The notes beneath the pieces were generated by a model that saw only the letters and a program-made list of their open reading frames with translations, was not told where the DNA came from and did not search any database. From Mycolicibacterium tokaiense (lineage in GTDB: Bacteria; Actinomycetota; Actinomycetes; Mycobacteriales; Mycobacteriaceae): a DNA stretch of 64,000 nt. Position numbers and translations under genes: made by a program. Where the stretch lies: positions 1,984,001 through 2,048,000 of the forward strand of contig NZ_AP022600.1 in the NCBI RefSeq assembly GCF_010725885.1, in the 5' to 3' direction. Shown here one piece after another: positions 1-64,000 of this stretch (within the stretch, counting starts at the first letter, position 1; every line of letters starts with the position of its first letter).

Positions 1-255
1 ATCTCATTCACTGATCTGGGGTCCAATTACCGGCTGACACTGAGCAACGGGGTGCTCGTCTACCGCAAGACCGCGGCCGACCCAGCTACCGCGGGGGCAA
101 CGTTGACCTTGGCCGCGAAGGTGCGCATCCTGGCACTGGCGGCCGGCGATTTCACCTCGCCGGGCTTGGACGTGGGCGGTGATCCGGCGGTGCTGCAGCA
201 GTTGGTCAGTGTGCTGGACAAGCCGGACCCGTCGTTCAACATCGTCACGCCCTGA
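1..255 (+). CDS. Alkylsulfatase C-terminal domain (5' end outside window)
   Basis: The reading frame is open from base 1 and stops at 253-255, so only the last 84 residues are present. The pattern (FTDLGSNY at the start, then LSNGVLVYRK, a GDPAVLQQLVSVLDKP stretch and the terminal FNIVTP) matches the SCP2-like C-terminal domain of SdsA1-type metallo-beta-lactamase-fold alkyl/aryl sulfatases, where this domain is thought to bind the aliphatic chain. The metal-binding catalytic domain would lie upstream of the window and cannot be checked. The family call rests on the tail only. Confidence 0.6.
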   Translation: MSFTDLGSNYRLTLSNGVLVYRKTAADPATAGATLTLAAKVRILALAAGDFTSPGLDVGGDPAVLQQLVSVLDKPDPSFNIVTP

Positions 256-289
256 GAGTTGCCCAGGGCAAGCCCATAGGGTTGCCTGC

Positions 290-895
290 ATGCAATTGCT
301 TCTGATCCGGCATGCACTGCCGCACCGCACCGAGCAGGGACAGGGCTCCGACCCGGATCTGGCGGCGGAGGGGATGGAGCAGGCCCAGCGTCTCCCCGAG
401 GCGTTGCAGCGGTACCCGCTGGCCAGGCTCGTCAGCAGCCCACAGCGCCGCGCCGTGCAGACGGCGCAGCCGTTGGCCGCGGCCCGTGACCTGCCCGTCG
501 ACATCGACGACAGGCTGGCCGAGTACGACCGCGACATGGCTGCCTACGTGCCGGTGGAGCTGCTGCGGTCCGAGCGTCCCGAGGACTGGGCCAGGATGGC
601 CGACGGTCACCTGCCCGGCGGCGTGGACGAGGACGCTTTCCGCGCCCGGATCGGGGCCGCGGTCGCCGACATCGTGGCCGAGGCCGAGCACGAGGACACC
701 GTGGCGGTGTTCAGTCACGGCGGCGTGATCAACGTCCTGCTGCACGAGATCCTGGGCACGCGACGGCTGCTGTCCTTCCCTATCGACTATGTGTCGGTGA
801 CCCGGCTGCTCTACTCACGCACCGGTTCGGCAACCGTCGTGGCGGTCAACGGCACCGACCACGTCTGGGATCTGTTGCCTCGCAATCGGCGCTGA
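290..895 (+). CDS. Histidine phosphatase (phosphoglycerate-mutase-like) family protein
   Basis: The 201-residue protein begins MQLLLIRHALPHR, giving the RHG-type catalytic histidine (here RHA) at about residue 8. It has the SSPQRRAVQTAQPL arginine motif near residue 50 and the second catalytic histidine in FSHGGVINVLL near residue 145. These are hallmarks of the histidine phosphatase superfamily, which works through a phosphohistidine intermediate. The last RHG residue is Ala rather than the commoner Gly, which is tolerated in the family. The ATG at 290 puts the motif at the very N-terminus, as expected. The substrate is unknown. It lies 34 nt after the sulfatase and 26 nt before the next gene, so co-transcription is possible. 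Confidence 0.85.
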   Translation: MQLLLIRHALPHRTEQGQGSDPDLAAEGMEQAQRLPEALQRYPLARLVSSPQRRAVQTAQPLAAARDLPVDIDDRLAEYDRDMAAYVPVELLRSERPEDWARMADGHLPGGVDEDAFRARIGAAVADIVAEAEHEDTVAVFSHGGVINVLLHEILGTRRLLSFPIDYVSVTRLLYSRTGSATVVAVNGTDHVWDLLPRNRR

Positions 896-921
896 GCAGC
901 CGGACAAGGTAGCTTTGCCGG

Positions 922-1725
922 ATGAAACGTGACGTCGCTGCCGAACTGGACGTGGCGATCACCGCGCCCACCACCCTCGAGTTCCAGATCGCGGTGGCTC
1001 CACAACCCGGGGCGCAGGTCACCGAGGAGCTGTCGTTCACGCTGGACGGCACAGAGATCCGGGCGCAGGAGATCACCGGCGAGCACGGCAACCGGATCCA
1101 CAAGTTCGACGCGGGCACCGGCCTGCTGCAGGCGCGCTACTCGGCCAGCGTCGTCGGCCGCGCGGAACCGGCACCGGTGACCGACATCGACCTGTCCACC
1201 TACCTACGGCCCAGCCGCTACGCCGAGGCCGACAAGTTCTTCGGTTTCGCCGCCACTGAGTTCGGCAAGTACGCCGACTCGGTCACGATTCTGGAGAAGG
1301 TGTCCTCGTGGGTGGGCACCCGGCTGTCCTATGTACCGGGTTCCAGCGACCCGATCGACGGCGCCGCCGACACGCTCCTGGCCGGTGCTGGGGTGTGCCG
1401 GGACTACGCGCACCTGACGATCGCGCTGCTACGGGCGGTCAACATCCCGGCCCGGCTGGTCGCGGTGTATGCACCGGGCTGCGAGCCGATGGACTTCCAC
1501 GCCGTCGCCGAGGCGTTTGTCGACGGTCACTGGCGGGTAGTAGACGCCACATGCCTCGCTCCGCGTCAGGCCATGGTGCGGATCGCGACAGGTCGCGACG
1601 CCGCCGATACCGCGTTCCTGGACAACCACAAGGGATCGATCACCCTCAACAACGCCACCGTCACCGCGGTGGTGGACGGGGACCTTCCGAAGGATTCGGT
1701 GGATCAGTTGGTGTCGATCACCTAG
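922..1725 (+). CDS. Transglutaminase-like cysteine protease-fold protein
   Basis: The 267-residue protein has an N-terminal beta-rich domain (to about residue 100) followed by a transglutaminase-like core. The catalytic triad is visible: Cys in GAGVCRDYAHL, His in MDFHAVAEAF and Asp in RVVDATCLAP. Bacterial members of this class are usually peptidases or amide-bond enzymes rather than true protein cross-linkers; the substrate cannot be told from sequence. There is no obvious signal peptide, so it is probably cytoplasmic. Its stop overlaps the 3' end of the convergent LapA-like gene by a few bases. Confidence 0.85.
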   Translation: MKRDVAAELDVAITAPTTLEFQIAVAPQPGAQVTEELSFTLDGTEIRAQEITGEHGNRIHKFDAGTGLLQARYSASVVGRAEPAPVTDIDLSTYLRPSRYAEADKFFGFAATEFGKYADSVTILEKVSSWVGTRLSYVPGSSDPIDGAADTLLAGAGVCRDYAHLTIALLRAVNIPARLVAVYAPGCEPMDFHAVAEAFVDGHWRVVDATCLAPRQAMVRIATGRDAADTAFLDNHKGSITLNNATVTAVVDGDLPKDSVDQLVSIT

Positions 1726-2074
1726 GCACACCCGCCTTGAGGTTCTTCTTGGCGGCTCGGCGCAACTGGAAGATCCGCACCGCACCCACCGCCACGGTCA
1801 ACAGCCCGCCCGCCACAGCGGCAAACAAAATCGCGACCCCAAGCGGCAGGCTCCAGCGCCAGCCGAGGAACGCAAACTCGGCGGACTCCGTGTTCTGTGC
1901 AATGAAGATCAGCAGCACGATCAGAATCAGGAAACCGAAGATGAGTGATCCCCACAGGGCGGCAGCGCGGGTGAATTTGACCGCTGATTCCGGAGGCGGT
2001 GGAGAGCTGGTCGGGGCAGGGTCCGCGACGGGATCAAACGGTTCCGGCGACGCGGCGGTCGGGTCGGTGCTCAT
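1718..2074 (-). CDS. LapA-domain (DUF1049) small membrane protein
   Basis: The 118-residue protein has a Pro/Ser-rich, acidic N-terminal tail of about 30 residues and two transmembrane helices (LWGSLIFGFLILIVLLIFIA and LPLGVAILFAAVAGGLLTVA). Between them is the FIAQN...F.FLGW signature typical of LapA/DUF1049 proteins, and a basic C-terminal tail follows. In position and size it resembles M. tuberculosis Rv3760, next to the pro transporter genes. In other bacteria LapA/LapB act in envelope assembly; that role is not established here. The start at 2074 gives a compact protein; a longer upstream extension in the same frame would run through proX and is not credible. Confidence 0.8.
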   Translation of the reverse strand: MSTDPTAASPEPFDPVADPAPTSSPPPPESAVKFTRAAALWGSLIFGFLILIVLLIFIAQNTESAEFAFLGWRWSLPLGVAILFAAVAGGLLTVAVGAVRIFQLRRAAKKNLKAGVPR

Positions 2075-2131
2075 AGGCCCATCTTTGCCCTTTGCGCGAC
2101 GGAAGCAAACAGTCACGCTAGGGTCGGTTCG

Positions 2132-3076
2132 ATGACCAGGCTGCGCGCCCGCATGCGGATCCTGCTGACAGTGATGGCGACGGCGCTCGCGCTGACCGCC
2201 TGCGGCAGTTCCAACCCACTCGGGGGCGGGGAGATATCCGGCGACCTTAAGACGCTGACCGTCGGTTCCGCGGACTTCCCGGAATCGAAGATCATCGCCG
2301 AGATCTACGCACAGGCCCTCGAAGCCAACGGCTTCACCATCTCGCGCCAATTCGGGATCGGCAGCCGTGAGACGTATATCCCTGCGCTGCAGGACTTTTC
2401 GATCAACCTCGTTCCGGAGTACACCGGCAACCTGCTGAAGTACTTCGATCCCGAGACCACGGCCACCACCCCACAAGACGTCGAGCTGGCCCTACACCGG
2501 GCGCTGCCGGGTGCGCTGTCCATGCTCACGCCGTCACCGGCCGAGGACGTCGACACCCTGGCCGTCACAGCCGAGACGGCGCAGCGGTGGAACCTCAAGA
2601 CCATCGAGGACCTGGCGCGGTACTCACCCGAGGTGAAACTCGGTGCGCCCTCGGAGTTCCTCAACCGCGCCGAAGGCGTGCCGGGTCTGAAAGAGAAGTA
2701 CGGCCTGGACATCGCCCCCAACAACTTCATCGCCATCAGTGACGGCGGCGGTCCGGCCACCGTGCGGGCCCTGGTCGACGGCACCGTCACCACCGCAGAC
2801 ATCTTCAGCACCTCTCCGGCCATCCCCCAGAACAACCTGGTGGTCCTCGAGGACCCGAAGAACAACTTCCCGGCCGCCAACGTGGTGCCGGTGGTCAGCT
2901 CACAGAAGATGTCCGACGAACTGAAGACCATCCTCGATGCGGTGTCGGCGAAGCTGACCACCCAGGATTTGATCGACCTCAACACCTCGGTGGAAGGCAA
3001 CCAGGGTGTCGATCCGGACGAGGCCGCGCAGAAGTGGGTGCAGGACAATGGCTTCGACACACCGATCGGCGGGTAG
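2132..3076 (+). CDS. proX: Glycine betaine/proline ABC transporter, substrate-binding lipoprotein
   Basis: The 314-residue protein has an N-terminal lipoprotein signal: basic MTRLRARMR, a hydrophobic stretch and lipobox LTAC with the modified Cys at about residue 24. The mature part is an OpuAC/QAT-type binding protein; the TVGSADFPESKIIAEIYAQA opening strand and helix are typical of this family, which binds quaternary amines. It heads a tight operon with proV starting right after its stop. It should deliver compatible solutes to ProW/ProZ at the outer face of the membrane. Ligand specificity (glycine betaine, proline, choline) is not readable here. Confidence 0.9.
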   Translation: MTRLRARMRILLTVMATALALTACGSSNPLGGGEISGDLKTLTVGSADFPESKIIAEIYAQALEANGFTISRQFGIGSRETYIPALQDFSINLVPEYTGNLLKYFDPETTATTPQDVELALHRALPGALSMLTPSPAEDVDTLAVTAETAQRWNLKTIEDLARYSPEVKLGAPSEFLNRAEGVPGLKEKYGLDIAPNNFIAISDGGGPATVRALVDGTVTTADIFSTSPAIPQNNLVVLEDPKNNFPAANVVPVVSSQKMSDELKTILDAVSAKLTTQDLIDLNTSVEGNQGVDPDEAAQKWVQDNGFDTPIGG

Positions 3077-4180
3077 ATGATCACCTTCGACAAGGTCACC
3101 AAGCAGTACCCGGACGGCACCGTCGCCGTCGACACGCTCGATCTCGAAGTGCCGGAAGGCACGCTGACGGTGTTCGTCGGTCCGTCCGGCTGCGGCAAGA
3201 CCACATCGATGCGGATGATCAACCGGATGATCGACCCCACCTCCGGGACGCTGACCGTCGACGGCAACGACGTCACCAAGGTGGACCCGGTGAAGCTGCG
3301 CCTGGGCATCGGCTACGTCATCCAGAGCGCCGGGCTGATGCCGCACCAGCGGGTGATCGACAACGTCGCCACAGTGCCCGTGCTGCGCGGCGAATCCCGC
3401 AGAAGCGCACGCAAAGCCGCCTACGGAGTACTCGAGCGGGTGGGCCTGGATCCCAAGCTGGCCAACCGCTATCCGGCGCAGCTCTCCGGCGGGCAGCAGC
3501 AGCGTGTCGGGGTGGCCCGTGCGCTCGCTGCCGACCCGCCGATCCTGCTGATGGACGAACCGTTCTCGGCCGTCGACCCGGTGGTCCGCGAGGACCTGCA
3601 GACCGAGATCCTGCGGCTGCAGAGCGAGCTGCGCAAGACCATCGTGTTCGTCACCCACGACATCGACGAGGCGATCAAGCTGGGGGACAGGGTGGCGGTG
3701 TTCGGTCGCGGCGGCGTACTCCAGCAGTACGACGAACCCTCCCGGTTGCTGTCCAATCCGGCCAACGATGCGGTGGCCGGCTTCGTCGGCGCCGACCGCG
3801 GTTACCGGGGGCTGCAGTTCTTCGGCGCCACCGGAATCCCCCTGCATCCGCTCACCCACGTCACCGAGGGCGGCATCGACGCCCTGTCGCTGGCCGACGG
3901 GGAATGGTCTCTGGTCACCAGGGATGACGGCACCCCCTATGCCTGGATCGACGCCGACGGCGTGAAGCTGCACCGCGGCGGTAGCTCGTTGTACGACAGC
4001 ACCATTGCTGGTGGCTCGCTGTTCCGCCCGGACGACACCCTCCGGCAGGCGCTCGACGCGGCGCTGTCCTCGCCGTCGGGACTCGGTGTTGCTGTGGACG
4101 CCTCGGGTCAGGTGGCCGGCGGGGTGAAGGCCGACGACGTGTTGAAAGCCCTGGAGTCCCAGCGGTCGAGTCGGAGCTGA
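3077..4180 (+). CDS. proV: Glycine betaine/proline ABC transporter, ATP-binding protein
   Basis: The 367-residue ATPase has Walker A GPSGCGKTTSMR near residue 36, the ABC signature LSGGQQQRVGVARAL near residue 135, Walker B ILLMDEPFSAVD and the H-loop FVTHDIDEA. Beyond about residue 240 there is a CBS-like regulatory region, found in ProV/OpuAA-type subunits where it senses ionic strength. The ATG abuts the proX stop. It energises uptake through ProW and ProZ. Confidence 0.92.
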   Translation: MITFDKVTKQYPDGTVAVDTLDLEVPEGTLTVFVGPSGCGKTTSMRMINRMIDPTSGTLTVDGNDVTKVDPVKLRLGIGYVIQSAGLMPHQRVIDNVATVPVLRGESRRSARKAAYGVLERVGLDPKLANRYPAQLSGGQQQRVGVARALAADPPILLMDEPFSAVDPVVREDLQTEILRLQSELRKTIVFVTHDIDEAIKLGDRVAVFGRGGVLQQYDEPSRLLSNPANDAVAGFVGADRGYRGLQFFGATGIPLHPLTHVTEGGIDALSLADGEWSLVTRDDGTPYAWIDADGVKLHRGGSSLYDSTIAGGSLFRPDDTLRQALDAALSSPSGLGVAVDASGQVAGGVKADDVLKALESQRSSRS

Positions 4181-4183
4181 GCC

Positions 4184-4849
4184 GTGAACTACCTGTTCAC
4201 CCACCTCGACGATCTATGGACGCTCACGGTGATCCACCTCCGGCTGTCCCTGGTGCCCATCGTCATCGGACTGCTGATCGCGGTGCCCGTGGGTGCGCTG
4301 GTGCGGCGCAACACCGCCTTGCGGCGGCTGACAACGGTGACTGCCAGCATCATCTTCACCATCCCGTCGCTGGCGCTGTTCGTGGTCTTGCCGCTGATCA
4401 TCCCCACCCGCATTCTCGATGAGACCAACGTCATCGTGGCTCTCACGCTCTACACGGTGGCGCTGCTGGTGCGGGCGGTGCCCGAGGCGCTGGACGCGGT
4501 ATCGCCTGCGGTGCTCGACGCCGCGACCGCCGTCGGCTACAAACCCCTGACCCGGCTGCTGAAAATCGAACTGCCGCTGGCAGTTCCGGTGATGGTGGCC
4601 AGCCTGCGCGTGGTTGCGGTGACCAACATCTCGATGGTGTCGGTGGGTTCGGTGATCGGCATCGGCGGCCTGGGCACCTGGTTCACCGAGGGGTACCAGT
4701 CCAACAAGAGTGACCAGATCATCGCCGGCATCATCGCGATCTTCGTGCTGGCCATCATCATCGACACCCTGATCATGTTCGCCGGGAAGCTGGCGACGCC
4801 GTGGGCCCGCCCGGCGCGCGCCACCCGCACCGCGAAGGCAGGTGCCTGA
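4184..4849 (+). CDS. proW: Glycine betaine/proline ABC transporter, permease 1
   Basis: The 221-residue protein starts with GTG three bases after the proV stop. It has about five to six hydrophobic helices and the ABC permease EAA-type loop (AATAVGYKPLTRLLKIELPL) near residue 120, which docks on the ATPase. It is one of two related permeases (with ProZ) that form the heterodimeric membrane channel. Stop and proZ start overlap as TGATG. Confidence 0.9.
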   Translation: MNYLFTHLDDLWTLTVIHLRLSLVPIVIGLLIAVPVGALVRRNTALRRLTTVTASIIFTIPSLALFVVLPLIIPTRILDETNVIVALTLYTVALLVRAVPEALDAVSPAVLDAATAVGYKPLTRLLKIELPLAVPVMVASLRVVAVTNISMVSVGSVIGIGGLGTWFTEGYQSNKSDQIIAGIIAIFVLAIIIDTLIMFAGKLATPWARPARATRTAKAGA

Positions 4850-5646
4850 TGGGTCCCATGGCGTTCCTCACCGACGCGCTGAGCTTCATCTTCACCGCGG
4901 CCAACTGGGGCGGCCCGGCCGGGCTGGGTGCCCGCATCGTCGAACACCTGCAGTACACCGTCGTCGCGGTGTTCTTCTCCGCGCTGGTGGCCATCCCTGT
5001 GGGCATGCTGATCGGCCACACCGGTCGCGGCACCTTCCTGGTGGTCACCGGCGTCAACGCGCTGCGCGCCCTGCCCACCCTCGGCGTGCTGCTGCTGGGG
5101 GTGCTGCTCTGGGGGCTGGGACTGGTCCCGCCCACGGTGGCCCTGATGCTGTTGGGCATCCCACCCCTGCTCGCCGGTACCTACTCCGGGATCGCCAACG
5201 TGGACCGCAACGTCGTCGACGCGGCCCGCTCCATGGGCATGACCGAGACGCGGATCCTGCTGCGGGTGGAAACACCGAACGCGATGCCGTTGATCCTGGG
5301 CGGTCTGCGCACCGCGACGCTGCAGATCGTCGCGACCGCCACGGTGGCCGCCTACGCCAGCCTCGGCGGCCTGGGCCGGTACCTGATCGACGGGATCAAG
5401 ATCCGCGAGTTCTATCTCGCGCTGGTGGGCGCGCTCATGGTCACGCTGCTGGCGCTCATCATCGACGGGTTGCTGGCGCTGGCGGTGTGGGCGTCGGTGC
5501 CTGGTACGGGCCGGTTCCGCCGGGTACCGCAGCCCCTGATCGACGACGAGGTTGCCCTCGAATCCCGGCCGCCGTCACATCCGATCAATACAACTGGCCG
5601 ACCGGGCTACGATCGCGGGGGCCCGTCGCCTACGGTAGAGGAATGA
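4849..5646 (+). CDS. proZ: Glycine betaine/proline ABC transporter, permease 2
   Basis: The 265-residue permease begins at the ATG overlapping the proW stop. It has multiple membrane helices and the EAA loop DAARSMGMTETRILLRVETP near residue 125. A hydrophilic, probably cytoplasmic tail of about 45 residues follows the last helix. It pairs with ProW. Its stop overlaps the ATG of the next gene (ATGA), so that gene is probably translated from the same message. Confidence 0.9.
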   Translation: MGPMAFLTDALSFIFTAANWGGPAGLGARIVEHLQYTVVAVFFSALVAIPVGMLIGHTGRGTFLVVTGVNALRALPTLGVLLLGVLLWGLGLVPPTVALMLLGIPPLLAGTYSGIANVDRNVVDAARSMGMTETRILLRVETPNAMPLILGGLRTATLQIVATATVAAYASLGGLGRYLIDGIKIREFYLALVGALMVTLLALIIDGLLALAVWASVPGTGRFRRVPQPLIDDEVALESRPPSHPINTTGRPGYDRGGPSPTVEE

Positions 5647-6236
5647 GTGCAGCCACCGCTCACGACGACAGTGCCTGGCCGCAGATCCTGACATGGCGCG
5701 CCCACAGCGCGACACGGATGGAATCGGTGCGGGTGCAGTTGTCGGGCAAGCGAATCAAGGCATACGGCCGGATCGTGTCCGCCGCAGACGACACGACCCC
5801 GGCGTTCAGCGCGTCCTATGACCTCGTGACCGACGACAAAGGTGCCACCAAACGGCTGTCGTTGACCGTCACCTCGGCTGAGCGGGAACGCCAGCTGTCC
5901 ATCGCCCGCGACGAAGAGAACATGTGGGTGATCCAGCAGCACTCGGGCCAGACGTCACGCTCGGAGTTCGACGGCGCCCTGGACGTGGACGTGGTGTTCA
6001 GCCCCTTCTTCAACACCCTGCCCATCCGGCGCGCCGGCCTCCACGAAGCGGCCGAGACCGTCAACCTGCAGGTTGTCTACGTGCGCATCCCCGAGCTCGA
6101 GGTGGCGCCGGCGGCGGTGACCTACGCCAGCGGCCCCGACGGGATCAAGCTGGATTCACCCGTGGCCAACACCACCATCACCGTGGACGACGACGGTTTC
6201 ATCGTGGACTACCCAGGACTGGCAGAGCGGATCTGA
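5643..6236 (+). CDS. Putative glycolipid-binding (DUF1089-type) protein
   Basis: The 197-residue protein is translationally coupled to proZ (ATGA overlap). It is rich in beta-strand, has no signal peptide, and matches in size and position the M. tuberculosis Rv3755c family, annotated as putative glycolipid-binding. Recognisable features are an N-terminal [15 protein letters not shown] stretch, a central [16 protein letters not shown] segment and the [12 protein letters not shown] segment. The function is not established. Its last about 38 bases overlap the convergent tyrA. Confidence 0.7.
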
Positions 6237-7158
6237 TCACGCCGCCGGCGCGACCGGCTGCAGCCAGGGCATCGCGCCATCCGTCGGCGCCGACGGTGAC
6301 CGACTCGATTCCCGGCCGATCGAACGCGTCATAGGCGGTGCGCCCGGCGTAGCCGGCCTCCACCAGAGCCTGCACGGACTTGTGCTCCGCCAGGGAGCTG
6401 CGGGCCTGGTTCAGCAGCTCGAGGGCACGGTCCAACATCACCACCAGGTCTTCGGCGTTGGCCTCACACATCGCGCGCACCAGATCGGGCGCGGTGGCGG
6501 CCACCCGGGTGCCGTCCCGGAATGACCCGGCGGCCAGCGCATAGGCCAGCGGGGTGCTCGCGGCCGTCGCGGCAATGGCTTCGGCGGCCAGGTGGGGCAG
6601 ATGAGAGATCGCTGCGGCGGCGGCGTCGTGTTCGTCGGCGCGCGCCGGCACCACAAACGCCCCGCAGTCCAGGGCGAGTTCGGCGACGGCCGCCCAGACC
6701 GCGGGGTCGACGTGGTCGTCGACCGACACCACCCACGGGGTTCCGGTGAACAGGCCGGCGTCCCCGGCGGTCCAGCCGGAGAATGCGGTGCCCGTCATGG
6801 GATGTCCACCGACGTAGTTGGCCAGCAGACCGGCGCGGTCGATGTCGGCCAGCACCGCGCCCTTGACGCTGATGACGTCGGTGAGCGGGCAGGTTGGCGC
6901 GGTCGCAGCGATGGCGTCCACCAGTTGCCCAACCGCAGGCATCGGCACGGCGATCACGATCAGGGCGTGCTGGGACTCGGCGCGCTGCAGCGTCCGATGC
7001 AGGTCGGTGGTCGCGTCGAAGCCGTCGGCGGTGGCTGCTTCGGCTCCCTGGGCCGATCGGTTGTAGCCGTACACGGTCCGGCCGGCCGCGGCCGCGGCGC
7101 GCATCAGCGAACCGCCGATCAGGCCGAGACCGAGGACACACACTGCTGGACCGCTCAC
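6199..7158 (-). CDS. tyrA: Prephenate dehydrogenase
   Basis: About 319 residues. It has an N-terminal NAD(P)-binding fold with the dinucleotide motif [14 protein letters not shown] in the first 20 residues, [10 protein letters not shown] near residue 95 and the [13 protein letters not shown] segment near residue 115, all typical of TyrA. It converts prephenate to 4-hydroxyphenylpyruvate for tyrosine synthesis. I chose the GTG at 7158 because it places the Rossmann motif at the start as in homologues; a GTG at 7176 would add six residues. The gene converges on the glycolipid-binding protein and overlaps it. No C-terminal ACT domain is apparent, although the C-terminal part is long. Confidence 0.88.
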
Positions 7159-7238
7159 GCTGCCAGCGTTGCACACCGCCCGCGGCGGCCGGTGCTGCCC
7201 TGGTCAACTGCGGTGTGTGCGTATTAGCGTTAGCAACT

Positions 7239-7766
7239 ATGGGACCGCAGCGAGCGTCGAAGCAGGATGTACCGGAAGCGCTCGACGCCGCGGACGGCTT
7301 CGGCGTGGCCGTCGTCCGGGAGGACGGCAAGTGGCGCTGTACCCCGATGAAGGCCAAAGCCCTGGGCAGCATCACCGCTGCGGAGACCGAGCTGCGTGAG
7401 ATGCGCAGCAGCGGAGCTGTTTTCGGCCTGCTCGACATCGACGACGAATTCTTCGTGATCCTGCGCCCGGCACCCGGCACCATCCGGCTGTTGCTCTCGG
7501 ATGCGACGGCGGCGCTGGACTACGACCTGGCCTACGAGGTGCTGGAGAAACTGGACGTCGATGTCGACGAGGAGGAGCTCGAGGAGTCCGACCCCTACGA
7601 AGAGGGTGACCTCGGGGTGCTGGCCGATCTCGGGCTCCCGGGTGCCGTGCTGGGCGTGATCCTGGCCGACAACGACCTGTACGCCGACGAGCAGTTGATG
7701 CGGATCGCCCGGGAGATGGGTTTCGCCGACGAACTCACGGCGGTGCTGGACAAACTCGATCGGTGA
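7239..7766 (+). CDS. tRNA adenosine deaminase-associated protein
   Basis: The 175-residue acidic protein lies directly upstream of tadA and overlaps its start codon (GTGA), the arrangement seen for Rv3753c/Rv3752c in M. tuberculosis. The N-terminal half carries GFGVAVVREDGKWRC and the middle holds an acidic run (VDEEELEESDPYEEGD). The actinobacterial family is named for its neighbourhood with TadA; no biochemical role is established. It has no membrane segments and no nucleotide-binding motif. Confidence 0.75.
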   Translation: MGPQRASKQDVPEALDAADGFGVAVVREDGKWRCTPMKAKALGSITAAETELREMRSSGAVFGLLDIDDEFFVILRPAPGTIRLLLSDATAALDYDLAYEVLEKLDVDVDEEELEESDPYEEGDLGVLADLGLPGAVLGVILADNDLYADEQLMRIAREMGFADELTAVLDKLDR

Positions 7767-8215
7767 TCGCCGACTCCGAGGCCATCGCCGCAGCTCTGGA
7801 CGCCGCATCCGAGGTGGGGCCGTTGGACGTGCCGATCGGGGCCGTCGTCTTCGACGCCGCCGGCATCGAGTTGGCCCGCGCGGCCAATGCCCGCGAAGCC
7901 CTCGGTGACCCGACCGCTCACGCGGAGATCCTGGCCCTGCGGGCCGCGGCGGTGGCCCATGGGGACGGCTGGCGGTTGGAGGGCGCCACGCTGGCGGTCA
8001 CCGTCGAGCCCTGCACCATGTGCGCCGGCGCGCTGGTGATGGCCCGGGTGGCGCGGGTGGTGTTCGGGGCGTGGGAACCGAAGACAGGCGCGGTGGGGTC
8101 ACTGTGGGACGTGGTGCGCGACCGCCGGTTGACCCACCGCCCGCAGGTGCGCGGCGGGGTACTGGCCGACGAGTGCGCCGCCCTGCTGGAGGAGTTCTTC
8201 GCGCGGCAGCGGTAA
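7763..8215 (+). CDS. tadA: tRNA-specific adenosine deaminase
   Basis: The 150-residue zinc deaminase has the motif DPTAHAEILAL (catalytic HAE, near residue 53) and PCTMCAGAL (PCxxC, near residue 83). It deaminates A34 to inosine in tRNA-Arg(ACG). The GTG start overlaps the previous stop by four bases. The adjacent tRNA-Ser gene downstream is a common genomic neighbour, not a substrate. Confidence 0.9.
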   Translation: MIADSEAIAAALDAASEVGPLDVPIGAVVFDAAGIELARAANAREALGDPTAHAEILALRAAAVAHGDGWRLEGATLAVTVEPCTMCAGALVMARVARVVFGAWEPKTGAVGSLWDVVRDRRLTHRPQVRGGVLADECAALLEEFFARQR

Positions 8216-8270
8216 TGCCTGATCAGCGCGCGATTAGGGCGCGGCGCAGGAGACCGGTAAGCTGCCACAC

Positions 8271-8361
8271 GGTGGCGTGTCCGAGCGGCCTAAGGAGCAC
8301 GCCTCGAAAGCGTGTGACGGGTAACCCCCGTCCGAGGGTTCAAATCCCTCCGCCACCGCCA
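8271..8361 (+). tRNA. tRNA-Ser (anticodon CGA)
   Basis: The acceptor arms GGTGGCG (8271-8277) and CGCCACC (8351-8357) pair, followed by G and an encoded CCA (8359-8361). The anticodon loop holds CGA at 8305-8307. A long variable arm (GTGACGGG...CCCCGTC) marks it as a class II serine tRNA, and GGGTTCAAATCCC gives the T arm. A short T-run follows directly. The same gene follows tadA in M. tuberculosis. Confidence 0.95.
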
Positions 8362-8368
8362 TTTTTGT

Positions 8369-9331
8369 CTAGAGCCCGGCCAGCCACTCCGTCAACGTTG
8401 CGACATACGTCGCCGGGGCGGCGCCGTGCATCGAGTGCGGCATCTCGGGGAATTCCCGCAGCGTGAACGAGTTGCCTGCGCCTTCGACCAGCTTGCGGAC
8501 GTGATTGACCTGGTGGTCGCTGATGGCGCCCAGCAGGTTTCCGGTGTCCGGATCCTCGACGTGGAAGTGGTGCGTGAACAGCACCGGGACCTTGACCTGG
8601 CGGAGCATGGCCTCGTGGTCGCAGGTCAGCGCCACCCGGCCGGAGACGAAGGCGTCACCCCATTCCGGGTCGTACTCGAGCAGGTTCTGGGGCGGCTCGT
8701 TGGAATCGTGGGACGCCCCGGCGGCCAGCTGCATGGCGCGCATCCATTCGGGGAGTTCGCGGCCCATCGCAGCCTGCATGCCCGCATAGTCGCCGATGCT
8801 CCACTGCGGGCCCAGCCACTTGTGCCAGACGCGGAAGATCTCGCCGATGCCCTGCCGAATCGACTGTCCCACCGCGGGAGTGGTCTGCGACGAGAACAGC
8901 GGCGGGTCTTCGTAGAACGCGGCGCGCACCTGCCCGGGAGCGGCGAAGGCCGACAGCCAGGCCGCGATCACCCCGCCCGAGGACAGCCCGCACACCACCA
9001 CCTCGCGGCCGATCACCGGGTCGATGAATCGCACCAGGTCGCCGCCGAACACGTCCAGGCTGTAGCGCCCCGGCGTCCACGTGGAGCGGCCCTGCCCACG
9101 CAGGTCGACCGCGAACACCTGGAAGCGGTCGGCCAGCAGCGCCATGGCTTCTTCGTAGCCCCACCATGATTCGCTCTGCCCGGGGATCAACAGCAGAGCC
9201 GGATGCGCCGCGTCGCCGGTGACGGCGTAGTTCATCCGGATCTCGCCGAGGTCCACCAACTGCTCAGGGAACGCGTGGTCGACGAACAGGTCGGGGTGGT
9301 CGCTGGACTCCAGGTAGGTCACGGCCACCAC
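8369..9331 (-). CDS. Alpha/beta hydrolase
   Basis: About 320 residues. The fold is indicated by the LLIPGQSESWWGY oxyanion segment near residue 48, the nucleophile elbow GLSSGGVIA near residue 115 (Ser), and a late His in EFPEMPHSMHG. There is no signal peptide. Similar mycobacterial enzymes are annotated only as alpha/beta hydrolases and the substrate is unknown. GTG at 9331 is the longest start; GTG codons at 9328 and 9322 are alternatives. Confidence 0.8.
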   Translation of the reverse strand: MVAVTYLESSDHPDLFVDHAFPEQLVDLGEIRMNYAVTGDAAHPALLLIPGQSESWWGYEEAMALLADRFQVFAVDLRGQGRSTWTPGRYSLDVFGGDLVRFIDPVIGREVVVCGLSSGGVIAAWLSAFAAPGQVRAAFYEDPPLFSSQTTPAVGQSIRQGIGEIFRVWHKWLGPQWSIGDYAGMQAAMGRELPEWMRAMQLAAGASHDSNEPPQNLLEYDPEWGDAFVSGRVALTCDHEAMLRQVKVPVLFTHHFHVEDPDTGNLLGAISDHQVNHVRKLVEGAGNSFTLREFPEMPHSMHGAAPATYVATLTEWLAGL

Positions 9332-9376
9332 TGTGCCACCGGCGCCGACGCCGTGGCACGGTCTGTCGGTCAGTGG

Positions 9377-11119
9377 CTACGCGGCGGCACTGTCGGAGCT
9401 GTCGGCGGACGCGGAGGTTTTGGTGTCCTCGGATGCGCCGTCCTCGGAGCTCTCCGCGGACTCGGTGGCTTCGGAAGTGGGCTCATCACTGGCCACCTCC
9501 TCATCGGCCGCTTCGTCGTCGGCCACCTCGTCCTCGGTCTCGGTGGACGCGCCCGCATCGTCGAACTCGTCGTCGTCCCAGTCGGTGTTGCCCCCGTCGT
9601 CGACGATGAGATCGTCGGGATCGGTGTCGTCCTCGTCGTCGGTGTCGTCGTCGGTGTCGTCGTCGATCGGCGGCACGATGATGGGTTCGTTGTCAGCGGG
9701 CTCGTCATCGTCGCCACCCGAAGCGGGCGGGTCGGTCTGCCCACCGGACAGGCCCCCGAGGATGGCGTTCTCGATGTCGTTGGACACGGTGATGATGAGG
9801 TCGGTGCCTCCGGAGATGGCGGCGTTGACGTTCGCCAGACCGTCGGCCACCGTGACCGCGGTGCCGACGATCGCCTTGTTCACCTCAATCGCGAACGTCC
9901 GCGGAATCTCGGCGATCTCGTCGGGCAGGCCGGCCGCGCTCAGCAAGTTGGACAGCGAGTTCCCGATCTGGAAGGCCTCCACGGTGAGGATCGAGGTCAG
10001 GTTGTTGCGCACGCCGTCGGGGTTGATGAGATCGATGCCGAAGGTGAACGGAACCTGAGCCAGCGCGCCCGCGGTGTTGATGCCGATGTTGGCGGCGTCG
10101 AAGCTGCCGGCGATCATCAGTGCCGTGGCAGCCAGGTAGCGCTTCGGGTCCAGTGGACCGTGACCGATCTCGTCGATGGAGCTACGCACGGCCTCACCCA
10201 GGGCGGTGACGGCCCCGAAGACGTACTCTCCGTCGCTGTCCCGGTAACCGGCGATGCCCCTGAACAGGGTGTTGAACGCCGACTGCGAGGACAGCACAGC
10301 TTGCTCGGCCAGGCTGATCGGCAGCCGCAGACCCAGGTACGCCGGCGCCAGCCCGATGGTGCCCAAGGCGGACACGGCGGCCTGGACCACCTCGCTACCG
10401 GTGGCTCCGGAGGCCACGTACGCGAGCCGGCGTGCGGCATCCAACGCGGTGGTGGCCTCGGACCGGATGAATTCGAGCGTGCCGTACGTCAGATCAAACG
10501 CGGCGTTGCCGGCCTTCTGGGCGATCAGGCTGCCGCCGTTGGTGAACAGGAAGCCGTCGCCGACCACTGCCGCCAGCACATGCGCATACTTCTCGACCGC
10601 CAACGGGTTGTTCAGCGCATCGACGGCCGCGGCCAGGACGTTCGACAGCGCGTATGCCATCGTGTCGGTCAACAGATCGGCGATGTCTTCGGCAGCCAGC
10701 ACAATTGTCTGATTGCCCTGGTCGATGTATGCGGCCAGTGAGCGCAGCGCGCGGTCGTTGGTGATCTCGACGGTTTCCAGCAGTGCCTGCAGCGTCGGAT
10801 TGCCGACGGCATCGACCAGCGAATCGAAGAACTGATCGTTGAGCGTCATCGCAGTCGTGATGCCGTCCACCACCGTCTGGCCCGGGATCGCTGCTGCCTT
10901 GGCCGCCGAGGCGTTGAACGCGTTGATCTGCAGGCGCACGTTGTTGATGAACTCAACGATCTCGGCGGGAGTGACCGTCAGATTGATGTCGGTGACGGTG
11001 ACTTTCGGGATCGTGACGGTGCGATCGGGGGTGGGCACCGCGACCGGGGTCAGGGCGATGGCGGCGGCTGCGGTCAGCGAGACGCCCGCGGTGAGATACG
11101 AACGAGCAGAGATCTGCAT
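9377..11119 (-). CDS. Secreted acidic-tail protein, paralogue 1 of a tandem trio
   Basis: The 580-residue protein has an N-terminal export signal (MQISARSYLTAGVSLTAAAA then IALTPVAVP), an Ala/Leu-rich helical region to about residue 440, and a strongly acidic low-complexity C-terminus rich in Asp, Glu, Ser and Thr (from DDDEPADNEP onward). It shares the N-terminal signal, the VTVTDINLTVTPAEI-type segment and the GTIGLAP/NPLDP-type internal motifs with the next two genes. It starts 32 nt after paralogue 2, so the two probably form one transcript. I do not recognise a known enzymatic domain; function unknown. The tail is predicted disordered from composition. Confidence 0.8.
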   Translation of the reverse strand: MQISARSYLTAGVSLTAAAAIALTPVAVPTPDRTVTIPKVTVTDINLTVTPAEIVEFINNVRLQINAFNASAAKAAAIPGQTVVDGITTAMTLNDQFFDSLVDAVGNPTLQALLETVEITNDRALRSLAAYIDQGNQTIVLAAEDIADLLTDTMAYALSNVLAAAVDALNNPLAVEKYAHVLAAVVGDGFLFTNGGSLIAQKAGNAAFDLTYGTLEFIRSEATTALDAARRLAYVASGATGSEVVQAAVSALGTIGLAPAYLGLRLPISLAEQAVLSSQSAFNTLFRGIAGYRDSDGEYVFGAVTALGEAVRSSIDEIGHGPLDPKRYLAATALMIAGSFDAANIGINTAGALAQVPFTFGIDLINPDGVRNNLTSILTVEAFQIGNSLSNLLSAAGLPDEIAEIPRTFAIEVNKAIVGTAVTVADGLANVNAAISGGTDLIITVSNDIENAILGGLSGGQTDPPASGGDDDEPADNEPIIVPPIDDDTDDDTDDEDDTDPDDLIVDDGGNTDWDDDEFDDAGASTETEDEVADDEAADEEVASDEPTSEATESAESSEDGASEDTKTSASADSSDSAAA

Positions 11120-11151
11120 GGTGGCGGGTCCTGGTTCCGTGATGTGGCTGA

Positions 11152-12831
11152 TTATTCGGCGGGGGCGGAAGTGCTTGTGCTGTTGGTCTTCTCGGTCGGC
11201 ATCTCATCGCTCTCGGAGGCGTCCTGGGCTGTGGTGTCGGCGTCCTCGCTGGGCTCGTCTTCGGCCGGGTCCGCGGCCGCATCCTCGAGGGTCTCCTCGT
11301 CTGCCGGCTCCTCGTCTGCGACCTCGTCCTCCGCCGGCTCGTCCTCCGCCGGGAGTTCTTCGGCAGCAGTCTCATCGTCCGAGTCATCGACCCCGGAGTC
11401 CCCGCTGTCCTCCGACACCGCCAGTGCGGTGACCTGAGGATCGTCGGCGGGCGGCGTATTCGCGCCGAGCAGCGCATTCTCGATGTCGGCGGACACGTCG
11501 ATCAGGAACCCGGTGGTGCCCCCGATCACCTCGTCGGCGAAGCCCAGGCCATCGACCAGCAGATCGGCCCCGCCGGAGATGACGGTGTTGAGCTGCGTGG
11601 CGACCACCCGGGGCAGGTTCGAGATCTCCTCCGGCAGGCCGAGTTCGACGAGCAACCCGGACAGAGCGGTGCCGATCATCTCGTTCATCCGGATCACCGA
11701 GTATGTCAGGCTTCCGGTCCCCGGCTCCGGGTTGACGACCCGGTAGACGAGGTCCAGGGGAACTCGGGCGAGGTCACCGGCGGTGGCGACGCTGAGGTTG
11801 AAGGAATCGAAGCCTCCGGCGATCAGAGCGCCGGAGGCTTCCAGATAGCGTGCCGGGTCCAGCGGGTTGGCGCCGACCTCGTTGATGGCCAACTGCAGCA
11901 CGGTGGAGGCGATACCGATCAGGCCGAGGGCGGCTGGGCCAACGCTTGCGACGTTGCCGACGATGCCGTTCAGAAGAATGTTCAGGCCTTCGTCGACCGC
12001 ACCAATGGTGTTGTTCGCCAACTGAAACGGAGTGTTGAGCACCAGCTGCGCCGGGATCAGCGTGATGCTCTCGATCGCGGTGGCGACCGCACCGATGAGC
12101 TCGCTGCCGCTGGCCGACACCACGTCGGTGATCAGTTGACCCACCGCGAACAGCGCGTTGTTGATCTGGCTGGATGCCAGGTGCAGCTGGGTGCGGGTGA
12201 GCTCGAGAGGGACATGCGCGGCGCTGCGGATGATCTCACCGGTGTTGGTGCCCACCAGGGCCGCTGAGGCGACGACGCCCGAGGACAGCAGGTTGGCGTA
12301 GTTGCCGACTGTCAGCGGATTGTTGAGCACCCCGACCGCGGCCGCAATGACATTGGACAGCGAGCCGGTCACGATGCCGCTGAGCAGGTCGGCGATCTGC
12401 TGGTGGGAGTACACCACCGTCTCACCGTTGTCGCCGACGGCGAAGGCGAGGCTCTGCAGCCCGTTGTCGGCGCTGACCTGGAGTGTCTCCAACATCGCCC
12501 GCAGCGTCACGTTATTGGTGGCAGCGATCAACGAGTCGTAGATCTGGTTGTTCAGCTCGATCGCGGCCTGCAGGCCCTGGACCACGGTCTGGCTCGGAAT
12601 TAGGGCGAACTGGGCGACCGCGGAATTGAAGGACTCGATCTCGGCCTGAATGTTGTCGAAGAACGCGGTGACGTCACCGGGGGTGACCGTCAGCTGGATG
12701 TCCGCCGTCGTCACCGCCGGCAGGTTGGTCACCCGCTCGTTTGCAGGGACGACGATGGGAGAGAGCGCCAAGGCTGTGGCTGCAGTTAGCGACACGCCAG
12801 CGGTGAGGGACGAGCGAGCCGTGATCTGCAT
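11152..12831 (-). CDS. Secreted acidic-tail protein, paralogue 2 of a tandem trio
   Basis: The 559-residue protein starts MQITARSSLTAGVSLTAATA and follows the same plan as its neighbours: export signal, a short VTTADIQLTVTPGDVTAFFD segment, a long Ala/Leu/Asn-rich helical region, then an acidic tail with repeated EDE/PAED units. The conserved internal motif NEVGANPLDPARYLEASGAL is found in related form in the other two. It is the upstream gene of a likely two-gene transcript with paralogue 1. The 334-bp upstream region holds the shared 16-mer described separately. Function unknown. Confidence 0.8.
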   Translation of the reverse strand: MQITARSSLTAGVSLTAATALALSPIVVPANERVTNLPAVTTADIQLTVTPGDVTAFFDNIQAEIESFNSAVAQFALIPSQTVVQGLQAAIELNNQIYDSLIAATNNVTLRAMLETLQVSADNGLQSLAFAVGDNGETVVYSHQQIADLLSGIVTGSLSNVIAAAVGVLNNPLTVGNYANLLSSGVVASAALVGTNTGEIIRSAAHVPLELTRTQLHLASSQINNALFAVGQLITDVVSASGSELIGAVATAIESITLIPAQLVLNTPFQLANNTIGAVDEGLNILLNGIVGNVASVGPAALGLIGIASTVLQLAINEVGANPLDPARYLEASGALIAGGFDSFNLSVATAGDLARVPLDLVYRVVNPEPGTGSLTYSVIRMNEMIGTALSGLLVELGLPEEISNLPRVVATQLNTVISGGADLLVDGLGFADEVIGGTTGFLIDVSADIENALLGANTPPADDPQVTALAVSEDSGDSGVDDSDDETAAEELPAEDEPAEDEVADEEPADEETLEDAAADPAEDEPSEDADTTAQDASESDEMPTEKTNSTSTSAPAE

Positions 12832-13068
12832 GACTGGAACGTCTTTCTGGTTAACGGTCGACAGACTTGACGAGTGTAGGGTAGCTCGCAGAATTCTTTC
12901 AAAGAAGTTGAAAATGCGCAGTTCTACCGGTACTCAATCAGTATTCGCGCACAGCTGCAAGTAGATGAATCGAACTCTTTAGCAAACGTAACAGTAGAGC
13001 TGCCGTCGCTGGGCTGCGCTATGTGGCAACCATTGCCGGTTCCCATCTGGCTGGAATCCGATCAGGGT

Positions 13069-13084
13069 AATTGACGTTCGCGAG
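13069..13084. promoter_or_regulatory. 16-bp element shared upstream of two paralogues (copy 1)
   Basis: AATTGACGTTCGCGAG occurs here, 238 bp upstream of the paralogue 2 start, and again exactly at 15211-15226, 249 bp upstream of paralogue 3. Conservation in non-coding DNA at near-equal distance suggests a regulatory site or a remnant of the duplication. The surrounding 12832-13112 stretch otherwise holds no gene I can support; near 12895 there is an A/T-rich inverted repeat (TTCTTTCAAAGAA). Confidence 0.45.
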
Positions 13085-13112
13085 ATCAATGCGACGACGC
13101 CGTTGCGGCACT

Positions 13113-13159
13113 CACACGAACGGGCCCACTCCTCCCCCAGAGTGGGCCCGTTCTGTGTG
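13113..13159 (-). terminator. Strong hairpin after paralogue 3
   Basis: GAACGGGCCCACT (13118-13130) pairs perfectly with AGTGGGCCCGTTC (13141-13153) across a 10-nt loop, and CACAC/GTGTG extends the stem around a single bulged T. It begins seven bases beyond the paralogue 3 stop, so it is best read as its transcription terminator. There is no T-run, which is usual for mycobacterial terminators. Confidence 0.7.
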
Positions 13160-13165
13160 TGGGTG

Positions 13166-14962
13166 TTACTCGGTGTCGCTGCCCGAATCCGAGCCGCTGT
13201 CAGAGCTACCGGAGTCGGAATCCGAACCGCTGCCGCTGTCCGAACCGCTGTCGGCGTCGCTGTCGTCGCCGGCAGTCGAGTCGGCGTCGGCCGAGTCATC
13301 GTCCGCAGCGTCGTCATCGGCAGCGTTGTCGTCGGCGGCATCCTCGTCAGCCGCCGAATCTTCCTCGGCGGCCTCGTCATCGGCAGCCGACTCGTCATCG
13401 GCGGCTTCGTCGTCAGCCGGAGCTTCTTCCTCAGTGGCGTCCTCGGCGGGGGCCTCCTCGGCCGGAGCTTCTTCCTCAGGGGTGTCCTCGGCGGGGGCCT
13501 CCTCGGCGGGGGCCTCCTCAGACTCGCTCGCCACGGGCACCACGTCGCCGACCGGGTCTCCGGCGGGCTCGGAGGCGGCCCGCAACGCGGGAGCTTCCGT
13601 CTCCACGGCCAGCGTGGTGGCACCGGCGCCAACGGGGGGCAGCACGCCGAAGATGGCCTCTTCGATCGAGTTGGACACCTGGATGACGGTGGCCGTGGTA
13701 CCCGCCACGATTTCCTCGCCGAACTCCAGACCCCCGACGACGATCTCGGTACCGGCGCCGATCACCTCGTTGATCTGGCCGGCGATGAGACCCGGCAGCG
13801 CAACGATGTCGTCTGGCAGGCCCAGTGCCTCCAACACGCCGGCGAAGGCCGCGGCGAAGTTGGTGTTGAGGCCCGCAAGCGTGGCGCCCACGCCGGTGGC
13901 GATGGTGATGCCCCGATTGAACGGAATCTCTGCCACGCTGCCGACGGTGTTCACGGTGGTGTTGAAGCCGTCGAACCCGCCCGCGATCAGTCCGCCGGTG
14001 GCCACCAGGTAGTTCTGCGGGTTCAGCGGGTTGGCGCCGATGGTGTTGATCGCGAATTGCAGGGAGCCGCCGGTGATGGCGATCAGCGCGCCGGCGCCGG
14101 CCAGGATGTCGTTGAAGCCCTCCTGGACTCCGCCGATGGCCACCGTCTTGAGGCCGAACACGGCATTGCTCACCACCAGTGCGGGGAACAGCGTGATGCT
14201 CTGGATCGCGGTGTTGACGGCCTCCACCAGGTCGCTGCCGGTGGCGTCGGCGGCCACGTTCATCAGCGAGCTCACCGTTCCGATGGCGTTGTTGATCTGG
14301 CTCTGGAACAGGTTCAGGCCGGTGTTGACGAAGCCGAAGCCCGAGTTGACCGCCACACCGACGGCGGCTCCGGCGTTGAGGGCGGCGTCCTGGATGGTGT
14401 CCACCAGGCCCAGGCTGAGCAGACCGGCGTAGGCGGCGGTGTCCAGTGGGTTGTTGAGCACGTTGACGAAGGAGGACAGCACGTTCGACAGCGAGCCGGT
14501 GATGGTGCTGGCCAGCAGATCCGCCAACTCGCCGGTGGTGATCGCGACGTTCTCGGTGGCGCTTTCGACAGCGGTCAGCAGCGAACCGAGGCCGTTGTTC
14601 GAGCTGGTCTCGAGGGCATTGAGCAGCGCGGTCAGCGTTGCGTTGCTGGTCAGATCCTTGAGGGTGTCGTAGAAGTCCGTGTTCAGCTCGATGGCGATCT
14701 CGAGGCCGCCGGCCAGAGTGGCGCCGGGCAGGGCGATGGCCTCGGCGACACCCTGATTGAACTCCTCGAGCTGGGTCTGCAGCTCGGCGAAGAAGGCCTG
14801 AATCTCGGCGGGCGTCACCGTCAGCTGGATGTCGGACATGGTGACGTTCGGGATGGTGACGGCGCGCTCATTTGCAGGGATCGCCAGGGGGGTCAGCACG
14901 ATGGCGCTGGCTGCAGTTAGCGACACACCGGCTGTCAGGTACGACCGAAGTGAGATTTGCAT
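13166..14962 (-). CDS. Secreted acidic-tail protein, paralogue 3 of a tandem trio
   Basis: The 598-residue protein starts MQISLRSYLTAGVSLTAASA and has the common architecture. The middle region is Ala/Asn/Gly-rich with IGANPLNPQNYLVATGGLIA, homologous to segments of paralogues 1 and 2. The C-terminal about 140 residues are the most repetitive of the three: runs of EEAPAEEAP, then alternating AADDE/SAADDEA blocks and a final Asp/Ser/Gly tail. It is followed by a strong terminator and so is transcribed separately from the other two. Function unknown; a cell-surface or secreted location is inferred from the signal and the acidic tail. Confidence 0.8.
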   Translation of the reverse strand: MQISLRSYLTAGVSLTAASAIVLTPLAIPANERAVTIPNVTMSDIQLTVTPAEIQAFFAELQTQLEEFNQGVAEAIALPGATLAGGLEIAIELNTDFYDTLKDLTSNATLTALLNALETSSNNGLGSLLTAVESATENVAITTGELADLLASTITGSLSNVLSSFVNVLNNPLDTAAYAGLLSLGLVDTIQDAALNAGAAVGVAVNSGFGFVNTGLNLFQSQINNAIGTVSSLMNVAADATGSDLVEAVNTAIQSITLFPALVVSNAVFGLKTVAIGGVQEGFNDILAGAGALIAITGGSLQFAINTIGANPLNPQNYLVATGGLIAGGFDGFNTTVNTVGSVAEIPFNRGITIATGVGATLAGLNTNFAAAFAGVLEALGLPDDIVALPGLIAGQINEVIGAGTEIVVGGLEFGEEIVAGTTATVIQVSNSIEEAIFGVLPPVGAGATTLAVETEAPALRAASEPAGDPVGDVVPVASESEEAPAEEAPAEDTPEEEAPAEEAPAEDATEEEAPADDEAADDESAADDEAAEEDSAADEDAADDNAADDDAADDDSADADSTAGDDSDADSGSDSGSGSDSDSGSSDSGSDSGSDTE

Positions 14963-15367
14963 GATCGGGGCTCCCCTTGGTTACGGATGGGCTGTGTGAG
15001 AGATCGTAAGCCTGATCTCAGGTTGCGTTAAGGAAACTAGCAAAATTGCTGCTTAAGAGTTTTTTGAGGTGAATGCAACGGATCAGATTCCGATGCCTAG
15101 CTCGGGCTTTTCGTTCGGCTAGCAAACGAACGGAAACGTCAATTCAATAGTCTCTAGTTGCACTAGGTAAAGATTGCCAAAAATTCAACGCGGCAATATT
15201 GACGCAGATCAATTGACGTTCGCGAGGTAAACCTACCGATAACCCGCGGCGGCAAGTGGTGTAGATCACACCGTCATGCCGCGTTTACCTCACTGCAACC
15301 TCCGGCCCACTGTCCGCCGCGTCCCCGCCGGGCATCTATGACGAAGATCACACTCCGGAAGGGAGGT
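14963..15367. other. 405-bp intergenic region upstream of paralogue 3
   Basis: No gene can be supported. The first part (to about 15200) is unusually A/T-rich for this genome, for example the AAAATTGCTGCTTAAGAG area and a six-T run near 15060, which fits a promoter region for the leftward paralogue 3. It also contains the second copy of the 16-mer at 15211-15226. The far end is the region just past the stop of the leftward PLP dehydratase. Confidence 0.5.
15211..15226. promoter_or_regulatory. 16-bp element shared upstream of two paralogues (copy 2)
   Basis: Exact copy of AATTGACGTTCGCGAG found at 13069-13084, placed 249 bp from the paralogue 3 start. The flanks diverge quickly, so only the core is preserved. 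No known operator consensus was recognised. Confidence 0.45.
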
Positions 15368-16303
15368 TCACCCCAGGATGTCGCGCAGCATCGCGGGCTC
15401 GATGTTGCCGCCGGAGACCACGATGACGGTGCGGCCCAGCGGGGTGGAGCTCTTGCGGAAGGCGGCCAGCGACACGGCTCCGCTGGGTTCGGCCACCAGG
15501 TGGGCGCGCAGCGCCAATTCGCGGACCGCGGAGCGGATCTCGTCCTCGGTGACGGTGATGATGCCGTCCAGCACCTGCTGCAGGTGGGCGAAGGTGAGGT
15601 CGGACGGCTGTGAACGCAAGCCGTCGGCGATGGTGCGGTTGCGATCCTCGATGGGCCAGTCCGCGCGGTGCCCCTGCTGAAGGCTCTCGGCGGTGTCGGC
15701 CGCCAGCTCGGGCTCGACCCCGAAGACCTTGGCGCGAGGGCACAGTGCCTTGATCGCGGTGCCGATGCCGGATGCCAGCCCGCCGCCGCTGACCGGGATC
15801 AGCACCGTCTCGACGTCAGGCATGTCCTCGGCGATCTCCAGACCTGCAGTGCCCTGCCCGGCGATGATCGCGGGGTGATCGAACGGCGGGATCAACACAC
15901 CGCCGGTGCGCTCGACCACCTCCGCTGCCACCTTTTCGCGCTGACCGGCGCCGCACAGCACCACCTCGGCACCATGATCGCGGGTGGCTGCCACCTTGAT
16001 CGCGGGCGTCTCTTCGGGCATGACGATGTGCGCCGGGATGCCGTATTGCGCGGCCGCGTAGGCCACGGCCTGCGCATGGTTGCCGCTGGAGTAGGCGACC
16101 ACGCCACGCGCCCTGGTATCGGGGTCCAGACTGCCGATCGCGTTGAACGCGCCGCGCACCTTGAATGCACCGATGGCCTGCAGGCTCTCCGGCTTGAGCC
16201 ACAGTCCCGGGGCCCACAACGCCGGCGTCAGGGGTGTCCGCACCACCTGGTGGCGGATCCGCCCGGCGGCGGCGCGGATGTCATCGACGGTGACCAGTTG
16301 CAT
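15368..16303 (-). CDS. PLP-dependent serine/threonine dehydratase-like enzyme
   Basis: The 311-residue protein is of the tryptophan-synthase-beta fold type. The PLP lysine lies in IGAFKVRGAFNA near residue 48, YSSGNHAQAVAYAA near residue 70 contacts substrate, and PVSGGGLASG near residue 168 binds the phosphate. It lacks the C-terminal ACT regulatory domain of biosynthetic IlvA, so it is a short catabolic-type dehydratase or a racemase-like relative. The exact substrate (L-threonine, L-serine or another hydroxy amino acid) is not decided by the sequence. Confidence 0.85.
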   Translation of the reverse strand: MQLVTVDDIRAAAGRIRHQVVRTPLTPALWAPGLWLKPESLQAIGAFKVRGAFNAIGSLDPDTRARGVVAYSSGNHAQAVAYAAAQYGIPAHIVMPEETPAIKVAATRDHGAEVVLCGAGQREKVAAEVVERTGGVLIPPFDHPAIIAGQGTAGLEIAEDMPDVETVLIPVSGGGLASGIGTAIKALCPRAKVFGVEPELAADTAESLQQGHRADWPIEDRNRTIADGLRSQPSDLTFAHLQQVLDGIITVTEDEIRSAVRELALRAHLVAEPSGAVSLAAFRKSSTPLGRTVIVVSGGNIEPAMLRDILG

Positions 16304-16447
16304 GCGGCGATTGTTCCTGATTTGGCCAAGCGCTGGCGCTGCGGGGCTTTCCGGCGAAGGATGGAGGCCAGACGGATTCTGCGGTCAACCGCTGTTCGGG
16401 GCGCCGAATCCGTGCTGAAAATCGGAAATGACAACGAAGGGCAGGGC

Positions 16448-17794
16448 ATGAGTCTGTACGCGGTGGTTGATCCAGCGACCGGTGATGTGGTGAAGGAGTA
16501 TCCGACCGCGACCGACGAGCAGATCGAGGCAGCGCTGGCCGGGGCGGCCAAGGCCTTCAAGGACTGGTCGAAGACCACGACGGTGGCCCAGCGCGCCGAG
16601 CTGATCCGCAAGGTCGCGGACCTGCACAACGAGCGCAAGGACGAACTGGGGGCCATCATCCAGCGAGAGATGGGCAAGCCGCTGGATCAGTCGATCGGTG
16701 AGGTGGAATTCAGCGCATCGATCTATGAGTTCTACGCCGACAACGCCGAGAAGTTCCTGGCTGATGAGCCGATCGACCTGCTGGACGGCGAGGGCAGCGC
16801 GCTGATCCGGCGCAGCCCGGTCGGTGTACTGCTGGGCATCATGCCGTGGAACTACCCCTACTACCAGGTGGCGCGGTTCGCCGGCCCGAACCTGGTGCTG
16901 GGGAACACGATCGTGCTCAAGCATGCTCCGCAGTGCCCGGAGTCCGCCGCGGCGCTGCAGCAGATCTTCCTCGACGCCGGCTACCCCGAGGGCGCCTACG
17001 TCAACGTCTACGCCACCAACGAGCAGATCGCCGAGGCCATCGCCGACCCCCGCGTGCAGGGCGTCTCGCTCACCGGATCCGAGCGGGCCGGTGCCGCTGT
17101 CGCCGAGATCGCCGGACGCAACCTGAAGAAGGTGGTGTTGGAGCTGGGCGGCTCGGACCCCTTCATCGTGCTGTCCTCCGACGACCTGGATGCCACGGTG
17201 GACGCGGCCGTCGACGGGCGGTTCGAGAACACCGGCCAGGCCTGCAATGCCGCGAAGCGGATCATCGTCACCGAGAACATCTACGACCAGTTCGTCGACA
17301 AGTTCACCAAGAAGGTGCTGGCCAAGGGTGAGGGGCTGGCGCCGCTGTCGTCGGTGGCCGCCGCCGAGCGACTCGAGGATCAGGTCAAGAAGGTGGTGGC
17401 CGATGGCGCCACGCTGACCTCCGAAGGTGAGCGCAAGGGTGCCTTCTTCCCGCCCGGCGTGCTGACCGGGGTCTCGCCGGACAAGCCGTCGGCCCGTGAG
17501 GAGCTGTTCGGTCCGGTGGCCACGGTCTACAAGGTGGCCTCGGAGGAGGAGGCGGTGGAGTTGGCCAACGACACCCCGTTCGGCCTGGGCTCGTACGTGT
17601 TCACCACCGACTCCGAGCAGGCCAAGCGGGTCGCCGACAAGATCGAGGCCGGCATGGTGTTCGTCAACGCCGTCGGCGCCGAGGGCGCGGAGCTGCCGTT
17701 CGGCGGCGTCAAGCGCTCGGGCTTCGGCCGCGAGCTCGGGCGCTTCGGCATCGACGAATTCGTGAACAAGAAGCTCATCCGCATCGCCGGATAA
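16448..17794 (+). CDS. NAD(P)-dependent aldehyde dehydrogenase, succinate-semialdehyde type
   Basis: The 448-residue enzyme has the ALDH landmarks: IMPWNYPYYQVAR near residue 135, SLTGSERAGAAVAEIAGRN near residue 207, catalytic Glu in ELGGSDPF near residue 235, and catalytic Cys in NTGQACNAAKR near residue 267. The compact size and ELGGSDPFIVL match the GabD1-like actinobacterial group, which oxidises succinic semialdehyde to succinate. The ATG at 16448 follows a GGGCAGGG purine-rich stretch; longer upstream starts overlap the divergent gene's promoter area. Substrate specificity is inferred from family only. Confidence 0.85.
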   Translation: MSLYAVVDPATGDVVKEYPTATDEQIEAALAGAAKAFKDWSKTTTVAQRAELIRKVADLHNERKDELGAIIQREMGKPLDQSIGEVEFSASIYEFYADNAEKFLADEPIDLLDGEGSALIRRSPVGVLLGIMPWNYPYYQVARFAGPNLVLGNTIVLKHAPQCPESAAALQQIFLDAGYPEGAYVNVYATNEQIAEAIADPRVQGVSLTGSERAGAAVAEIAGRNLKKVVLELGGSDPFIVLSSDDLDATVDAAVDGRFENTGQACNAAKRIIVTENIYDQFVDKFTKKVLAKGEGLAPLSSVAAAERLEDQVKKVVADGATLTSEGERKGAFFPPGVLTGVSPDKPSAREELFGPVATVYKVASEEEAVELANDTPFGLGSYVFTTDSEQAKRVADKIEAGMVFVNAVGAEGAELPFGGVKRSGFGRELGRFGIDEFVNKKLIRIAG

Positions 17795-17805
17795 CCCCTG
17801 CCCGA

Positions 17806-17877
17806 GCCCGCCGAAACCGACGCACCGGCCCGAAAGTGCGAGTGACTCCGGGCTGTTCGTCGGTTTCGGCGGCGGGC
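17806..17877. terminator. Long-stem inverted repeat between convergent genes
   Basis: CCGCCGAAACCGACG (17808-17822) is the exact reverse complement of CGTCGGTTTCGGCGG (17858-17872), separated by 35 nt. It lies between the aldehyde dehydrogenase stop and the stop of the convergent SGNH hydrolase, so it can serve as a bidirectional terminator. Confidence 0.6.
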
Positions 17878-17879
17878 CC

Positions 17880-18536
17880 TCAGCCGAGCAGGTTGCGCAC
17901 CTGCTCGGCGAGGGCGACGCCGAGGTTGCGATTGTTCTCTTCGGTGAAGTGGACACCGTCGACGCCGTCGGTGCTGATCACCGATCCGGCGTCGAAGAAC
18001 GGCACCTTCATGAACGACGCCAGCGCGCTGTAGACCCGCGCCAGCTCCGCGGTTTTCTCCTGCCCTCCGGAGAAGACCAGGTCGAACCATGGGTGCGGCA
18101 TCGCGGCCAGCGGTGGCGGGGCCACGATCAGGACCGCGGGCGCGGGATACGCCGTCCCCACCCCGCCGGCGCTGGCGAGCACCTGGGTGGCCAGCACGCC
18201 CATGCCGGCGGCGATGTCGAACGGGGTGCGGTTCAGGTTCACCTTGGTGTCGTTGGTGCCCAGCATCAGGATCACCAGATCCAGCGGTAGGTGGCTGGCC
18301 AGGCATGCGGGTAGATAGGTGGATCCGTTGAGTCGGGGGTCGGCCGGGTCCTCGGCGGTGGTGGTGCGCGCGGACAGACCTTCTTCGAGCACCTCGTAGT
18401 CCGGGCCCAGCTGGGCGGCCAACACGCCGGGCCATCGGACGTCTTTCGGGTAGCGGAGGGTGGGCACGCCCTCGTCGACGGGGATCCACCCCCACGTCAG
18501 TGAATCGCCGAAACACAGGATCCGTCTGGGACTCAT
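17880..18536 (-). CDS. SGNH/GDSL ester hydrolase-acyltransferase (MsAcT-like)
   Basis: The 218-residue protein starts MSPRRILCFGDSLTWGW, with nucleophilic Ser in GDSL at about residue 12. It has the block III LGTNDTK near residue 93 and the Asp/His pair in STDGVDGVHFTEENN near residue 190. From memory it is very close to the M. smegmatis acyltransferase MsAcT, an octameric aryl esterase known for transesterification and perhydrolysis in water. Its lack of a signal peptide matches that cytosolic enzyme. The natural substrate of this group is not established. It is monocistronic, convergent with the aldehyde dehydrogenase. Confidence 0.9.
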   Translation of the reverse strand: MSPRRILCFGDSLTWGWIPVDEGVPTLRYPKDVRWPGVLAAQLGPDYEVLEEGLSARTTTAEDPADPRLNGSTYLPACLASHLPLDLVILMLGTNDTKVNLNRTPFDIAAGMGVLATQVLASAGGVGTAYPAPAVLIVAPPPLAAMPHPWFDLVFSGGQEKTAELARVYSALASFMKVPFFDAGSVISTDGVDGVHFTEENNRNLGVALAEQVRNLLG

Positions 18537-18642
18537 ACCGGTCAGGCTACGGTCCCGTCACGGCGGCGCGCGAGTATCGATTTGCACCTACTATGTTGGT
18601 GCGTAGAACGCGCTGCGCGTCCCCGACCTCGAGCCCGGAGTT

Positions 18643-19923
18643 GTGCCTTTGTTCTTCGATCACCGCCGGAACCGGGTGGCCGCCGGCCTCGGCCTGCTCG
18701 TCGTGGTCGTCGCCGCGCTCCAAACTGGTTCTTCGGCAACACATTTCGTCGATTCCGTGGCCGCGCCGCAGGTCACGGAGATACCCGAGGTCATCGAGGC
18801 GCCCAAGCCGGTGTCGGTGAGCATCGCGCCAGGACCTGATCAGCGTGATGTGGCGCCCGCGGACGAAGTCCTAGTCACCGCCACCTCCGGCACGCTCGCC
18901 GATGTCGTGATGATCAACGAATCCGGCCGGCAGGTGCACGGCGTGCTGAGTCCCGATCGCGACCGGTGGACACCCGCCGAGCCACTGGGATACGGACGAA
19001 CCTACACGCTGACCGCGACGGCCCGGGGGGCCGACGCCGGCCTGGTCACCCGGACATCGACCTTCTCCACGGCCGTTCCGGACCAACAGGCCTCCGTCTC
19101 GTTGCGCACCACCCTCGGATCCCGGCTGACCGACGGCGCCAGTTACGGCGTCGGCACCGTCGTGGTGGCCCAGTTCGACACCGACATCGCCGACCGCGCC
19201 GCCGCCGAGCGGCAGCTGAAGGTCACCACCACGCCTGCTGTGCAGGGAGCCTGGATGTGGATCAACGATCGCAAGGCCCACTGGCGGCCCAGGGAGTACT
19301 TCCCCGCGGGCACCAAGGTCAGCGTCAACGCGGACATCTACGGAGTCGACCTCGGCGACGGGGTCTACGGACTCGAGGACAGCGCAGTCGATTTCGTCAT
19401 CGGCCGCAAACGTGTGAGCATCGCCGACGACACCACCAAACAGGTCAGCGTGTTCGTCGACGACAAGCTGGTGCGCACCATGCCCACGTCGATGGGCCGG
19501 GGCGGCACCACCACCGTCGGGGGCAACACCATCGCGTTCTGGACCCAGCCCGGCATCTACACCGTGCAGGAGAAAGCCAATCCGGTGCTGATGGATTCGT
19601 CCACCTACGGTCTGCCCACCTCGGCATCGTCGGGGTACAAGGTCAGCGTCGCGCACGCGGTGAGGATCAGTCCGGATGGCATCTATCTGCACGAGCGTGA
19701 AGGCACGGTCTGGGCCCAGGGCAGCCAGAACGTATCGGCCGGCTGCCTGAATCTCTCGGCCGAGAACGCCGAATGGTTCTACGAACTCGCCCAACCCGGC
19801 GACGTGGTGGAAGTGCGCAACACCGGCGGCGCCCCCCTGCAGCAATGGCAGAACGGCGACTGGAGCGTGCCCTGGGATACCTGGTTGGCCGGCAGCGCCC
19901 TGCACCAGCTCGCCAACCGTTAG
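18643..19923 (+). CDS. L,D-transpeptidase (YkuD) with Ig-like domains
   Basis: The 426-residue protein has an N-terminal signal or anchor (RVAAGLGLLVVVVAALQTGS), two Ig-like domains (about residues 50-240) and a YkuD catalytic domain. The catalytic His is in IYLHEREGTVWAQG and the catalytic Cys in NVSAGCLNLS, with the usual about 15-residue spacing. Such enzymes make 3-3 cross-links in mycobacterial peptidoglycan and are the targets of carbapenems. The usual SHGC motif reads SAGC here, so the His before Gly-Cys is replaced by Ala. The start is GTG at 18643. A BlaI/BlaR-like pair follows after 9 nt. Confidence 0.85.
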   Translation: MPLFFDHRRNRVAAGLGLLVVVVAALQTGSSATHFVDSVAAPQVTEIPEVIEAPKPVSVSIAPGPDQRDVAPADEVLVTATSGTLADVVMINESGRQVHGVLSPDRDRWTPAEPLGYGRTYTLTATARGADAGLVTRTSTFSTAVPDQQASVSLRTTLGSRLTDGASYGVGTVVVAQFDTDIADRAAAERQLKVTTTPAVQGAWMWINDRKAHWRPREYFPAGTKVSVNADIYGVDLGDGVYGLEDSAVDFVIGRKRVSIADDTTKQVSVFVDDKLVRTMPTSMGRGGTTTVGGNTIAFWTQPGIYTVQEKANPVLMDSSTYGLPTSASSGYKVSVAHAVRISPDGIYLHEREGTVWAQGSQNVSAGCLNLSAENAEWFYELAQPGDVVEVRNTGGAPLQQWQNGDWSVPWDTWLAGSALHQLANR

Positions 19924-19932
19924 CCTCACACC

Positions 19933-20310
19933 GTGCAACAGCGTGGGTTCGGCGATCTCGAAGCCGTGGTGATGGACCAGGTCTGGGCAGGCGACGGCGC
20001 CGTCACCGTGCGTGACGTCTTCGTCGAACTGGCGGCACAACGCGAGATCGCGTACACGACAGTCATGTCGACGATGGACAACCTGCACCGCAAGGGCTGG
20101 TTGGAGCGCGAGCGTGACGGCAAGGCCTACCGGTACTGGGCGGCCATGTCGCGCGAGGAGCGCTCGGCCAACCTGATGGCGGAGGCGTTCCATGCCGGCG
20201 GAGACACCGACCTGGTGTTGAGTTTTTTCCTGGACACGATGAACGCCGAGGAATCGGACCGACTCCGGGCGGCACTGCGCAAGATCTCACGCGGGCGCCC
20301 GGTGTCATGA
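19933..20310 (+). CDS. BlaI/MecI/CopY-family transcriptional repressor
   Basis: The 125-residue winged-helix protein starts with GTG. The recognition helix region REIAYTTVMSTMDNLHRKGW is the BlaI/MecI hallmark, and a C-terminal dimerisation helix follows. In beta-lactam systems BlaI is cleaved after the M56 sensor is acylated; here the M56 partner follows with an ATGA overlap. The pair could control the adjacent L,D-transpeptidase or a distant gene. M. tuberculosis has a separate BlaI/BlaR pair (Rv1846c/Rv1845c), so this may be a second copy. Confidence 0.88.
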   Translation: MQQRGFGDLEAVVMDQVWAGDGAVTVRDVFVELAAQREIAYTTVMSTMDNLHRKGWLERERDGKAYRYWAAMSREERSANLMAEAFHAGGDTDLVLSFFLDTMNAEESDRLRAALRKISRGRPVS

Positions 20311-21218
20311 CGGGCGCCGCCTGCATGCTGCTCTACGGGGCCGCGCTGGCATGGCTGGGGCCGGGGTCGCTGGACCGCATCACCCGCAGCGGGGTGAGCC
20401 CGCGGCTGTCGGTCGCGGTGTGGCTGTCGGCCATCGCCGTCGTCGCGGTCGTGTGGGTGGTGGCCGGCGCGGGGCTGATCCTCGATGTCGTCCTGCTGCA
20501 CAGCGGTGCCGATCCCGTGCGTTACTGCATGGACGTTCTGCTGGCGGTACACCGGTTTGGGTGGGTCGGCGATGTGGTGCTGATCGCGGTGGCCGTCGCC
20601 GGGGTGTCGGGCACGACGCTGGCCGCCCGGCGCATCGTGGCCGCGATGCACCGGATGTCGGCCCGCAGCTGCGAACACGCCTCCACCGCACACATGCTGG
20701 GAGCCCGCGACGGGGTGGTGGTGGTGACTTCCGAGCACCGTGCCGCCTACTGCGTGGCGGGCCGGCCCTCGGCCATCGTGGTCACGTCGGGTGCGGTCTC
20801 GAGTCTGGATGCCGCTGAACTCGACGCGGTGCTGGCCCACGAGCGGGCGCATCTACGTGGGCGTCATCCCCAGCTGCTGATGCTGCTGAACGCCCTGCAC
20901 GGCGCCCTACCCTGGGTACCGCTGGTACGCCGGGCGACCGGCGCGGTGGCACGGTTGGTCGAGATGTGCGCCGACGACACGGCCGCGCGCAGCCACGGCA
21001 GCGCCGCACTGCTGCGTGGGTTGGTCGCCCTGACCAGGGCCCCGCGCGTTCCCGGTGGTGCGCTGGCCGCCGGTGACACCGCGATGGTGGCCCGGGCGTG
21101 GCGCCTGGCCGACCCGGCTCCCGCCGGCACCCGGTTGTGCCGGCAGCTCGTGCTGTCGCTGACTTTGGTGACGGTGATCGTGACGCCTGTCGCGATGCTG
21201 CTGCTGTCGCACCCCTGA
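20307..21218 (+). CDS. M56-family membrane metallopeptidase (BlaR1-like, no sensor domain)
   Basis: The 303-residue protein has several hydrophobic helices (LSVAVWLSAIAVVAVVWVVA near residue 33, a second near residue 88 and a last one at the C-terminus). It carries a gluzincin HExxH motif, AVLAHERAHLRGRHP, near residue 175, with a later Glu in VEMCADDTAA. It lacks the extracellular penicillin-binding domain of BlaR1/MecR1. It is coupled to the BlaI gene (four-base overlap), so it is probably the protease that inactivates that repressor. The inducing signal is unknown. Confidence 0.85.
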   Translation: MTGAACMLLYGAALAWLGPGSLDRITRSGVSPRLSVAVWLSAIAVVAVVWVVAGAGLILDVVLLHSGADPVRYCMDVLLAVHRFGWVGDVVLIAVAVAGVSGTTLAARRIVAAMHRMSARSCEHASTAHMLGARDGVVVVTSEHRAAYCVAGRPSAIVVTSGAVSSLDAAELDAVLAHERAHLRGRHPQLLMLLNALHGALPWVPLVRRATGAVARLVEMCADDTAARSHGSAALLRGLVALTRAPRVPGGALAAGDTAMVARAWRLADPAPAGTRLCRQLVLSLTLVTVIVTPVAMLLLSHP

Positions 21219-21235
21219 ACGCTCTACTGTGAGTT

Positions 21236-22591
21236 ATGCAACTCATCTCACCGACCGATGCGATCTTCCTCGTCGGTGAATCCCGCGAGCACCCCATGCA
21301 CGTCGGCGGTCTGCAGCTCTACCGTCCGCCCGAGGGCGCCGGCCCGGAGTATGTACGCACGCTGCACCAGCAGATGATCGCGCACACCGAGTTCGCGCCG
21401 ATGTTCCGCAAGCACCCGTCGACCATCCTGGGCGGAATCGCCAATCTGACATGGACTTTCGACGACGAGATGGACATCGACTACCACCTGCGCCGCTCGG
21501 CACTGCCGCAGCCGGGCCGGGTGCGGGATCTGCTGGAGTTCACCTCCCGGGTGCACGGCACCCTGCTGGACCGGCACCGTCCGCTGTGGGAGACCTACCT
21601 GGTGGAGGGCCTGTCGGACGGACGCTTTGCGGTCCTGACCAAGTGCCACCACGCGCTGATCGACGGGGTGTCGGCACTCAAGCTGGTGGAGCGCTCGCTC
21701 AGTGAGGACCCGGGAGACACCGAGGTGGGGGTGCCATGGGATCTGCCCCGGCGCACCCGGCCCGCGCGCGCCGAGCGGGCGTGGCTGCCGGATCTGCTCT
21801 CCGGCGCGGGATCGCTTGCCGCTCTTGTGCCCTCGACCCTGGGGCTGGCACGCGCGGCGCTGCTCGAGCAGCAGTTGACGTTGCCGTTCGCCGCACCGAA
21901 GACCATGTTCAACGTCAACATCGGGGGAGCCCGGCGGGTGGCCGCCCAGTCCTGGCCGCTGGAGCGGATCCGGCGCGTGAAAACCGCCGCCGGGGTCACG
22001 GTCAACGACGCCATCCTGGCGATGTGCGCGGGCGCGTTACGCGCCTACCTGCAGGAGCAGGATGCGCTGCCCGACGCCCCGTTGATCGCCATGGTCCCGG
22101 TGAGCATGCGCGGCGACGACGACGACACCAGCGGCAACCAGGTGGGCGCCATCCTGTGCAATCTCGGCACCGATGTGGAGGACGCCGAGCGACGCCTGCG
22201 CGTCATCGGCGACTCCATGCGCAGCAACAAGAAGGTGTTCTCCCAGCTGCCGAAGATGCAGGCCCTGGCGCTCTCGGCGGTCAACATCAGTGCCCTCGGG
22301 CTGGCCATGGTGCCGGGATTCGTGGGTACCACAAGACCACCGTTCAACATCGTGATCTCCAACGTGCCCGGTCCGCGGAAACCCCTGTACTGGAACGGGT
22401 CCCGGTTGGACGGTAACTACCCGCTGTCCATCGCACTGGATGGCCAGGCACTCAACATCACGATGGCCAACAACGGGGACAACCTGGATTTCGGTCTGGT
22501 GGGCTGCCGACGCAGCGTGCCCCATCTGCAGCGCCTGCTGGGCCACCTCGAGGACTCTCTCAAGGATCTGGAACGATCGGTCGGTGCCTAA
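21236..22591 (+). CDS. tgs2: Wax ester synthase/diacylglycerol acyltransferase (WS/DGAT)
   Basis: The 451-residue protein has the condensing active-site motif KCHHALIDGVSALKL near residue 138 (HHxxxDG) and a C-terminal FNIVISNVPGPRKPLYWNG segment typical of mycobacterial triacylglycerol synthases. It transfers acyl-CoA to diacylglycerol or fatty alcohols, making storage lipid at the membrane. In M. tuberculosis tgs2 (Rv3734c) sits at the equivalent place beside a NUDIX gene; the symbol rests on this synteny. Its end overlaps the NUDIX start by 8 bases. Confidence 0.85.
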   Translation: MQLISPTDAIFLVGESREHPMHVGGLQLYRPPEGAGPEYVRTLHQQMIAHTEFAPMFRKHPSTILGGIANLTWTFDDEMDIDYHLRRSALPQPGRVRDLLEFTSRVHGTLLDRHRPLWETYLVEGLSDGRFAVLTKCHHALIDGVSALKLVERSLSEDPGDTEVGVPWDLPRRTRPARAERAWLPDLLSGAGSLAALVPSTLGLARAALLEQQLTLPFAAPKTMFNVNIGGARRVAAQSWPLERIRRVKTAAGVTVNDAILAMCAGALRAYLQEQDALPDAPLIAMVPVSMRGDDDDTSGNQVGAILCNLGTDVEDAERRLRVIGDSMRSNKKVFSQLPKMQALALSAVNISALGLAMVPGFVGTTRPPFNIVISNVPGPRKPLYWNGSRLDGNYPLSIALDGQALNITMANNGDNLDFGLVGCRRSVPHLQRLLGHLEDSLKDLERSVGA

Positions 22592-23045
22592 ACTCAGCGC
22601 CGGGCTGCTGCTGTACCGCACCGGCGACGCCGGCCTCGAGGTCCTGATCGCGCACCCGGGAGGGCCGTTCTGGGCACGCAAAGACGACGGCGCGTGGTCG
22701 ATTCCCAAAGGGGAGTACAGCGCCGGCGATGATCCGTGGGAGACCGCGCGTCGTGAGTTCACCGAGGAGCTGGGTGTCCAGCCGCCGGACGGTCCGCGCC
22801 TGGAGCTGGGCGAGGTCCGGCAGTCCGGCGGCAAGGTGGTCACCGGTTATGCCGTGGCAGGCGATCTCGACATCACCGATGCCCGCAGCAACACCTTCGA
22901 GATGGAGTGGCCGCCACGCTCCGGGAAACTCCAGCAGTTTCCGGAGGTGGACAGGGTGGACTGGGTCTCCATCGAGGAGGCTCGGGTGAAGTTGTTGAAA
23001 AGCCAACTGCCGCTGCTGGACCGGCTCCTCACCGCAGTCGCCTGA
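22584..23045 (+). CDS. NUDIX hydrolase
   Basis: The 153-residue protein starts with GTG inside the end of the acyltransferase gene. The NUDIX box is readable as KGEYSAGDDPWETARREF followed by TEELGV. The first acidic residue of the consensus is Asp instead of Glu, while the metal-binding REFTEE core is intact. It should hydrolyse a nucleoside diphosphate linked to another moiety; the substrate is not predictable. The M. tuberculosis counterpart is Rv3733c by position. Confidence 0.85.
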   Translation: MPKLSAGLLLYRTGDAGLEVLIAHPGGPFWARKDDGAWSIPKGEYSAGDDPWETARREFTEELGVQPPDGPRLELGEVRQSGGKVVTGYAVAGDLDITDARSNTFEMEWPPRSGKLQQFPEVDRVDWVSIEEARVKLLKSQLPLLDRLLTAVA

Positions 23046-23051
23046 CGACCG

Positions 23052-23591
23052 CTAGGGGCAGGTGACCGCGATCTCGAAGGTCTTGGTCATGGGCTGCATG
23101 GGATTGGCCATGTCCACGCCGGTGGCGCTGCCGGTGATCTTGTAGGTGTTGCCGTCCTTCTCGGCGGTCGCCTCGCCGCCGGGCAGTCCTTCGGTGTACC
23201 CGATCGCGACACCGTTGACGTTGCCCAGGCCGACCTGCTTGACCACCGGCGGATCGGCCTCGGTGACCTGGGCGCCGATGCCCTGCGTGGCGTTGCCGAT
23301 GGCGATCTGGATGTTGCCGCCGAGGTTGGTGCAGACCGACTGGCCTTCGATGTTCTGCTCCTGGCCGTCGATGGTGACGGTGGCCGACCCGGGCGGCGGG
23401 TTGCCCTTGGCGGCATCGGTGGCCGATGTGATCACGCTGGTGGCCGAGCTCGCTCCGCTCTCCACGGTCTCCGACGCCGAGGACATGGTCTCGTTGGCGG
23501 ATTGATCACCAGAGCAGCCGACCAGGCCGGCGACCGCGATGGCGGCACCGCTGACCGCCAGTCCGATACCGCGTCCCAATTCACGCTTCAC
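23052..23591 (-). CDS. LpqH-family (19-kDa-antigen-like) lipoprotein
   Basis: The 179-residue protein has a GTG start, a basic N-terminus and a lipobox (AVAGLVGC, Cys at about residue 26), then a Ser/Thr/Ala-rich linker to about residue 60. The beta-rich domain has two cysteines (QSVCTNLGG and the penultimate Cys). This pattern and the ITGSATGVDMANP segment match the mycobacterial LpqH/LppE antigen family, cell-envelope lipoproteins of unclear function. It sits head-to-tail with a second family member upstream. Confidence 0.85.
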   Translation of the reverse strand: MKRELGRGIGLAVSGAAIAVAGLVGCSGDQSANETMSSASETVESGASSATSVITSATDAAKGNPPPGSATVTIDGQEQNIEGQSVCTNLGGNIQIAIGNATQGIGAQVTEADPPVVKQVGLGNVNGVAIGYTEGLPGGEATAEKDGNTYKITGSATGVDMANPMQPMTKTFEIAVTCP

Positions 23592-23708
23592 CAGGGTTCT
23601 CCTTCATATCGGGACCCGTCGACGTTGACGGGCCTGTCAGCAGTATGGGTCGCTGTCGATTTTCGGTCACGGGGATTGCCCAAAATGCGCCGTCTTACGC
23701 GTGCAGCC

Positions 23709-24140
23709 TCAACACGCGACCCTGATCTCGAACGTGCCCTCGGTGCGGAAGCTGGGATTGTCGGTGGCAAACCCGTCGGCGCTGCCCTTGATCCGGTAGG
23801 TGCTGCCGGACAGCTCGACACGCGCCTGGCCCCCGAGGTCGAGGTTGTAGCTGCCGGTGAAACCGCCCAGGTCACGGATGTACACCGACTGTGCGGACAG
23901 GCCGTCGGCATTGGACACCACCGAGGTGCTGCCCGAGGTCTCGTCCCCGGTCTCGATGGTCATCAGGGGCCCGGCGGCGGTGCAGGCCACCGAGTCCACC
24001 TCACCGAGGTCGCGGTCGTTGATGGTGATGGCAGCGGTGCCGGGCGTCAACGCCCCCTGAGGTAGCGGTTGTTGCTCGGGGCCCGACGAGCAGCCCACCG
24101 CAGTCAACAGCAACGCCAGTCCCCACGCCGCGCTTTTCAC
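23709..24140 (-). CDS. LpqH-family lipoprotein, second member
   Basis: The 143-residue protein has signal and lipobox LLTAVGC (Cys near residue 17), followed directly by a Gln/Pro-rich stretch and the LpqH-type domain (VACTAAG, YRIKGSADGFATDNPSF, terminal EIRVAC). It has a shorter linker than its neighbour. The two probably arose by duplication but have diverged strongly. The 117-bp gap to the downstream gene holds its own short leader only. Confidence 0.8.
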   Translation of the reverse strand: MKSAAWGLALLLTAVGCSSGPEQQPLPQGALTPGTAAITINDRDLGEVDSVACTAAGPLMTIETGDETSGSTSVVSNADGLSAQSVYIRDLGGFTGSYNLDLGGQARVELSGSTYRIKGSADGFATDNPSFRTEGTFEIRVAC

Positions 24141-24172
24141 CCGACGAATGTAGCGTGACGGGTGCGTGTTGA

Positions 24173-25405
<1,233 letters not shown>

Positions 25406-25439
25406 ACTGCGCGGTTTTCCACACGTGCACAATAAGAAG

Positions 25440-26666
25440 ATGACTGGTGCGCCTGCAGATCCCCAGGAGCTCCTCGTGCGGCTGCTCGATCCGGCCAATC
25501 GTGCCGATCCGTACCCGCTCTACCGTGAGATCCGCGAGTGCGGGCCGCTGCTGCTGCCCGGGATGAACCTGGCGGTCTTCTCCCGCTACGACGACTGCTT
25601 CGACGTGCTCCGCCACCCGGACTCGGCCAGCGACCGGTTGAAGTCCACGGCCGCGCAGCGCGCCATCGCCGACGGTCAACCGGCCCGGCCATTGGGCACG
25701 CCGGCCTTTTTGTTCCTGGACCCGCCCGATCACACCCGGCTGCGCAAGCTGACTCAGAAAGCGTTTGCGCCCAAGGTGATCAAGGCGCTGGAGGCTGACA
25801 TTGCGCTGCTGGTCGACGGGTTGCTCGACAAGGTGGAGGAGGTAGGGCATTTCGACGTGATCACCGACCTGGCCTATCCGCTGCCGGTTGCGGTGATCTG
25901 CCGCCTGCTCGGGGTGCCGTTGGAGGACGAACCCGAATTCTCCCGCGCCTCAGCGCTGTTGGCGCGCTCGCTGGACCCCTTCATCACGTTCACCGGTGAG
26001 ATCCCCGACGACATGGACGAGCGGATGCAGGCGGGGTTGTGGATGCGCACGTACCTGCACGACCTCATCGACCGGCGTCGCGCCGACCCCGGCGAGGACC
26101 TGATGTCGCGGCTCATCGCGGCCGAGGAGGACGGCGACCAGCTCACCGAAGAGGAGATCGTCGCCACCTGCAACCTGCTGCTGATCGCCGGTCACGAGAC
26201 CACCGTCAACCTGATCGCGAACGCGGTGCTGGCGATGCTGCGCGAGCCGCGCCACTGGGCCACCCTGGGCGCCGATCCCACGCACGCGCCGGCCATCATC
26301 GAAGAGACCCTGCGTCACGACCCGCCGGTGCAGTTGGTCAGCCGGGTGGCCGCGGCCGATCTGGAGATCAACGGTGTCACCGTGCCGCGGGGGGACACGG
26401 CCATCCTGCTGATCGCTGCAGCGCAACGGGATCCGGCGTCGTTCGTCGACCCGGATGTGTTCGATCCCGACCGGGCGGTCACCAGGCACTTGGCGTTCGG
26501 ACATGGCCCGCACTTCTGCCTGGGCGCCCCGCTGGCCCGGTTGGAGGCACAACTGGCGCTGACGATGGTGACGGCCCGATTCCCGGACGCCCGCCTGGAC
26601 GGGTCGGCGGAGTACAAGCCGAATCTGACGCTGCGCGGCCTGGCCGCTCAGGCTGTTCGCGTCTGA
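25440..26666 (+). CDS. Cytochrome P450
   Basis: The 408-residue soluble P450 has the I-helix oxygen-activation motif LLIAGHETTVNL near residue 240, the K-helix IIEETLRHDPPVQ near residue 285, and the heme-binding loop FGHGPHFCLGAPLARLE near residue 355, with Cys as the thiolate ligand. It lies 34 nt after tgt and may be read from the same transcript. The subfamily and substrate are not assignable with confidence; no ferredoxin gene is adjacent. Its 3' end overlaps the convergent amine oxidase by 19 bases. Confidence 0.9.
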   Translation: MTGAPADPQELLVRLLDPANRADPYPLYREIRECGPLLLPGMNLAVFSRYDDCFDVLRHPDSASDRLKSTAAQRAIADGQPARPLGTPAFLFLDPPDHTRLRKLTQKAFAPKVIKALEADIALLVDGLLDKVEEVGHFDVITDLAYPLPVAVICRLLGVPLEDEPEFSRASALLARSLDPFITFTGEIPDDMDERMQAGLWMRTYLHDLIDRRRADPGEDLMSRLIAAEEDGDQLTEEEIVATCNLLLIAGHETTVNLIANAVLAMLREPRHWATLGADPTHAPAIIEETLRHDPPVQLVSRVAAADLEINGVTVPRGDTAILLIAAAQRDPASFVDPDVFDPDRAVTRHLAFGHGPHFCLGAPLARLEAQLALTMVTARFPDARLDGSAEYKPNLTLRGLAAQAVRV

Positions 26667-28024
26667 TCCAGCGCCTCGATGACCTCGCGGGCCGCGCGTT
26701 CGCCGGCGTCCACCGCGCCCTCCATGTAGGCGCTCCAGTAGGTGGCGGTGTCGGTGGAGGCCCAGTGGATCACACCGATCGGCACCGACAGGGCCGGGCC
26801 GTAGGTGGTCCAGACGTGCGGGCCGTGGTTGGCGTTGTAACAGCCGCGGGTCCATTGGCGGTTGGACCATTCGCCGTCGACGTAGGCCAGCGGCTGCGCA
26901 GCCGCGGCGCCGTAATGGCGTACCAGTTCATCGGTGAGCAGTTCGCGGCGCTGCTGCTGGGGCAGCGTGCCGTAGGTACGGGCCTCGTCGCCTTCGAGGA
27001 ACATCAGGATGACGCCGTGGTCGGTCCCGGGGATGCAGGTGTCGTTGGACATCCGCGCCGGGCCGATGTCGGAGATCAGCTGGCCGTTGAAACCGTCTGC
27101 CCGCCAGAAGGGCTGGTCGTAGACGAAGAACGCCTTCATGGCCGAGCCGTTGGGCATGCGCTGGGTCAGCTGGTCGCGGACACCGGGTAGGGGAGGGTCG
27201 TACATGATGCGCCCGGCCAGCGTCGGGGAGATCGCCACGATCACCCGGCGGGCGCGTGCCACGGTTCCGCCGCGGCACGTCACCGTGACGGAGTCCGCGG
27301 TGTGCTCGATCAGCTGGACCGGAGTCTGCAACACGATGTGCTCGGAGATCAACGCTGCCAGCCGGCGCGGAATCTCGCCGGTGCCGCCGACGAACCGGGT
27401 GGTCTGCGCGCCACCTTCGGACTCGGCGAACAGCTCCGAGGTCACACCGCAGGTCTGGATGGTGAACAGCAGGTGCAGGAAGGACACCTCGGCGGTCGGC
27501 ACGGCCAGGATGCCGACGGTGCAGATTTCGAGCAGCGTCCGCGCGACCGGTGAAAGCCCTTGGCTGTCATACCAGAAGCCGGCGGTGATCGCGTCCCACT
27601 CCAGTGCCCGCGGGGCGTCCCACGGCGCCTGCACGGGTACTTCCGCGGCCAGCTCGTCGAGCACCCGCAGCACCCGCTCCAGCTCGCCCAGTTCGTCGGC
27701 GAACCGGGTGTGGAACTCGTTCTCGCCCAGCACGCCCGTGCCGCACAGCTCGTAGGAGGTCTGCCCCTCGTCGTACTGCGGGTAGGTCTCGACACCCAGT
27801 TCGGCGGCCAGGTCGAACATCCGCTGATGGGTGTCACCGATCCACTGGGCGCCGATCTCCACCGGCACCCCGGGCAGCACCTCCTCGGTGAGGATGCGTC
27901 CGCCCACCCGGTCATCGGCCTCGAGTACCAGCGGTCGCAGCCCTGCCGCCAGCACAGTGCGGGCGGCGATCATCCCGGACAGGCCGGCTCCGACAATGAC
28001 GACATCTGCTTCCATGGCGGGCAT
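26648..28024 (-). CDS. FAD-dependent amine oxidase (flavin monoamine oxidase family)
   Basis: The 458-residue flavoenzyme has the N-terminal dinucleotide motif VVIVGAGLSGMIAA, the adjacent EADDRVGGRILTE segment, and a C-terminal FAD motif WASTDTATYWSAYMEGAVDA. These are typical of monoamine/polyamine oxidases, which oxidise amines to aldehydes, ammonia and peroxide. It is the last gene of a likely operon with an amino-acid-type ABC importer (12-nt gap to the ATPase gene), so the imported compound may be its substrate. That link is inference. ATG codons at 28024 and 28015 are both possible. Confidence 0.88.
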   Translation of the reverse strand: MPAMEADVVIVGAGLSGMIAARTVLAAGLRPLVLEADDRVGGRILTEEVLPGVPVEIGAQWIGDTHQRMFDLAAELGVETYPQYDEGQTSYELCGTGVLGENEFHTRFADELGELERVLRVLDELAAEVPVQAPWDAPRALEWDAITAGFWYDSQGLSPVARTLLEICTVGILAVPTAEVSFLHLLFTIQTCGVTSELFAESEGGAQTTRFVGGTGEIPRRLAALISEHIVLQTPVQLIEHTADSVTVTCRGGTVARARRVIVAISPTLAGRIMYDPPLPGVRDQLTQRMPNGSAMKAFFVYDQPFWRADGFNGQLISDIGPARMSNDTCIPGTDHGVILMFLEGDEARTYGTLPQQQRRELLTDELVRHYGAAAAQPLAYVDGEWSNRQWTRGCYNANHGPHVWTTYGPALSVPIGVIHWASTDTATYWSAYMEGAVDAGERAAREVIEALDQTRTA

Positions 28025-28036
28025 CCCGCCATCCTG

Positions 28037-28804
28037 CTACAAGGGGTTCAGGATCCGCTGCAGAAATTGCCGGGTGCGGTCCTCCTGCGGATCGCCCAGC
28101 ACCTTCTCCGGCGGGCCCTGCTCCAGGATGACGCCGCCGTCGGTGAACAGCACCTGGTTGGACACCTGGCGGGCGAACTGGATCTCGTGGGTGACGATCA
28201 CCATGGTCCAGCCTTCGACCGCCAGATCTTTGATGACGGAGAGCACCTCGCCGACCAGTTCCGGATCCAGCGCGGAGGTGGGTTCGTCGAACAACACCAG
28301 TTTGGGTTTGAGTGCCAATGCCCGGGCGATGCCGACCCGTTGCTGTTGACCACCGGAGAGTTGATAGGGGTACTGGTCTTTCTTCTCGGACAGCCCCACC
28401 TGCTCGAGCAGCGTGATGGCGTCGGCGATCGCCTGATCCTTGGGCTGCTTCTGCACCACCACCGGACCTTCGATGATGTTCTGCAGCACCGTCTTGTGCG
28501 GAAAGAGGTTGTGGGACTGGAACACAAAGCCGCTGCGGGACCGGAACTGGCGGAGCTGCTGTTTGGACACCGGTTCGGCGAAGTCGATCTCGATGTCGTC
28601 GATGCGGATGACGCCGGCGTCCGCGCGGTCCAGTGCGTTGAGGGTGCGCAGCAGGGTGGTCTTGCCCGACCCGGATGGCCCGATGATCGCAGTGGCCGTG
28701 CCCCGTTGCACTGTGAACGAGATCCCTTGCAGCACCTTGTTGTCGCCGAACGCCTTCTCCACACCCGCAGCGGTGACGCGGTAATCGATCTCATCGGAGG
28801 TCAT
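28037..28804 (-). CDS. Polar amino-acid ABC transporter ATP-binding protein
   Basis: The 255-residue GlnQ/HisP-type ATPase has Walker A GPSGSGKTTLLR near residue 38, signature LSGGQQQRVGIARAL near residue 147, Walker B LVLFDEPTSALDPE and the H-loop IVTHEIQFA. The ATG overlaps the stop of the permease fusion (ATGA), so it serves that transporter. GlnQ-like symbol not assigned because substrate is unknown. Confidence 0.9.
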   Translation of the reverse strand: MTSDEIDYRVTAAGVEKAFGDNKVLQGISFTVQRGTATAIIGPSGSGKTTLLRTLNALDRADAGVIRIDDIEIDFAEPVSKQQLRQFRSRSGFVFQSHNLFPHKTVLQNIIEGPVVVQKQPKDQAIADAITLLEQVGLSEKKDQYPYQLSGGQQQRVGIARALALKPKLVLFDEPTSALDPELVGEVLSVIKDLAVEGWTMVIVTHEIQFARQVSNQVLFTDGGVILEQGPPEKVLGDPQEDRTRQFLQRILNPL

Positions 28805-30987
28805 CGGACCACATACCTTTCCAGCCGGTGCTCCAGGCGGCTCTGGCCGAACGACAACACCAGGCAGATCACCCAGTAGTAGATCGCGGCGGTGCCGTAC
28901 AGAGCGAAGAACTCGAATGTCGGGGCGGCGATGATCTGCGCCTGCCGCAGCAGCTCGGTGACCAGGATGGTCGACGCCAGCGAGGTGTCCTTCACCAGCG
29001 AGATGAGGGTGTTCGACAGCGGGGGCACCGCCACCCGGGCGGCCTGCGGCAGGATGATCCGGCGCAGCGCACCCACGTAGTCCAGGCCGATGGTCTCGGC
29101 CGCCTCCCACTGCCCCTTCGGGATGCTCAGGATGGCCGAGCGGATGATCTCCGCGGCGTAACCGCCGACGTTCAGCGAGAACGCGATGACCGCGGCCGGG
29201 AAGGGATCGATCCTCACCCCGAATTCGGGCAGCGCATAAAACACGATGAACAACTGAACCAGCAGCGGGGTGCCGCGGATGATCGAGATGTAGAGGCGGG
29301 CCACATTGGTCAGCACCACATTCGACGAGAGCCGGGCCAACGCCACGGCCAGCGCGAGCACCAGGCCGATCGCGAAGCTGATGATGGTCAGCGGGATCGT
29401 CATGGTGATGGCCGCTTTGGCCAACGGCCACAGGTTGTCGCGCACCAGGTCCAAAGCCGACCGCGTCGGCGGTGGTCCCTGGTCCTGGGCGGCTGGCGCC
29501 GTGCCCGTGGCGTCGGCCTTGAGGTAGCGCTGCGAGATCTCGGTGAGTGTGCCGTCGGCGCGCAGCTGGTCGAGGGCGCCGTTGAGTTCGGGCAGGAAGC
29601 CGCTGTCTTTGCGGGCGGCGAAACCCTGCTCGCTGCGCTCGCCGGTCTCGGCGGCGATCTTGACCGAGGTGTCCCCGGTTTCGGCGAGGTAGGCGTAGAC
29701 GGCGATGCTGTCGTTGACCGTGGCATCGACCCGGCCCTGGTTCAGCAGCGTGATCGCCTGGGCGAAACCCTCGACCCCTTCGACGGTGGCACCGGAGTCC
29801 CGCGCCACCTGGGCCCAGTTGCTGGTGATCGATTGCGCGGTGCGCTTGCCGCTCAGGTCCTCCAGTGAGGTGATCGAGTCGTCATCGGCGCGTGTGACGA
29901 TCACTCCCTCGCCGATCGAATACGGCGTCGACAGATCGTATTTGGCTTGCCGTTCCGGGTTGATGGTGACCTCGTTGGCCACCACGTCGAAGCGGTTGGC
30001 CTCCAGTGCGGCGAAGATGGAGTCCCACGGGGTCTCCACGAACTCGACCGGCACGCCCAGCTTGTCGCCGACGGCCCGCGCCACGTCCACGTCATAGCCG
30101 GTGAGCTCGCCGGTGGTGGGTTCGTGGTAGCTGAACGGCGCGTAGGTGCCCTCGGTGCCGACGCGCAGCACACCGGCGTCCCGGATGGGGGTGGACGCCG
30201 GTGCCCCCGTGGCGTCGGCCTTGAGGTAGCGCTGCGAGATCTCGGCGAGGGTGCCGTCGGCGCGCAGTTCGTCGAGCGCGCCGTTGAGTTCGGGCAGGTA
30301 TCCGCTGTCCTTGCGGGCGGCGAAGCCCTGTTCGCTCTTCTCCCCGACGGTGCCCGCGATCTTGACGGAGGTGTCGCCGGTTTCGGCGAGGTAGGCGTAG
30401 ACGGCGATGCTGTCGTTGATGACCACGTCGACGCGGCCCTGGTTGAGCAGGGTGATGGCCTGGGTGAAGCCTTCGACGGCCTCGACGTTCGCGCCGGCCT
30501 GGCGGGCCACCTCGGACCAGTTGCTGGTGGCGTTCTCGGCGGCGGTCTTGCCGGCGATGTCGGCCAGCGATCGGATCGAGTTGTCGTCGGCGCGGGTGAC
30601 GATCACGCCCTCACCCACCGAGTACGGCTGCGACAGGTCGTACTTGGCCTGGCGCTCGGGGTTGATGGTGACCTCGTTGGCGACGATGTCGAAGCGGCCG
30701 GCCTCCAGCGCGGCGAAGATCGAATCCCAGGGTGTCTCGACGAACTCGACTCGCACCCCGAGTTTCTCGCCGACGGCCTTGGCGACGTCGACGTCGTAAC
30801 CGACGAGTTCGCCGGTGGCGGGGTCGTGGTAGCTGAACGGCGCATACACACCCTCGGTGCCCACCCGCAGCACACCGGCGGACTTGATGGGGTCGGATTC
30901 GCCGCCTGAGGACCCGCCGCACGCCGCGGTGACCAGAACAGCCAGCACGAACACGGCCAGCAGGGCGCGACGGAGATGGTGGCTCAC
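28801..30987 (-). CDS. Fused amino-acid ABC importer: two binding domains plus permease
   Basis: The 728-residue protein has an N-terminal lipoprotein-type signal (lipobox VTAAC near residue 23), two tandem periplasmic-binding-protein domains (about residues 35-262 and 270-500) and a HisM/GlnP-type permease domain (about 520-728) with the EAA loop WEAAETIGLDYVGALRRIIL. The two binding domains are nearly identical: each has the GVLRVGTEGxYAPFSYH start, the WDSIFAALEA segment and NPERQAKYDLS. The architecture resembles GlnP of lactic acid bacteria, where tandem receptors are joined to the pore. GTG at 30987 puts the signal at the start; upstream in-frame codons overlap gluQ. Confidence 0.9.
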   Translation of the reverse strand: MSHHLRRALLAVFVLAVLVTAACGGSSGGESDPIKSAGVLRVGTEGVYAPFSYHDPATGELVGYDVDVAKAVGEKLGVRVEFVETPWDSIFAALEAGRFDIVANEVTINPERQAKYDLSQPYSVGEGVIVTRADDNSIRSLADIAGKTAAENATSNWSEVARQAGANVEAVEGFTQAITLLNQGRVDVVINDSIAVYAYLAETGDTSVKIAGTVGEKSEQGFAARKDSGYLPELNGALDELRADGTLAEISQRYLKADATGAPASTPIRDAGVLRVGTEGTYAPFSYHEPTTGELTGYDVDVARAVGDKLGVPVEFVETPWDSIFAALEANRFDVVANEVTINPERQAKYDLSTPYSIGEGVIVTRADDDSITSLEDLSGKRTAQSITSNWAQVARDSGATVEGVEGFAQAITLLNQGRVDATVNDSIAVYAYLAETGDTSVKIAAETGERSEQGFAARKDSGFLPELNGALDQLRADGTLTEISQRYLKADATGTAPAAQDQGPPPTRSALDLVRDNLWPLAKAAITMTIPLTIISFAIGLVLALAVALARLSSNVVLTNVARLYISIIRGTPLLVQLFIVFYALPEFGVRIDPFPAAVIAFSLNVGGYAAEIIRSAILSIPKGQWEAAETIGLDYVGALRRIILPQAARVAVPPLSNTLISLVKDTSLASTILVTELLRQAQIIAAPTFEFFALYGTAAIYYWVICLVLSFGQSRLEHRLERYVVR
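29521..30924 (-). repeat. Tandem duplication of the substrate-binding domain (702-bp unit)
   Basis: Matching stretches recur at an offset of exactly 702 bp (234 codons): GAGGTAGCGC at 29521 and 30223, and GCGAAGAT at 30011 and 30713. Long runs are identical at DNA level. The copies encode domains 2 and 1 of the transporter fusion, which indicates a recent in-frame duplication or ongoing gene conversion. Confidence 0.85.
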
Positions 30988-31031
30988 CGGCGCAACGTAA
31001 CCGCTGGGGCCGCTGCGGCCAAGGCTTCTGC

Positions 31032-31907
31032 TCACGCGGGCAGGTATACCCACGGTTCGCGCGGAAGGCGCTGCGGGTCGAACTCAGCCAGCATGCCCTC
31101 GAGCCGCCGCGCCCGCATACCCAGGGAATCGGCGATCTTCGCCAGCGCCGGCTCGACACCGATCTCGGCCAGCGTCACCGCGCCGTCGCGCTTGGCCAGC
31201 CGCTTGCCCTCGGCATTGAGAACCAACGGCACATGGGCGTACGCCGGCTGTGGATGGCCCAGCAGCGCCCCCAGGTACGCCTGCCGCGGCGCAGAGGACA
31301 GGAGATCGTCACCGCGCACCACCTGGTCCACTCCTTGGGCGGCATCGTCGACGACGACGGCCAGGTTGTAAGCGGGCACTCCGTCGCCGCGGCGCAGCAC
31401 CAGGTCGTCCACCACACCGGTGTAGTTGCCGTACAGCAGATCGGTAACGGTGTAGCTGTAGGTGTCCGAGCGCAGGCGCAGCGCGGGTGGGCGGGTGCGC
31501 CGTTGCCGGCGCTGCGCGTCGGTGAGGTCGCGGCAGGTCCCGGGGTATGCGCCCTCGGGTGCGTGCGGCGCACGCGGTGCCTGCTGGATTTCCCTTCTGC
31601 TGCAATAACATTCGTAGACCAGTCCACGACCCTGCAGTTCCGCGATGACGCCGTCGTAGCGTGCTGCATGAGCGGTCTGGTATTCGGGCGGGCTGTCCCA
31701 CGTCACCCCGATGGCCGCCAGGTCGGCGATCTGGCGGGCGGCGATGTCGGGGGAGGTGCGGTCGTCGAGGTTCTCGACCCGGATCAGGAAGCGCCGCCCC
31801 GACGAGCGGGCGAACAGCCAGGCCAGCACCGCGGTGCGCAGGTTGCCGATGTGCAGGTCGGCCGACGGGCTGGGGGCGAACCGGCCTGCGGGGGCGGGGC
31901 GGGTCAT
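31032..31907 (-). CDS. gluQ: Glutamyl-Q tRNA(Asp) synthetase
   Basis: The 291-residue protein is a shortened GluRS catalytic domain without an anticodon-binding domain. HIGN of the HIGH motif is near residue 19 ([17 protein letters not shown]), a KMSKS-type loop is KRLAKRDGA, and the zinc site is CYCSRREI with YPGTCR downstream (C-x-C, Tyr, Cys as in E. coli YadB). GluQRS glutamylates the queuosine base at position 34 of tRNA-Asp. It stops 44 nt before the ABC transporter fusion and may share its transcript. Together with tgt it indicates queuosine use in this strain. Confidence 0.9.
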
Positions 31908-31940
31908 CCCTGGAAATCTAGTGCCTGCCCGCGTCCACGC

Positions 31941-32585
31941 TCAGACCACCGCGCGCAGGCCCTCCCGGGCGGCCGCGATACAGGTGCTCCAGGACTCCGC
32001 ATCGACGGCGTGCACGGCAGCGTCGCTGGGGAAGGCGCTGGAGATCACCAGGTCGGGAGCCAGCGCCGCCAGCGTGGTCAGACTCTGCAGCAGCGTGGCC
32101 GCGTCGCTCATCGGCGGGAGGTAGCCTGCCGCCCAGCGGCCGTCGGCACCGTGGAACAGGGTGTCGCCGGTGAACAGCATCCGGGTCCCGTCAGCGGCGG
32201 TCACCAGGTAACAGGTGCTGCCGACGGTGTGACCGGGGGTGGGGATCACCTCGATGCCGTTGTCGTCGACGTGCCGGGTCGACAGCGCGACGTGCACGGA
32301 CGCGTGTGTGCCGATGGTGGTCTGCTCGGCCGCGGGGGCGTGCAGTCGGGCGCCGAACCGGCCCTGGATGCGGGCCAGTGCCGGACCCGCCTCGTCCTGG
32401 TGGGACAGGTACTGATGGGCCACCCCACCCAGCTCGTCGAGGGTGTTGAAATCGGCGTCGGTGGCCGGGCAGTAGAACAACACGTTGCCGTGCGGGCCGC
32501 CGGTCCAGAGATAGGCGTGGGTGGTCAGGCCGGGAAACGGGCTGTCGACCTGGGTCTCCCAGAGATCGTGGCGGATGCGCCGCAT
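31941..32585 (-). CDS. Metallo-beta-lactamase-fold protein with altered metal motif
   Basis: The 214-residue protein keeps the MBL-fold late motifs PTPGHTVGSTCYLV (His) and LFTGDTLFHG (Asp). The usual HxHxDH metal motif is replaced by YLSHQDEAGP near residue 60, which retains one His and one Asp. It may bind fewer metals or be non-hydrolytic. The closest readable class is the glyoxalase II-like or hypothetical MBL group. No partner gene suggests a substrate. Stand-alone gene beside the GntR regulator of the microcompartment locus. Confidence 0.75.
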   Translation of the reverse strand: MRRIRHDLWETQVDSPFPGLTTHAYLWTGGPHGNVLFYCPATDADFNTLDELGGVAHQYLSHQDEAGPALARIQGRFGARLHAPAAEQTTIGTHASVHVALSTRHVDDNGIEVIPTPGHTVGSTCYLVTAADGTRMLFTGDTLFHGADGRWAAGYLPPMSDAATLLQSLTTLAALAPDLVISSAFPSDAAVHAVDAESWSTCIAAAREGLRAVV

Positions 32586-32652
32586 GGGTTCCTCCTCGTG
32601 AGCGGTGGAACCCAGGCTGCACCCTGAACCTCACTTGAGGTCAAGGTCGATG

Positions 32653-33423
32653 TCAGCTGGCTTTGGTGCTGCTCTGCAGCGTCACCGAGGCGATGTCGGC
32701 GGCGGGCACGCCGATGCCGCGGCCGTTGACGGTGACCGCCAACCGGGTGCGATCGCCCCGGAACAGATCGTGGGAGAACTCGCACGGGGCGCCGTCCTGG
32801 TCGTAGGCGGTGCGGGTGATCAGCAGCAGCGCGGAGTTCTTCTTGATTCCCAGGAGGGTGGCTTCCTCGGAGGTGGCGTTGACCGCCTCGATGCGCTCGT
32901 CGGCACGCGAGGTGACCAGCCCGTACTGCGACTCCAGTACCTCATAGATGGACCCGCCGAGTTGCTGCTCGAGCAGACCGGGGAACCGGTCGGCGGGAAG
33001 TTGCGCGCGCTCCAGCGAGATCGGCGAGCCGTCGGCCAGCCGCACCCGCTGGATCTCGACGACGAATTCGCCCTCCTGCAGTTGCAGGGCCTGGGCGGTG
33101 GTCCGGTCGGGGATGGCGATCTTGGTCGACAGCACCCGGGTGCCGGCCACATAGCCCTGGCTGGCCAGGAACGCGGGGACACCGACGACGTCGGTGAGGC
33201 TGCGTTGCACCTGGACGTGGCTGATGAAGATGCCCCCGGCCCGTCCGATCACCCGCTCCACCAGACCGGCTTCCTCGAGAGCGGCCAGCACCTGGCGCAA
33301 GGTGGACCGGCTGGTCGAATACCGTTCGGCGAGTTCGCGTTCACTGCCGAGCTTGGAGCCCGGGGTGCCGGCGTTGACATCGGCGACGAGCTGGCGCCGC
33401 AACTCTTCCACTCGCGATGCCAC
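32653..33423 (-). CDS. GntR-family (HutC/UTRA) regulator of the microcompartment locus
   Basis: The 256-residue protein begins with GTG (MASRVEELRRQLVADV...), has a winged helix with ERELAERYSTSRSTLRQVLA near residue 28, and a UTRA ligand-binding domain from about residue 80 to the end. It lies at the 3' end of the leftward microcompartment operon, 43 nt after the dehydrogenase gene, and an operator-like palindrome sits 15 nt before its start. It probably responds to the pathway substrate or an intermediate and controls itself and the divergent promoters near 40.5 kb. Ligand unknown. Confidence 0.88.
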   Translation of the reverse strand: MASRVEELRRQLVADVNAGTPGSKLGSERELAERYSTSRSTLRQVLAALEEAGLVERVIGRAGGIFISHVQVQRSLTDVVGVPAFLASQGYVAGTRVLSTKIAIPDRTTAQALQLQEGEFVVEIQRVRLADGSPISLERAQLPADRFPGLLEQQLGGSIYEVLESQYGLVTSRADERIEAVNATSEEATLLGIKKNSALLLITRTAYDQDGAPCEFSHDLFRGDRTRLAVTVNGRGIGVPAADIASVTLQSSTKAS

Positions 33424-33437
33424 CGCGGCCCCCTGTC

Positions 33438-33454
33438 ATTTGGTCGTACCAAAT
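33438..33454. promoter_or_regulatory. GntR-type operator, copy 1 (regulator promoter)
   Basis: ATTTGGTCGTACCAAAT has 7-bp inverted arms around CGT and lies 15 nt upstream of the GntR gene start. Its core is GG-N5-CC. Related sites with the same spacing occur at 40446-40462 and 40528-40544, so it is the likely autoregulatory operator. Confidence 0.7.
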
Positions 33455-33465
33455 ACTACACCGCG

Positions 33466-34245
33466 TCACATCGCGGCGATGGCCTCGGCGGATTCGGGCA
33501 GGATCTGCCCGCCGTCGACCACCAGCGTCTGACCGGTGACGTAGGACGCTTCGTCGGTGGCGAAGAAGAGGGCGGCGTTGCCGATGTCGGCGGCGCTGCC
33601 GAGCCGGCCCGCGGGTACCGACGCTGCCATCGTGGCCATGTACTCCTCACCGAGGTCGATCAAGCCCTCGGTGGCGATGTTGCCGGGCAGCACCGCGTTC
33701 ACGGTGATGTTCTTCGGGGCCAGTTCCATGGCCGCAGTGCGGAGGAAGCCGAGCTGGGCGGCCTTGCTGGCGCCGTAGTGCGACCAGCCCGGGTAGCCGG
33801 TGATGGGTCCGGTGATCGACGAGGTGATGATCACCCGGCCGTGCCCGCTGGCGGTGAGCGCCGGCAACGCGGCCTGCACGCTGAACACCGTGCCCTTGAA
33901 GTTCACCCCCATCACCAGGTCGAGGTCCTCGGGTGTCATGTCCTCCAGGCGGTTCGACGGAAAGACACCGGCGTTGGCGCACAGGATGTCCAGCCCGCCG
34001 TGACGCTCGACGGCCTCGTCCACCACCCGCCGGCACTCCTGCGGGTTCGCCACGTCGGCGGCCACCCCGGACACGGTTCCCGGTGTGTCCGCCAATTCGG
34101 TCACGGCACGGTCGATGTCGGCCTGGTTACGTCCGGTGAGCACGACGTTGATGCCGGCCCGGGCGAAGGTCTCGGCGATGCCCCGCCCGATTCCCTTGCT
34201 GCCGCCGGTGACGATCGCCGACCGGCCCTGCAGTGATGCGAACAT
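33466..34245 (-). CDS. Short-chain dehydrogenase, probable 1-amino-2-propanol dehydrogenase
   Basis: The 259-residue SDR starts [20 protein letters not shown] (TGxxxGIG cofactor motif), with NAGVF near residue 92, catalytic Ser in ITSSITG, and YGASKAA (YxxxK) near residue 157. In M. smegmatis the equivalent gene of the RMM microcompartment encodes an S-(+)-1-amino-2-propanol dehydrogenase, interconverting aminoacetone and 1-amino-2-propanol; the assignment here rests on position and family. ATG at 34245 follows AAAGG; a longer start would run into the kinase gene. Confidence 0.82.
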
Positions 34246-34259
34246 GTGTGCCTTTCTGA

Positions 34260-35258
34260 TCAGGCCAGTCGTCGGCCGTCGTGGGTGAGATAACGCTCGG
34301 CCAGTACGCAACTACCTGCCGCGTAGGTGACCGACATGGCCTGGGATTCCCGGCTGTGGCTGTGCGAGCCCATCCACGCCAGCAGCAGCAGCCGGCGCAG
34401 CAGGACGAACGACGGCAGCATGGCCTCGTGCTCGGCGGCCAGCGGCGCGCGGGTGCGGTAGCCGGCGGTCCACGCGTCCTGCCACTCGGGCAGCGCCGGG
34501 TCATCCTCCATGAAGGACACCGCGGTGCCGAAGTCATAGAAATACCAGCCGAATCCGCAGTCGTCGAAGTCGATGACGGTGATGGTGTCGTCGTCCACCA
34601 GCAGATTGGCCAGCCGCAGGTCGGCGTGCACCAGCCCGAAGGTGTCGGGGCCGGTGCCGTACTCGGACAACCGGCGCCGCAGCAGCTGCTCGGCCCGCTT
34701 CAGGACGGCGGCCTCACCCGGGCCCACACCTACCGCGTCGGACCAGCGGCCCCAGCGCGGCCGGTCTCCCAGGCAGTGCTCCCAGTCCCAGGAGAACCGT
34801 GCGAAATGGGGCGGGCGGGTCCACGTCCGGGCGTGGTCGTGCAGCGCCGCGGTGATGCGCCCCAACGTGTGGAAGTCGGTCACCGCCAATGTTTCCGGAT
34901 CCGGCTCGGCGCCGGGCACCATCGCGAAGTGCACCACATGGCGGGCCACGCCCTCATGCTCGACGGTCACCACCCGCTGCCCGTCGCGGGTCGGAAGCAC
35001 AGTGGGCACGGTGACGTCGCTGCCGGAGTCCAGGGCCGCCAGCCAGTCCAGCTCGGACTCGATCTCTGCAGCCCGGTGGTAGTCCCGCCGGTGCACCCGC
35101 AGGATCGATCGTTCCCCGGTCTCGGAGTCCTCGACCGCGTACGTGGCGTTCTCGGAGAGGTTGAGCAGACGCAGCGTCGAGGTGGGCGGCAGGTCGTAGT
35201 TCTGCAGCGCCTGTTCGGCGACCGCCAGGTCGTCGCCGATGAACCCGGCCGCGGCCAT
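34260..35258 (-). CDS. Aminoglycoside-phosphotransferase-fold kinase, probable amino-2-propanol kinase
   Basis: The 332-residue kinase has the catalytic loop [15 protein letters not shown] near residue 217 and the metal-binding [10 protein letters not shown] near residue 235, as in APH/choline kinases. In the characterised mycobacterial RMM locus the equivalent enzyme phosphorylates S-1-amino-2-propanol, preparing it for the phospholyase. Its ATG overlaps the BMC-T stop by one base (TGATG), so it is part of the shell operon. Substrate assignment is by locus context. Confidence 0.85.
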
Positions 35259-35923
35259 CAGTGGTCGCGGCCTTCGATACCGGCCAGCACCGCGGTGATG
35301 CGGTCACGGGCGGTGGTGACATCGACTGTGCTGCCGCCGATGTAGAGCCGGCCCGCTGCCCCGATCATCTGGACGTCGACGAGGTTGAGCCCGGGGGCGG
35401 CCCGTTCGGCCTCGTTGGCGGCGACCGCGGCGAACAGTGCCGGCGTCATCTCGTACACCAGCAGCGATTCCCCGGGCAGCACCATCGAGGCCTGTCGGTT
35501 GCGGTTCAAGATCACCGCGTGCTGGTCGGTGATGTCCTCGATGATGTCGTGGTAGAGCACCCGGGGCCGCAGCTGATCGGCTGCGGCGTTGCCGGTGCCG
35601 GTCAAGATGGCGTCGCCGGCGCGGCGGATGTCGGACAGCTCGCCCGAGTGGATCTCCAGGACACCGAACTGCCGCTCCACGTACAGGATTCCGGGCTGGA
35701 TACCGGGCACCTCGCGCAGCGCCAGATCGATGACGCGCTCGATGGCCAGCGCGGGGGAGACCTCGACGATGAGGGCGTGTTCCCCGGCGTAGGGCGGATA
35801 GCCGCGCGCCCGGGTGGGTGTTCCCAGGTAGGCGGCGAACTGCGGTTGCAGGTCCTCGACCGGCAGATAGACCCGGATGTCGGTGCGGGTGCCGGTGCTT
35901 GTGGGTTGCTCGGTCACGGCCAT
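35258..35923 (-). CDS. BMC-T shell protein (tandem BMC domains) 1
   Basis: The 221-residue protein holds two BMC-fold units. It has an extended N-terminus of about 15 residues, then DIRVYLPVEDLQPQFAAYLG and a first unit to about residue 110. A second unit carries RNRQASMVLPGESLLVYEMT and LVDVQMIGAAGRLYIGGSTV. It forms pseudohexameric trimers in the microcompartment shell and may provide the larger gated pore. It is related to the other BMC-T at 36970-37575, sharing the GAAGRLYI/GATGRVYL motif. Confidence 0.9.
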   Translation of the reverse strand: MAVTEQPTSTGTRTDIRVYLPVEDLQPQFAAYLGTPTRARGYPPYAGEHALIVEVSPALAIERVIDLALREVPGIQPGILYVERQFGVLEIHSGELSDIRRAGDAILTGTGNAAADQLRPRVLYHDIIEDITDQHAVILNRNRQASMVLPGESLLVYEMTPALFAAVAANEAERAAPGLNLVDVQMIGAAGRLYIGGSTVDVTTARDRITAVLAGIEGRDH

Positions 35924-35930
35924 CGGCGCA

Positions 35931-36212
35931 CTACTGCGTGGTGACGGAGAAGTGTGCGCCGAGTTCGTTGTGCGGGCGCGGAATGACGTGCACGCTCACC
36001 AGTTCGCCGACCTGCGAGGCGGTTTCGGCGCCGGCCTCGGTGGCGGCCTTGACTGCTCCCACCTCGCCGGTGACGGTGATGGCCACCAGGCCGTCGCCGA
36101 CCTGCTGGCGGTCGGTGATGGTGACATTGGCTGCCTTCACCATCGCGTCGGCCGCGGCGAGTGCGGCGACGTAGCCTTTGGTCTCGATCATCCCGATCGC
36201 ATTGCTGGCCAT
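35931..36212 (-). CDS. BMC-H shell protein (hexamer)
   Basis: The 93-residue single-domain BMC protein starts MASNAIGMIETKGYVAALAA, the classic PduA/CcmK-type beginning (AIGMIETKG). It also has VGDGLVAITVTGEVGAVKAA and a C-terminal HVIPRPHNEL segment. It forms the bulk hexameric facets of the shell. It is the only BMC-H in the locus, which fits the small RMM shell inventory. The start follows an AGGAG-like site (GAAGGAGAAAC). Confidence 0.93.
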   Translation of the reverse strand: MASNAIGMIETKGYVAALAAADAMVKAANVTITDRQQVGDGLVAITVTGEVGAVKAATEAGAETASQVGELVSVHVIPRPHNELGAHFSVTTQ

Positions 36213-36246
36213 GATGTTTCTCCTTCTTCCGGGGTGCTGGGAACTG

Positions 36247-36498
36247 CTATTCGGTGGTGCCGGGGTCGATCGAGCCGACGATGAGGGCGTCGATGGGCGG
36301 CGGGGTGCCGGCGAACCAGCCGGCCGCCACCGAGCCCTGGGTGATCAGGACGCGCTCGCCGAGCCCGCTGCCCAGGACGTCGAACGCGATGAGCTTGCTG
36401 CCGCTGCCGTCGGTCTCCACTTCGAGCAGCGCCCCGGCGGGCATGCCGTCCACGCAGCGGGTGGACCAGATGTGGCCGGTGACCGTGCCGGTGATCAT
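36247..36498 (-). CDS. BMC-P shell vertex protein (EutN/CcmL family)
   Basis: The 83-residue protein starts MITGTVTGHIWSTRCVDGMP and has the family pattern LIAFDVLGSGLGERVLITQG, then DALIVGSID near the C-terminus. EutN/CcmL proteins form pentamers that cap the twelve vertices of the icosahedral shell. The ATG overlaps the stop of the frameshifted gene upstream. Confidence 0.92.
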   Translation of the reverse strand: MITGTVTGHIWSTRCVDGMPAGALLEVETDGSGSKLIAFDVLGSGLGERVLITQGSVAAGWFAGTPPPIDALIVGSIDPGTTE

Positions 36499-36973
36499 GA
36501 GCGCTCCTTCGAGACGGTGATGCCGAGGGCTCTGGCCTTCTCGCGGGCCAGCGGGGTCAGCACGGCCCTGGGCCCGAGCACCAGGGTGGCGCCGGTGCCC
36601 GCGAGGTCGGCGATATGGCGTTCGGTGACGGCGCCGCGGTCGATACGGTGGCTACCTGCGCCGGTGGTCGCCGTGCGGGCCAGCCGGAACTTCAGCCGCC
36701 CCTGCCGTAGGTCGGCGCGTGTCTTCGGGTTCTCGAACAGCGCTAGCAGGGTGCGCACGAAGCCGTCCAGATCGACGTCGGTGGCGATCCGGACGGTGTC
36801 GGTGCGGGCCTTCTCGTCGGCGGCCAGCGGACCGGTGGGGACGACGGTGGCAGCCGGCGGGGGTGGGGGTGTGGCGGGTGCGGAGCGGCTGCGGGAGCGG
36901 GTGGTTTGACGTCCCTGACGGCATCGCGAACGACCTCGCGGACCAGCAGTCGCAGTTGTTCGCGGTCGATCAT
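36495..36973 (-). pseudogene. BMC-associated protein with encapsulation-like helix, frameshifted
   Basis: The start at 36973 gives MIDREQLRLLVREVVRDAVR, an amphipathic helix of the encapsulation-peptide type, then a Pro/His-rich linker. At the poly-G/C tract near 36857-36870 the frame must shift by one base to read the conserved C-terminal domain, which contains TDTVRIATDVDLDG, RGAVTERHIADLAG and TLVLGPRAVLTPLAREKARA. The interval is 479 bp, one short of a whole-codon length. A single missing base in the homopolymer (sequencing error or real mutation) would restore a 159-residue protein. It lies where RMM loci carry an uncharacterised gene between the BMC-P and BMC-T genes, with four-base overlaps on both sides. 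Confidence 0.7.
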
Positions 36974-37575
36974 CCGACACTCCGGCGCAGCGCATCCTCG
37001 GCCGCGGACGCAGCCTGGCGGACGTCGGCCTCGGTGCCGGAGAGGTACACCCGCCCGGTGGCGCCGATCATGCGGAAGTCGACGACCTTGATGTCGGCGG
37101 CCTTCTCGGCCTCGTTGGTGGCCAGGATCGCGTAGCTGGCCGGCGCCACCTCCAGGACGTAGAGCGACTCCCCGGCCAACACCATGGATCCGATCTTGTT
37201 GCGATTGATCAGGAACGCGTGCTGCTGGTCGATGCTGGAGATGATGCGCGAGGCCAGGATGCTCGGCGGCAGCGCGGACCCGGCGTTGCCGCCGAGCTCG
37301 TCGAGCGCGGCGTCGGCGGAGGCCTTGACCGCTCCGGTCTCGCCGTGGAACTCCAGGTAGCCGAACTGACGCTCCACCACCAGCACCCCGGCCTTCACCT
37401 CGGCGTGCTTGAGCGCCACGTCGGTGACGGCTTCGATGTCCAGACCCGGCGCCACCTCGATGATCTGAGCGGCCACGTCGGCACGGGGCAGGGCACCTTT
37501 GATCCAGGTGCCCAGATACGACATCGTCTGCGGCTGCAGCCGGTCGATGAAGATGAACGAACGCAATTCAGCCAC
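36970..37575 (-). CDS. BMC-T shell protein (tandem BMC domains) 2
   Basis: The 201-residue protein starts MAELRSFIFIDRLQPQTMSY, with a first BMC unit to about residue 95 (VKAGVLVVERQFGYLEFHGE) and a second unit with LINRNKIGSMVLAGESLYVL and VDFRMIGATGRVYLSGTEAD. It forms trimeric pseudohexameric tiles. The stop overlaps the start of the following frameshifted gene (ATGA), showing tight coupling in the operon. Two different BMC-T proteins plus one BMC-H and one BMC-P match the known RMM shell set. Confidence 0.9.
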   Translation of the reverse strand: MAELRSFIFIDRLQPQTMSYLGTWIKGALPRADVAAQIIEVAPGLDIEAVTDVALKHAEVKAGVLVVERQFGYLEFHGETGAVKASADAALDELGGNAGSALPPSILASRIISSIDQQHAFLINRNKIGSMVLAGESLYVLEVAPASYAILATNEAEKAADIKVVDFRMIGATGRVYLSGTEADVRQAASAAEDALRRSVG

Positions 37576-37578
37576 GAA

Positions 37579-39126
37579 TCACCTCTTGATCAGTTGGGCG
37601 AGTTCTTCGACGACCAGCGCGCGCAATTCGGCGCGCAGCGCCTCGATGCCGGGATCGCCCGAGCGGGCGGGCGGGTGCGCCCTGGGCGCGGGTGCCGCGG
37701 GCACCGCACCCAGGTCATTGGAGGCCCGGGGGTAGGCCGGAACCGGACCGGCCGGCGACCGCCACGGCGAGACCCCGGCGAAGTTCGGCATGGTGACCCC
37801 GGCATCGGCGTTGTAGGCGATGCGGGTCCAGTTGACCAGATGCCCCGGCTGCAGGTTCTCCCCGATGGAGCTGCGCCCGACGAAGCCGGTACCAATCGTC
37901 ATCGACGGTGCCAGGTTGGTCTCCAGACCGGAGCTGCCGGTGCTGTTGCCCACGTTCACCGACACCCGCAGCACCGGAACCTGTGCCGCGAAATCCGCTA
38001 TCACCCGCGCGTTTTCGCTGTGGATGGCCGCAGAGTGGCCGGCACCGGCAATGCGGATGACAGCGCGCGCGGCGCGGATGCCACGGTCGGCGTCGGCCAC
38101 CGTCGTCATCCCGAGCACCGGCGAGAGCTTCTCGTGGGTCAACATCTCCTCGGCGAGCACATCGGTGAACGGCGCCACCAGCACGCGGGTCTTCGCAGTG
38201 ACGCGGATGCCCGCCTGCTCGGCGATCCACGCGGCGTCGCGTCCCACCACGTCGGTGTTGAGTCTGCCGTCACCGAACATGTAATGCCGCAGCCGCCTGG
38301 TGGCGTCCTCGTCGAGAATGGCTGCACCATTGCGGTTCATTGCCGCGGTGAGCTTCGCGGCGATGGACTCCTCGGCGATCAGCACCGACTCGTTGGTGCA
38401 CAGCACCGAGTTGTCGAAGGCCTTGCTGTCGACGATGCGTCGTGCCGCCGCGTCGATGTCGGCGCTGGCATCGACGAACACCGGAACGTTGCCGGGACCG
38501 ACACCGAGCGCGGGGTTGCCCGAGGAATAGGCCGCCCGGACCACCGCGTTGCCGCCGGTGGCCACGATGACATCGGTGCGGGCATCGCCCATCAGGGTCT
38601 CGACCAAGGGGATGGACGGCTCTGCGATCACAGAGACGATGCCGTCGGGCGCCCCGGCCGCCACCGCCGCCTCGGCGAGCACCAGGGCGGCATCCACCGA
38701 ACACTGCCGGGCCCGGGGGTGCGGCGCGACGACCACCGCATTGCGTGTCATCAACGCCAGCAGCACCTTGAAATACACCGTAGCAACGGGATTGGTGGTG
38801 GGGGTCAGTGCCAGCACCACCCCTGCAGGCCTGGGGATCTCGACGATCTTGCGGGCGGCGTCGATGCGAGGCGAGACGAAGTCGTCGTCGCGGTAGTACT
38901 CCACGATGCCGCGCGAGCAGGCCCGGTTCTTGACGATCTTGTCGGCCACCACCCCCATGCCGGTCTCGGCGACGGCGGCCGCGGCGAACCGCTCGGCCTC
39001 GCGGTAGGCGGCGTCGGCCACCGCGGTGACCACGGCGTCGACGTGCGCGCGGTCATATTCGGCGTACGCGGCCGCGGCCCAGCGCGCACGCTCCAGGATC
39101 TGACCCACTGCAACGGTGTTGTTCAC
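37579..39126 (-). CDS. CoA-acylating aldehyde dehydrogenase (PduP-like), encapsulated
   Basis: The 515-residue enzyme starts with GTG (RBS GGAGG) overlapping the aminotransferase stop. It is of the PduP/EutE type: ALTPTTNPVATVYFKVL near residue 95 and catalytic Cys in FDNSVLCTNESV near residue 247. After the catalytic domain there is an Ala/Pro-rich linker and a C-terminal amphipathic helix (ALRAELRALVVEELAQLIKR), the encapsulation peptide that targets cargo to the shell lumen. It turns the aldehyde released by the signature enzymes into acyl-CoA (propionyl-CoA if the substrate is C3). No PduL phosphotransacylase is present in the locus. Confidence 0.92.
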   Translation of the reverse strand: MNNTVAVGQILERARWAAAAYAEYDRAHVDAVVTAVADAAYREAERFAAAAVAETGMGVVADKIVKNRACSRGIVEYYRDDDFVSPRIDAARKIVEIPRPAGVVLALTPTTNPVATVYFKVLLALMTRNAVVVAPHPRARQCSVDAALVLAEAAVAAGAPDGIVSVIAEPSIPLVETLMGDARTDVIVATGGNAVVRAAYSSGNPALGVGPGNVPVFVDASADIDAAARRIVDSKAFDNSVLCTNESVLIAEESIAAKLTAAMNRNGAAILDEDATRRLRHYMFGDGRLNTDVVGRDAAWIAEQAGIRVTAKTRVLVAPFTDVLAEEMLTHEKLSPVLGMTTVADADRGIRAARAVIRIAGAGHSAAIHSENARVIADFAAQVPVLRVSVNVGNSTGSSGLETNLAPSMTIGTGFVGRSSIGENLQPGHLVNWTRIAYNADAGVTMPNFAGVSPWRSPAGPVPAYPRASNDLGAVPAAPAPRAHPPARSGDPGIEALRAELRALVVEELAQLIKR

Positions 39127-40403
39127 GCCGACCTCCGTCCCATCGCGGCCCGCCGCGCCTGGCCGATGGCCAGCTCCATGCGGTCGAGTACGTCCTCGCA
39201 CAGCTCGCGGTCCATCAGCAAGCCCGGTTTGAGCTGCAGCACACGGGGATCCAAGGTCGAGAAGATCGCCCAGACACCCCTCTCGTAGAGCTCGCGCATG
39301 ACGAACTTGGCGCCTTCGGGGTGGTCGAACTCGCACCCGATCACCACGCCGTTCTGCCGGATGCCGGTGAACCAGTCTGGATTGTCGGCCTGGATCCGGC
39401 CCAGGCCGGCGGCGAACAGGTCGGCGATGTAGTGCACCGAGGACCTGATTTCGGGCCTGCCGCTGATCTCGAGGGTCTTGATGGCGGCCACGCAGCCGAG
39501 TTCGGCGCCGCCGAAGGTGGAGATGTGCCCGAACCCGTCCTGGTTGAGCCAGGCGGCGGCGCGCTCACTGAGCATGGCCGCGGTGATGGGGTACATGCCG
39601 CCGGAGAGTCCCTTGCCAGTGACGATGATGTCGGGCTCGATACCGTGCTTGGTGATCGCCCACATCTCGCCGGTGCGCATCAGGCCGGTCTGTACCTCGT
39701 CGGCGATGTAGAGCGCGTCGTAGCGCACGCACAGATCCTTGACCGTCTCCAGGTAACCCGGTGGGGGCAACGGGAATCCGTAGGTCGCCGGGATGGTTTC
39801 CATGATCACGGCTGCGACGTCGCGCCCGCGCAGGGCCTGCTCCATGGCATCGAGGTCGCCGAAGGTGACCTGCACGAACTCGTCGGGGCGGTCGGCGAGG
39901 AACAGTTTGGCGAAGCGGTCGTCGCCGGTGGCCACCGCCAGGCCGGTGTGGCCGTGGTAGGCCTTGACGATCGAGACGATCTTGCGGCGCTGCATGGCGT
40001 GGCGGGCGCTCTTGAGCGCGATGTCGATCGCTTCGCCGCCGCCGGAGCCGAAGGCGACCTTGGTGATGGATGCCGGTGCGGACTCCACCAGTTTCTGGGC
40101 CAGCGCGGTGCGGGCGACGGAGGGAAAGTGGTGGTTGCCCACGTCGAAGAATTCCATGCCCTGCGAAAGTGCCTGCACCACTTCGGGATTGCGGTGTCCG
40201 AGGCTGTAGGTGCCGCCGTTGAGGTGCATGTCGATGAGGCGTCGGCCCCCCATGTCCCAGAGGAAGTAGCCTTCGCGGCGGTCGATCACCAGGTCCACCC
40301 CGGCGTCGGTCCAGAACTGGGTCTTGTCCGGGTTCCAGAAGGTCTTGGCCCGTTCCAGGACCTGTGCCTTCGACTCGAACGAGAAGGTGCCGTAGTCGTA
40401 CAC
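39123..40403 (-). CDS. Class III PLP aminotransferase-fold enzyme, probable amino-alcohol-phosphate phospholyase
   Basis: About 426 residues. The PLP lysine is in IVTGKGLSGGMYP near residue 245, and IADEVQTGLMRTG precedes it. In the RMM pathway this enzyme is proposed to convert O-phospho-1-amino-2-propanol to propionaldehyde, ammonia and phosphate, like ethanolamine-phosphate phospholyase. I chose GTG at 40403 because it has a GGGAG site five to six bases upstream; the ATG at 40460 lies within an operator-like palindrome and would add 19 residues of unlike composition. It is the first gene of the leftward operon. Confidence 0.85.
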   Translation of the reverse strand: MYDYGTFSFESKAQVLERAKTFWNPDKTQFWTDAGVDLVIDRREGYFLWDMGGRRLIDMHLNGGTYSLGHRNPEVVQALSQGMEFFDVGNHHFPSVARTALAQKLVESAPASITKVAFGSGGGEAIDIALKSARHAMQRRKIVSIVKAYHGHTGLAVATGDDRFAKLFLADRPDEFVQVTFGDLDAMEQALRGRDVAAVIMETIPATYGFPLPPPGYLETVKDLCVRYDALYIADEVQTGLMRTGEMWAITKHGIEPDIIVTGKGLSGGMYPITAAMLSERAAAWLNQDGFGHISTFGGAELGCVAAIKTLEISGRPEIRSSVHYIADLFAAGLGRIQADNPDWFTGIRQNGVVIGCEFDHPEGAKFVMRELYERGVWAIFSTLDPRVLQLKPGLLMDRELCEDVLDRMELAIGQARRAAMGRRSA

Positions 40404-40445
40404 GAGTCTCCCTGCGTGTCGTCTGGCCGTGTCGGGCACCACGCT

Positions 40446-40462
40446 AAATGGAAGGACCATTT
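40446..40462. promoter_or_regulatory. GntR-type operator, copy 2 (microcompartment operon promoter)
   Basis: AAATGGAAGGACCATTT has 6-bp arms around a 5-nt centre and the same GG-N5-CC core as the site before the GntR gene. It lies 43 nt upstream of the chosen aminotransferase start, in promoter position for the leftward operon. Confidence 0.62.
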
Positions 40463-40527
40463 ATGTCAATGGTCAGAAAAGTCGGGCCAAATCTGAAATC
40501 GATACGGCGCTACCGCTTGCGCTCGCT

Positions 40528-40544
40528 ATTTGGTAGTGCCAATA
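40528..40544. promoter_or_regulatory. GntR-type operator, copy 3 (permease/diol dehydratase promoter)
   Basis: ATTTGGTAGTGCCAATAT shares the TTTGG-N5-CCAA pattern of copy 1 with one imperfect arm position. It is 72 nt upstream of the permease ATG. Its presence suggests that the rightward permease-diol dehydratase operon is controlled together with the shell operon. Confidence 0.6.
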
Positions 40545-40616
40545 TAACCGAGTTCACTGTGGCCTGGGCCACACACCGGGCGCAGTCGCTGCCCCCTCTG
40601 GAAGGTACTCCCAACG

Positions 40617-42149
40617 ATGACCGATCGAGTGTTGTCACGCGACGAAAACGCCGGCGGCGGGGTCCAACGACTCAAACGCAACGCCGTCGGAACCTTCGGC
40701 GTCATCTTCATGGCGGTGGCCACGGCCGCGCCCATCACCGCGATGGTCGGCAACGTGCCGATCGCGGTCGGTTTCGGCAACGGCTCCCACGCCCCGGCGG
40801 GCTACCTGGTCGCCACGATCGTGCTCGGCCTGTTCGCCATCGGCTACGCCACCATGGCCAAGCACATCACCGCCACCGGCGCCTTCTACGGCTACATCTC
40901 CCACGGACTCGGCCGCGTCATGGGGATGGCCAGCGGCCTGATCATCACGATGGCCTACATCGTGTTCGAGGGATCGCTGATCGGCATCTTCGCCTACTTC
41001 TTCCAGAACCTGTTCGCCTCGCAGCTCGGGATCACCATCCACTGGCTCATCCCGGCTCTGCTGATGCTGGTGCTCAACTGCGTGCTGACGTACTTCGACG
41101 TGAACCTGACCGCCAAGGTGCTCGGCGTCTTCCTGATCACCGAGATCGTCATGCTGGCTCTGGGCGCGCTGGCCGTGTTGTTCCGCGGCGGCGGTCCCGA
41201 GGGCTTCGCCGTGGCCGAGACGCTGAACCCCATCGGTGCCTTCACCCCGGCCGCCATCGCCGGCGCCAGCGCCGGACTGGGCCTGTTCTTCGCCTTCTGG
41301 TCATGGGTGGGCTTCGAGTCCACCGCCATGTACGGCGAGGAGTCCAAGGACCCGAAGCGAATCATTCCCCGCGCCACCATGATCGCCGTGCTGGGCGTGG
41401 GTATCTTCTACATCTTCGTGTCCTGGATGGCCATCGCGGGCACCGGCCCCCAACAGTCGGTGGAACTGGCTCAGGACCCGGCCACCGCCGGTGACATCTT
41501 CTTCAACCCGGTGCGCAGCACCTACGGTGAGTGGGCCATCACGGTCTTCAACATCCTGTTGGTGACGGGCTCCTTCGCCTGCGGGATGGCCTTTCACAAC
41601 TGCGCCTCGCGGTACCTGTACGCCCTGGGCCGCGAGGGATTGTCCACCGGCCTGCAGAAGACCCTGGGCGCCACCCACCGCACCCACGGATCGCCGTACA
41701 TCGCGTCCTTCGTCCAGACCGGTATCACCCTGGTGCTGATCCTGGCGTTCTTCTTCGCCGGCATGGACCCGTACGTGCACCTGTACACACTGCTGGCCAT
41801 CCTGGGCACCATGGCAATCCTGATCGTGCAGTCGCTGTGCGCCTTCGCGGTGATCGCCTACTTCCACTTCCACAAGAACCATCCCTCCAGTGCGCACTGG
41901 TTCAAGACCTTCTTGGCGCCGCTGCTCGGTGGTATGGGCATGCTCTACGTGGTCTACCTGCTCTGGGAGCACAAGGACGCCGCGGCCGGTGCGGCGTCGG
42001 GCACACTGCTGTTCAAGCTGACACCGTGGATCGTCGTCGGTGTGTTCGTGATCGGCGCGCTGCTCGCGCTGTACTTCAAGTTGCGTGATCCGCGGCGTTA
42101 TGAGCTGATCGGTCGGGTTGTGTTCGACGACAGCGAAATCCGCGACTGA
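40617..42149 (+). CDS. APC-family amino acid/amine permease
   Basis: The 510-residue integral membrane protein has about 12 hydrophobic segments and the APC-family first-helix signature in GTFGVIFMAVATAAPITAMV near residue 27. The family exchanges or imports amino acids and amines by proton symport. RMM-type loci usually include such a transporter, so an amino alcohol or related amine is the likely substrate. It starts the rightward operon; the diol dehydratase follows after 26 nt. Confidence 0.88.
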   Translation: MTDRVLSRDENAGGGVQRLKRNAVGTFGVIFMAVATAAPITAMVGNVPIAVGFGNGSHAPAGYLVATIVLGLFAIGYATMAKHITATGAFYGYISHGLGRVMGMASGLIITMAYIVFEGSLIGIFAYFFQNLFASQLGITIHWLIPALLMLVLNCVLTYFDVNLTAKVLGVFLITEIVMLALGALAVLFRGGGPEGFAVAETLNPIGAFTPAAIAGASAGLGLFFAFWSWVGFESTAMYGEESKDPKRIIPRATMIAVLGVGIFYIFVSWMAIAGTGPQQSVELAQDPATAGDIFFNPVRSTYGEWAITVFNILLVTGSFACGMAFHNCASRYLYALGREGLSTGLQKTLGATHRTHGSPYIASFVQTGITLVLILAFFFAGMDPYVHLYTLLAILGTMAILIVQSLCAFAVIAYFHFHKNHPSSAHWFKTFLAPLLGGMGMLYVVYLLWEHKDAAAGAASGTLLFKLTPWIVVGVFVIGALLALYFKLRDPRRYELIGRVVFDDSEIRD

Positions 42150-42175
42150 CAGATCCAGGACCTCAGGAGGGCGCC

Positions 42176-44416
42176 GTGGCGCAGGAGTTGGGCCGGTTCC
42201 GGGTTCTGAACGCGAAGCCGGTCAACCTCGACGGGTTCAGTGTGGCCGACGCCGAACTCGGCCTGGTGGCGATGCGCAGCCCGCACGACCCGGCGCCGTC
42301 CCTGGTGATCCAGGACGATGTGATCGTCGAACTCGACGGCAAGACCACCGCCGAGTTCGACGTCATCGACGAGTTCATCGCCCGCTACGGCATCGATCTG
42401 GCCGTGGCTCCGGAGGCGATGGCTCTCGACGACGCGTCCCTGGCCCGGATGGCAGTGGACGTCAACGTGCCGCGGGCGGAGGTGGTGCGGCTGATCGGCG
42501 GCACCACCCCCGCCAAACTCGCCCGCGTCATCGCCCTGATGACGCCGGTCGAGATGCAGATGGCGATGGCCAAGATGCGCGCCCGGCGCACGCCGAGCAA
42601 TCAGGCCCACGTGACCAACCAACTCGACGACCCCCTGCTGATCGCCGCGGACGCGGCCAGCGCCGTGGCCTACGGGTTCCGCGAAGTCGAGACCACCGTG
42701 CCGGTGCTCGGCGACGCGCCCTCGAATGCGGTGGCCCTGCTGATCGGCAGCCAGGTCGGCACCCCCGGCGCCATGGCACAGTGCTCCATCGAGGAGGCGC
42801 TGGAGTTGCGCCTCGGCTTGCGTGGGCTGACCAGCTACGCCGAGACCATCTCCATCTACGGCACCGAGCAGGTGTTCGTCGACGGCGACGACACCCCCTT
42901 CAGCAAGGCCGTACTCACGTCGGCGTACGCGTCACGCGGCCTGAAGATGCGGGTCACCAGCGGCGGCGGCGCCGAGGTGCTGATGGGAGCGGCCGAGAAG
43001 TGCTCCATCCTCTACCTCGAGTCGCGATGCGTCTCCCTGGCCCGGGCGCTCGGCAGCCAGGGCGTGCAGAACGGCGGCATCGACGGCGTCGGCGTGGTGG
43101 CCGCGGTCCCGGAGGGCATGAAAGAGCTGCTGGCCGAGAACCTGATGGTGATGATGCGTGACCTCGAGTCATGCGCGGGCAACGACAACCTGATCTCCGA
43201 GTCCGACATCCGCCGCAGCGCCCACACGCTCCCGGTGCTGCTGGCCGGCGCGGACTTCATCTTCTCCGGCTTCGGCTCGATACCGCGCTACGACAACGCC
43301 TTCGCCCTGTCGAACTTCAACTCCGACGACATGGACGACTTCCTGGTACTGCAACGGGACTGGGGCGCCGACGGTGGCCTGCGCACGGTCTCACCCGAGC
43401 ACCTCGAGGCCGTGCGCCGGCGGGCGGCCACCGCAGTGCAGGCCGTCTACCGGGATCTGGGGCTGGCCGACTACGACGATGCCCACGTCGAAGACGTGGT
43501 GTGCGCCAACGGTTCCCGCGACCTGCCGGCCGGGCATCCCACGATGGTGGCCGAGGCCGCGGCCTCGATCGAAGCCAGACAGTTGACGGTGTTCGACGTC
43601 ATCGCCGCCTTGCAGCGCACCGGCTTCGCCGAGGAAGCCGAGGCGATCGCCCGGCTCACCCGCGAACGCCTGCGCGGAGACCAGCTGCAGACCTCGGCGA
43701 TCTTCGATTCCCGGTTCCAGGTGTTGTCGAAGCTGACCGACCCCAACGACTACACCGGGCCGGGCACGGGGTACACCCCGACACCGCAGCGCCGTGCAGA
43801 GATCGACACCATCCGGCAGGCGCGCAGTGCCTCCGAGCTGACCGCCGATCAGGAGGAGCACCGCGGCCACGTGAGCGTCACCGACGGCGAGATCGCCGGG
43901 CAGAGCGCCGATCCGCGGGAGGTGTGCATCGGGTTGTCCCCGGCCTGGGGTCGCAGTGTGTGGCTCACCTTGTGCGGCCTGCCGATCGGCGAGGTGTTGC
44001 GGCAGATCTCCGCGGGCCTCGAGGAGGAGGGCTGTGTGCCGAGGCTGGTGCGCGTGCGCTCCACCATCGACGTCGGTCTGATCGGCCTGACCGCGGCGCG
44101 GTTGTCCGGGTCCGGCATCGGAATTGGATTGCAGGGCAAAGGCACATCGTTGATCCACCGCCGGGACCTGGCACCACTGGCCAACCTCGAACTGTTCAGC
44201 GTGGCCCCGCTGCTGACCGCGCAGATGTACCGCGACCTCGGCAAGAACGCCGCACGTCACGCCAAGGGCATGGCCCCGGTGCCCATCTTCACCGGGGGCA
44301 CCGACGAGTCCATCTCGGCGCGCTACCACGCCCGCGCCGTCGCGCTGGTGGCCCTGGAACGCCAGGCCTGTGAACCGGGTGAACCGCCGGTGGCCGTGGA
44401 GGTGGTGCGACGATGA
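42176..44416 (+). CDS. B12-dependent diol/glycerol dehydratase, fused large and medium subunits
   Basis: The 746-residue protein joins a PduC-type large subunit (residues 1 to about 555) and a PduD-type medium subunit (from about residue 575). The large part starts like PduC after a few residues (NAKPVNLDGFSV, then AMRSPHDPAPSLVI) and keeps ALGSQGVQNGGIDG and AGNDNLISESDIRRS of the active site. The medium part begins near VCIGLSPAWGRS and ends with ISARYHARAVALVALERQ. The enzyme dehydrates vicinal diols to aldehydes by an adenosylcobalamin radical mechanism. The GTG start has a strong AGGAGG. The medium subunit's own N-terminal encapsulation helix is absent, replaced by the fusion linker. Confidence 0.9.
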   Translation: MAQELGRFRVLNAKPVNLDGFSVADAELGLVAMRSPHDPAPSLVIQDDVIVELDGKTTAEFDVIDEFIARYGIDLAVAPEAMALDDASLARMAVDVNVPRAEVVRLIGGTTPAKLARVIALMTPVEMQMAMAKMRARRTPSNQAHVTNQLDDPLLIAADAASAVAYGFREVETTVPVLGDAPSNAVALLIGSQVGTPGAMAQCSIEEALELRLGLRGLTSYAETISIYGTEQVFVDGDDTPFSKAVLTSAYASRGLKMRVTSGGGAEVLMGAAEKCSILYLESRCVSLARALGSQGVQNGGIDGVGVVAAVPEGMKELLAENLMVMMRDLESCAGNDNLISESDIRRSAHTLPVLLAGADFIFSGFGSIPRYDNAFALSNFNSDDMDDFLVLQRDWGADGGLRTVSPEHLEAVRRRAATAVQAVYRDLGLADYDDAHVEDVVCANGSRDLPAGHPTMVAEAAASIEARQLTVFDVIAALQRTGFAEEAEAIARLTRERLRGDQLQTSAIFDSRFQVLSKLTDPNDYTGPGTGYTPTPQRRAEIDTIRQARSASELTADQEEHRGHVSVTDGEIAGQSADPREVCIGLSPAWGRSVWLTLCGLPIGEVLRQISAGLEEEGCVPRLVRVRSTIDVGLIGLTAARLSGSGIGIGLQGKGTSLIHRRDLAPLANLELFSVAPLLTAQMYRDLGKNAARHAKGMAPVPIFTGGTDESISARYHARAVALVALERQACEPGEPPVAVEVVRR

Positions 44417-44748
44417 CACCGGAACACATCAGCGTGGGCAACGCCGTCGACGGCAAGCTGGGCTTGTCGGATCTGCGGATGGACCCGGCCGTGCTGGCCC
44501 ACCAGGCGGTGGTGGCCGCCGAGGGTGGCAATCCGCAGTTGGCCGAGAACTTCCTGCGCGCAGCCGAACTGGCCACGATGGACGACGACGACGTGATGAA
44601 CCTCTACGAAGCGTTACGCCCCCATCGGTCCACCGCCGAGGAGCTCGAAGCGCTGCGGATCAGCCTGGAGAACCAGGGTGCCGCACGGTGTGCGGCCCTG
44701 GTGGAGCAGGCCGCACAGGCGTATGCCCGCCGGGGTCTGTTGCGTTGA
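44413..44748 (+). CDS. Diol dehydratase small subunit (PduE-like)
   Basis: The 111-residue protein starts with an ATG overlapping the stop of the large/medium gene. It matches the C-terminal part of PduE: LRMDPAVLAHQAVVAAEGGN, then PQLAENFLRAAELATM, RSTAEELEALR and a terminal AYARRGLLR. Typical PduE has about 170 residues with an N-terminal extension that can act as an encapsulation signal; that extension is missing here. It completes the dehydratase heteromer. Confidence 0.9.
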   Translation: MTPEHISVGNAVDGKLGLSDLRMDPAVLAHQAVVAAEGGNPQLAENFLRAAELATMDDDDVMNLYEALRPHRSTAEELEALRISLENQGAARCAALVEQAAQAYARRGLLR

Positions 44749-46445
44749 GCCCCGTGGTGGCGGGCATCGACATCGGCAACCACACCACCGAGATCGTGCT
44801 GGCCCGCGTCGACGGCGCCGCCGTGACGCCGGTGACCCACGGCCAGGCGGCGACGCGGGGACGCAAAGGATCCCGGGAATCGCTGGAAGGTGCTGCGGCA
44901 CTGCTGCATCGCCTCGAGGTGCAGGCAGGTGTGTCGGCCGATGAGCTGGCGCTGGCGGTGCTGAGGCCGGTGGACACCGCCACCGCGCCCATTCCCCGCG
45001 CGTACATCCCCGACGCGCCGGTGCGCAGCCTGCGCGCCGCCGCGGCCAGTACCGCGGCCGGGCACGGGCACGGGGTGGGCGTGCACGTGCCCCTGCGCGA
45101 CCTGAGCGGGCCAGCTGCCGACGCCCCGGTGATCGTCTCCGTGCCTGCCGGTGTCGATTTCGAGGATGCCGCAGCGCAACTCACCGCAGGGGCGGCCCGC
45201 GGCTGGCTGATCGCCGGCGTGCTGGTCGCTGCCGACGACGCGGTGCTGATCGCCAACCGGATCCCGTTGGCCGTCCCCGTGGTCGACGAGGTGGCACTCG
45301 ACATCGCCCCAGGTGCGCTGGTGGCGGTGGAGGTCATCGAGGCCGGCCGGGCGTTCCGGGCGTGGGCGGACCCGATCGCGCTGAGCGCGGCGCTGCACCT
45401 GCCCACCGAGCGCTTGGCGCAGGTCGCGGAGTTCTGCCGCGAACTCTCCGACGCCTCGGCCATCGCCGTCACCGCCCGCACCGCCGCGGACCCGCCGCCG
45501 GACGGCGGTGCGGACTATGTCGACGTACAGACCGGAGGGACACTCACCCGCTACACCCCGGCGCAGGCCCACTCGGTGCTGCGCCAGTGCATCCCGGGCA
45601 GCGCCCGGCAGGTCCGACTGGCAGCGCTGGCCGCGGCCCGGGACGGGTTGGCGGTCCACGACGCGTTCTTCACCGACCTGTCCGCCATCGACAACGGGGT
45701 GTGGTTGCGCCGCGGGGTCGCCGATACGCAGGGCACCGTGGTGGCGCTGCTGGCCGCTGACGAGATCACCGACGCCGCAGCAACATTGGCCGAACTCACC
45801 GGGCGACCCGCGCTCACGCTGGCCGACGAACCCGAGGCGGCCGCGCGCGGGGCGCGCACCACTGTCGGCCTGCCGCCGGGTGCGCTGGTCTGCGATATCG
45901 GCGGCGGCACCATCGACCTCGTCGGCGCAGAGAACACCGTGGTGGCCGCCGGAGCGGGGGAGACGATCACCGTGGCGGTGGCGCGGGTACTCGGAGTCCC
46001 CAAGGCGCTGGCCGAGACGGTCAAGCGCACTCCCGCGGTGCGGGTGGAGGGTCCGCACGTGGCGCACGAAGAGGACGGCAGGCGGGTGTTCCTCGATGCG
46101 CCAGCGCCGGCCGACGCGATCGGCAGATTGTGTACCCGGGGTGGTGCCGGCCTGGTGCCGTTCTCCAGCCGGCTGGCCGCCGAGGAGTGGCGCAGCCTCC
46201 GTCTGGCGGTCAAGCAGGAGACGGTGGCCGCCAATATCGCCCGCGCGTTGCGCGCCTTCCCGGTGCCGCCGCCGGTGATGGTGCTCGCCGGGGGTGGTGC
46301 GCTGGACGACGAACTGCTGCGCACCGTCACCGAGGCGCTGCGGGCGGTGCCGGTGGTGGTGGGCCGGGCGAATGTGGACGGTATCCACGGCCCCCGTTTT
46401 GCGGTGGCCTCCGGCCTGGTGCACCTGCTCGCTGAGCGTGCGTGA
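44745..46445 (+). CDS. Diol dehydratase reactivase, large subunit (DdrA/PduG-like)
   Basis: About 566 residues, with an actin/Hsp70-like ATPase fold: VVAGIDIGNHTTEIVLARVD at the N-terminus (phosphate 1) and VCDIGGGTIDLVGAE near residue 385. This matches DdrA/PduG, which exchanges damaged cobalamin in the dehydratase using ATP. The start is taken as TTG at 44745 (four-base overlap with the small subunit stop); GTG at 44754 is an alternative. The usual small partner DdrB/PduH is not found in the window, so it is either encoded elsewhere or not needed. Confidence 0.88.
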   Translation: MSPVVAGIDIGNHTTEIVLARVDGAAVTPVTHGQAATRGRKGSRESLEGAAALLHRLEVQAGVSADELALAVLRPVDTATAPIPRAYIPDAPVRSLRAAAASTAAGHGHGVGVHVPLRDLSGPAADAPVIVSVPAGVDFEDAAAQLTAGAARGWLIAGVLVAADDAVLIANRIPLAVPVVDEVALDIAPGALVAVEVIEAGRAFRAWADPIALSAALHLPTERLAQVAEFCRELSDASAIAVTARTAADPPPDGGADYVDVQTGGTLTRYTPAQAHSVLRQCIPGSARQVRLAALAAARDGLAVHDAFFTDLSAIDNGVWLRRGVADTQGTVVALLAADEITDAAATLAELTGRPALTLADEPEAAARGARTTVGLPPGALVCDIGGGTIDLVGAENTVVAAGAGETITVAVARVLGVPKALAETVKRTPAVRVEGPHVAHEEDGRRVFLDAPAPADAIGRLCTRGGAGLVPFSSRLAAEEWRSLRLAVKQETVAANIARALRAFPVPPPVMVLAGGGALDDELLRTVTEALRAVPVVVGRANVDGIHGPRFAVASGLVHLLAERA

Positions 46446-46460
46446 GCGGGACGTGGTGGG

Positions 46461-46493
46461 TTATCCACAGGGGTTATCCACAGTGTGGATGAA
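46461..46493. promoter_or_regulatory. Cluster of DnaA-box-like sequences between convergent genes
   Basis: Two exact TTATCCACA boxes (46461-46469 and 46474-46482) lie 13 bp apart on the same strand. A third, inverted near-match follows (TGTGGATGA, 8 of 9 on the opposite strand, 46484-46492). The site is in the 71-bp gap between the reactivase stop and the stop of the convergent ligase, so it is not a promoter for either. It may titrate DnaA or be incidental; no ori-like A/T-rich element is seen. Confidence 0.5.
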
Positions 46494-46516
46494 TCACACC
46501 AGTGTCATTCGGCGGC

Positions 46517-47581
46517 TCAACAGAGGCCGGGCACCACGTCACTGAGCCGGAATGTCGCCGGTCGCTCCAGTTGCTCGAAGGTGCAGGACCGGGGATCGCG
46601 GTCGGGCCGCCAGCGGTTGAACTGGGCGGTGTGCCGGAACCGGTCACCTTCCATGTGGTCGTAGCGGACCTCGACCACCCGCTCGGGGCGCAGGGGGACA
46701 AACGACAGGCTCTTGCCGGCATTCCAGCGCGAGCCGACGTTCTTGGCCAGCGCGGTGTTCTCGGCCACCTGGGCCGCCCAGTTCCACGGATGGCCGTCGA
46801 ACGTGGTGACCAGGGGCTGTAGCTCCTGGAACAGGGAGCGCCGGATGGCCATCGGGAACGCGCCGATGACGCCTACCGAGGCCAGCCGGCCGCGGGCGTC
46901 GTACAGCCCCAGCATCAGCGACCCCACCGCGTCGTCGCCCGACTTGTGCAACCGGTACCCGCCGACCACACAATCGGCGGTGCGTTGATGCTTCACCTTG
47001 AACATCACCCGGCGGTCCGGCTGGTAGGTCAGCGTCGGCGGCTTGGCGATCAGCCCATCGAGTCCCGCCCCCTCGAACTCCCGGAACCAGCGCCGCGCCG
47101 TCGTGGCGTCGGTGGTCGCCGGGGTGAGGTGGATGGACCGCCCGGCGCCGGACATCGCCTGTTCCAGTGCTGCCCGCCGTTCGCCGAACGGGCGCTCCGT
47201 GTAGTCCTGGTCACCGAGTGCCAGCAGGTCGAAGGCGATGAAGGCCGCCGGGGTCTTCTCCGCCAGCATGGTCACCCGGCTGGCGGCCGGGTGCAGCCGC
47301 AACTGCAGGGCCTCGAAATCCAGCCCGTGCTCCGCGGCGATCACGATCTCACCGTCCAGCACACACCGCGTCGGCAGCTCCGCCCGGGCCGCGGCGACGA
47401 GCTCGGGAAAATACCGGGTCAGCGGACGCTCGTTGCGGCTGCCGAGTTCCACCTCGTCCCTGTCGCGGAACAGGATGGATCGGAAGCCGTCCCATTTCGG
47501 CTCGTACCAACAGTCGGCCGGGAGATCGGTGACCGCCTTGGCCAGCATCGGCGGCACCGGCGGCTGCACAGGCAGATCCAT
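46517..47581 (-). CDS. ATP-dependent DNA ligase, LigC type (copy 1)
   Basis: The 354-residue ligase has the nucleotidyl-lysine motif EPKWDGFRS near residue 28, motif III FIAFDLLAL, motif IV GLDGLIAK and motif V VMFKVKHQ, followed by an OB domain. LigC ligases seal nicks in mycobacterial back-up repair, working with Prim-PolC. A second copy lies at 51816-52868 beside the Prim-Pol gene. This one is separated from it by the MEDS and sulfur genes and begins next to the DnaA-box cluster. Confidence 0.9.
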   Translation of the reverse strand: MDLPVQPPVPPMLAKAVTDLPADCWYEPKWDGFRSILFRDRDEVELGSRNERPLTRYFPELVAAARAELPTRCVLDGEIVIAAEHGLDFEALQLRLHPAASRVTMLAEKTPAAFIAFDLLALGDQDYTERPFGERRAALEQAMSGAGRSIHLTPATTDATTARRWFREFEGAGLDGLIAKPPTLTYQPDRRVMFKVKHQRTADCVVGGYRLHKSGDDAVGSLMLGLYDARGRLASVGVIGAFPMAIRRSLFQELQPLVTTFDGHPWNWAAQVAENTALAKNVGSRWNAGKSLSFVPLRPERVVEVRYDHMEGDRFRHTAQFNRWRPDRDPRSCTFEQLERPATFRLSDVVPGLC

Positions 47582-47587
47582 GGGGCT

Positions 47588-48523
47588 CTAGGAACTGCAC
47601 AGCCGGACGGTGAACCCGTCATCGGCGGCCATCAGATCCACCCGGATACCGAGCTGGTGGATCAGCCACAGACCCAGGCCGGCCCCGAGGGTGCTGTTTA
47701 CGGGCATGAGTCCGGCCAGGCAGTCGAGGGGGCCGAGGCCGCCGTCGCGCACGTGGACCACCACACGCCCGTCCTGTGCCCACAGCCGCAGGGCGGCCGG
47801 CGGCTTGCCGTGCACCAGGGCGTTGGTCACGGCCTCCGAGGTGGCCAGCACCAGGTCGTGCAGGGTGACGTTATCGAGATGACCCACCGCGGCACGGTGT
47901 ATCACCTCCCGCGATTGCCCGGCGGTGATATCCGGGATGTCCAGTAGTGGGGTGGCGGACTCCAGCGGATCGGGCACCACAGGCGCCAGCACGAAGGACG
48001 CCGGATCCTGGTAGCGCGGGCTCGGCGTGCGGACGCCGGCCGACAGCAGACTCGGATGAGCCCGCTCGATGACGTCACGGGCCTCAGGCGAGGCCCGGTT
48101 GGTGTCGTAGACGCACAGACTCAGCAGGGGGAAGTCGTCGTAGGCGGTGTTGACCGCGGACTCGTAGCGCGACCATGCGCGCAGCTGATCGGCGCTGCCC
48201 GCCAGCGGCACCTGACCGGAGGTGCGCACCTGGTGGGCGCCGGCGGCCACCTGCTGGGCGTAGAGCTTGCGATAGCTGGCGATCGCACGCGCCGGTGTGG
48301 CGTAGTGGTCCCCGCCGTCGACAAAGGTCACCAGCTCCGAGGCCGGCAGGGCCCGGCGCAGCAGGGTGGTGCTGTGCTGATCGAACCCCAGCACCGAGGG
48401 CTCACCCGCCTCGATGCCTTCGGCGACGAACGGCACCACCAGCTCCAGCAGTTCGTCATCGCTGCCGTAGAAGCCGGCCTCGTGGAAATGCCCGGTGTAC
48501 CCGGCGGACACTCCGGCCCTCAT
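47588..48523 (-). CDS. MEDS-domain sensor with GHKL (anti-sigma type) ATPase domain
   Basis: The 311-residue protein has an N-terminal MEDS-like domain (GHFHEAGFYGSDDELLELVV, about residues 10-170) and a C-terminal histidine-kinase-like ATPase domain (LVLATSEAVTNALVHGKPPA near residue 235; the N-box Asn is clear). It is of the RsbW type, without a phospho-acceptor histidine. The ATG overlaps the stop of the next protein (ATGA). It is likely an anti-sigma or partner-switching kinase for its STAS-domain neighbour. Confidence 0.82.
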   Translation of the reverse strand: MRAGVSAGYTGHFHEAGFYGSDDELLELVVPFVAEGIEAGEPSVLGFDQHSTTLLRRALPASELVTFVDGGDHYATPARAIASYRKLYAQQVAAGAHQVRTSGQVPLAGSADQLRAWSRYESAVNTAYDDFPLLSLCVYDTNRASPEARDVIERAHPSLLSAGVRTPSPRYQDPASFVLAPVVPDPLESATPLLDIPDITAGQSREVIHRAAVGHLDNVTLHDLVLATSEAVTNALVHGKPPAALRLWAQDGRVVVHVRDGGLGPLDCLAGLMPVNSTLGAGLGLWLIHQLGIRVDLMAADDGFTVRLCSS

Positions 48524-49395
48524 TCCCCTGCCTCCCGCTCCGGTGCGGCCACCACGCTGACGGCCGTCAGATCCAGCAACTCGATCAACCGGGCCGGGAC
48601 GAGCGCTCCGGTGTGCAGCACCGCCGTCTGACGGTGGCGGCGGGCCACGTTGTCGAGCACCATCAGCGACCGGTGGTCGATGAATGTCAGCCCCGAAGCG
48701 TCGATGTGCAGTGTGGTGCCTTTTGATGTTGGCCAGATCCGCTCGAGGGTGGCGGCAAATGCAGACCGGTTCGACGCGTCGAGTTCCCCGGTGAGGACAA
48801 ACGATATGGCCGCCAGCGGGTCGGCGAACACCTGGAATCCCACGGCAGCGGCATTGACGAACGGATGCAGGCAGATCACTTCCGCTGCCGCCGCACCCAG
48901 TTCTGCGACGTTGTAGGCGCACAGCGCCGAAAACGGCAGCACCGCCATCTGCTGATCGACCTGGAATTCGAGCCGGGTCAGAGCGTCGCGCTGCACGATG
49001 GTGCGGGCCACGGACGTCACGTCGACCACCGCTCGGAATCCGGTGTAGCCGCGGGCCACGGCATCTTCGGCGGTGGCGAGATACCGGCGCACGGCTTCCT
49101 CGGCGTCCAAGACGTCGGTCCCGGGCACGAAGGGGTAGTAGTCGGCGGCAGAGAACACCGCGATCTCGTTGCGGCCGGGCAGCCCCGTCAGCTGGGGCAT
49201 CGAGAGAAGTTCGGCCTTCAACTGCTCCGTGGTGGCCTCGCCCACGTAGGCCACCAGCTGGTGCTGGCGCAGACCGTCGGCAATGTACTCACCAGCGCGG
49301 GTCAGGAACTCGGCGCGGTTCCGGAAACCCCAGCCCATGTGACCGAAGGGGACGACGCCGGCCGCGGAGTCCACGGCGCCGTGCAACCGCGTCAC
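48520..49395 (-). CDS. MEDS-domain protein with STAS (anti-sigma antagonist) domain
   Basis: The 291-residue protein combines a MEDS-type N-terminal domain (MGWGFRNRAEFLTRAGEYIA, to about residue 190) with a C-terminal STAS domain (FVLTGELDASNRS, DASGLTFIDHRSLMVLD). The Ser in the second motif lies where RsbV-type antagonists are phosphorylated. Translational coupling to the MEDS-ATPase gene supports a partner-switching pair. The controlled sigma factor is not in the window. GTG at 49395 is used; the ATG at residue 20 is an alternative. Confidence 0.82.
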   Translation of the reverse strand: MTRLHGAVDSAAGVVPFGHMGWGFRNRAEFLTRAGEYIADGLRQHQLVAYVGEATTEQLKAELLSMPQLTGLPGRNEIAVFSAADYYPFVPGTDVLDAEEAVRRYLATAEDAVARGYTGFRAVVDVTSVARTIVQRDALTRLEFQVDQQMAVLPFSALCAYNVAELGAAAAEVICLHPFVNAAAVGFQVFADPLAAISFVLTGELDASNRSAFAATLERIWPTSKGTTLHIDASGLTFIDHRSLMVLDNVARRHRQTAVLHTGALVPARLIELLDLTAVSVVAAPEREAGE

Positions 49396-49517
49396 CTGGC
49401 ATCCGTCGGGGTGGGATCAGCGGTCATGTTCGGCAACCCTACGCCCACGAGCAGGCGCCGAAGGACTGCAGCTGTGGCCGGAGCGGCGTGTGAAACATGC
49501 CGTGGGGGGTATGGCCC

Positions 49518-49547
49518 TTGGAGTGAATATACCCCTAGGGGTATAAT
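49518..49547 (+). promoter_or_regulatory. Promoter with CstR/CsoR-like operator for the sulfur operon
   Basis: A near-consensus promoter is visible: -35 TTGGAG at 49518-49523, an 18-nt spacer and -10 TATAAT at 49542-49547. The 18-bp perfect palindrome TATACCCCTAGGGGTATA occupies 49528-49545, covering most of the spacer and the -10. This C-tract/G-tract palindrome is the type bound by CsoR-family persulfide sensors (CstR). The downstream genes handle sulfide and sulfite. No CsoR-family gene is in the window. Confidence 0.72.
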
Positions 49548-49614
49548 TTGAGACGTGATGGGTCCTCGCGAGGATCGCCCGGATACCGACTGAGAGGACT
49601 TGTGGTCAACTGTC

Positions 49615-50388
49615 ATGGCAATCGTCACCGGCCTGGGACTCGGGGCCCTCATCGGGGTGCTGCTGGGTCTGCTCGGCGGCGGGGGCTCCATCCTCGCCGT
49701 GCCGGCCCTGGTCTATGGGATGGGTTTGGACATCGCGCACGCCATCCCCATCTCGCTGATCGTGGTCGCGGCGGCCTCAGCGGTCGGCGTGCTTCCCAAG
49801 ATCCGGGCCAAACAAGTCCGGTGGCGCATGGCCGGGATCTTCGCCGCCACCGGGATACCGGCGACGATTGCCGGCAGCGCCATCAGCGCTCACCTGCCCC
49901 AGTCCGTGCTGATGGTCGGATTTGCGGTTGTCATGGTGGTCGCCGGAGTCCGCATGCTCACCGACCAGGGCGCCACCGGCACCGCCTGCACGATCGAGGC
50001 CGGCCAGGTCAACTGGCGGCGCTGCGCACCACGGTCGATCGGGGCCGGACTGTTGGTCGGGCTCCTCACCGGACTGTTCGGCGTCGGCGGCGGATTTCTC
50101 ATCATCCCGGCACTGGTCGTCATGCTCGGTGTCGAAATGTCCACGGCCATCGGCACATCGCTGCTGATCATCATCGCCAACTCGGTCGCCGGCATCGCCT
50201 CTCACCTCGACGGCATCACCGTCGACTGGCAGATCACCGCTGCGTTCGTCGCCGCCGCGATGGCCACGTCACTGGGCGCCGGATACTTCGGCACCACAAC
50301 CGACACCGCCCGCCTGCAGCGCTGGTTCGCCTACCTGGTGTTCGCCGTCGCCGCCTACGTACTCGTCGACACCCTGATCCTCCGCTGA
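49615..50388 (+). CDS. TauE/SafE-family sulfite/anion exporter
   Basis: About 257 residues with eight hydrophobic segments and the repeated glycine-rich signatures LLGLLGGGGSILAVPALVYG near residue 15 and LTGLFGVGGGFLIIPALVVM near residue 148. TauE/SafE proteins export sulfite, thiosulfate or organosulfur anions. The gene is the first of a two-gene operon with the persulfide dioxygenase, so sulfite export after persulfide oxidation is the simplest role. ATG at 49615 is used; TTG at 49600 is possible but too close to the GAGAGG site. Confidence 0.85.
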   Translation: MAIVTGLGLGALIGVLLGLLGGGGSILAVPALVYGMGLDIAHAIPISLIVVAAASAVGVLPKIRAKQVRWRMAGIFAATGIPATIAGSAISAHLPQSVLMVGFAVVMVVAGVRMLTDQGATGTACTIEAGQVNWRRCAPRSIGAGLLVGLLTGLFGVGGGFLIIPALVVMLGVEMSTAIGTSLLIIIANSVAGIASHLDGITVDWQITAAFVAAAMATSLGAGYFGTTTDTARLQRWFAYLVFAVAAYVLVDTLILR

Positions 50389-50410
50389 CCCAACCAAGAA
50401 GGAGCAGAAC

Positions 50411-51760
50411 ATGGACGTCTCCATCATCGAAACCTCGGGACTCGGTGACCGCAGCTACCTGGTCGCCCACCACGGCATCGCAGTGGTCATCGATCCGCAA
50501 CGCGACATCGACCGCGTGCTCGCGCTGGCCGACAAGTTTCAGGTCCGCATCACCCACGTGCTGGAGACACACCTGCACAACGACTACGTGACCGGCGGAC
50601 TGGAACTCTCCCGCACCGTCGGCGCCGACTATGCAGTGCCCGCAGGCGACGACGTCGACTATGCCCGCCGCGCTGTCACCGACGGCGACATCATCGACGC
50701 AGGACCAATTCACCTCGAAGTGATCCACACCCCTGGCCACACCCACCACCACGTCAGCTATGTGCTGCGCGACGCCACCGGCACCGTCCACGGTGTGTTC
50801 ACCGGCGGCTCGATGCTGTACGGCACCACGGGACGCACCGACCTCATCGGGCCCGACGACACCGAGAACCTTTCACACGCCCAGTATCACTCGGTCCACA
50901 AGCTCGCCGACCGCCTGCCGCCCGACACCCCGATCTACCCGACCCACGGCTTCGGCAGCTTCTGCTCGGCGACCCCGGCGTCCGGAGACTCCTCGACCAT
51001 CGCCGAACAACGCAGTACCAACCCGGCATTGACACAGGACGAACAGAGCTTCGTCGACGAACTGCTGGCAGGACTGTCGCCTTACCCCGCGTACTACGCC
51101 CACATGGGGGTCATCAACCGCGAAGGGCCCGCACCGGTCGACCTGACGCCACCGGTGTTGATCGACCCCGCCGAGTTGCGCCGCCGGATCGACGCCGGTG
51201 AATGGGTGGTGGACCTGCGCACCCGGACGGCATTTGCCGCCGGTCACCTACCGGGCACCCTGGGTTTCGAGCTGTCCGGATCGTTTGTCAGCTACTTCGG
51301 CTGGCTCTACGACTGGGGCGCACCGATCACGGTCATCGGCGACTCGGCCGAACACGTCGCCGAGGCCACACGCGAATTGGTGCGCATCGGCGTCGACCGG
51401 CTCACCGGTGCTGCCACCGATCGCATCGACACACTCGCCGCCGGCAGCCGGCTGGCGTCCTACCCGGTCGCCGATTTCGCCCGCCTCGCCGACGAACTCA
51501 GCTCAGGGTGGGTGTCCATCCTGGATGTTCGACAAAGCCACGAATACGACAAGGGGCACATTTCAGGAGCCGTCAACATTCCCCTGCACGAGCTGCCGAA
51601 CCGAATCGGCGACCTACCCGAAGGACCCGTCTGGGTCCACTGCGGATCGGGTTACCGCGCCTCTATCGCAACGTCACTGCTGGACCGCGCCGGCATGGAC
51701 GTCGTACTGATCGATGACGCCTTCGCGAAGGCGGGCGAGCACGGCCTGACAGGTCAGTAG
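50411..51760 (+). CDS. Persulfide dioxygenase-rhodanese fusion (CstB-like)
   Basis: The 449-residue protein begins with an MBL-fold dioxygenase domain (THLHNDYVTGG near residue 53, TPGHTHHHVSY near residue 104, and a later YPTHGFGS). Two rhodanese domains follow; the first (from about residue 255) lacks a catalytic Cys in its loop, and the second (from about 360) has it in VWVHCGSGYRASIATSLL. The same order is found in CstB of Staphylococcus aureus and related proteins, which oxidise persulfides to sulfite or thiosulfate. It follows the exporter after 22 nt and an AAGGAG site. Confidence 0.9.
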   Translation: MDVSIIETSGLGDRSYLVAHHGIAVVIDPQRDIDRVLALADKFQVRITHVLETHLHNDYVTGGLELSRTVGADYAVPAGDDVDYARRAVTDGDIIDAGPIHLEVIHTPGHTHHHVSYVLRDATGTVHGVFTGGSMLYGTTGRTDLIGPDDTENLSHAQYHSVHKLADRLPPDTPIYPTHGFGSFCSATPASGDSSTIAEQRSTNPALTQDEQSFVDELLAGLSPYPAYYAHMGVINREGPAPVDLTPPVLIDPAELRRRIDAGEWVVDLRTRTAFAAGHLPGTLGFELSGSFVSYFGWLYDWGAPITVIGDSAEHVAEATRELVRIGVDRLTGAATDRIDTLAAGSRLASYPVADFARLADELSSGWVSILDVRQSHEYDKGHISGAVNIPLHELPNRIGDLPEGPVWVHCGSGYRASIATSLLDRAGMDVVLIDDAFAKAGEHGLTGQ

Positions 51761-51815
51761 CCGGCGGGCCCACCGCGATCGATGACATTGTCGGGGTACC
51801 CGGGTCTACGTGAGT

Positions 51816-52868
51816 ATGAAGAGCATGGACCTGCCGGTGCTGCCTCCGCTGGAACCGATGCTGGCCAAGGCGGTGGCGAAGGTGCCGACCGAGGACGGGG
51901 TGTGGTCCTACGAGCCGAAGTGGGACGGTTTCCGAGCGCTGGTGTTCCGTGACGGCGACGAGGTGCGGCTGATCTCGCGCAGCGGCAAGGAGCTGGGCCG
52001 CTACTTCCCCGAAGTGGTGGTGGCCCTGCGCGACGAGCTGGCCCCGCGCTGCGTCCTCGACGGCGAGGTGGTGGTGCCGCGGGAGATCGACGGCCGGGTC
52101 CGGCTGGACTGGGAGTCGCTGAGCCAGCGGATCCACCCGGCGCAGAGCCGGGTGACGCTGCTGTCGCAGGAGACGCCGGCACACTTCATCGGATTCGACG
52201 CCCTGGCCCTCGGGGACCGGTCCATCCTCGGCGAGCCGTTCCGCGTCCGACGGGAGGTACTGCGCGAGGCCGTGACGCCGGCGACCTGGTGCCACGTCAC
52301 CCGCACCACCGAGGATGCGGCGCTGGGGCAGGAGTGGTTGACGACGTTCGAGGGCGCCGGCCTGGACGGGGTGATCGCCAAGCGGCTCGACGGCGCCTAT
52401 CTACCCGGCAAGCGTGACATGGCCAAGATCAAACACGCGCGCGATGCCGATTGTGTGGCCATCGGCTATCGCATCCACAAGAGCGGCGAGGGCATCGGGT
52501 CGATCCTGCTCGGTCTGTACCGCGACGACGGCGAACTGCAGATGGTGGGTGGGGCGGCGTCATTCACGGCCAAGGACCGGGTGAAGCTGCTGTCCGAGCT
52601 GGAACCGCTGCGCGACGGCGATGTCCGAGACGGGGACCCGAGCCGGTGGAACTCCGCGGCCGACAAGCGCTGGATCCCGGTGCGGCCCGAGAAGGTGGCC
52701 GAGGTGGCCTACGACCAGATGGAGGGCAACAGCGTGCACGGCAGGCGTTTTCGGCATGCGGTGAAATTTCGGAGATGGCGCCCCGATCGGGAACCGGCCA
52801 GCTGCACCTTCGAGCAGCTGGACGTACCACTGAACTACGACCTGTTCGACGTCTTGGAGCAGGCCTGA
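51816..52868 (+). CDS. ligC: ATP-dependent DNA ligase, LigC type (copy 2)
   Basis: About 350 residues. The adenylation motif is EPKWDGFRA near residue 36, with GLDGVIAKRLDGAYLPGKRD (motif IV area) near residue 185 and VAEVAYDQMEGN in the OB part. It is closely related to the copy at 46517-47581 but lies directly upstream of the Prim-PolC gene, the same order as ligC1-Prim-PolC in M. smegmatis. It takes part in nick sealing during excision repair. Start choice between ATG 51816 and ATG 51825 is open. Confidence 0.9.
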   Translation: MKSMDLPVLPPLEPMLAKAVAKVPTEDGVWSYEPKWDGFRALVFRDGDEVRLISRSGKELGRYFPEVVVALRDELAPRCVLDGEVVVPREIDGRVRLDWESLSQRIHPAQSRVTLLSQETPAHFIGFDALALGDRSILGEPFRVRREVLREAVTPATWCHVTRTTEDAALGQEWLTTFEGAGLDGVIAKRLDGAYLPGKRDMAKIKHARDADCVAIGYRIHKSGEGIGSILLGLYRDDGELQMVGGAASFTAKDRVKLLSELEPLRDGDVRDGDPSRWNSAADKRWIPVRPEKVAEVAYDQMEGNSVHGRRFRHAVKFRRWRPDREPASCTFEQLDVPLNYDLFDVLEQA

Positions 52869-52869
52869 G

Positions 52870-53919
52870 ATGGCAACCCCGGCACAAGAACTCGATGTCC
52901 TGGGCACCTCGGTCCGCCTCACCAGTGCGGACAAGCCGTACTTCCCCGCACTGGGTTCCGGCGGTGTCAAAGGGGCGCTGGTCGAGTACTACCGCGCGGT
53001 GTCGGTGGCGGGTCCGATGATGGACGCCCTGCGGGACCGCCCGACCCATCTGCAGCGTTTCCCGGATGGCATCGACGGCGAGGAGATCTACCAGAAACGG
53101 CTGCCGCAGAAGCATCCCGATTACCTGCAGACCTGCCAGGTGACTTTTCCGTCCGGTCGAACGGCGGATGCCCTGAAGGTGACCCACCCGTCGGCCATCG
53201 TCTGGGCCGCCCAGATGGGCACCGTCACGTTCCACCCCTGGCAGGTGCGCTGCCCGGAAGTCGAACACCCCGATGAGCTGCGCATCGATCTGGACCCGCA
53301 GCCGGGCACCGGTTTCCGGGAGGCCGCCCGCGTGGCCGTCGAGGTGCTCGAACCACTGCTCACCGAACTGGGGCTGGCGGGCTACGCCAAGACCTCGGGT
53401 GGGCGCGGCGTACACGTCTATCTGCGCATCGCCACCGACTGGGATTTCATCGCGGTCCGGCGCGCCGGCATCGCGCTGGCCCGCGAGGTCGAGCGCCGGG
53501 CCCCGGATCTGGTGACCACATCCTGGTGGAAGGAAGAGCGCGGCGAACGCATCTTCATCGACTTCAACCAGAACGCCCGCGACCGCACCATGGCCTCGCC
53601 GTATTCGGTGCGCCGCACCCCCATCGCCACGGTGTCCACACCGCTGCCCTGGGCCGAGCTGGCCGATGCCGACCCCGACGACTACACCATCGCCACCGTG
53701 CCGAAACTAGTTGCAGAACGCGATGATCCGTGGGCCGGCATGGACGACGTGGCGCAGTCGCTGCAACCGCTGCTGGACATGGTGGCCGCCGACGAGGAGC
53801 GCGGGCTGGGCGACATGCCCTACCCGCCGAGCTATCCCAAGATGCCGGGCGAGCCACCCCGGGTGCAGCCGAGCAAGAAGGTGGCCGCCCACTGGGACGA
53901 CGAGGGCAACCGCATCTGA
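52870..53919 (+). CDS. Primase-polymerase (Prim-PolC, LigD-polymerase-like)
   Basis: The 349-residue AEP-superfamily enzyme has metal-binding acidic residues in DELRIDLDPQPG near residue 138, the GGRGVHVYL nucleotide loop near residue 178, and FIDFNQNARDRTMASPYSVR near residue 235. It fills short gaps with ribonucleotides or deoxynucleotides during base-excision-type repair in M. smegmatis (Prim-PolC). It starts just after the ligase stop, forming a repair operon. It converges with the luciferase-like gene one base apart. Confidence 0.9.
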   Translation: MATPAQELDVLGTSVRLTSADKPYFPALGSGGVKGALVEYYRAVSVAGPMMDALRDRPTHLQRFPDGIDGEEIYQKRLPQKHPDYLQTCQVTFPSGRTADALKVTHPSAIVWAAQMGTVTFHPWQVRCPEVEHPDELRIDLDPQPGTGFREAARVAVEVLEPLLTELGLAGYAKTSGGRGVHVYLRIATDWDFIAVRRAGIALAREVERRAPDLVTTSWWKEERGERIFIDFNQNARDRTMASPYSVRRTPIATVSTPLPWAELADADPDDYTIATVPKLVAERDDPWAGMDDVAQSLQPLLDMVAADEERGLGDMPYPPSYPKMPGEPPRVQPSKKVAAHWDDEGNRI

Positions 53920-53920
53920 G

Positions 53921-54790
53921 CTACTGCGGGGTGGGCCGGTGCTCGGCCAGGGTGCGGAAGTTCTCTACCGGCGAGGCGGTGGGGTCCTCGCTCAGCACCT
54001 GGATGCCGACATGGTCGGCGCCCGCCGAGAGGTGCTGGTCGATCTCGGCGTAGATGGCCTCCGGGGAACCGTGGGCAACCAGGGCATCGATGAGTCTGTC
54101 GCTGCCGGGACGGTCGATATCGGCCTGCGCGAACCCGTGCCGCAGCAGGTTGTCGGTGTAATTGCGCAGACCGAGATAGGGGTTGTCCACCAGAGACCGG
54201 CCGATCTTGCGCGCCTGATCGCGGTCCTGGCACAGCACCACTTTGTGCTCCGGAGCCAGGAAGGCAGTGCTGCCCAACAGTTCTCGCGCGTGACGTGTGT
54301 GGTCAGGGACGGTGAGATAGGGGTGTGCCCCCAGGGTCGTCTCGCCCGCCAATGTCAGCGTTTTCTTGCCCAGCGCCGCGATGACGATTGCCTCGGCCGG
54401 AACGCCGCCGTGCAGCAGCGCATCGACGTAGTTGGCCATCCGCTCGTAGGGCCGTTCGTAGGTGTCCCGGCTCTCGGGGTGGCCGAGACCGACACCCAGC
54501 AGCAACCGGGGTCCGTGGCGGTCGACGATGCGGTGGTAGTGACGGGCGATGCTGCGCGGGTCGTCGTTCCACATGTTGATGATGGCCGTGGCGATCATTG
54601 CGGTTTCGGTCGCGGCGATCATCTGCTCGAGCAGGGCCATGTCACCGACGGGATCCGCGCCGATCCCCACCCAGATCGTCTGGTAACCCAGCTCTTCGAG
54701 CGCCGGTGCGTACCCGATCCGGGGGGCGTCACCCAGTGCGGGATTGAGCCACGCTCCGTAGGTGCCGAAACGCTGGTGCATGTCTGTCAT
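53921..54790 (-). CDS. Luciferase-like (LLM class, probably F420-dependent) oxidoreductase
   Basis: The 289-residue protein has the LLM TIM-barrel pattern: an early YGAWLNPALG, TIWVGIGADPVGDMALLEQM near residue 37, and LLLGVGLGHPES near residue 97. Most mycobacterial members use F420 rather than FMN. The substrate is unknown. Its ATG overlaps the stop of the MerR regulator (ATGA), so it is transcribed with it and away from the divergent SnoaL/SDR genes. Confidence 0.82.
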   Translation of the reverse strand: MTDMHQRFGTYGAWLNPALGDAPRIGYAPALEELGYQTIWVGIGADPVGDMALLEQMIAATETAMIATAIINMWNDDPRSIARHYHRIVDRHGPRLLLGVGLGHPESRDTYERPYERMANYVDALLHGGVPAEAIVIAALGKKTLTLAGETTLGAHPYLTVPDHTRHARELLGSTAFLAPEHKVVLCQDRDQARKIGRSLVDNPYLGLRNYTDNLLRHGFAQADIDRPGSDRLIDALVAHGSPEAIYAEIDQHLSAGADHVGIQVLSEDPTASPVENFRTLAEHRPTPQ

Positions 54791-55614
54791 GTCGACGGCG
54801 CGATCGTGCTGAAGATCGGCCAGCAGATCTCGGTGGCGGTGAACCCTCCGGGATCTGAGGGCGTACTACCGAGGTAATGTTCGCGGATGGGCCCCTGACT
54901 GCTGATCAGGTGCTCGTTGACATGGATCCCCAAGGCCGCGTAACTGCGGTCGATGCCCTCGTGTCCGCCGGGATGGGTGAGCACCGCGAATTCGGTCTTC
55001 GGCAGGACCTCGGCCCGGATACCTTGTGGGGGATTCGCAGAAGGTGGTGCTGCGACGAACATGGTTGCGCTGCCGGTCTGTTCGAGGAACAACGCCCGGT
55101 CGTAGAGACCGCCCGGCACCACCGCGGTCGGTGCGCCTGCGGCCTGAGCGACGGCTGCACGCAGTGTGGTCAGCGACTCCCCGAACCACTCGTCGATCGT
55201 AGAGACGTCGATGGTGGCACTGACGGACCACACGGCCAGCTCAGGTTCGTGGCGCAGCGTCACGTCGGCGGGACTGCGCACGGGGGAGAGCAATTCGCGC
55301 AGGGCACCCACCGTGTCGCGGGTCTGCTGCAGCTGCGCCTCCATCTGCTCGAGATGGGTGGTGATGATGTCGGTGCGGGCACCGGCGTCGTCGGTGCTCA
55401 GCAGTGCCTTGATGTCGGGAATGGACATGCCCAGGGACCGGAACCGCCGGATGATGTGCGCATGATCCACCTGGCTGGTGTCGTAGAAGCGGTAGCCGGT
55501 GTAGGGATCGATGTGAGCGGGTTCGAGAATGCCGATGTCGTGGTAGTGGCGTAGCGCCTTGCGACTCAGGCTGGTCATCACCGCGAAGTCCCCGATCGAG
55601 ACCTGTGCGCCCAT
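54787..55614 (-). CDS. MerR-family regulator with GyrI-like effector domain
   Basis: The 275-residue protein has an N-terminal MerR wHTH (SLSRKALRHYHDIGILEPAH, then RFYDTSQ), a long dimerisation helix (HLEQMEAQLQQTRDTV), and a GyrI-like ligand-binding domain from about residue 120. This is the BmrR-type layout, which senses small, often hydrophobic compounds. Divergent genes and two candidate operators lie in the 136-bp upstream region. It likely controls itself, the LLM gene, and the SnoaL/SDR pair. Confidence 0.88.
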   Translation of the reverse strand: MGAQVSIGDFAVMTSLSRKALRHYHDIGILEPAHIDPYTGYRFYDTSQVDHAHIIRRFRSLGMSIPDIKALLSTDDAGARTDIITTHLEQMEAQLQQTRDTVGALRELLSPVRSPADVTLRHEPELAVWSVSATIDVSTIDEWFGESLTTLRAAVAQAAGAPTAVVPGGLYDRALFLEQTGSATMFVAAPPSANPPQGIRAEVLPKTEFAVLTHPGGHEGIDRSYAALGIHVNEHLISSQGPIREHYLGSTPSDPGGFTATEICWPIFSTIAPST

Positions 55615-55664
55615 GGCGCCCTCCTCTGTGTTCTGCCGTCGTGATCGAGCACGACCATCCTGAA

Positions 55665-55687
55665 GTCTCCCCTTGGGGCAAGGTCAA
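55665..55687 (-). promoter_or_regulatory. Candidate MerR operator/-35 region for the regulator
   Basis: On the minus strand the sequence reads TTGACCTTGCCCCAAGGGGA, a -35-like TTGACC next to a CCCC-AA-GGGG inverted repeat. It mirrors the site at 55714-55735, so the two divergent promoters seem to carry one MerR site each. Confidence 0.5.
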
Positions 55688-55713
55688 TCTCTCGGCGACA
55701 TGTGGATCATCGC

Positions 55714-55735
55714 TTGACCTTCCCGTTGGGGGAAG
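55714..55735 (+). promoter_or_regulatory. Candidate MerR operator/-35 region for the rightward genes
   Basis: TTGACC at 55714-55719 overlaps the inverted repeat CTTCCC-GTTGG-GGGAAG (55719-55735). This is where MerR proteins sit, between -35 and -10. The ATG of the next gene follows only 16 bp later, so the message may be leaderless or nearly so. Confidence 0.55.
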
Positions 55736-55750
55736 TTCCATCGTTGGCTC

Positions 55751-56092
55751 ATGACCACAACAGATTGGGACACGCTCCCAGACACCGTGACAACGTTCAT
55801 GACTGCCGTCGACGCCCGTGAGGTGGACAAGGTGCTGGCCACCCTGACCGCCGATGCCGTGGTGACCGATGAGGGCCACGACCACAAGGGGCACGAAGAG
55901 ATCGGGAACTGGGTGGCCAACGCGGCCTCCGAATTCACCTACACCACCGAGATCACCGGGGCCATGACCACCGACGCAGGCTACGACGTCGCTCAGCACC
56001 TGGAGGGCGACTTCCCGGGTGGGGTCGCCGATCTGCACTACCGCTTCACCCTCGACGGTGCGCTGATCACCCGGGTGGTGATCGAGCCATGA
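55751..56092 (+). CDS. SnoaL/NTF2-like small protein
   Basis: The 113-residue protein resembles the SnoaL-like/NTF2 fold: an early helix (TTFMTAVDAREVDKVLATLT), AVVTDEGHDHKGHEEIGNWV and C-terminal beta-strands (LHYRFTLDGALITRVVIEP). The fold is used by isomerases, dehydratases and binding proteins. It is first of a two-gene unit with the SDR (ATGA overlap) and is divergent to the MerR regulator. No substrate can be given. Confidence 0.75.
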   Translation: MTTTDWDTLPDTVTTFMTAVDAREVDKVLATLTADAVVTDEGHDHKGHEEIGNWVANAASEFTYTTEITGAMTTDAGYDVAQHLEGDFPGGVADLHYRFTLDGALITRVVIEP

Positions 56093-56931
56093 CGCGGCGG
56101 TGGTTCATCACCGGTGCCACGCCCGGCAACTTCGGGGTGGCCTTCGCCGAGACCGCGCTGCAGACCGGGGACAGTGTCGCGGTCACCTCGCGGCGCCCAC
56201 AGGAGCTGGCGCAGTGGGCCCAGCAGTACGGCGATCGCGTCCTGGTGGTACCGATGGATATCACCGATCCCGCGCAGGTCGCCGAAGCGGTGCGGACCGC
56301 CGAGGAGCGCTTCGGCGGTATCGATGTGCTGGTCAACATGGCCGGCCGGGGCTGGTTCGGCTCGATCGAGGCCATGGACGAGTCCACGATGCGGGCGATG
56401 TTCGAGCTCAACTTCTTCGGACTGCTGTCGGTGACCCGCGCGGTGCTGCCGGGGATGCGGGCCCGCGGTGACGGGTGGATCGTCAACATCTCCTCGGTGG
56501 CCGGCCTGGTGCCCGCGCCCGGGTTCGGCTACTACAGCGCGACGAAGTTCGCCGTCGAGGCCGTCTCGGAGACACTGCGCGACGAGGTCGCCCCCCAGGG
56601 CATCTCGGTGCTGACGGTCGAACCGGGCGCATTCCGCACCAATGCCTATTCCGGCTTCGCCGCCGAACCCGTCGCCGAGCCTGTCGCGGAGTACCACGAC
56701 ATGCTCAAGCAGGTGCAGGCCACCTTCGTGGAGATGGACGGTAAGCAGCCCGGTGATCCGCACCGAGGCGCCCGGGCGGTCATCGCGGCGATGGAACAGG
56801 ACACCCCGCCGAAACGGCTGGTCCTGGGCAACGGCGGATACGACGCCGTGGTCGAGACCCTGGAAGGCGCACTGGCCGACATCCGGTCCGGCGAGGCACT
56901 GTCCCGCAGCGCGGATTTTCCCTCGAATTAG
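56089..56931 (+). CDS. Short-chain dehydrogenase/reductase
   Basis: The 280-residue SDR has the cofactor motif in WFITGATPGNFGVAFAE, which departs from the usual TGxxxGIG (GNFG here). NMAGRGWFG lies near residue 83, catalytic Ser in NISSVAGL and YYSATKFAVE (YxxxK) near residue 148. It is likely NADP-dependent (Ser-Arg-Arg after the second strand). Its substrate is unknown; the MerR-GyrI regulator suggests a role with an exogenous compound. Overlaps the convergent protease stop by four bases. Confidence 0.85.
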   Translation: MTRRWFITGATPGNFGVAFAETALQTGDSVAVTSRRPQELAQWAQQYGDRVLVVPMDITDPAQVAEAVRTAEERFGGIDVLVNMAGRGWFGSIEAMDESTMRAMFELNFFGLLSVTRAVLPGMRARGDGWIVNISSVAGLVPAPGFGYYSATKFAVEAVSETLRDEVAPQGISVLTVEPGAFRTNAYSGFAAEPVAEPVAEYHDMLKQVQATFVEMDGKQPGDPHRGARAVIAAMEQDTPPKRLVLGNGGYDAVVETLEGALADIRSGEALSRSADFPSN

Positions 56932-57941
56932 CTGGTGGCGCCGCTGCCGAGCACTGCCTGGGCGACACGTTCGGCTCCGGCGCGGTCGCGCCAGGTGATC
57001 TCGATGTTGTTGCCCGGGTAGCGCTGGTCCAGGACGCTGGTCAGCGCGTTGGCCGAGGTGATCGGCACGCCGTCGATGCGCAGCAGGGTGTCGCCCGGGC
57101 GCACGCCGGCCACCTCGGCCGGCCCGCCGCGCAGCACGGATTGGATGGGCAGCCCGTCGCCCTCGTCGACGGCGTTCACGCCGACACCGAGGATGGCCGA
57201 CGGGCCGATGTGCACCTCGGGGCTGGCCGCGCCGGAGCGGATCTGGTTCACGATGCTCATCGCGTCGTTGATGGGGATGGCGAAGCCCTGCCCGCCGGGC
57301 GTGGACTCCCCGTTGAGCCGGAAGTTGTAGGTGGCCGCGGCGTTGAGCCCCACCACCTGGCCGGCGCCGTTGATCAACGCGCCGCCGGAGTCGCCGGAGC
57401 GCAGATTGGTCGAGGACTCGATGAGGTTGTCCAGGCTGTGGGAGCTGCCGGTCAGTTCATCCTCGGCGCTGATGGTGGCACCGAGTTCGGTGACGGCACC
57501 CTGTTCGCGGGTCAGTGGGTTGCCGGTGCCGTTGGCGTTGCCCATGGTGGTCACCGGCTCACCCACTCGCAGCGCCGACGAGTCGCCGATCGGGGCGGGG
57601 ATCAGCCCGGCCGCCCCGCGCAGCTGGATCACGGCGACGTCGTTGTTGCGGTCGTAGCCCAGCACGTCGGCGTCGTAGGTCTGCCCATTGCTCAGCGTCA
57701 GCGCGCGGATGGCGTCGGCGCCCTGGATGACGTGGTGGTTGGTCAGCACCACCCCTTCGGGGGTGAGGATGATGCCGGTGCCGTTGCCGACAACGCCCTG
57801 GAAGTCGGCTCGGGTGGAGATCTGGACCAGGCTGTTCTCGACCGGTAGCGGCTCGGCTTGCGCCAGGGGCGCGCCGGTCAGGGGGACAACGAGTGCCACC
57901 AGGGCAGCCAGGGTCCAGAGCAGAGAGCGATATGCGGCCAT
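56928..57941 (-). CDS. Secreted trypsin-like serine protease with PDZ domain (PepA/HtrA type)
   Basis: The 337-residue protein has a Sec signal peptide (LLWTLAALVALVVPLTGAPL, cleavage near AQA-EPL), then a chymotrypsin-fold protease with His in LTNHHVIQG near residue 78, Asp in RNNDVAVIQL near residue 107 and Ser in RSGDSGGALI near residue 183, and a PDZ domain (LRGGPAEVAGVRPGDTLLRI). The layout matches mycobacterial PepA (Mtb32A), an extracytoplasmic protease. The ATG at 57941 is preceded by a purine-rich GAGAGGCAAG. Confidence 0.88.
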   Translation of the reverse strand: MAAYRSLLWTLAALVALVVPLTGAPLAQAEPLPVENSLVQISTRADFQGVVGNGTGIILTPEGVVLTNHHVIQGADAIRALTLSNGQTYDADVLGYDRNNDVAVIQLRGAAGLIPAPIGDSSALRVGEPVTTMGNANGTGNPLTREQGAVTELGATISAEDELTGSSHSLDNLIESSTNLRSGDSGGALINGAGQVVGLNAAATYNFRLNGESTPGGQGFAIPINDAMSIVNQIRSGAASPEVHIGPSAILGVGVNAVDEGDGLPIQSVLRGGPAEVAGVRPGDTLLRIDGVPITSANALTSVLDQRYPGNNIEITWRDRAGAERVAQAVLGSGATS

Positions 57942-58016
57942 CACTTGCCTCTCGGGGCAGGGGGTCGAAGTGTTACCACCCATATTGCCTGGACCCGCCG
58001 ACGCGAGACCGTGGGC

Positions 58017-58730
58017 TCAGTCGTCGGAGACGGCCACCCCGCCGCGTGAGCGGGTGCGACTCTTGCCCGACGGACGACGGTTACGCAGCCGGCCACCTGC
58101 GGGTTCGTCCTCTGCGGGCGCGTCCTCGGCGGGGATATCGGGCTCGTCCGAGGCCGATTCGTCGGTCTGGCCGTCGGCATCCGTCGGTTCCTCGGGCACG
58201 TCGGCCTGCTCGGTTTCGCTGGCGACCTCGGTGACGGTCCCGGCCTCCGAGACAGGCTGGTCGGCCTTCTTCGACCTCTTGACCTTGAGAGGTTTCGGCG
58301 GCGGGGGCGGAGTCTCTGCCACAAAGGCCAGGTGGAAGGTGGCGGCGGCCAGCACCGCAATGGCTGCGGCGGCGCCGTAAACGCCAAACAGCCACTGCCC
58401 GGCCTGGTCCAAACTCAGCCAGATCTCGGCGACAGCTGCTCCGATGATCAGCACACCCGCCACGATGTGGCCGATGACCGACCACAGCCGCAGCGTCAGC
58501 GACAGCTGGGGATTGCCGAATTCAGGTCGCCGGGCCCGCACCAGGTTGAGGGCGACAGGCAGTGCGCTCAGGCCCACCAGGATGCCGGTGACGATGCGCA
58601 GCACCGTGCCGACGGTGTGGGAGACGTCGCCCATCAGTTCCCACCAGCGCGGCAGGACGAAGACGAAATACAGGACCGCGGCGACCAGGAACGACACTCC
58701 GTGCCATGACAAGGCGATCCCGCGGCGCAT
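58017..58730 (-). CDS. Mycobacterial membrane protein with acidic tail (Rv3723-like)
   Basis: The 237-residue protein has four predicted membrane helices (SFLVAAVLYFVFVLPRWWEL, VLRIVTGILVGLSALPVALN, VIGHIVAGVLIIGAAVAEIW and a fourth near residue 125), followed by a Pro-rich, charged and then acidic C-terminal tail of about 90 residues, ending in basic RSRTRSRGG. A strong AAGGAGGGG site precedes the ATG. It matches M. tuberculosis Rv3723 by position next to tRNA-Ser and the SRP RNA. Function unknown. Confidence 0.78.
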   Translation of the reverse strand: MRRGIALSWHGVSFLVAAVLYFVFVLPRWWELMGDVSHTVGTVLRIVTGILVGLSALPVALNLVRARRPEFGNPQLSLTLRLWSVIGHIVAGVLIIGAAVAEIWLSLDQAGQWLFGVYGAAAAIAVLAAATFHLAFVAETPPPPPKPLKVKRSKKADQPVSEAGTVTEVASETEQADVPEEPTDADGQTDESASDEPDIPAEDAPAEDEPAGGRLRNRRPSGKSRTRSRGGVAVSDD

Positions 58731-58746
58731 ACCCCTCCTTGGGTTG

Positions 58747-58783
58747 GGTTCCGGGGTGTCACACCAGGTGACACCCCGGAACC
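58747..58783 (-). terminator. Perfect 16-bp stem hairpin after tRNA-Ser(GGA)
   Basis: GGTTCCGGGGTGTCAC (58747-58762) is exactly complementary to GTGACACCCCGGAACC (58768-58783), with a 5-nt loop. It lies directly downstream of the leftward tRNA gene and 16 bp upstream of the membrane-protein start, so it is a tRNA terminator insulating the two. Confidence 0.8.
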
Positions 58784-58788
58784 GAGTG

Positions 58789-58874
58789 CGGAGGATAGGG
58801 GATTTGAACCCCTGAGGGCTATTAACCCAACCCGCGTTCCAGGCGAGCGCCATAGGCCACTAGGCGAATCCTCC
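58789..58874 (-). tRNA. tRNA-Ser (anticodon GGA)
   Basis: On the minus strand the acceptor GGAGGAT (58874-58868) pairs with ATCCTCC (58796-58790), with discriminator G and no encoded CCA. The anticodon loop CTGGAAC gives GGA. A long variable arm (GGGTTGGGTTAATAGCCC) marks a class II serine tRNA. GGGGTTCAAATCCCC is the T arm. Confidence 0.95.
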
Positions 58875-58948
58875 GTCGGACATGCTAGCGGAGTCACCCC
58901 CGAAGCCCAGAATCGTTGGTCGCGGGGGCCGGGTATTACACTCGTGGC

Positions 58949-60364
<1,416 letters not shown>

Positions 60365-60390
60365 TCGGTCTGGGTAGGTAGCCTGCTTCC

Positions 60391-62316
60391 GTGGCTCTCT
60401 ATCGCAAGTACCGTCCGGCGACGTTCGCCGAAGTGGTGGGCCAGGAGCACGTCACCGCGCCCCTGTCCGTTGCGCTGGAAGCCGGCCGCATCAACCACGC
60501 GTACCTGTTCTCGGGTCCGCGCGGGTGCGGCAAGACGTCCTCGGCGCGGATCCTCGCGCGCTCGCTGAACTGTGTCCAGGGCCCCACCCCGACGCCGTGC
60601 GGCGTGTGTGACTCCTGCGTTGCACTGGCGCCCAACGGGCCGGGCAACGTGGACGTGGTGGAGTTGGACGCGGCCAGCCACGGTGGTGTGGACGACACCC
60701 GCGAGCTGCGGGACCGCGCGTTCTACGCCCCGGCGCAGTCGCGCTACCGCATCTTCATCATCGACGAAGCGCACATGGTCACCACCGCGGGCTTCAATGC
60801 GCTGCTCAAGATCGTCGAGGAGCCGCCGGACCACCTGATCTTCGTCTTCGCCACCACCGAACCGGAGAAGGTGCTGCCCACCATCCGGTCGCGCACCCAC
60901 CACTACCCGTTCCGGCTGCTGGCACCGCGCACCATGCGCACCCTGATCGAAGGCATCTGCGCCAGCGAAAGCGTGAGCGTCGACGACGCGGTGTACCCGC
61001 TGGTGATCCGGGCGGGCGGCGGGTCGCCCCGTGACACCCTGTCGGTGCTCGACCAGCTGCTGGCCGGGGCCGAAGGCAACCGCGTGGTGTACCAGCGCGC
61101 GCTGTCGCTGCTGGGGGCCACCGACGTCGCCCTGATCGACGACGCGGTCGAGGCGCTGGCCGCCAACGACTCCGCGGCGCTGTTCGGGGCGGTGGAGGCG
61201 GTGATCGATGCCGGCCACGACCCGCGGCGTTTTGCCACCGACCTGCTGGAGCGGTTCCGCGATCTGATTGTGCTGCAAGCAGTTCCGGATGCCGCCGCAC
61301 GCGGGGTGGTGGACGCCCCCGAAGACGAGCTGGAGAAGATGCGCTCGCAGGCCAGCCGGATCGGCATGGCGACGCTGACCCGCTACGCCGAGGTGGTGCA
61401 CGCCGGCCTCGGCGAGATGCGCGGCGCCACCGCGCCGCGGCTGCTGCTGGAAGTGGTGTGCGCCCGGCTGCTGTTGCCGTCGGCCAGCGACACCGAGGCG
61501 GCGCTGCTGCAGCGGGTGGAACGTATCGAAACCCGCCTGGATCTGTCCATCCCCGCAGGGGAGGCCGCCGTCGGCCACACCCCGGCACCCACCGGTAAGC
61601 AGTTCGTGCGCAAGAGCGCCCAGAGTGAGGCGCCGGCCGCGGCGCCCGAGCCCGCTGCCCCGGCACCGCCACCGCAGCCGCCGACCCCGCCGGCACCTGC
61701 GCCGGCAGCCCCGCCACCTGTCGTGGCGCCCCCTGCCGCGCGCCCGGAGCCTCCGCTGCCGCCGGAGCCCGATCCCGAACCGGCTCCGCCCGAACCCGAG
61801 CGCGCCGCGCCGCCACCTCCGGCCGAGGCGCCCGCCGCTGTTGCGCCGCCGGCCACCGGCGAGCCTGACGCCGCAGCGGTCCGCAGCATGTGGACCACGG
61901 TGCGGGAGAAAGTGCGTCAGCGCAGTCGCACCACCGAGGTCATGCTGACCGGCGCCACCGTCCGCGCCGTCGACGGCGACACCCTGGTGCTCTCCCACGA
62001 GTCGGCGCCGCTGGCGAAAAGACTGTGCGAGCAACGTAATACCGACGTCATCCGGGAAGCGCTCAAAGATGCGCTGGGAGTCAACTGGCGGGTGCGTTGT
62101 GAACCCGGCGGTCCGGCGGGGGCACCTGCGGCGCCCGCCCCGGCGCCAGCTGACGCACCCGAGGTGCAGGTCGGACGCCAGGCCGAGGTGTGCGCCGAGG
62201 AAGACGCGATGATGGCCGAAGCCGCCGACACCACGGCCGGTCCCCGTCGGGACCCCGAGGAAGTGGCGTTGGAGCTGCTGCAGAGCGAACTGGGCGCCCG
62301 CAAGATCGAGGGTTAA
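60391..62316 (+). CDS. dnaX: DNA polymerase III tau/gamma subunit (clamp loader)
   Basis: The 641-residue protein starts with GTG (MALYRKYRPATFAEVVGQEH). The AAA+ core has Walker A FSGPRGCGKTSSAR near residue 43, the four-cysteine zinc module CVQGPTPTPCGVCDSC near residue 62, Walker B IFIIDEAHM and the arginine sensor. A Pro/Ala-rich linker (about residues 410-495) leads to a C-terminal tau-like domain with VREKVRQRSRTTEVML and VNWRVRCEPGG. It loads the beta clamp in the replisome. The tail is long relative to M. tuberculosis DnaZX, mostly through the linker. Confidence 0.92.
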   Translation: MALYRKYRPATFAEVVGQEHVTAPLSVALEAGRINHAYLFSGPRGCGKTSSARILARSLNCVQGPTPTPCGVCDSCVALAPNGPGNVDVVELDAASHGGVDDTRELRDRAFYAPAQSRYRIFIIDEAHMVTTAGFNALLKIVEEPPDHLIFVFATTEPEKVLPTIRSRTHHYPFRLLAPRTMRTLIEGICASESVSVDDAVYPLVIRAGGGSPRDTLSVLDQLLAGAEGNRVVYQRALSLLGATDVALIDDAVEALAANDSAALFGAVEAVIDAGHDPRRFATDLLERFRDLIVLQAVPDAAARGVVDAPEDELEKMRSQASRIGMATLTRYAEVVHAGLGEMRGATAPRLLLEVVCARLLLPSASDTEAALLQRVERIETRLDLSIPAGEAAVGHTPAPTGKQFVRKSAQSEAPAAAPEPAAPAPPPQPPTPPAPAPAAPPPVVAPPAARPEPPLPPEPDPEPAPPEPERAAPPPPAEAPAAVAPPATGEPDAAAVRSMWTTVREKVRQRSRTTEVMLTGATVRAVDGDTLVLSHESAPLAKRLCEQRNTDVIREALKDALGVNWRVRCEPGGPAGAPAAPAPAPADAPEVQVGRQAEVCAEEDAMMAEAADTTAGPRRDPEEVALELLQSELGARKIEG

Positions 62317-63458
62317 GCGTTCCGGCCGCGGAACGGCCGGAAAAATTCACGAAGTTCGTCGGCGAAGATGTCGGGTTGTTCGAACGGCGCGAAGTGGCCG
62401 CCCCGCTGCGGTGTATTGACGTAGACCAGGTTGGTGGTGCGTTCCAGCCAACGCCGGGGTGGAGTGGCGATGTCGACGGGAAACAGCGAGAACCCCGAGG
62501 GCGTGGCGATGAAGCGGTTGCGTTCCGACGGCGGAATTGCCGCGTTGGCGTTGTACATCCGCATCGATGATCCGATGGTCTCGGTTGCCCAGTACTCGGT
62601 GAGCAGGGCCAGAACGTCATCGCGGGTGTACACCGACCACAGATCACCGCCGCAGTCACTCCACGAGCGAAGCTTTTCGAGCACCCACGCTGCCAGTCCC
62701 GCAGGCGAATCCGTCAGGCCGACGGCGGCGGTCTGCGGTTTGGTGCGGTGCATGGCGGCATAGGCGCCCTCGGCGAGAGCCCACTGCTGTCCGTCGGCGA
62801 TCCAGCGCTGTTCGTCGTCGCTCAGGTCGGTTGGATCGTCGACGACCGGTAGACCGGCGTCTGTGCGGTGCACCGCGATCACCCGGTCGGGATGATCCAG
62901 GGCCAGGTGGCGGGCGACATGACTGCCGATGTCTCCGCCGGACACCACGAACTTCGGGTAGCCCAGCGAGGTCATCAGCTGTGCCCACATGGCGGCCACC
63001 GCACGTGAATCGGGCGCGGGACCTGTGGGGCGGTCGGAGAATCCGTACCCCGGCATATCGGGGATCACCACGTGGAAGCGGTCCCCGGCGGGGATACCGT
63101 AGGCCGACGGTTCGGTCAGGCGCGAGATGACCTTGCGGTAGCGCCACCCCGAGTCGGGCCAGCCGTGCGCCAGCAGCACGGGCAGGACATCGGTACCCCG
63201 CTCGGCTTCGGCGTGGATCACGTGCACCCCAACGCCGTCGACCGTCACCCGCACGCTGGGCAGGGACGCCAGCTCCGCGTTGTGCGCCGCGAAATCGAAG
63301 CCGTCTGCCCAGTACCGGATCAGCTCGGCCACGGTGTCGACATCAATGCCGAGAGACCAACCGGCCGCCTCAGGAGCGTCGGGTAACCGGGTGGCCTGTA
63401 GCCGGGCCCGCAGGTCGGCGATGGTGTCAGCGCTGATGGTGGGTGTGTAGCGCTGCAC
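62313..63458 (-). CDS. Epoxide hydrolase (EHN-domain alpha/beta hydrolase)
   Basis: The 381-residue protein has an N-terminal epoxide hydrolase domain (DLRARLQATRLPDAPEAAGW), the oxyanion motif LLAHGWPDSGWRY near residue 95, nucleophile Asp in FVVSGGDIGSHVARHLAL near residue 172, and late His in RGGHFAPFEQPD near residue 357. This is the EphA/EphE type, which opens epoxides to diols. The substrate is unknown. It converges with dnaX (four-base overlap) and is just downstream of the fatty-acid methyltransferase. Confidence 0.85.
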   Translation of the reverse strand: MQRYTPTISADTIADLRARLQATRLPDAPEAAGWSLGIDVDTVAELIRYWADGFDFAAHNAELASLPSVRVTVDGVGVHVIHAEAERGTDVLPVLLAHGWPDSGWRYRKVISRLTEPSAYGIPAGDRFHVVIPDMPGYGFSDRPTGPAPDSRAVAAMWAQLMTSLGYPKFVVSGGDIGSHVARHLALDHPDRVIAVHRTDAGLPVVDDPTDLSDDEQRWIADGQQWALAEGAYAAMHRTKPQTAAVGLTDSPAGLAAWVLEKLRSWSDCGGDLWSVYTRDDVLALLTEYWATETIGSSMRMYNANAAIPPSERNRFIATPSGFSLFPVDIATPPRRWLERTTNLVYVNTPQRGGHFAPFEQPDIFADELREFFRPFRGRNA

Positions 63459-63461
63459 TCG

Positions 63462-64000
63462 TCAGGCGTTCCACCAGGGTCGCAACGGCAGTCCGCCGTC
63501 AGAGCCCTTGTCGTCGATCTTCACTGCCAGAACCTGGTGCAGCTGAACCACATTGGTTTCGAAGCCCAGGCGGGAACCGGCCATGTACAGGCCCCACACC
63601 TTGGCGGTGGCCAGCCCGACCTCGGCCACGGCCTCATCCCAGTGCTCGACGAGGTTGGCACACCAGTCCCGCAGCGTCATCGCGTAGTGGTGGCGCAGGT
63701 TCTCTTCGTGCAGCACTTCCAGCCCGACGTCCTGAGCCTCGGTGATGATCCGGCCGGAGCCGGTGAGTTCGCCGTCGGGGAAGACATAGCGGTCGATGAA
63801 ACCCCCAGCAACCGACGTCGATCTGTTGTCGGGACGGGTGATGCAGTGGTTCAGCAGCAGGCCGCCGGGGCGCAGCTTCGACTGCAGGAACGTGAAGTAC
63901 GCCCCGTAGTTCTGCACTCCGATGTGCTCGGTCAGCCCGATCGAGGACACCGCGTCGAAGCCGGACTCCGCGATGTCGCGGTAGTCGCTGTGGCGTACCT
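63462..64000 (-). CDS. Cyclopropane-fatty-acyl-phospholipid synthase family (5' end outside window)
   Basis: Only the C-terminal 178 residues or so are present; the frame is open to the window edge. The segment VSSIGLTEHIGVQNYGAYFT, then LRPGGLLLNHCITRP and FIDRYVFPDGELTG match the SAM-dependent CFA synthase/mycolic-acid methyltransferase fold. It corresponds to M. tuberculosis Rv3720 by order next to dnaX. It would add a methylene or methyl group to unsaturated acyl chains using SAM. The SAM-binding N-terminal part cannot be checked. Confidence 0.82.
   Translation of the reverse strand, partial: VRHSDYRDIAESGFDAVSSIGLTEHIGVQNYGAYFTFLQSKLRPGGLLLNHCITRPDNRSTSVAGGFIDRYVFPDGELTGSGRIITEAQDVGLEVLHEENLRHHYAMTLRDWCANLVEHWDEAVAEVGLATAKVWGLYMAGSRLGFETNVVQLHQVLAVKIDDKGSDGGLPLRPWWNA

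Follow-up and report, generated by a model that had tools for sequence, protein, structure and literature searches.

Does the RMM-type microcompartment of Mycolicibacterium tokaiense make use of the B12-dependent diol dehydratase encoded beside it? Profile and homology searches of the window (the whole 64,000-nucleotide stretch analysed) place a complete RMM/AAU locus and a divergent operon of permease, fused PduC-PduD, PduE and reactivase at 32653-46445 (Table 1). The first-pass annotation had described the leftward set (kinase, dehydrogenase, phospholyase-like aminotransferase, shell and aldehyde dehydrogenase, AldDH) and the divergent operon with its permease, fused dehydratase, small subunit and reactivase, and all of these genes are indeed there. 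Its belief that published RMM/AAU loci lack a cobalamin enzyme was wrong. The pairing of dehydratase and RMM is already published: the locus is the RMM2 type of Axen et al. 2014 (PMC4207490), which, in the text available from that survey, differs from RMM1 by the presence instead of the absence of diol dehydratase genes. The same text offers a bifunctional compartment as a second possibility, its preferred view being that the dehydratase is unused.

We favour, with moderate confidence, the reading that the dehydratase is an old, separable companion module of the RMM pathway, probably not core cargo and altered in substrate range. The leftward operon, whose parts are by homology an amino-alcohol kinase, a dehydrogenase, a PLP phospholyase, a shell and an acylating AldDH, would follow the pathway of the literature from (S)-1-amino-2-propanol or aminoacetone through the phosphate and propionaldehyde to propionyl-CoA inside the shell. 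The main alternative, that dehydratase and phospholyase both make propionaldehyde in one shell for a single encapsulated AldDH, was the proposal of the first-pass annotation. It is weakened by the missing N-terminal segments, the separate or shell-less loci and the pocket residue described below, and we regard it as rather unlikely.

Table 1. Features of the M. tokaiense locus, in window coordinates
Feature	Position	Strand	Support
GntR/UTRA transcriptional regulator	32653..33423	-	PF07702, PF00392; ortholog present in RMM loci
SDR, presumed 1-amino-2-propanol/aminoacetone dehydrogenase	33466..34245	-	nearest solved chains 6ci8/6ci9, E 3e-130
APH-family kinase, presumed (S)-1-amino-2-propanol kinase	34260..35258	-	solved chain 6ef6, E 3e-154
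BMC-T(dp) shell protein	35258..35923	-	5suh MSM0271, E 1e-113
BMC-H shell protein	35931..36212	-	PF00936
BMC-P vertex protein	36247..36498	-	PF03319; 5l37 MSM0273, E 1e-35
161 aa protein	36495..36980	-	no Pfam match (E up to 1); RMM-locus conserved
Second BMC-T(dp) shell protein	36970..37575	-	PF00936; CcmP-like NF053796
AldDH, acylating PduP/EutE type, conserved helix-like C-terminal tail	37579..39126	-	profile/homology
Class-III PLP enzyme (aminotransferase), presumed amino-alcohol-phosphate phospholyase	39123..40460	-	PF00202; function inferred
Palindromic motif TTGGTAGTGCCAA	40530..40542	.	in divergent promoter region
TGTGG-N6-CCACA dyad, putative operator of the GntR regulator	40558..40573	.	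in divergent promoter region
APC-superfamily amino acid/amine permease	40617..42149	+	PF13520
B12-dependent dehydratase, Dehydratase_LU+MU fused, 746 aa	42176..44416	+	profile matches
Dehydratase small subunit, Dehydratase_SU, 111 aa	44413..44748	+	PF02287
Diol dehydratase (DDR) reactivase alpha subunit	44745..46445	+	PF08841, PF18427

The nearest solved chains of the kinase, SDR, first BMC-T and BMC-P (Table 1) are RMM proteins of M. smegmatis, as we presume for 6ef6 and 6ci8/6ci9 in line with MSM0271 and MSM0273. The aminotransferase best matched a putrescine aminotransferase, and the search of solved chains returned no RMM aminotransferase. The AldDH tail is conserved across the tails compared, except in L020, which reads out of frame. 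The dehydratase large subunit is encoded once in the genome, which has no BMC domain match other than those of the locus. Since the genome's only match to PF02288, which we take to be the family of PduH, sits in the fused dehydratase, there is no PduH-like reactivase subunit. The kinase substrate is adopted from the title of a work cited in the accessible part of PMC8007038. Among the selected neighbours annotated (28801-50591), a metallo-beta-lactamase-fold gene lies at 31941-32585.

Within the divergent operon, 26 bases separate the permease stop (42149) from the dehydratase start (42176), and the CD/E and E/G overlaps are 4 bases each, a spacing consistent with a single operon from permease to reactivase. 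This operon shares its divergent promoter region with the RMM operon and may share its regulation. With up to one mismatch, the palindrome TTGGTAGTGCCAA occurs in the gap between aminotransferase and permease in 17 of 19 RMM2, 18 of 21 shell-less and 27 of 29 RMM1 loci, and the TGTGG-N6-CCACA dyad in 19/19, 18/21 and 29/29, respectively; background windows gave 0/2000 for the palindrome and 12/2000 for the dyad. Conservation of both motifs across RMM loci speaks for a compartment served by two enzymes. Against it, neither motif (up to one mismatch) was found in the 400 bases upstream of any of 27 stand-alone dehydratases; co-regulation of unlinked dehydratases with RMM1 through these motifs is thereby not supported.

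The dehydratase of PDU compartments carries N-terminal targeting extensions on PduD and PduE. Both are missing in M. tokaiense, where the medium-subunit match of the fused protein begins at profile position 31 of 219 (residue 49 of 1dio_B) and the small subunit at residue 63 of 1dio_G (position 25 of PF02287), while the LU, MU and SU domains of B12-dependent diol/glycerol dehydratase are all present. Their absence argues against a shell with two signature enzymes, and encapsulation of the dehydratase has no recognisable targeting segment in its support; the enzyme probably resides outside the shell or is at most loosely associated with it. It tells against our companion-module reading, however, that the aminotransferase, which is commonly taken to be cargo, likewise shows no conserved tag, and that encapsulation is possible without a recognisable peptide. 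The idea that some targeting segment vanishes with the shell was also considered and rejected, as no terminal segment of aminotransferase, kinase, SDR, CD, E or G was kept only in shelled loci in a comparison of up to 19 shelled and up to 22 shell-less loci. Stop entries appeared for the aminotransferase in two compared pairs and for the regulator in one; complete aminotransferase reading frames of normal length exist.

The substrate pocket is changed as well. In M. tokaiense, residue 303, which corresponds to Ser301, is Asp, and residue 338, which corresponds to Gln336, is Asn, so neither substrate contact is kept. The catalytic and metal residues Q141, H143, E170, E221, Q296, D335, S362 and F374 are conserved, and they are unchanged in 98 of 99 distinct dehydratase sequences. 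Asp301 is present in 92/92 RMM-type sequences (90 shown to be fused, 2 cut by contig ends), with N, A or S at 336, whereas Ser301 is found in none of the 92 and in all 7 unfused PduC, a signature established within our Actinomycetota sampling. The RMM-type dehydratase thus probably has an altered substrate range. Because Asp replaces Ser301, it would act on a diol whose C3 side is unlike that of 1,2-propanediol or glycerol, which counts against a common propionaldehyde supply; as a counterpoint, an enzyme with Asp301 may still accept ordinary diols. According to the available passages of PMC7674605, one of the binding modes of glycerol places its C3-OH opposite Ser301, and the S301A exchange increases the Km for 1,2-propanediol roughly 6-fold. 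An RMM2-bearing Paracoccus has been linked, in excerpts of PMC8156839, to growth on 1,2-propanediol, which favours two enzymes feeding one shell over a companion module; according to its genome paper, the strain lacks a pdu operon.

Whether the adjacency is incidental, a possibility raised at the outset, received a mixed answer. In a genus sample of 396 genomes (at most two candidates scored per genome), the 98 orthologous dehydratase loci show that the enzyme is separable: it adjoins the RMM AldDH in 28, lies elsewhere in an RMM genome in 36 (14 of these inspected) and belongs to RMM-AldDH-negative genomes in 34 (20 with a shell-less pathway, 12 alone, 2 undecided). Yet it is present in 64 of 75 RMM genomes versus 33 of 321 others, and it co-diversifies with the RMM enzymes (CD-AldDH distance correlation 0.83-0.94), raw counts and correlation alike being uncorrected for species phylogeny. 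By a scripted rule, the dehydratase is linked in 32 and not linked in 38 of the 70 named RMM loci that could be decided, 10 more being undecided. Linkage extends to several other actinobacterial families, where the dehydratase takes either flank of the RMM genes (L044 and L054 versus the rest). Co-occurrence, co-diversification and linkage beyond the genus suit a two-enzyme compartment, and the 36 RMM genomes with the dehydratase at another locus do not. Apart from M. tokaiense itself, 2 of the 168 genomes in a phylum sample encode a dehydratase, in each case an unfused one with Ser301. The best 120 of 7987 protein matches had at least 87% identity and were mycobacterial where named, bar one labelled soil metagenome. 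All 93 plasmid records were below 60% identity, and the 30 listed were from Enterobacteriaceae, with annotated genes for propanediol/glycerol dehydratases.

Of the 34 loci from RMM-AldDH-negative genomes, 20 keep aminotransferase, kinase and dehydratase but have neither shell genes nor an RMM AldDH; regulator and SDR are also kept in 19 of the 20, L158 being cut off, and the 161 aa protein is missing along with the shell. No BMC domain was found in 22 shell-less genomes (the 20 plus G337 and G346). That both enzyme sets persist without shell and AldDH speaks against a shared compartment. In a tree made by a quick method, the starred branches force at least four changes of shell state, which we read as losses; since its rows were picked by AldDH (RMM1) or by dehydratase (shell-less), it gives no measure of shell loss among RMM1 loci. 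Both RMM AldDH and class A dehydratase are missing from 288 sampled genomes; among the 178 of these that were tested, the aminotransferase was found in 3 (0/18 + 3/160). In G664 (L175), it is accompanied by kinase, SDR and regulator, while shell, permease and dehydratase are missing. G446 carries two divergent sets, one of them shelled (L176) and the other shell-less (L177), and the shell-less set of G718 (L178) is cut off by the contig end within the aminotransferase. Shell-less sets without dehydratase, as in G664, mean that shell loss is not tied to the dehydratase, a point against the companion-module reading, and the idea that shells were lost only where it is linked is rejected. The Prospective BMC Locus of the 2014 survey was, in its available text (PMC4207490), defined by shell genes, so that shell-less loci fall outside it; our literature search found no report of shell-less loci or lost shell genes in Mycolicibacterium.

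A bolder reading, which we hold to be unlikely, takes the fused Asp301 dehydratases as a distinct B12 class acting on a diol with a cationic C3 amine, for instance 3-amino-1,2-propanediol, that enters through the APC permease; organelle and AldDH would have been dropped in several mycobacterial lineages that kept both enzyme sets, making compartmentation dispensable and several times lost. No literature joining amino-propanediol with a diol dehydratase was found. Chance insertion of the dehydratase operon beside the RMM genes, with nothing shared, is improbable. About half of the 98 loci do stand apart from the aminopropanol genes (the 36 elsewhere, 14 of them inspected, plus the 12 alone), and the 27 stand-alone upstream regions without RMM motifs agree with it; however, the dehydratase shares a genome with RMM even when unlinked, is linked on either side in other families and still adjoins the phospholyase in the 20 shell-less loci. 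A serial route, in which the aminotransferase yields lactaldehyde, reduced to 1,2-propanediol and then converted to propionaldehyde by the dehydratase, is improbable too: although a passage of PMC6620236 proposes a lactaldehyde/1,2-propanediol branch for this BMC (with no dehydratase link there) and the aminotransferase persists alongside the dehydratase in shell-less loci, that paper itself terms the branch not very likely, the kinase is left without a clear place, RMM1 loci have no linked dehydratase, the aminotransferase is absent in 11/11 tested genomes whose dehydratase stands alone and which lack an RMM AldDH, and Asp301 counts against it.

The question of 2014, whether the RMM2 compartment uses its dehydratase, becomes directly testable. 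The shell-less relatives, in which the shell was lost several times and apparently independently, amount to a natural experiment on the function of the shell, the identity of its cargo enzymes and the fate of the aldehyde. Asp301 offers a specific and cheap biochemical prediction on substrate range.

Compared with known systems, the locus shows no difference in gene content from RMM2 at the level compared: both have the syntenic permease-to-regulator block, diol dehydratase genes on the opposite strand and AldDH, with no AlcDH or PTAC. Absence of the RMM1 hydrolases is a further criterion of the type. RMM2 is also named by Sutter et al. 2021 (PMC8217296); the available portions of that paper and of PMC4207490 make no mention of subunit fusion, Asp301 or shell-less derivatives. 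With the RMM1/AAU (Aaum) BMC of M. smegmatis, our locus shares kinase, SDR, BMC-T and BMC-P, which have near solved relatives, as well as aminotransferase, AldDH, permease and regulator, and differs from it by the dehydratase genes, which RMM1 lacks in the accessible text of PMC4207490. The PduCDE/PduGH of the PDU BMC have the LU, MU and SU subunits, the PduG-type reactivase and the catalytic residues in common with M. tokaiense, which departs from them in its C-D fusion, the missing D/E extensions, Asp301 with N/A/S336, the want of a separate PF02288 protein in the genome and of a PduL-type PTAC or PduQ-type alcohol dehydrogenase gene within 32653-46445. The best solved match of the fused dehydratase is 9vii, a Klebsiella-type glycerol dehydratase chain that holds both alpha and beta subunits and has Ser at 301, in contrast to the Asp of M. 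tokaiense.

Gene-by-gene annotation of 32653-46445 bore out the first-pass description of the locus. The minus-strand genes run, in transcription order, from a class-III aminotransferase (AT) and an aldehyde dehydrogenase (AldDH) through the shell proteins BMC-T(dp), BMC-P, BMC-H, and another BMC-T(dp), with a short Pfam-less protein between the first BMC-T(dp) and BMC-P, to an APH-type kinase, an SDR, and a regulator of the GntR/UTRA type. The plus strand encodes an APC permease, a dehydratase with fused large and medium subunits, its small subunit, and the alpha subunit of a reactivase. Among solved structures, the nearest chains were 6ef6 (kinase), 6ci8/6ci9 (SDR), 5suh MSM0271 (one BMC-T), and 5l37 MSM0273 (BMC-P); for the PLP enzyme, the nearest was a more distant putrescine aminotransferase. 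Beyond this locus, the M. tokaiense genome gave no BMC domain match, and it has no second dehydratase large subunit. This genome also has no separate protein of PF02288, which we take to be the family of PduH, and therefore no PduH-like reactivase subunit. At Rfam gathering thresholds, the window contains only one SRP RNA and one tRNA, and no cobalamin riboswitch. The Pfam-less protein of ~160 aa is a conserved RMM protein with the C-terminal motif GAVTER...AVLTPLAREKARALG; most shelled RMM loci whose flank is long enough encode it, and shell-less loci lack it together with the shell. Outside the locus, a single 750 aa ORF combines two SBP_bac_3 solute-binding stretches with one ABC permease domain and is cystine-transporter-like.

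Features located in the window
Feature	Position	Strand	Basis
Class-III aminotransferase	39123-40460	minus	
Acylating-type aldehyde dehydrogenase	37579-39126	minus	
Pfam-less protein, ~160 aa	36495-36980		
First motif in AT/permease gap	40530-40542		
Second motif in AT/permease gap	40558-40573		
Transporter-like ORF, 750 aa	28801-31053		
Small SRP RNA	58946-59040		Rfam
tRNA gene	58789-58874		Rfam

The locus is of a known kind. The first-pass annotation had considered a dehydratase-bearing RMM locus to be new, which is wrong: Axen et al. 2014 (PMC4207490) already termed RMM loci with diol dehydratase genes RMM2 and those without RMM1, and placed the RMM2 dehydratase genes on the opposite strand. 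The view favoured there is that the compartment makes no use of the dehydratase, the alternative being a bifunctional compartment. Sutter et al. 2021 (PMC8217296) use both terms and describe two RMM2 outliers from other phyla, located beside phage integrase genes. Paracoccus yeei TT13 has been assigned RMM2 and is reported to grow on 1,2-propanediol (PMC8156839); its genome paper reports growth on propylene glycol, yet states that the pdu operon is absent (PMC5773746). An RMM2 locus was also seen in a MAG labelled Bifidobacterium breve (L068), a label that we consider doubtful. A Rhodococcus jostii RHA1 plasmid (NC_008270.1:400679-401974) carries an AldDH ~50% identical to the RMM AldDH.

Incidental adjacency of the dehydratase, which the first-pass annotation had set against its own proposal, was checked by survey. 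Among 396 genomes of the genus, 75 hold a window-like AldDH (E <= 1e-150). With at most two candidates scored per genome, 97 genomes (98 loci) hold a class A dehydratase, i.e., a fused enzyme orthologous to that of the window (79-100% identity). Class A was present in 64 of the 75 RMM genomes versus 33 of the 321 others (odds ratio 51, Fisher p 2e-37, kinship ignored). By position, 28 of the 98 loci are no more than 12 kb from the RMM AldDH, 36 share a genome with one at a different place, and the other 34 come from 33 genomes that lack it. All 14 inspected loci of the 36 comprise dehydratase, small subunit, and reactivase, without RMM genes nearby. In a family-level sample of 401 genomes, class A occurred in 15 (query genome included), of which 4 adjoin the RMM AldDH, 6 hold it elsewhere, and 5 lack it. 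Among the 80 named RMM loci retrieved through AldDH, a dehydratase is present in 32 (including Planosporangium, Microtetraspora, Microbispora, Nonomuraea, Kineosporia, and Nocardioides). Another 38, with a permease-side flank of 2.5 kb or more, have none, and the remaining 10 end too soon to tell. L044 and L054, both from Nocardioidaceae, carry it on the regulator side, not the permease side. Distances of dehydratase and AldDH run in parallel (r 0.94 across 30 loci, 0.92 within mycobacteria, 0.83 within other actinobacteria), about as closely as those of AldDH and AT (0.94, 0.92, and 0.87, respectively). Most loci of the RMM1, RMM2, and shell-less kinds keep the two AT/permease-gap motifs; 0 of 27 upstream regions of stand-alone dehydratases have them. 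On these results, the association is real but loose.

All 34 loci in AldDH-negative genomes were inspected. In 20 of them, AT and kinase lie beside the dehydratase operon, and both shell genes and an RMM AldDH are missing; in 12, the dehydratase stands alone, and two are undecided (L152 and L154). L157, at a contig end, was scored as stand-alone because its genome lacks AT; the genome that holds L133 contributes L149 as a second copy. Regulator and SDR accompany 19 of the 20 shell-less loci, L158 being cut off; L153 misses the permease. Shell-less loci also account for four of the five AldDH-negative family-level genomes, two of them new (G337 and G346), and none of 22 shell-less genomes gave a BMC domain match. 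In these loci, the kinase directly follows AT with variable spacing, the AT and dehydratase frames are of normal length, and six locus pairs gave dN/dS values of 0.02-0.20 for most genes (maximum 0.37), four shelled pairs being similar.

A tree of concatenated AT, kinase, SDR, and regulator (63 rows, quick method) requires four changes between shelled and shell-less states, a count itself blind to loss versus gain. All four are forced by starred branches and lie within the mycobacterial clade whose loci are dehydratase-linked. Since the loci outside that clade (other mycobacteria, Rhodococcus, Pimelobacter, Nocardioides, and Geodermatophilus), which were selected by AldDH, have shells, shell loss is the simpler direction; exchange between strains may be an alternative source of these changes. 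Among 288 genus genomes with neither RMM AldDH nor class A dehydratase, 178 were searched for AT, which was present in three. The shell-less set of G664 (L175) lacks both permease and dehydratase; thus, the dehydratase is no prerequisite for shell loss. Another genome, G446, holds a divergent shelled RMM-like locus with its AldDH match in two pieces (L176) and a separate divergent shell-less AT-kinase-permease-regulator set (L177).

Residue positions in the window enzyme follow Klebsiella oxytoca diol dehydratase numbering. Aligned to that enzyme, Q141, H143, E170, E221, Q296, D335, S362, and F374 are kept, with Asp at the Ser301 position and Asn at the Gln336 position. Among 99 distinct large subunits from 112 loci, the 92 of RMM type all have Asp301, position 336 being N in 69, A in 15, and S in 8; 90 carry both domains in one frame, and two (L004 and L065) end at contig ends. 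All seven unfused large subunits have Ser301/Gln336, and some genomes (G260 and G273) hold both kinds. Unfused PduC/D/E sets with canonical Ser301/Gln336 (L125-L129) occur in mycobacterial genomes bearing fused Asp301 enzymes. In diol dehydratase, one binding mode of glycerol points its C3-OH at Ser301, and the Km for 1,2-propanediol is higher in the S301A and Q336A variants (PMC7674605). A carboxylate at 301 suggests a substrate with a polar or cationic C3 substituent. Class B, a second mycobacterial group (60-63% identity; L118, L121, and L123), pairs an Asp301 dehydratase with a divergent permease of APC type, recognised by Pfam in L118 and by tblastn at 32-33% in L121 and L123, and with a PucR-type regulator; the 20 kb gave no match to shell or AldDH genes of the window. 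This neighbourhood would fit an imported amine-type substrate. The dehydratase tree, in which long branches were flagged, splits unfused and fused enzymes (100*) and sets class A apart (99*); it joins class B with RMM-linked enzymes of other actinobacteria at weak support (89), so that the RMM association may have arisen once or twice. A limited search of parts of the open-licence literature found no description of the Asp301 signature or of shell-less derivatives, and we regard these two as the more interesting leads.

A compartment with two signature enzymes sharing a lumen is a possible but less supported reading. A helix-like C-terminal tail, of the kind that serves targeting, is present on the AldDH; it is conserved among the displayed tails (mycobacteria, Rhodococcus, Nocardioides, and others) apart from that of L020, which is out of frame. 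Comparison of shelled with shell-less loci revealed no terminal segment conserved only in shelled loci for AT, kinase, SDR, dehydratase subunits, or reactivase, which speaks against a classical tag. A missing tag does not prove a cytosolic place for the dehydratase, because AT has none either. The N-terminal extensions of PduD and PduE are carriers of known targeting peptides. In the fused enzyme, the medium-subunit match starts at position 31 of 219 in NF011616 and at 1dio_B residue 49, and the small-subunit match starts at 1dio_G residue 63 and PF02287 position 25. These late starts indicate that the window dehydratase, unlike PduD and PduE of PDU compartments, is without such extensions.
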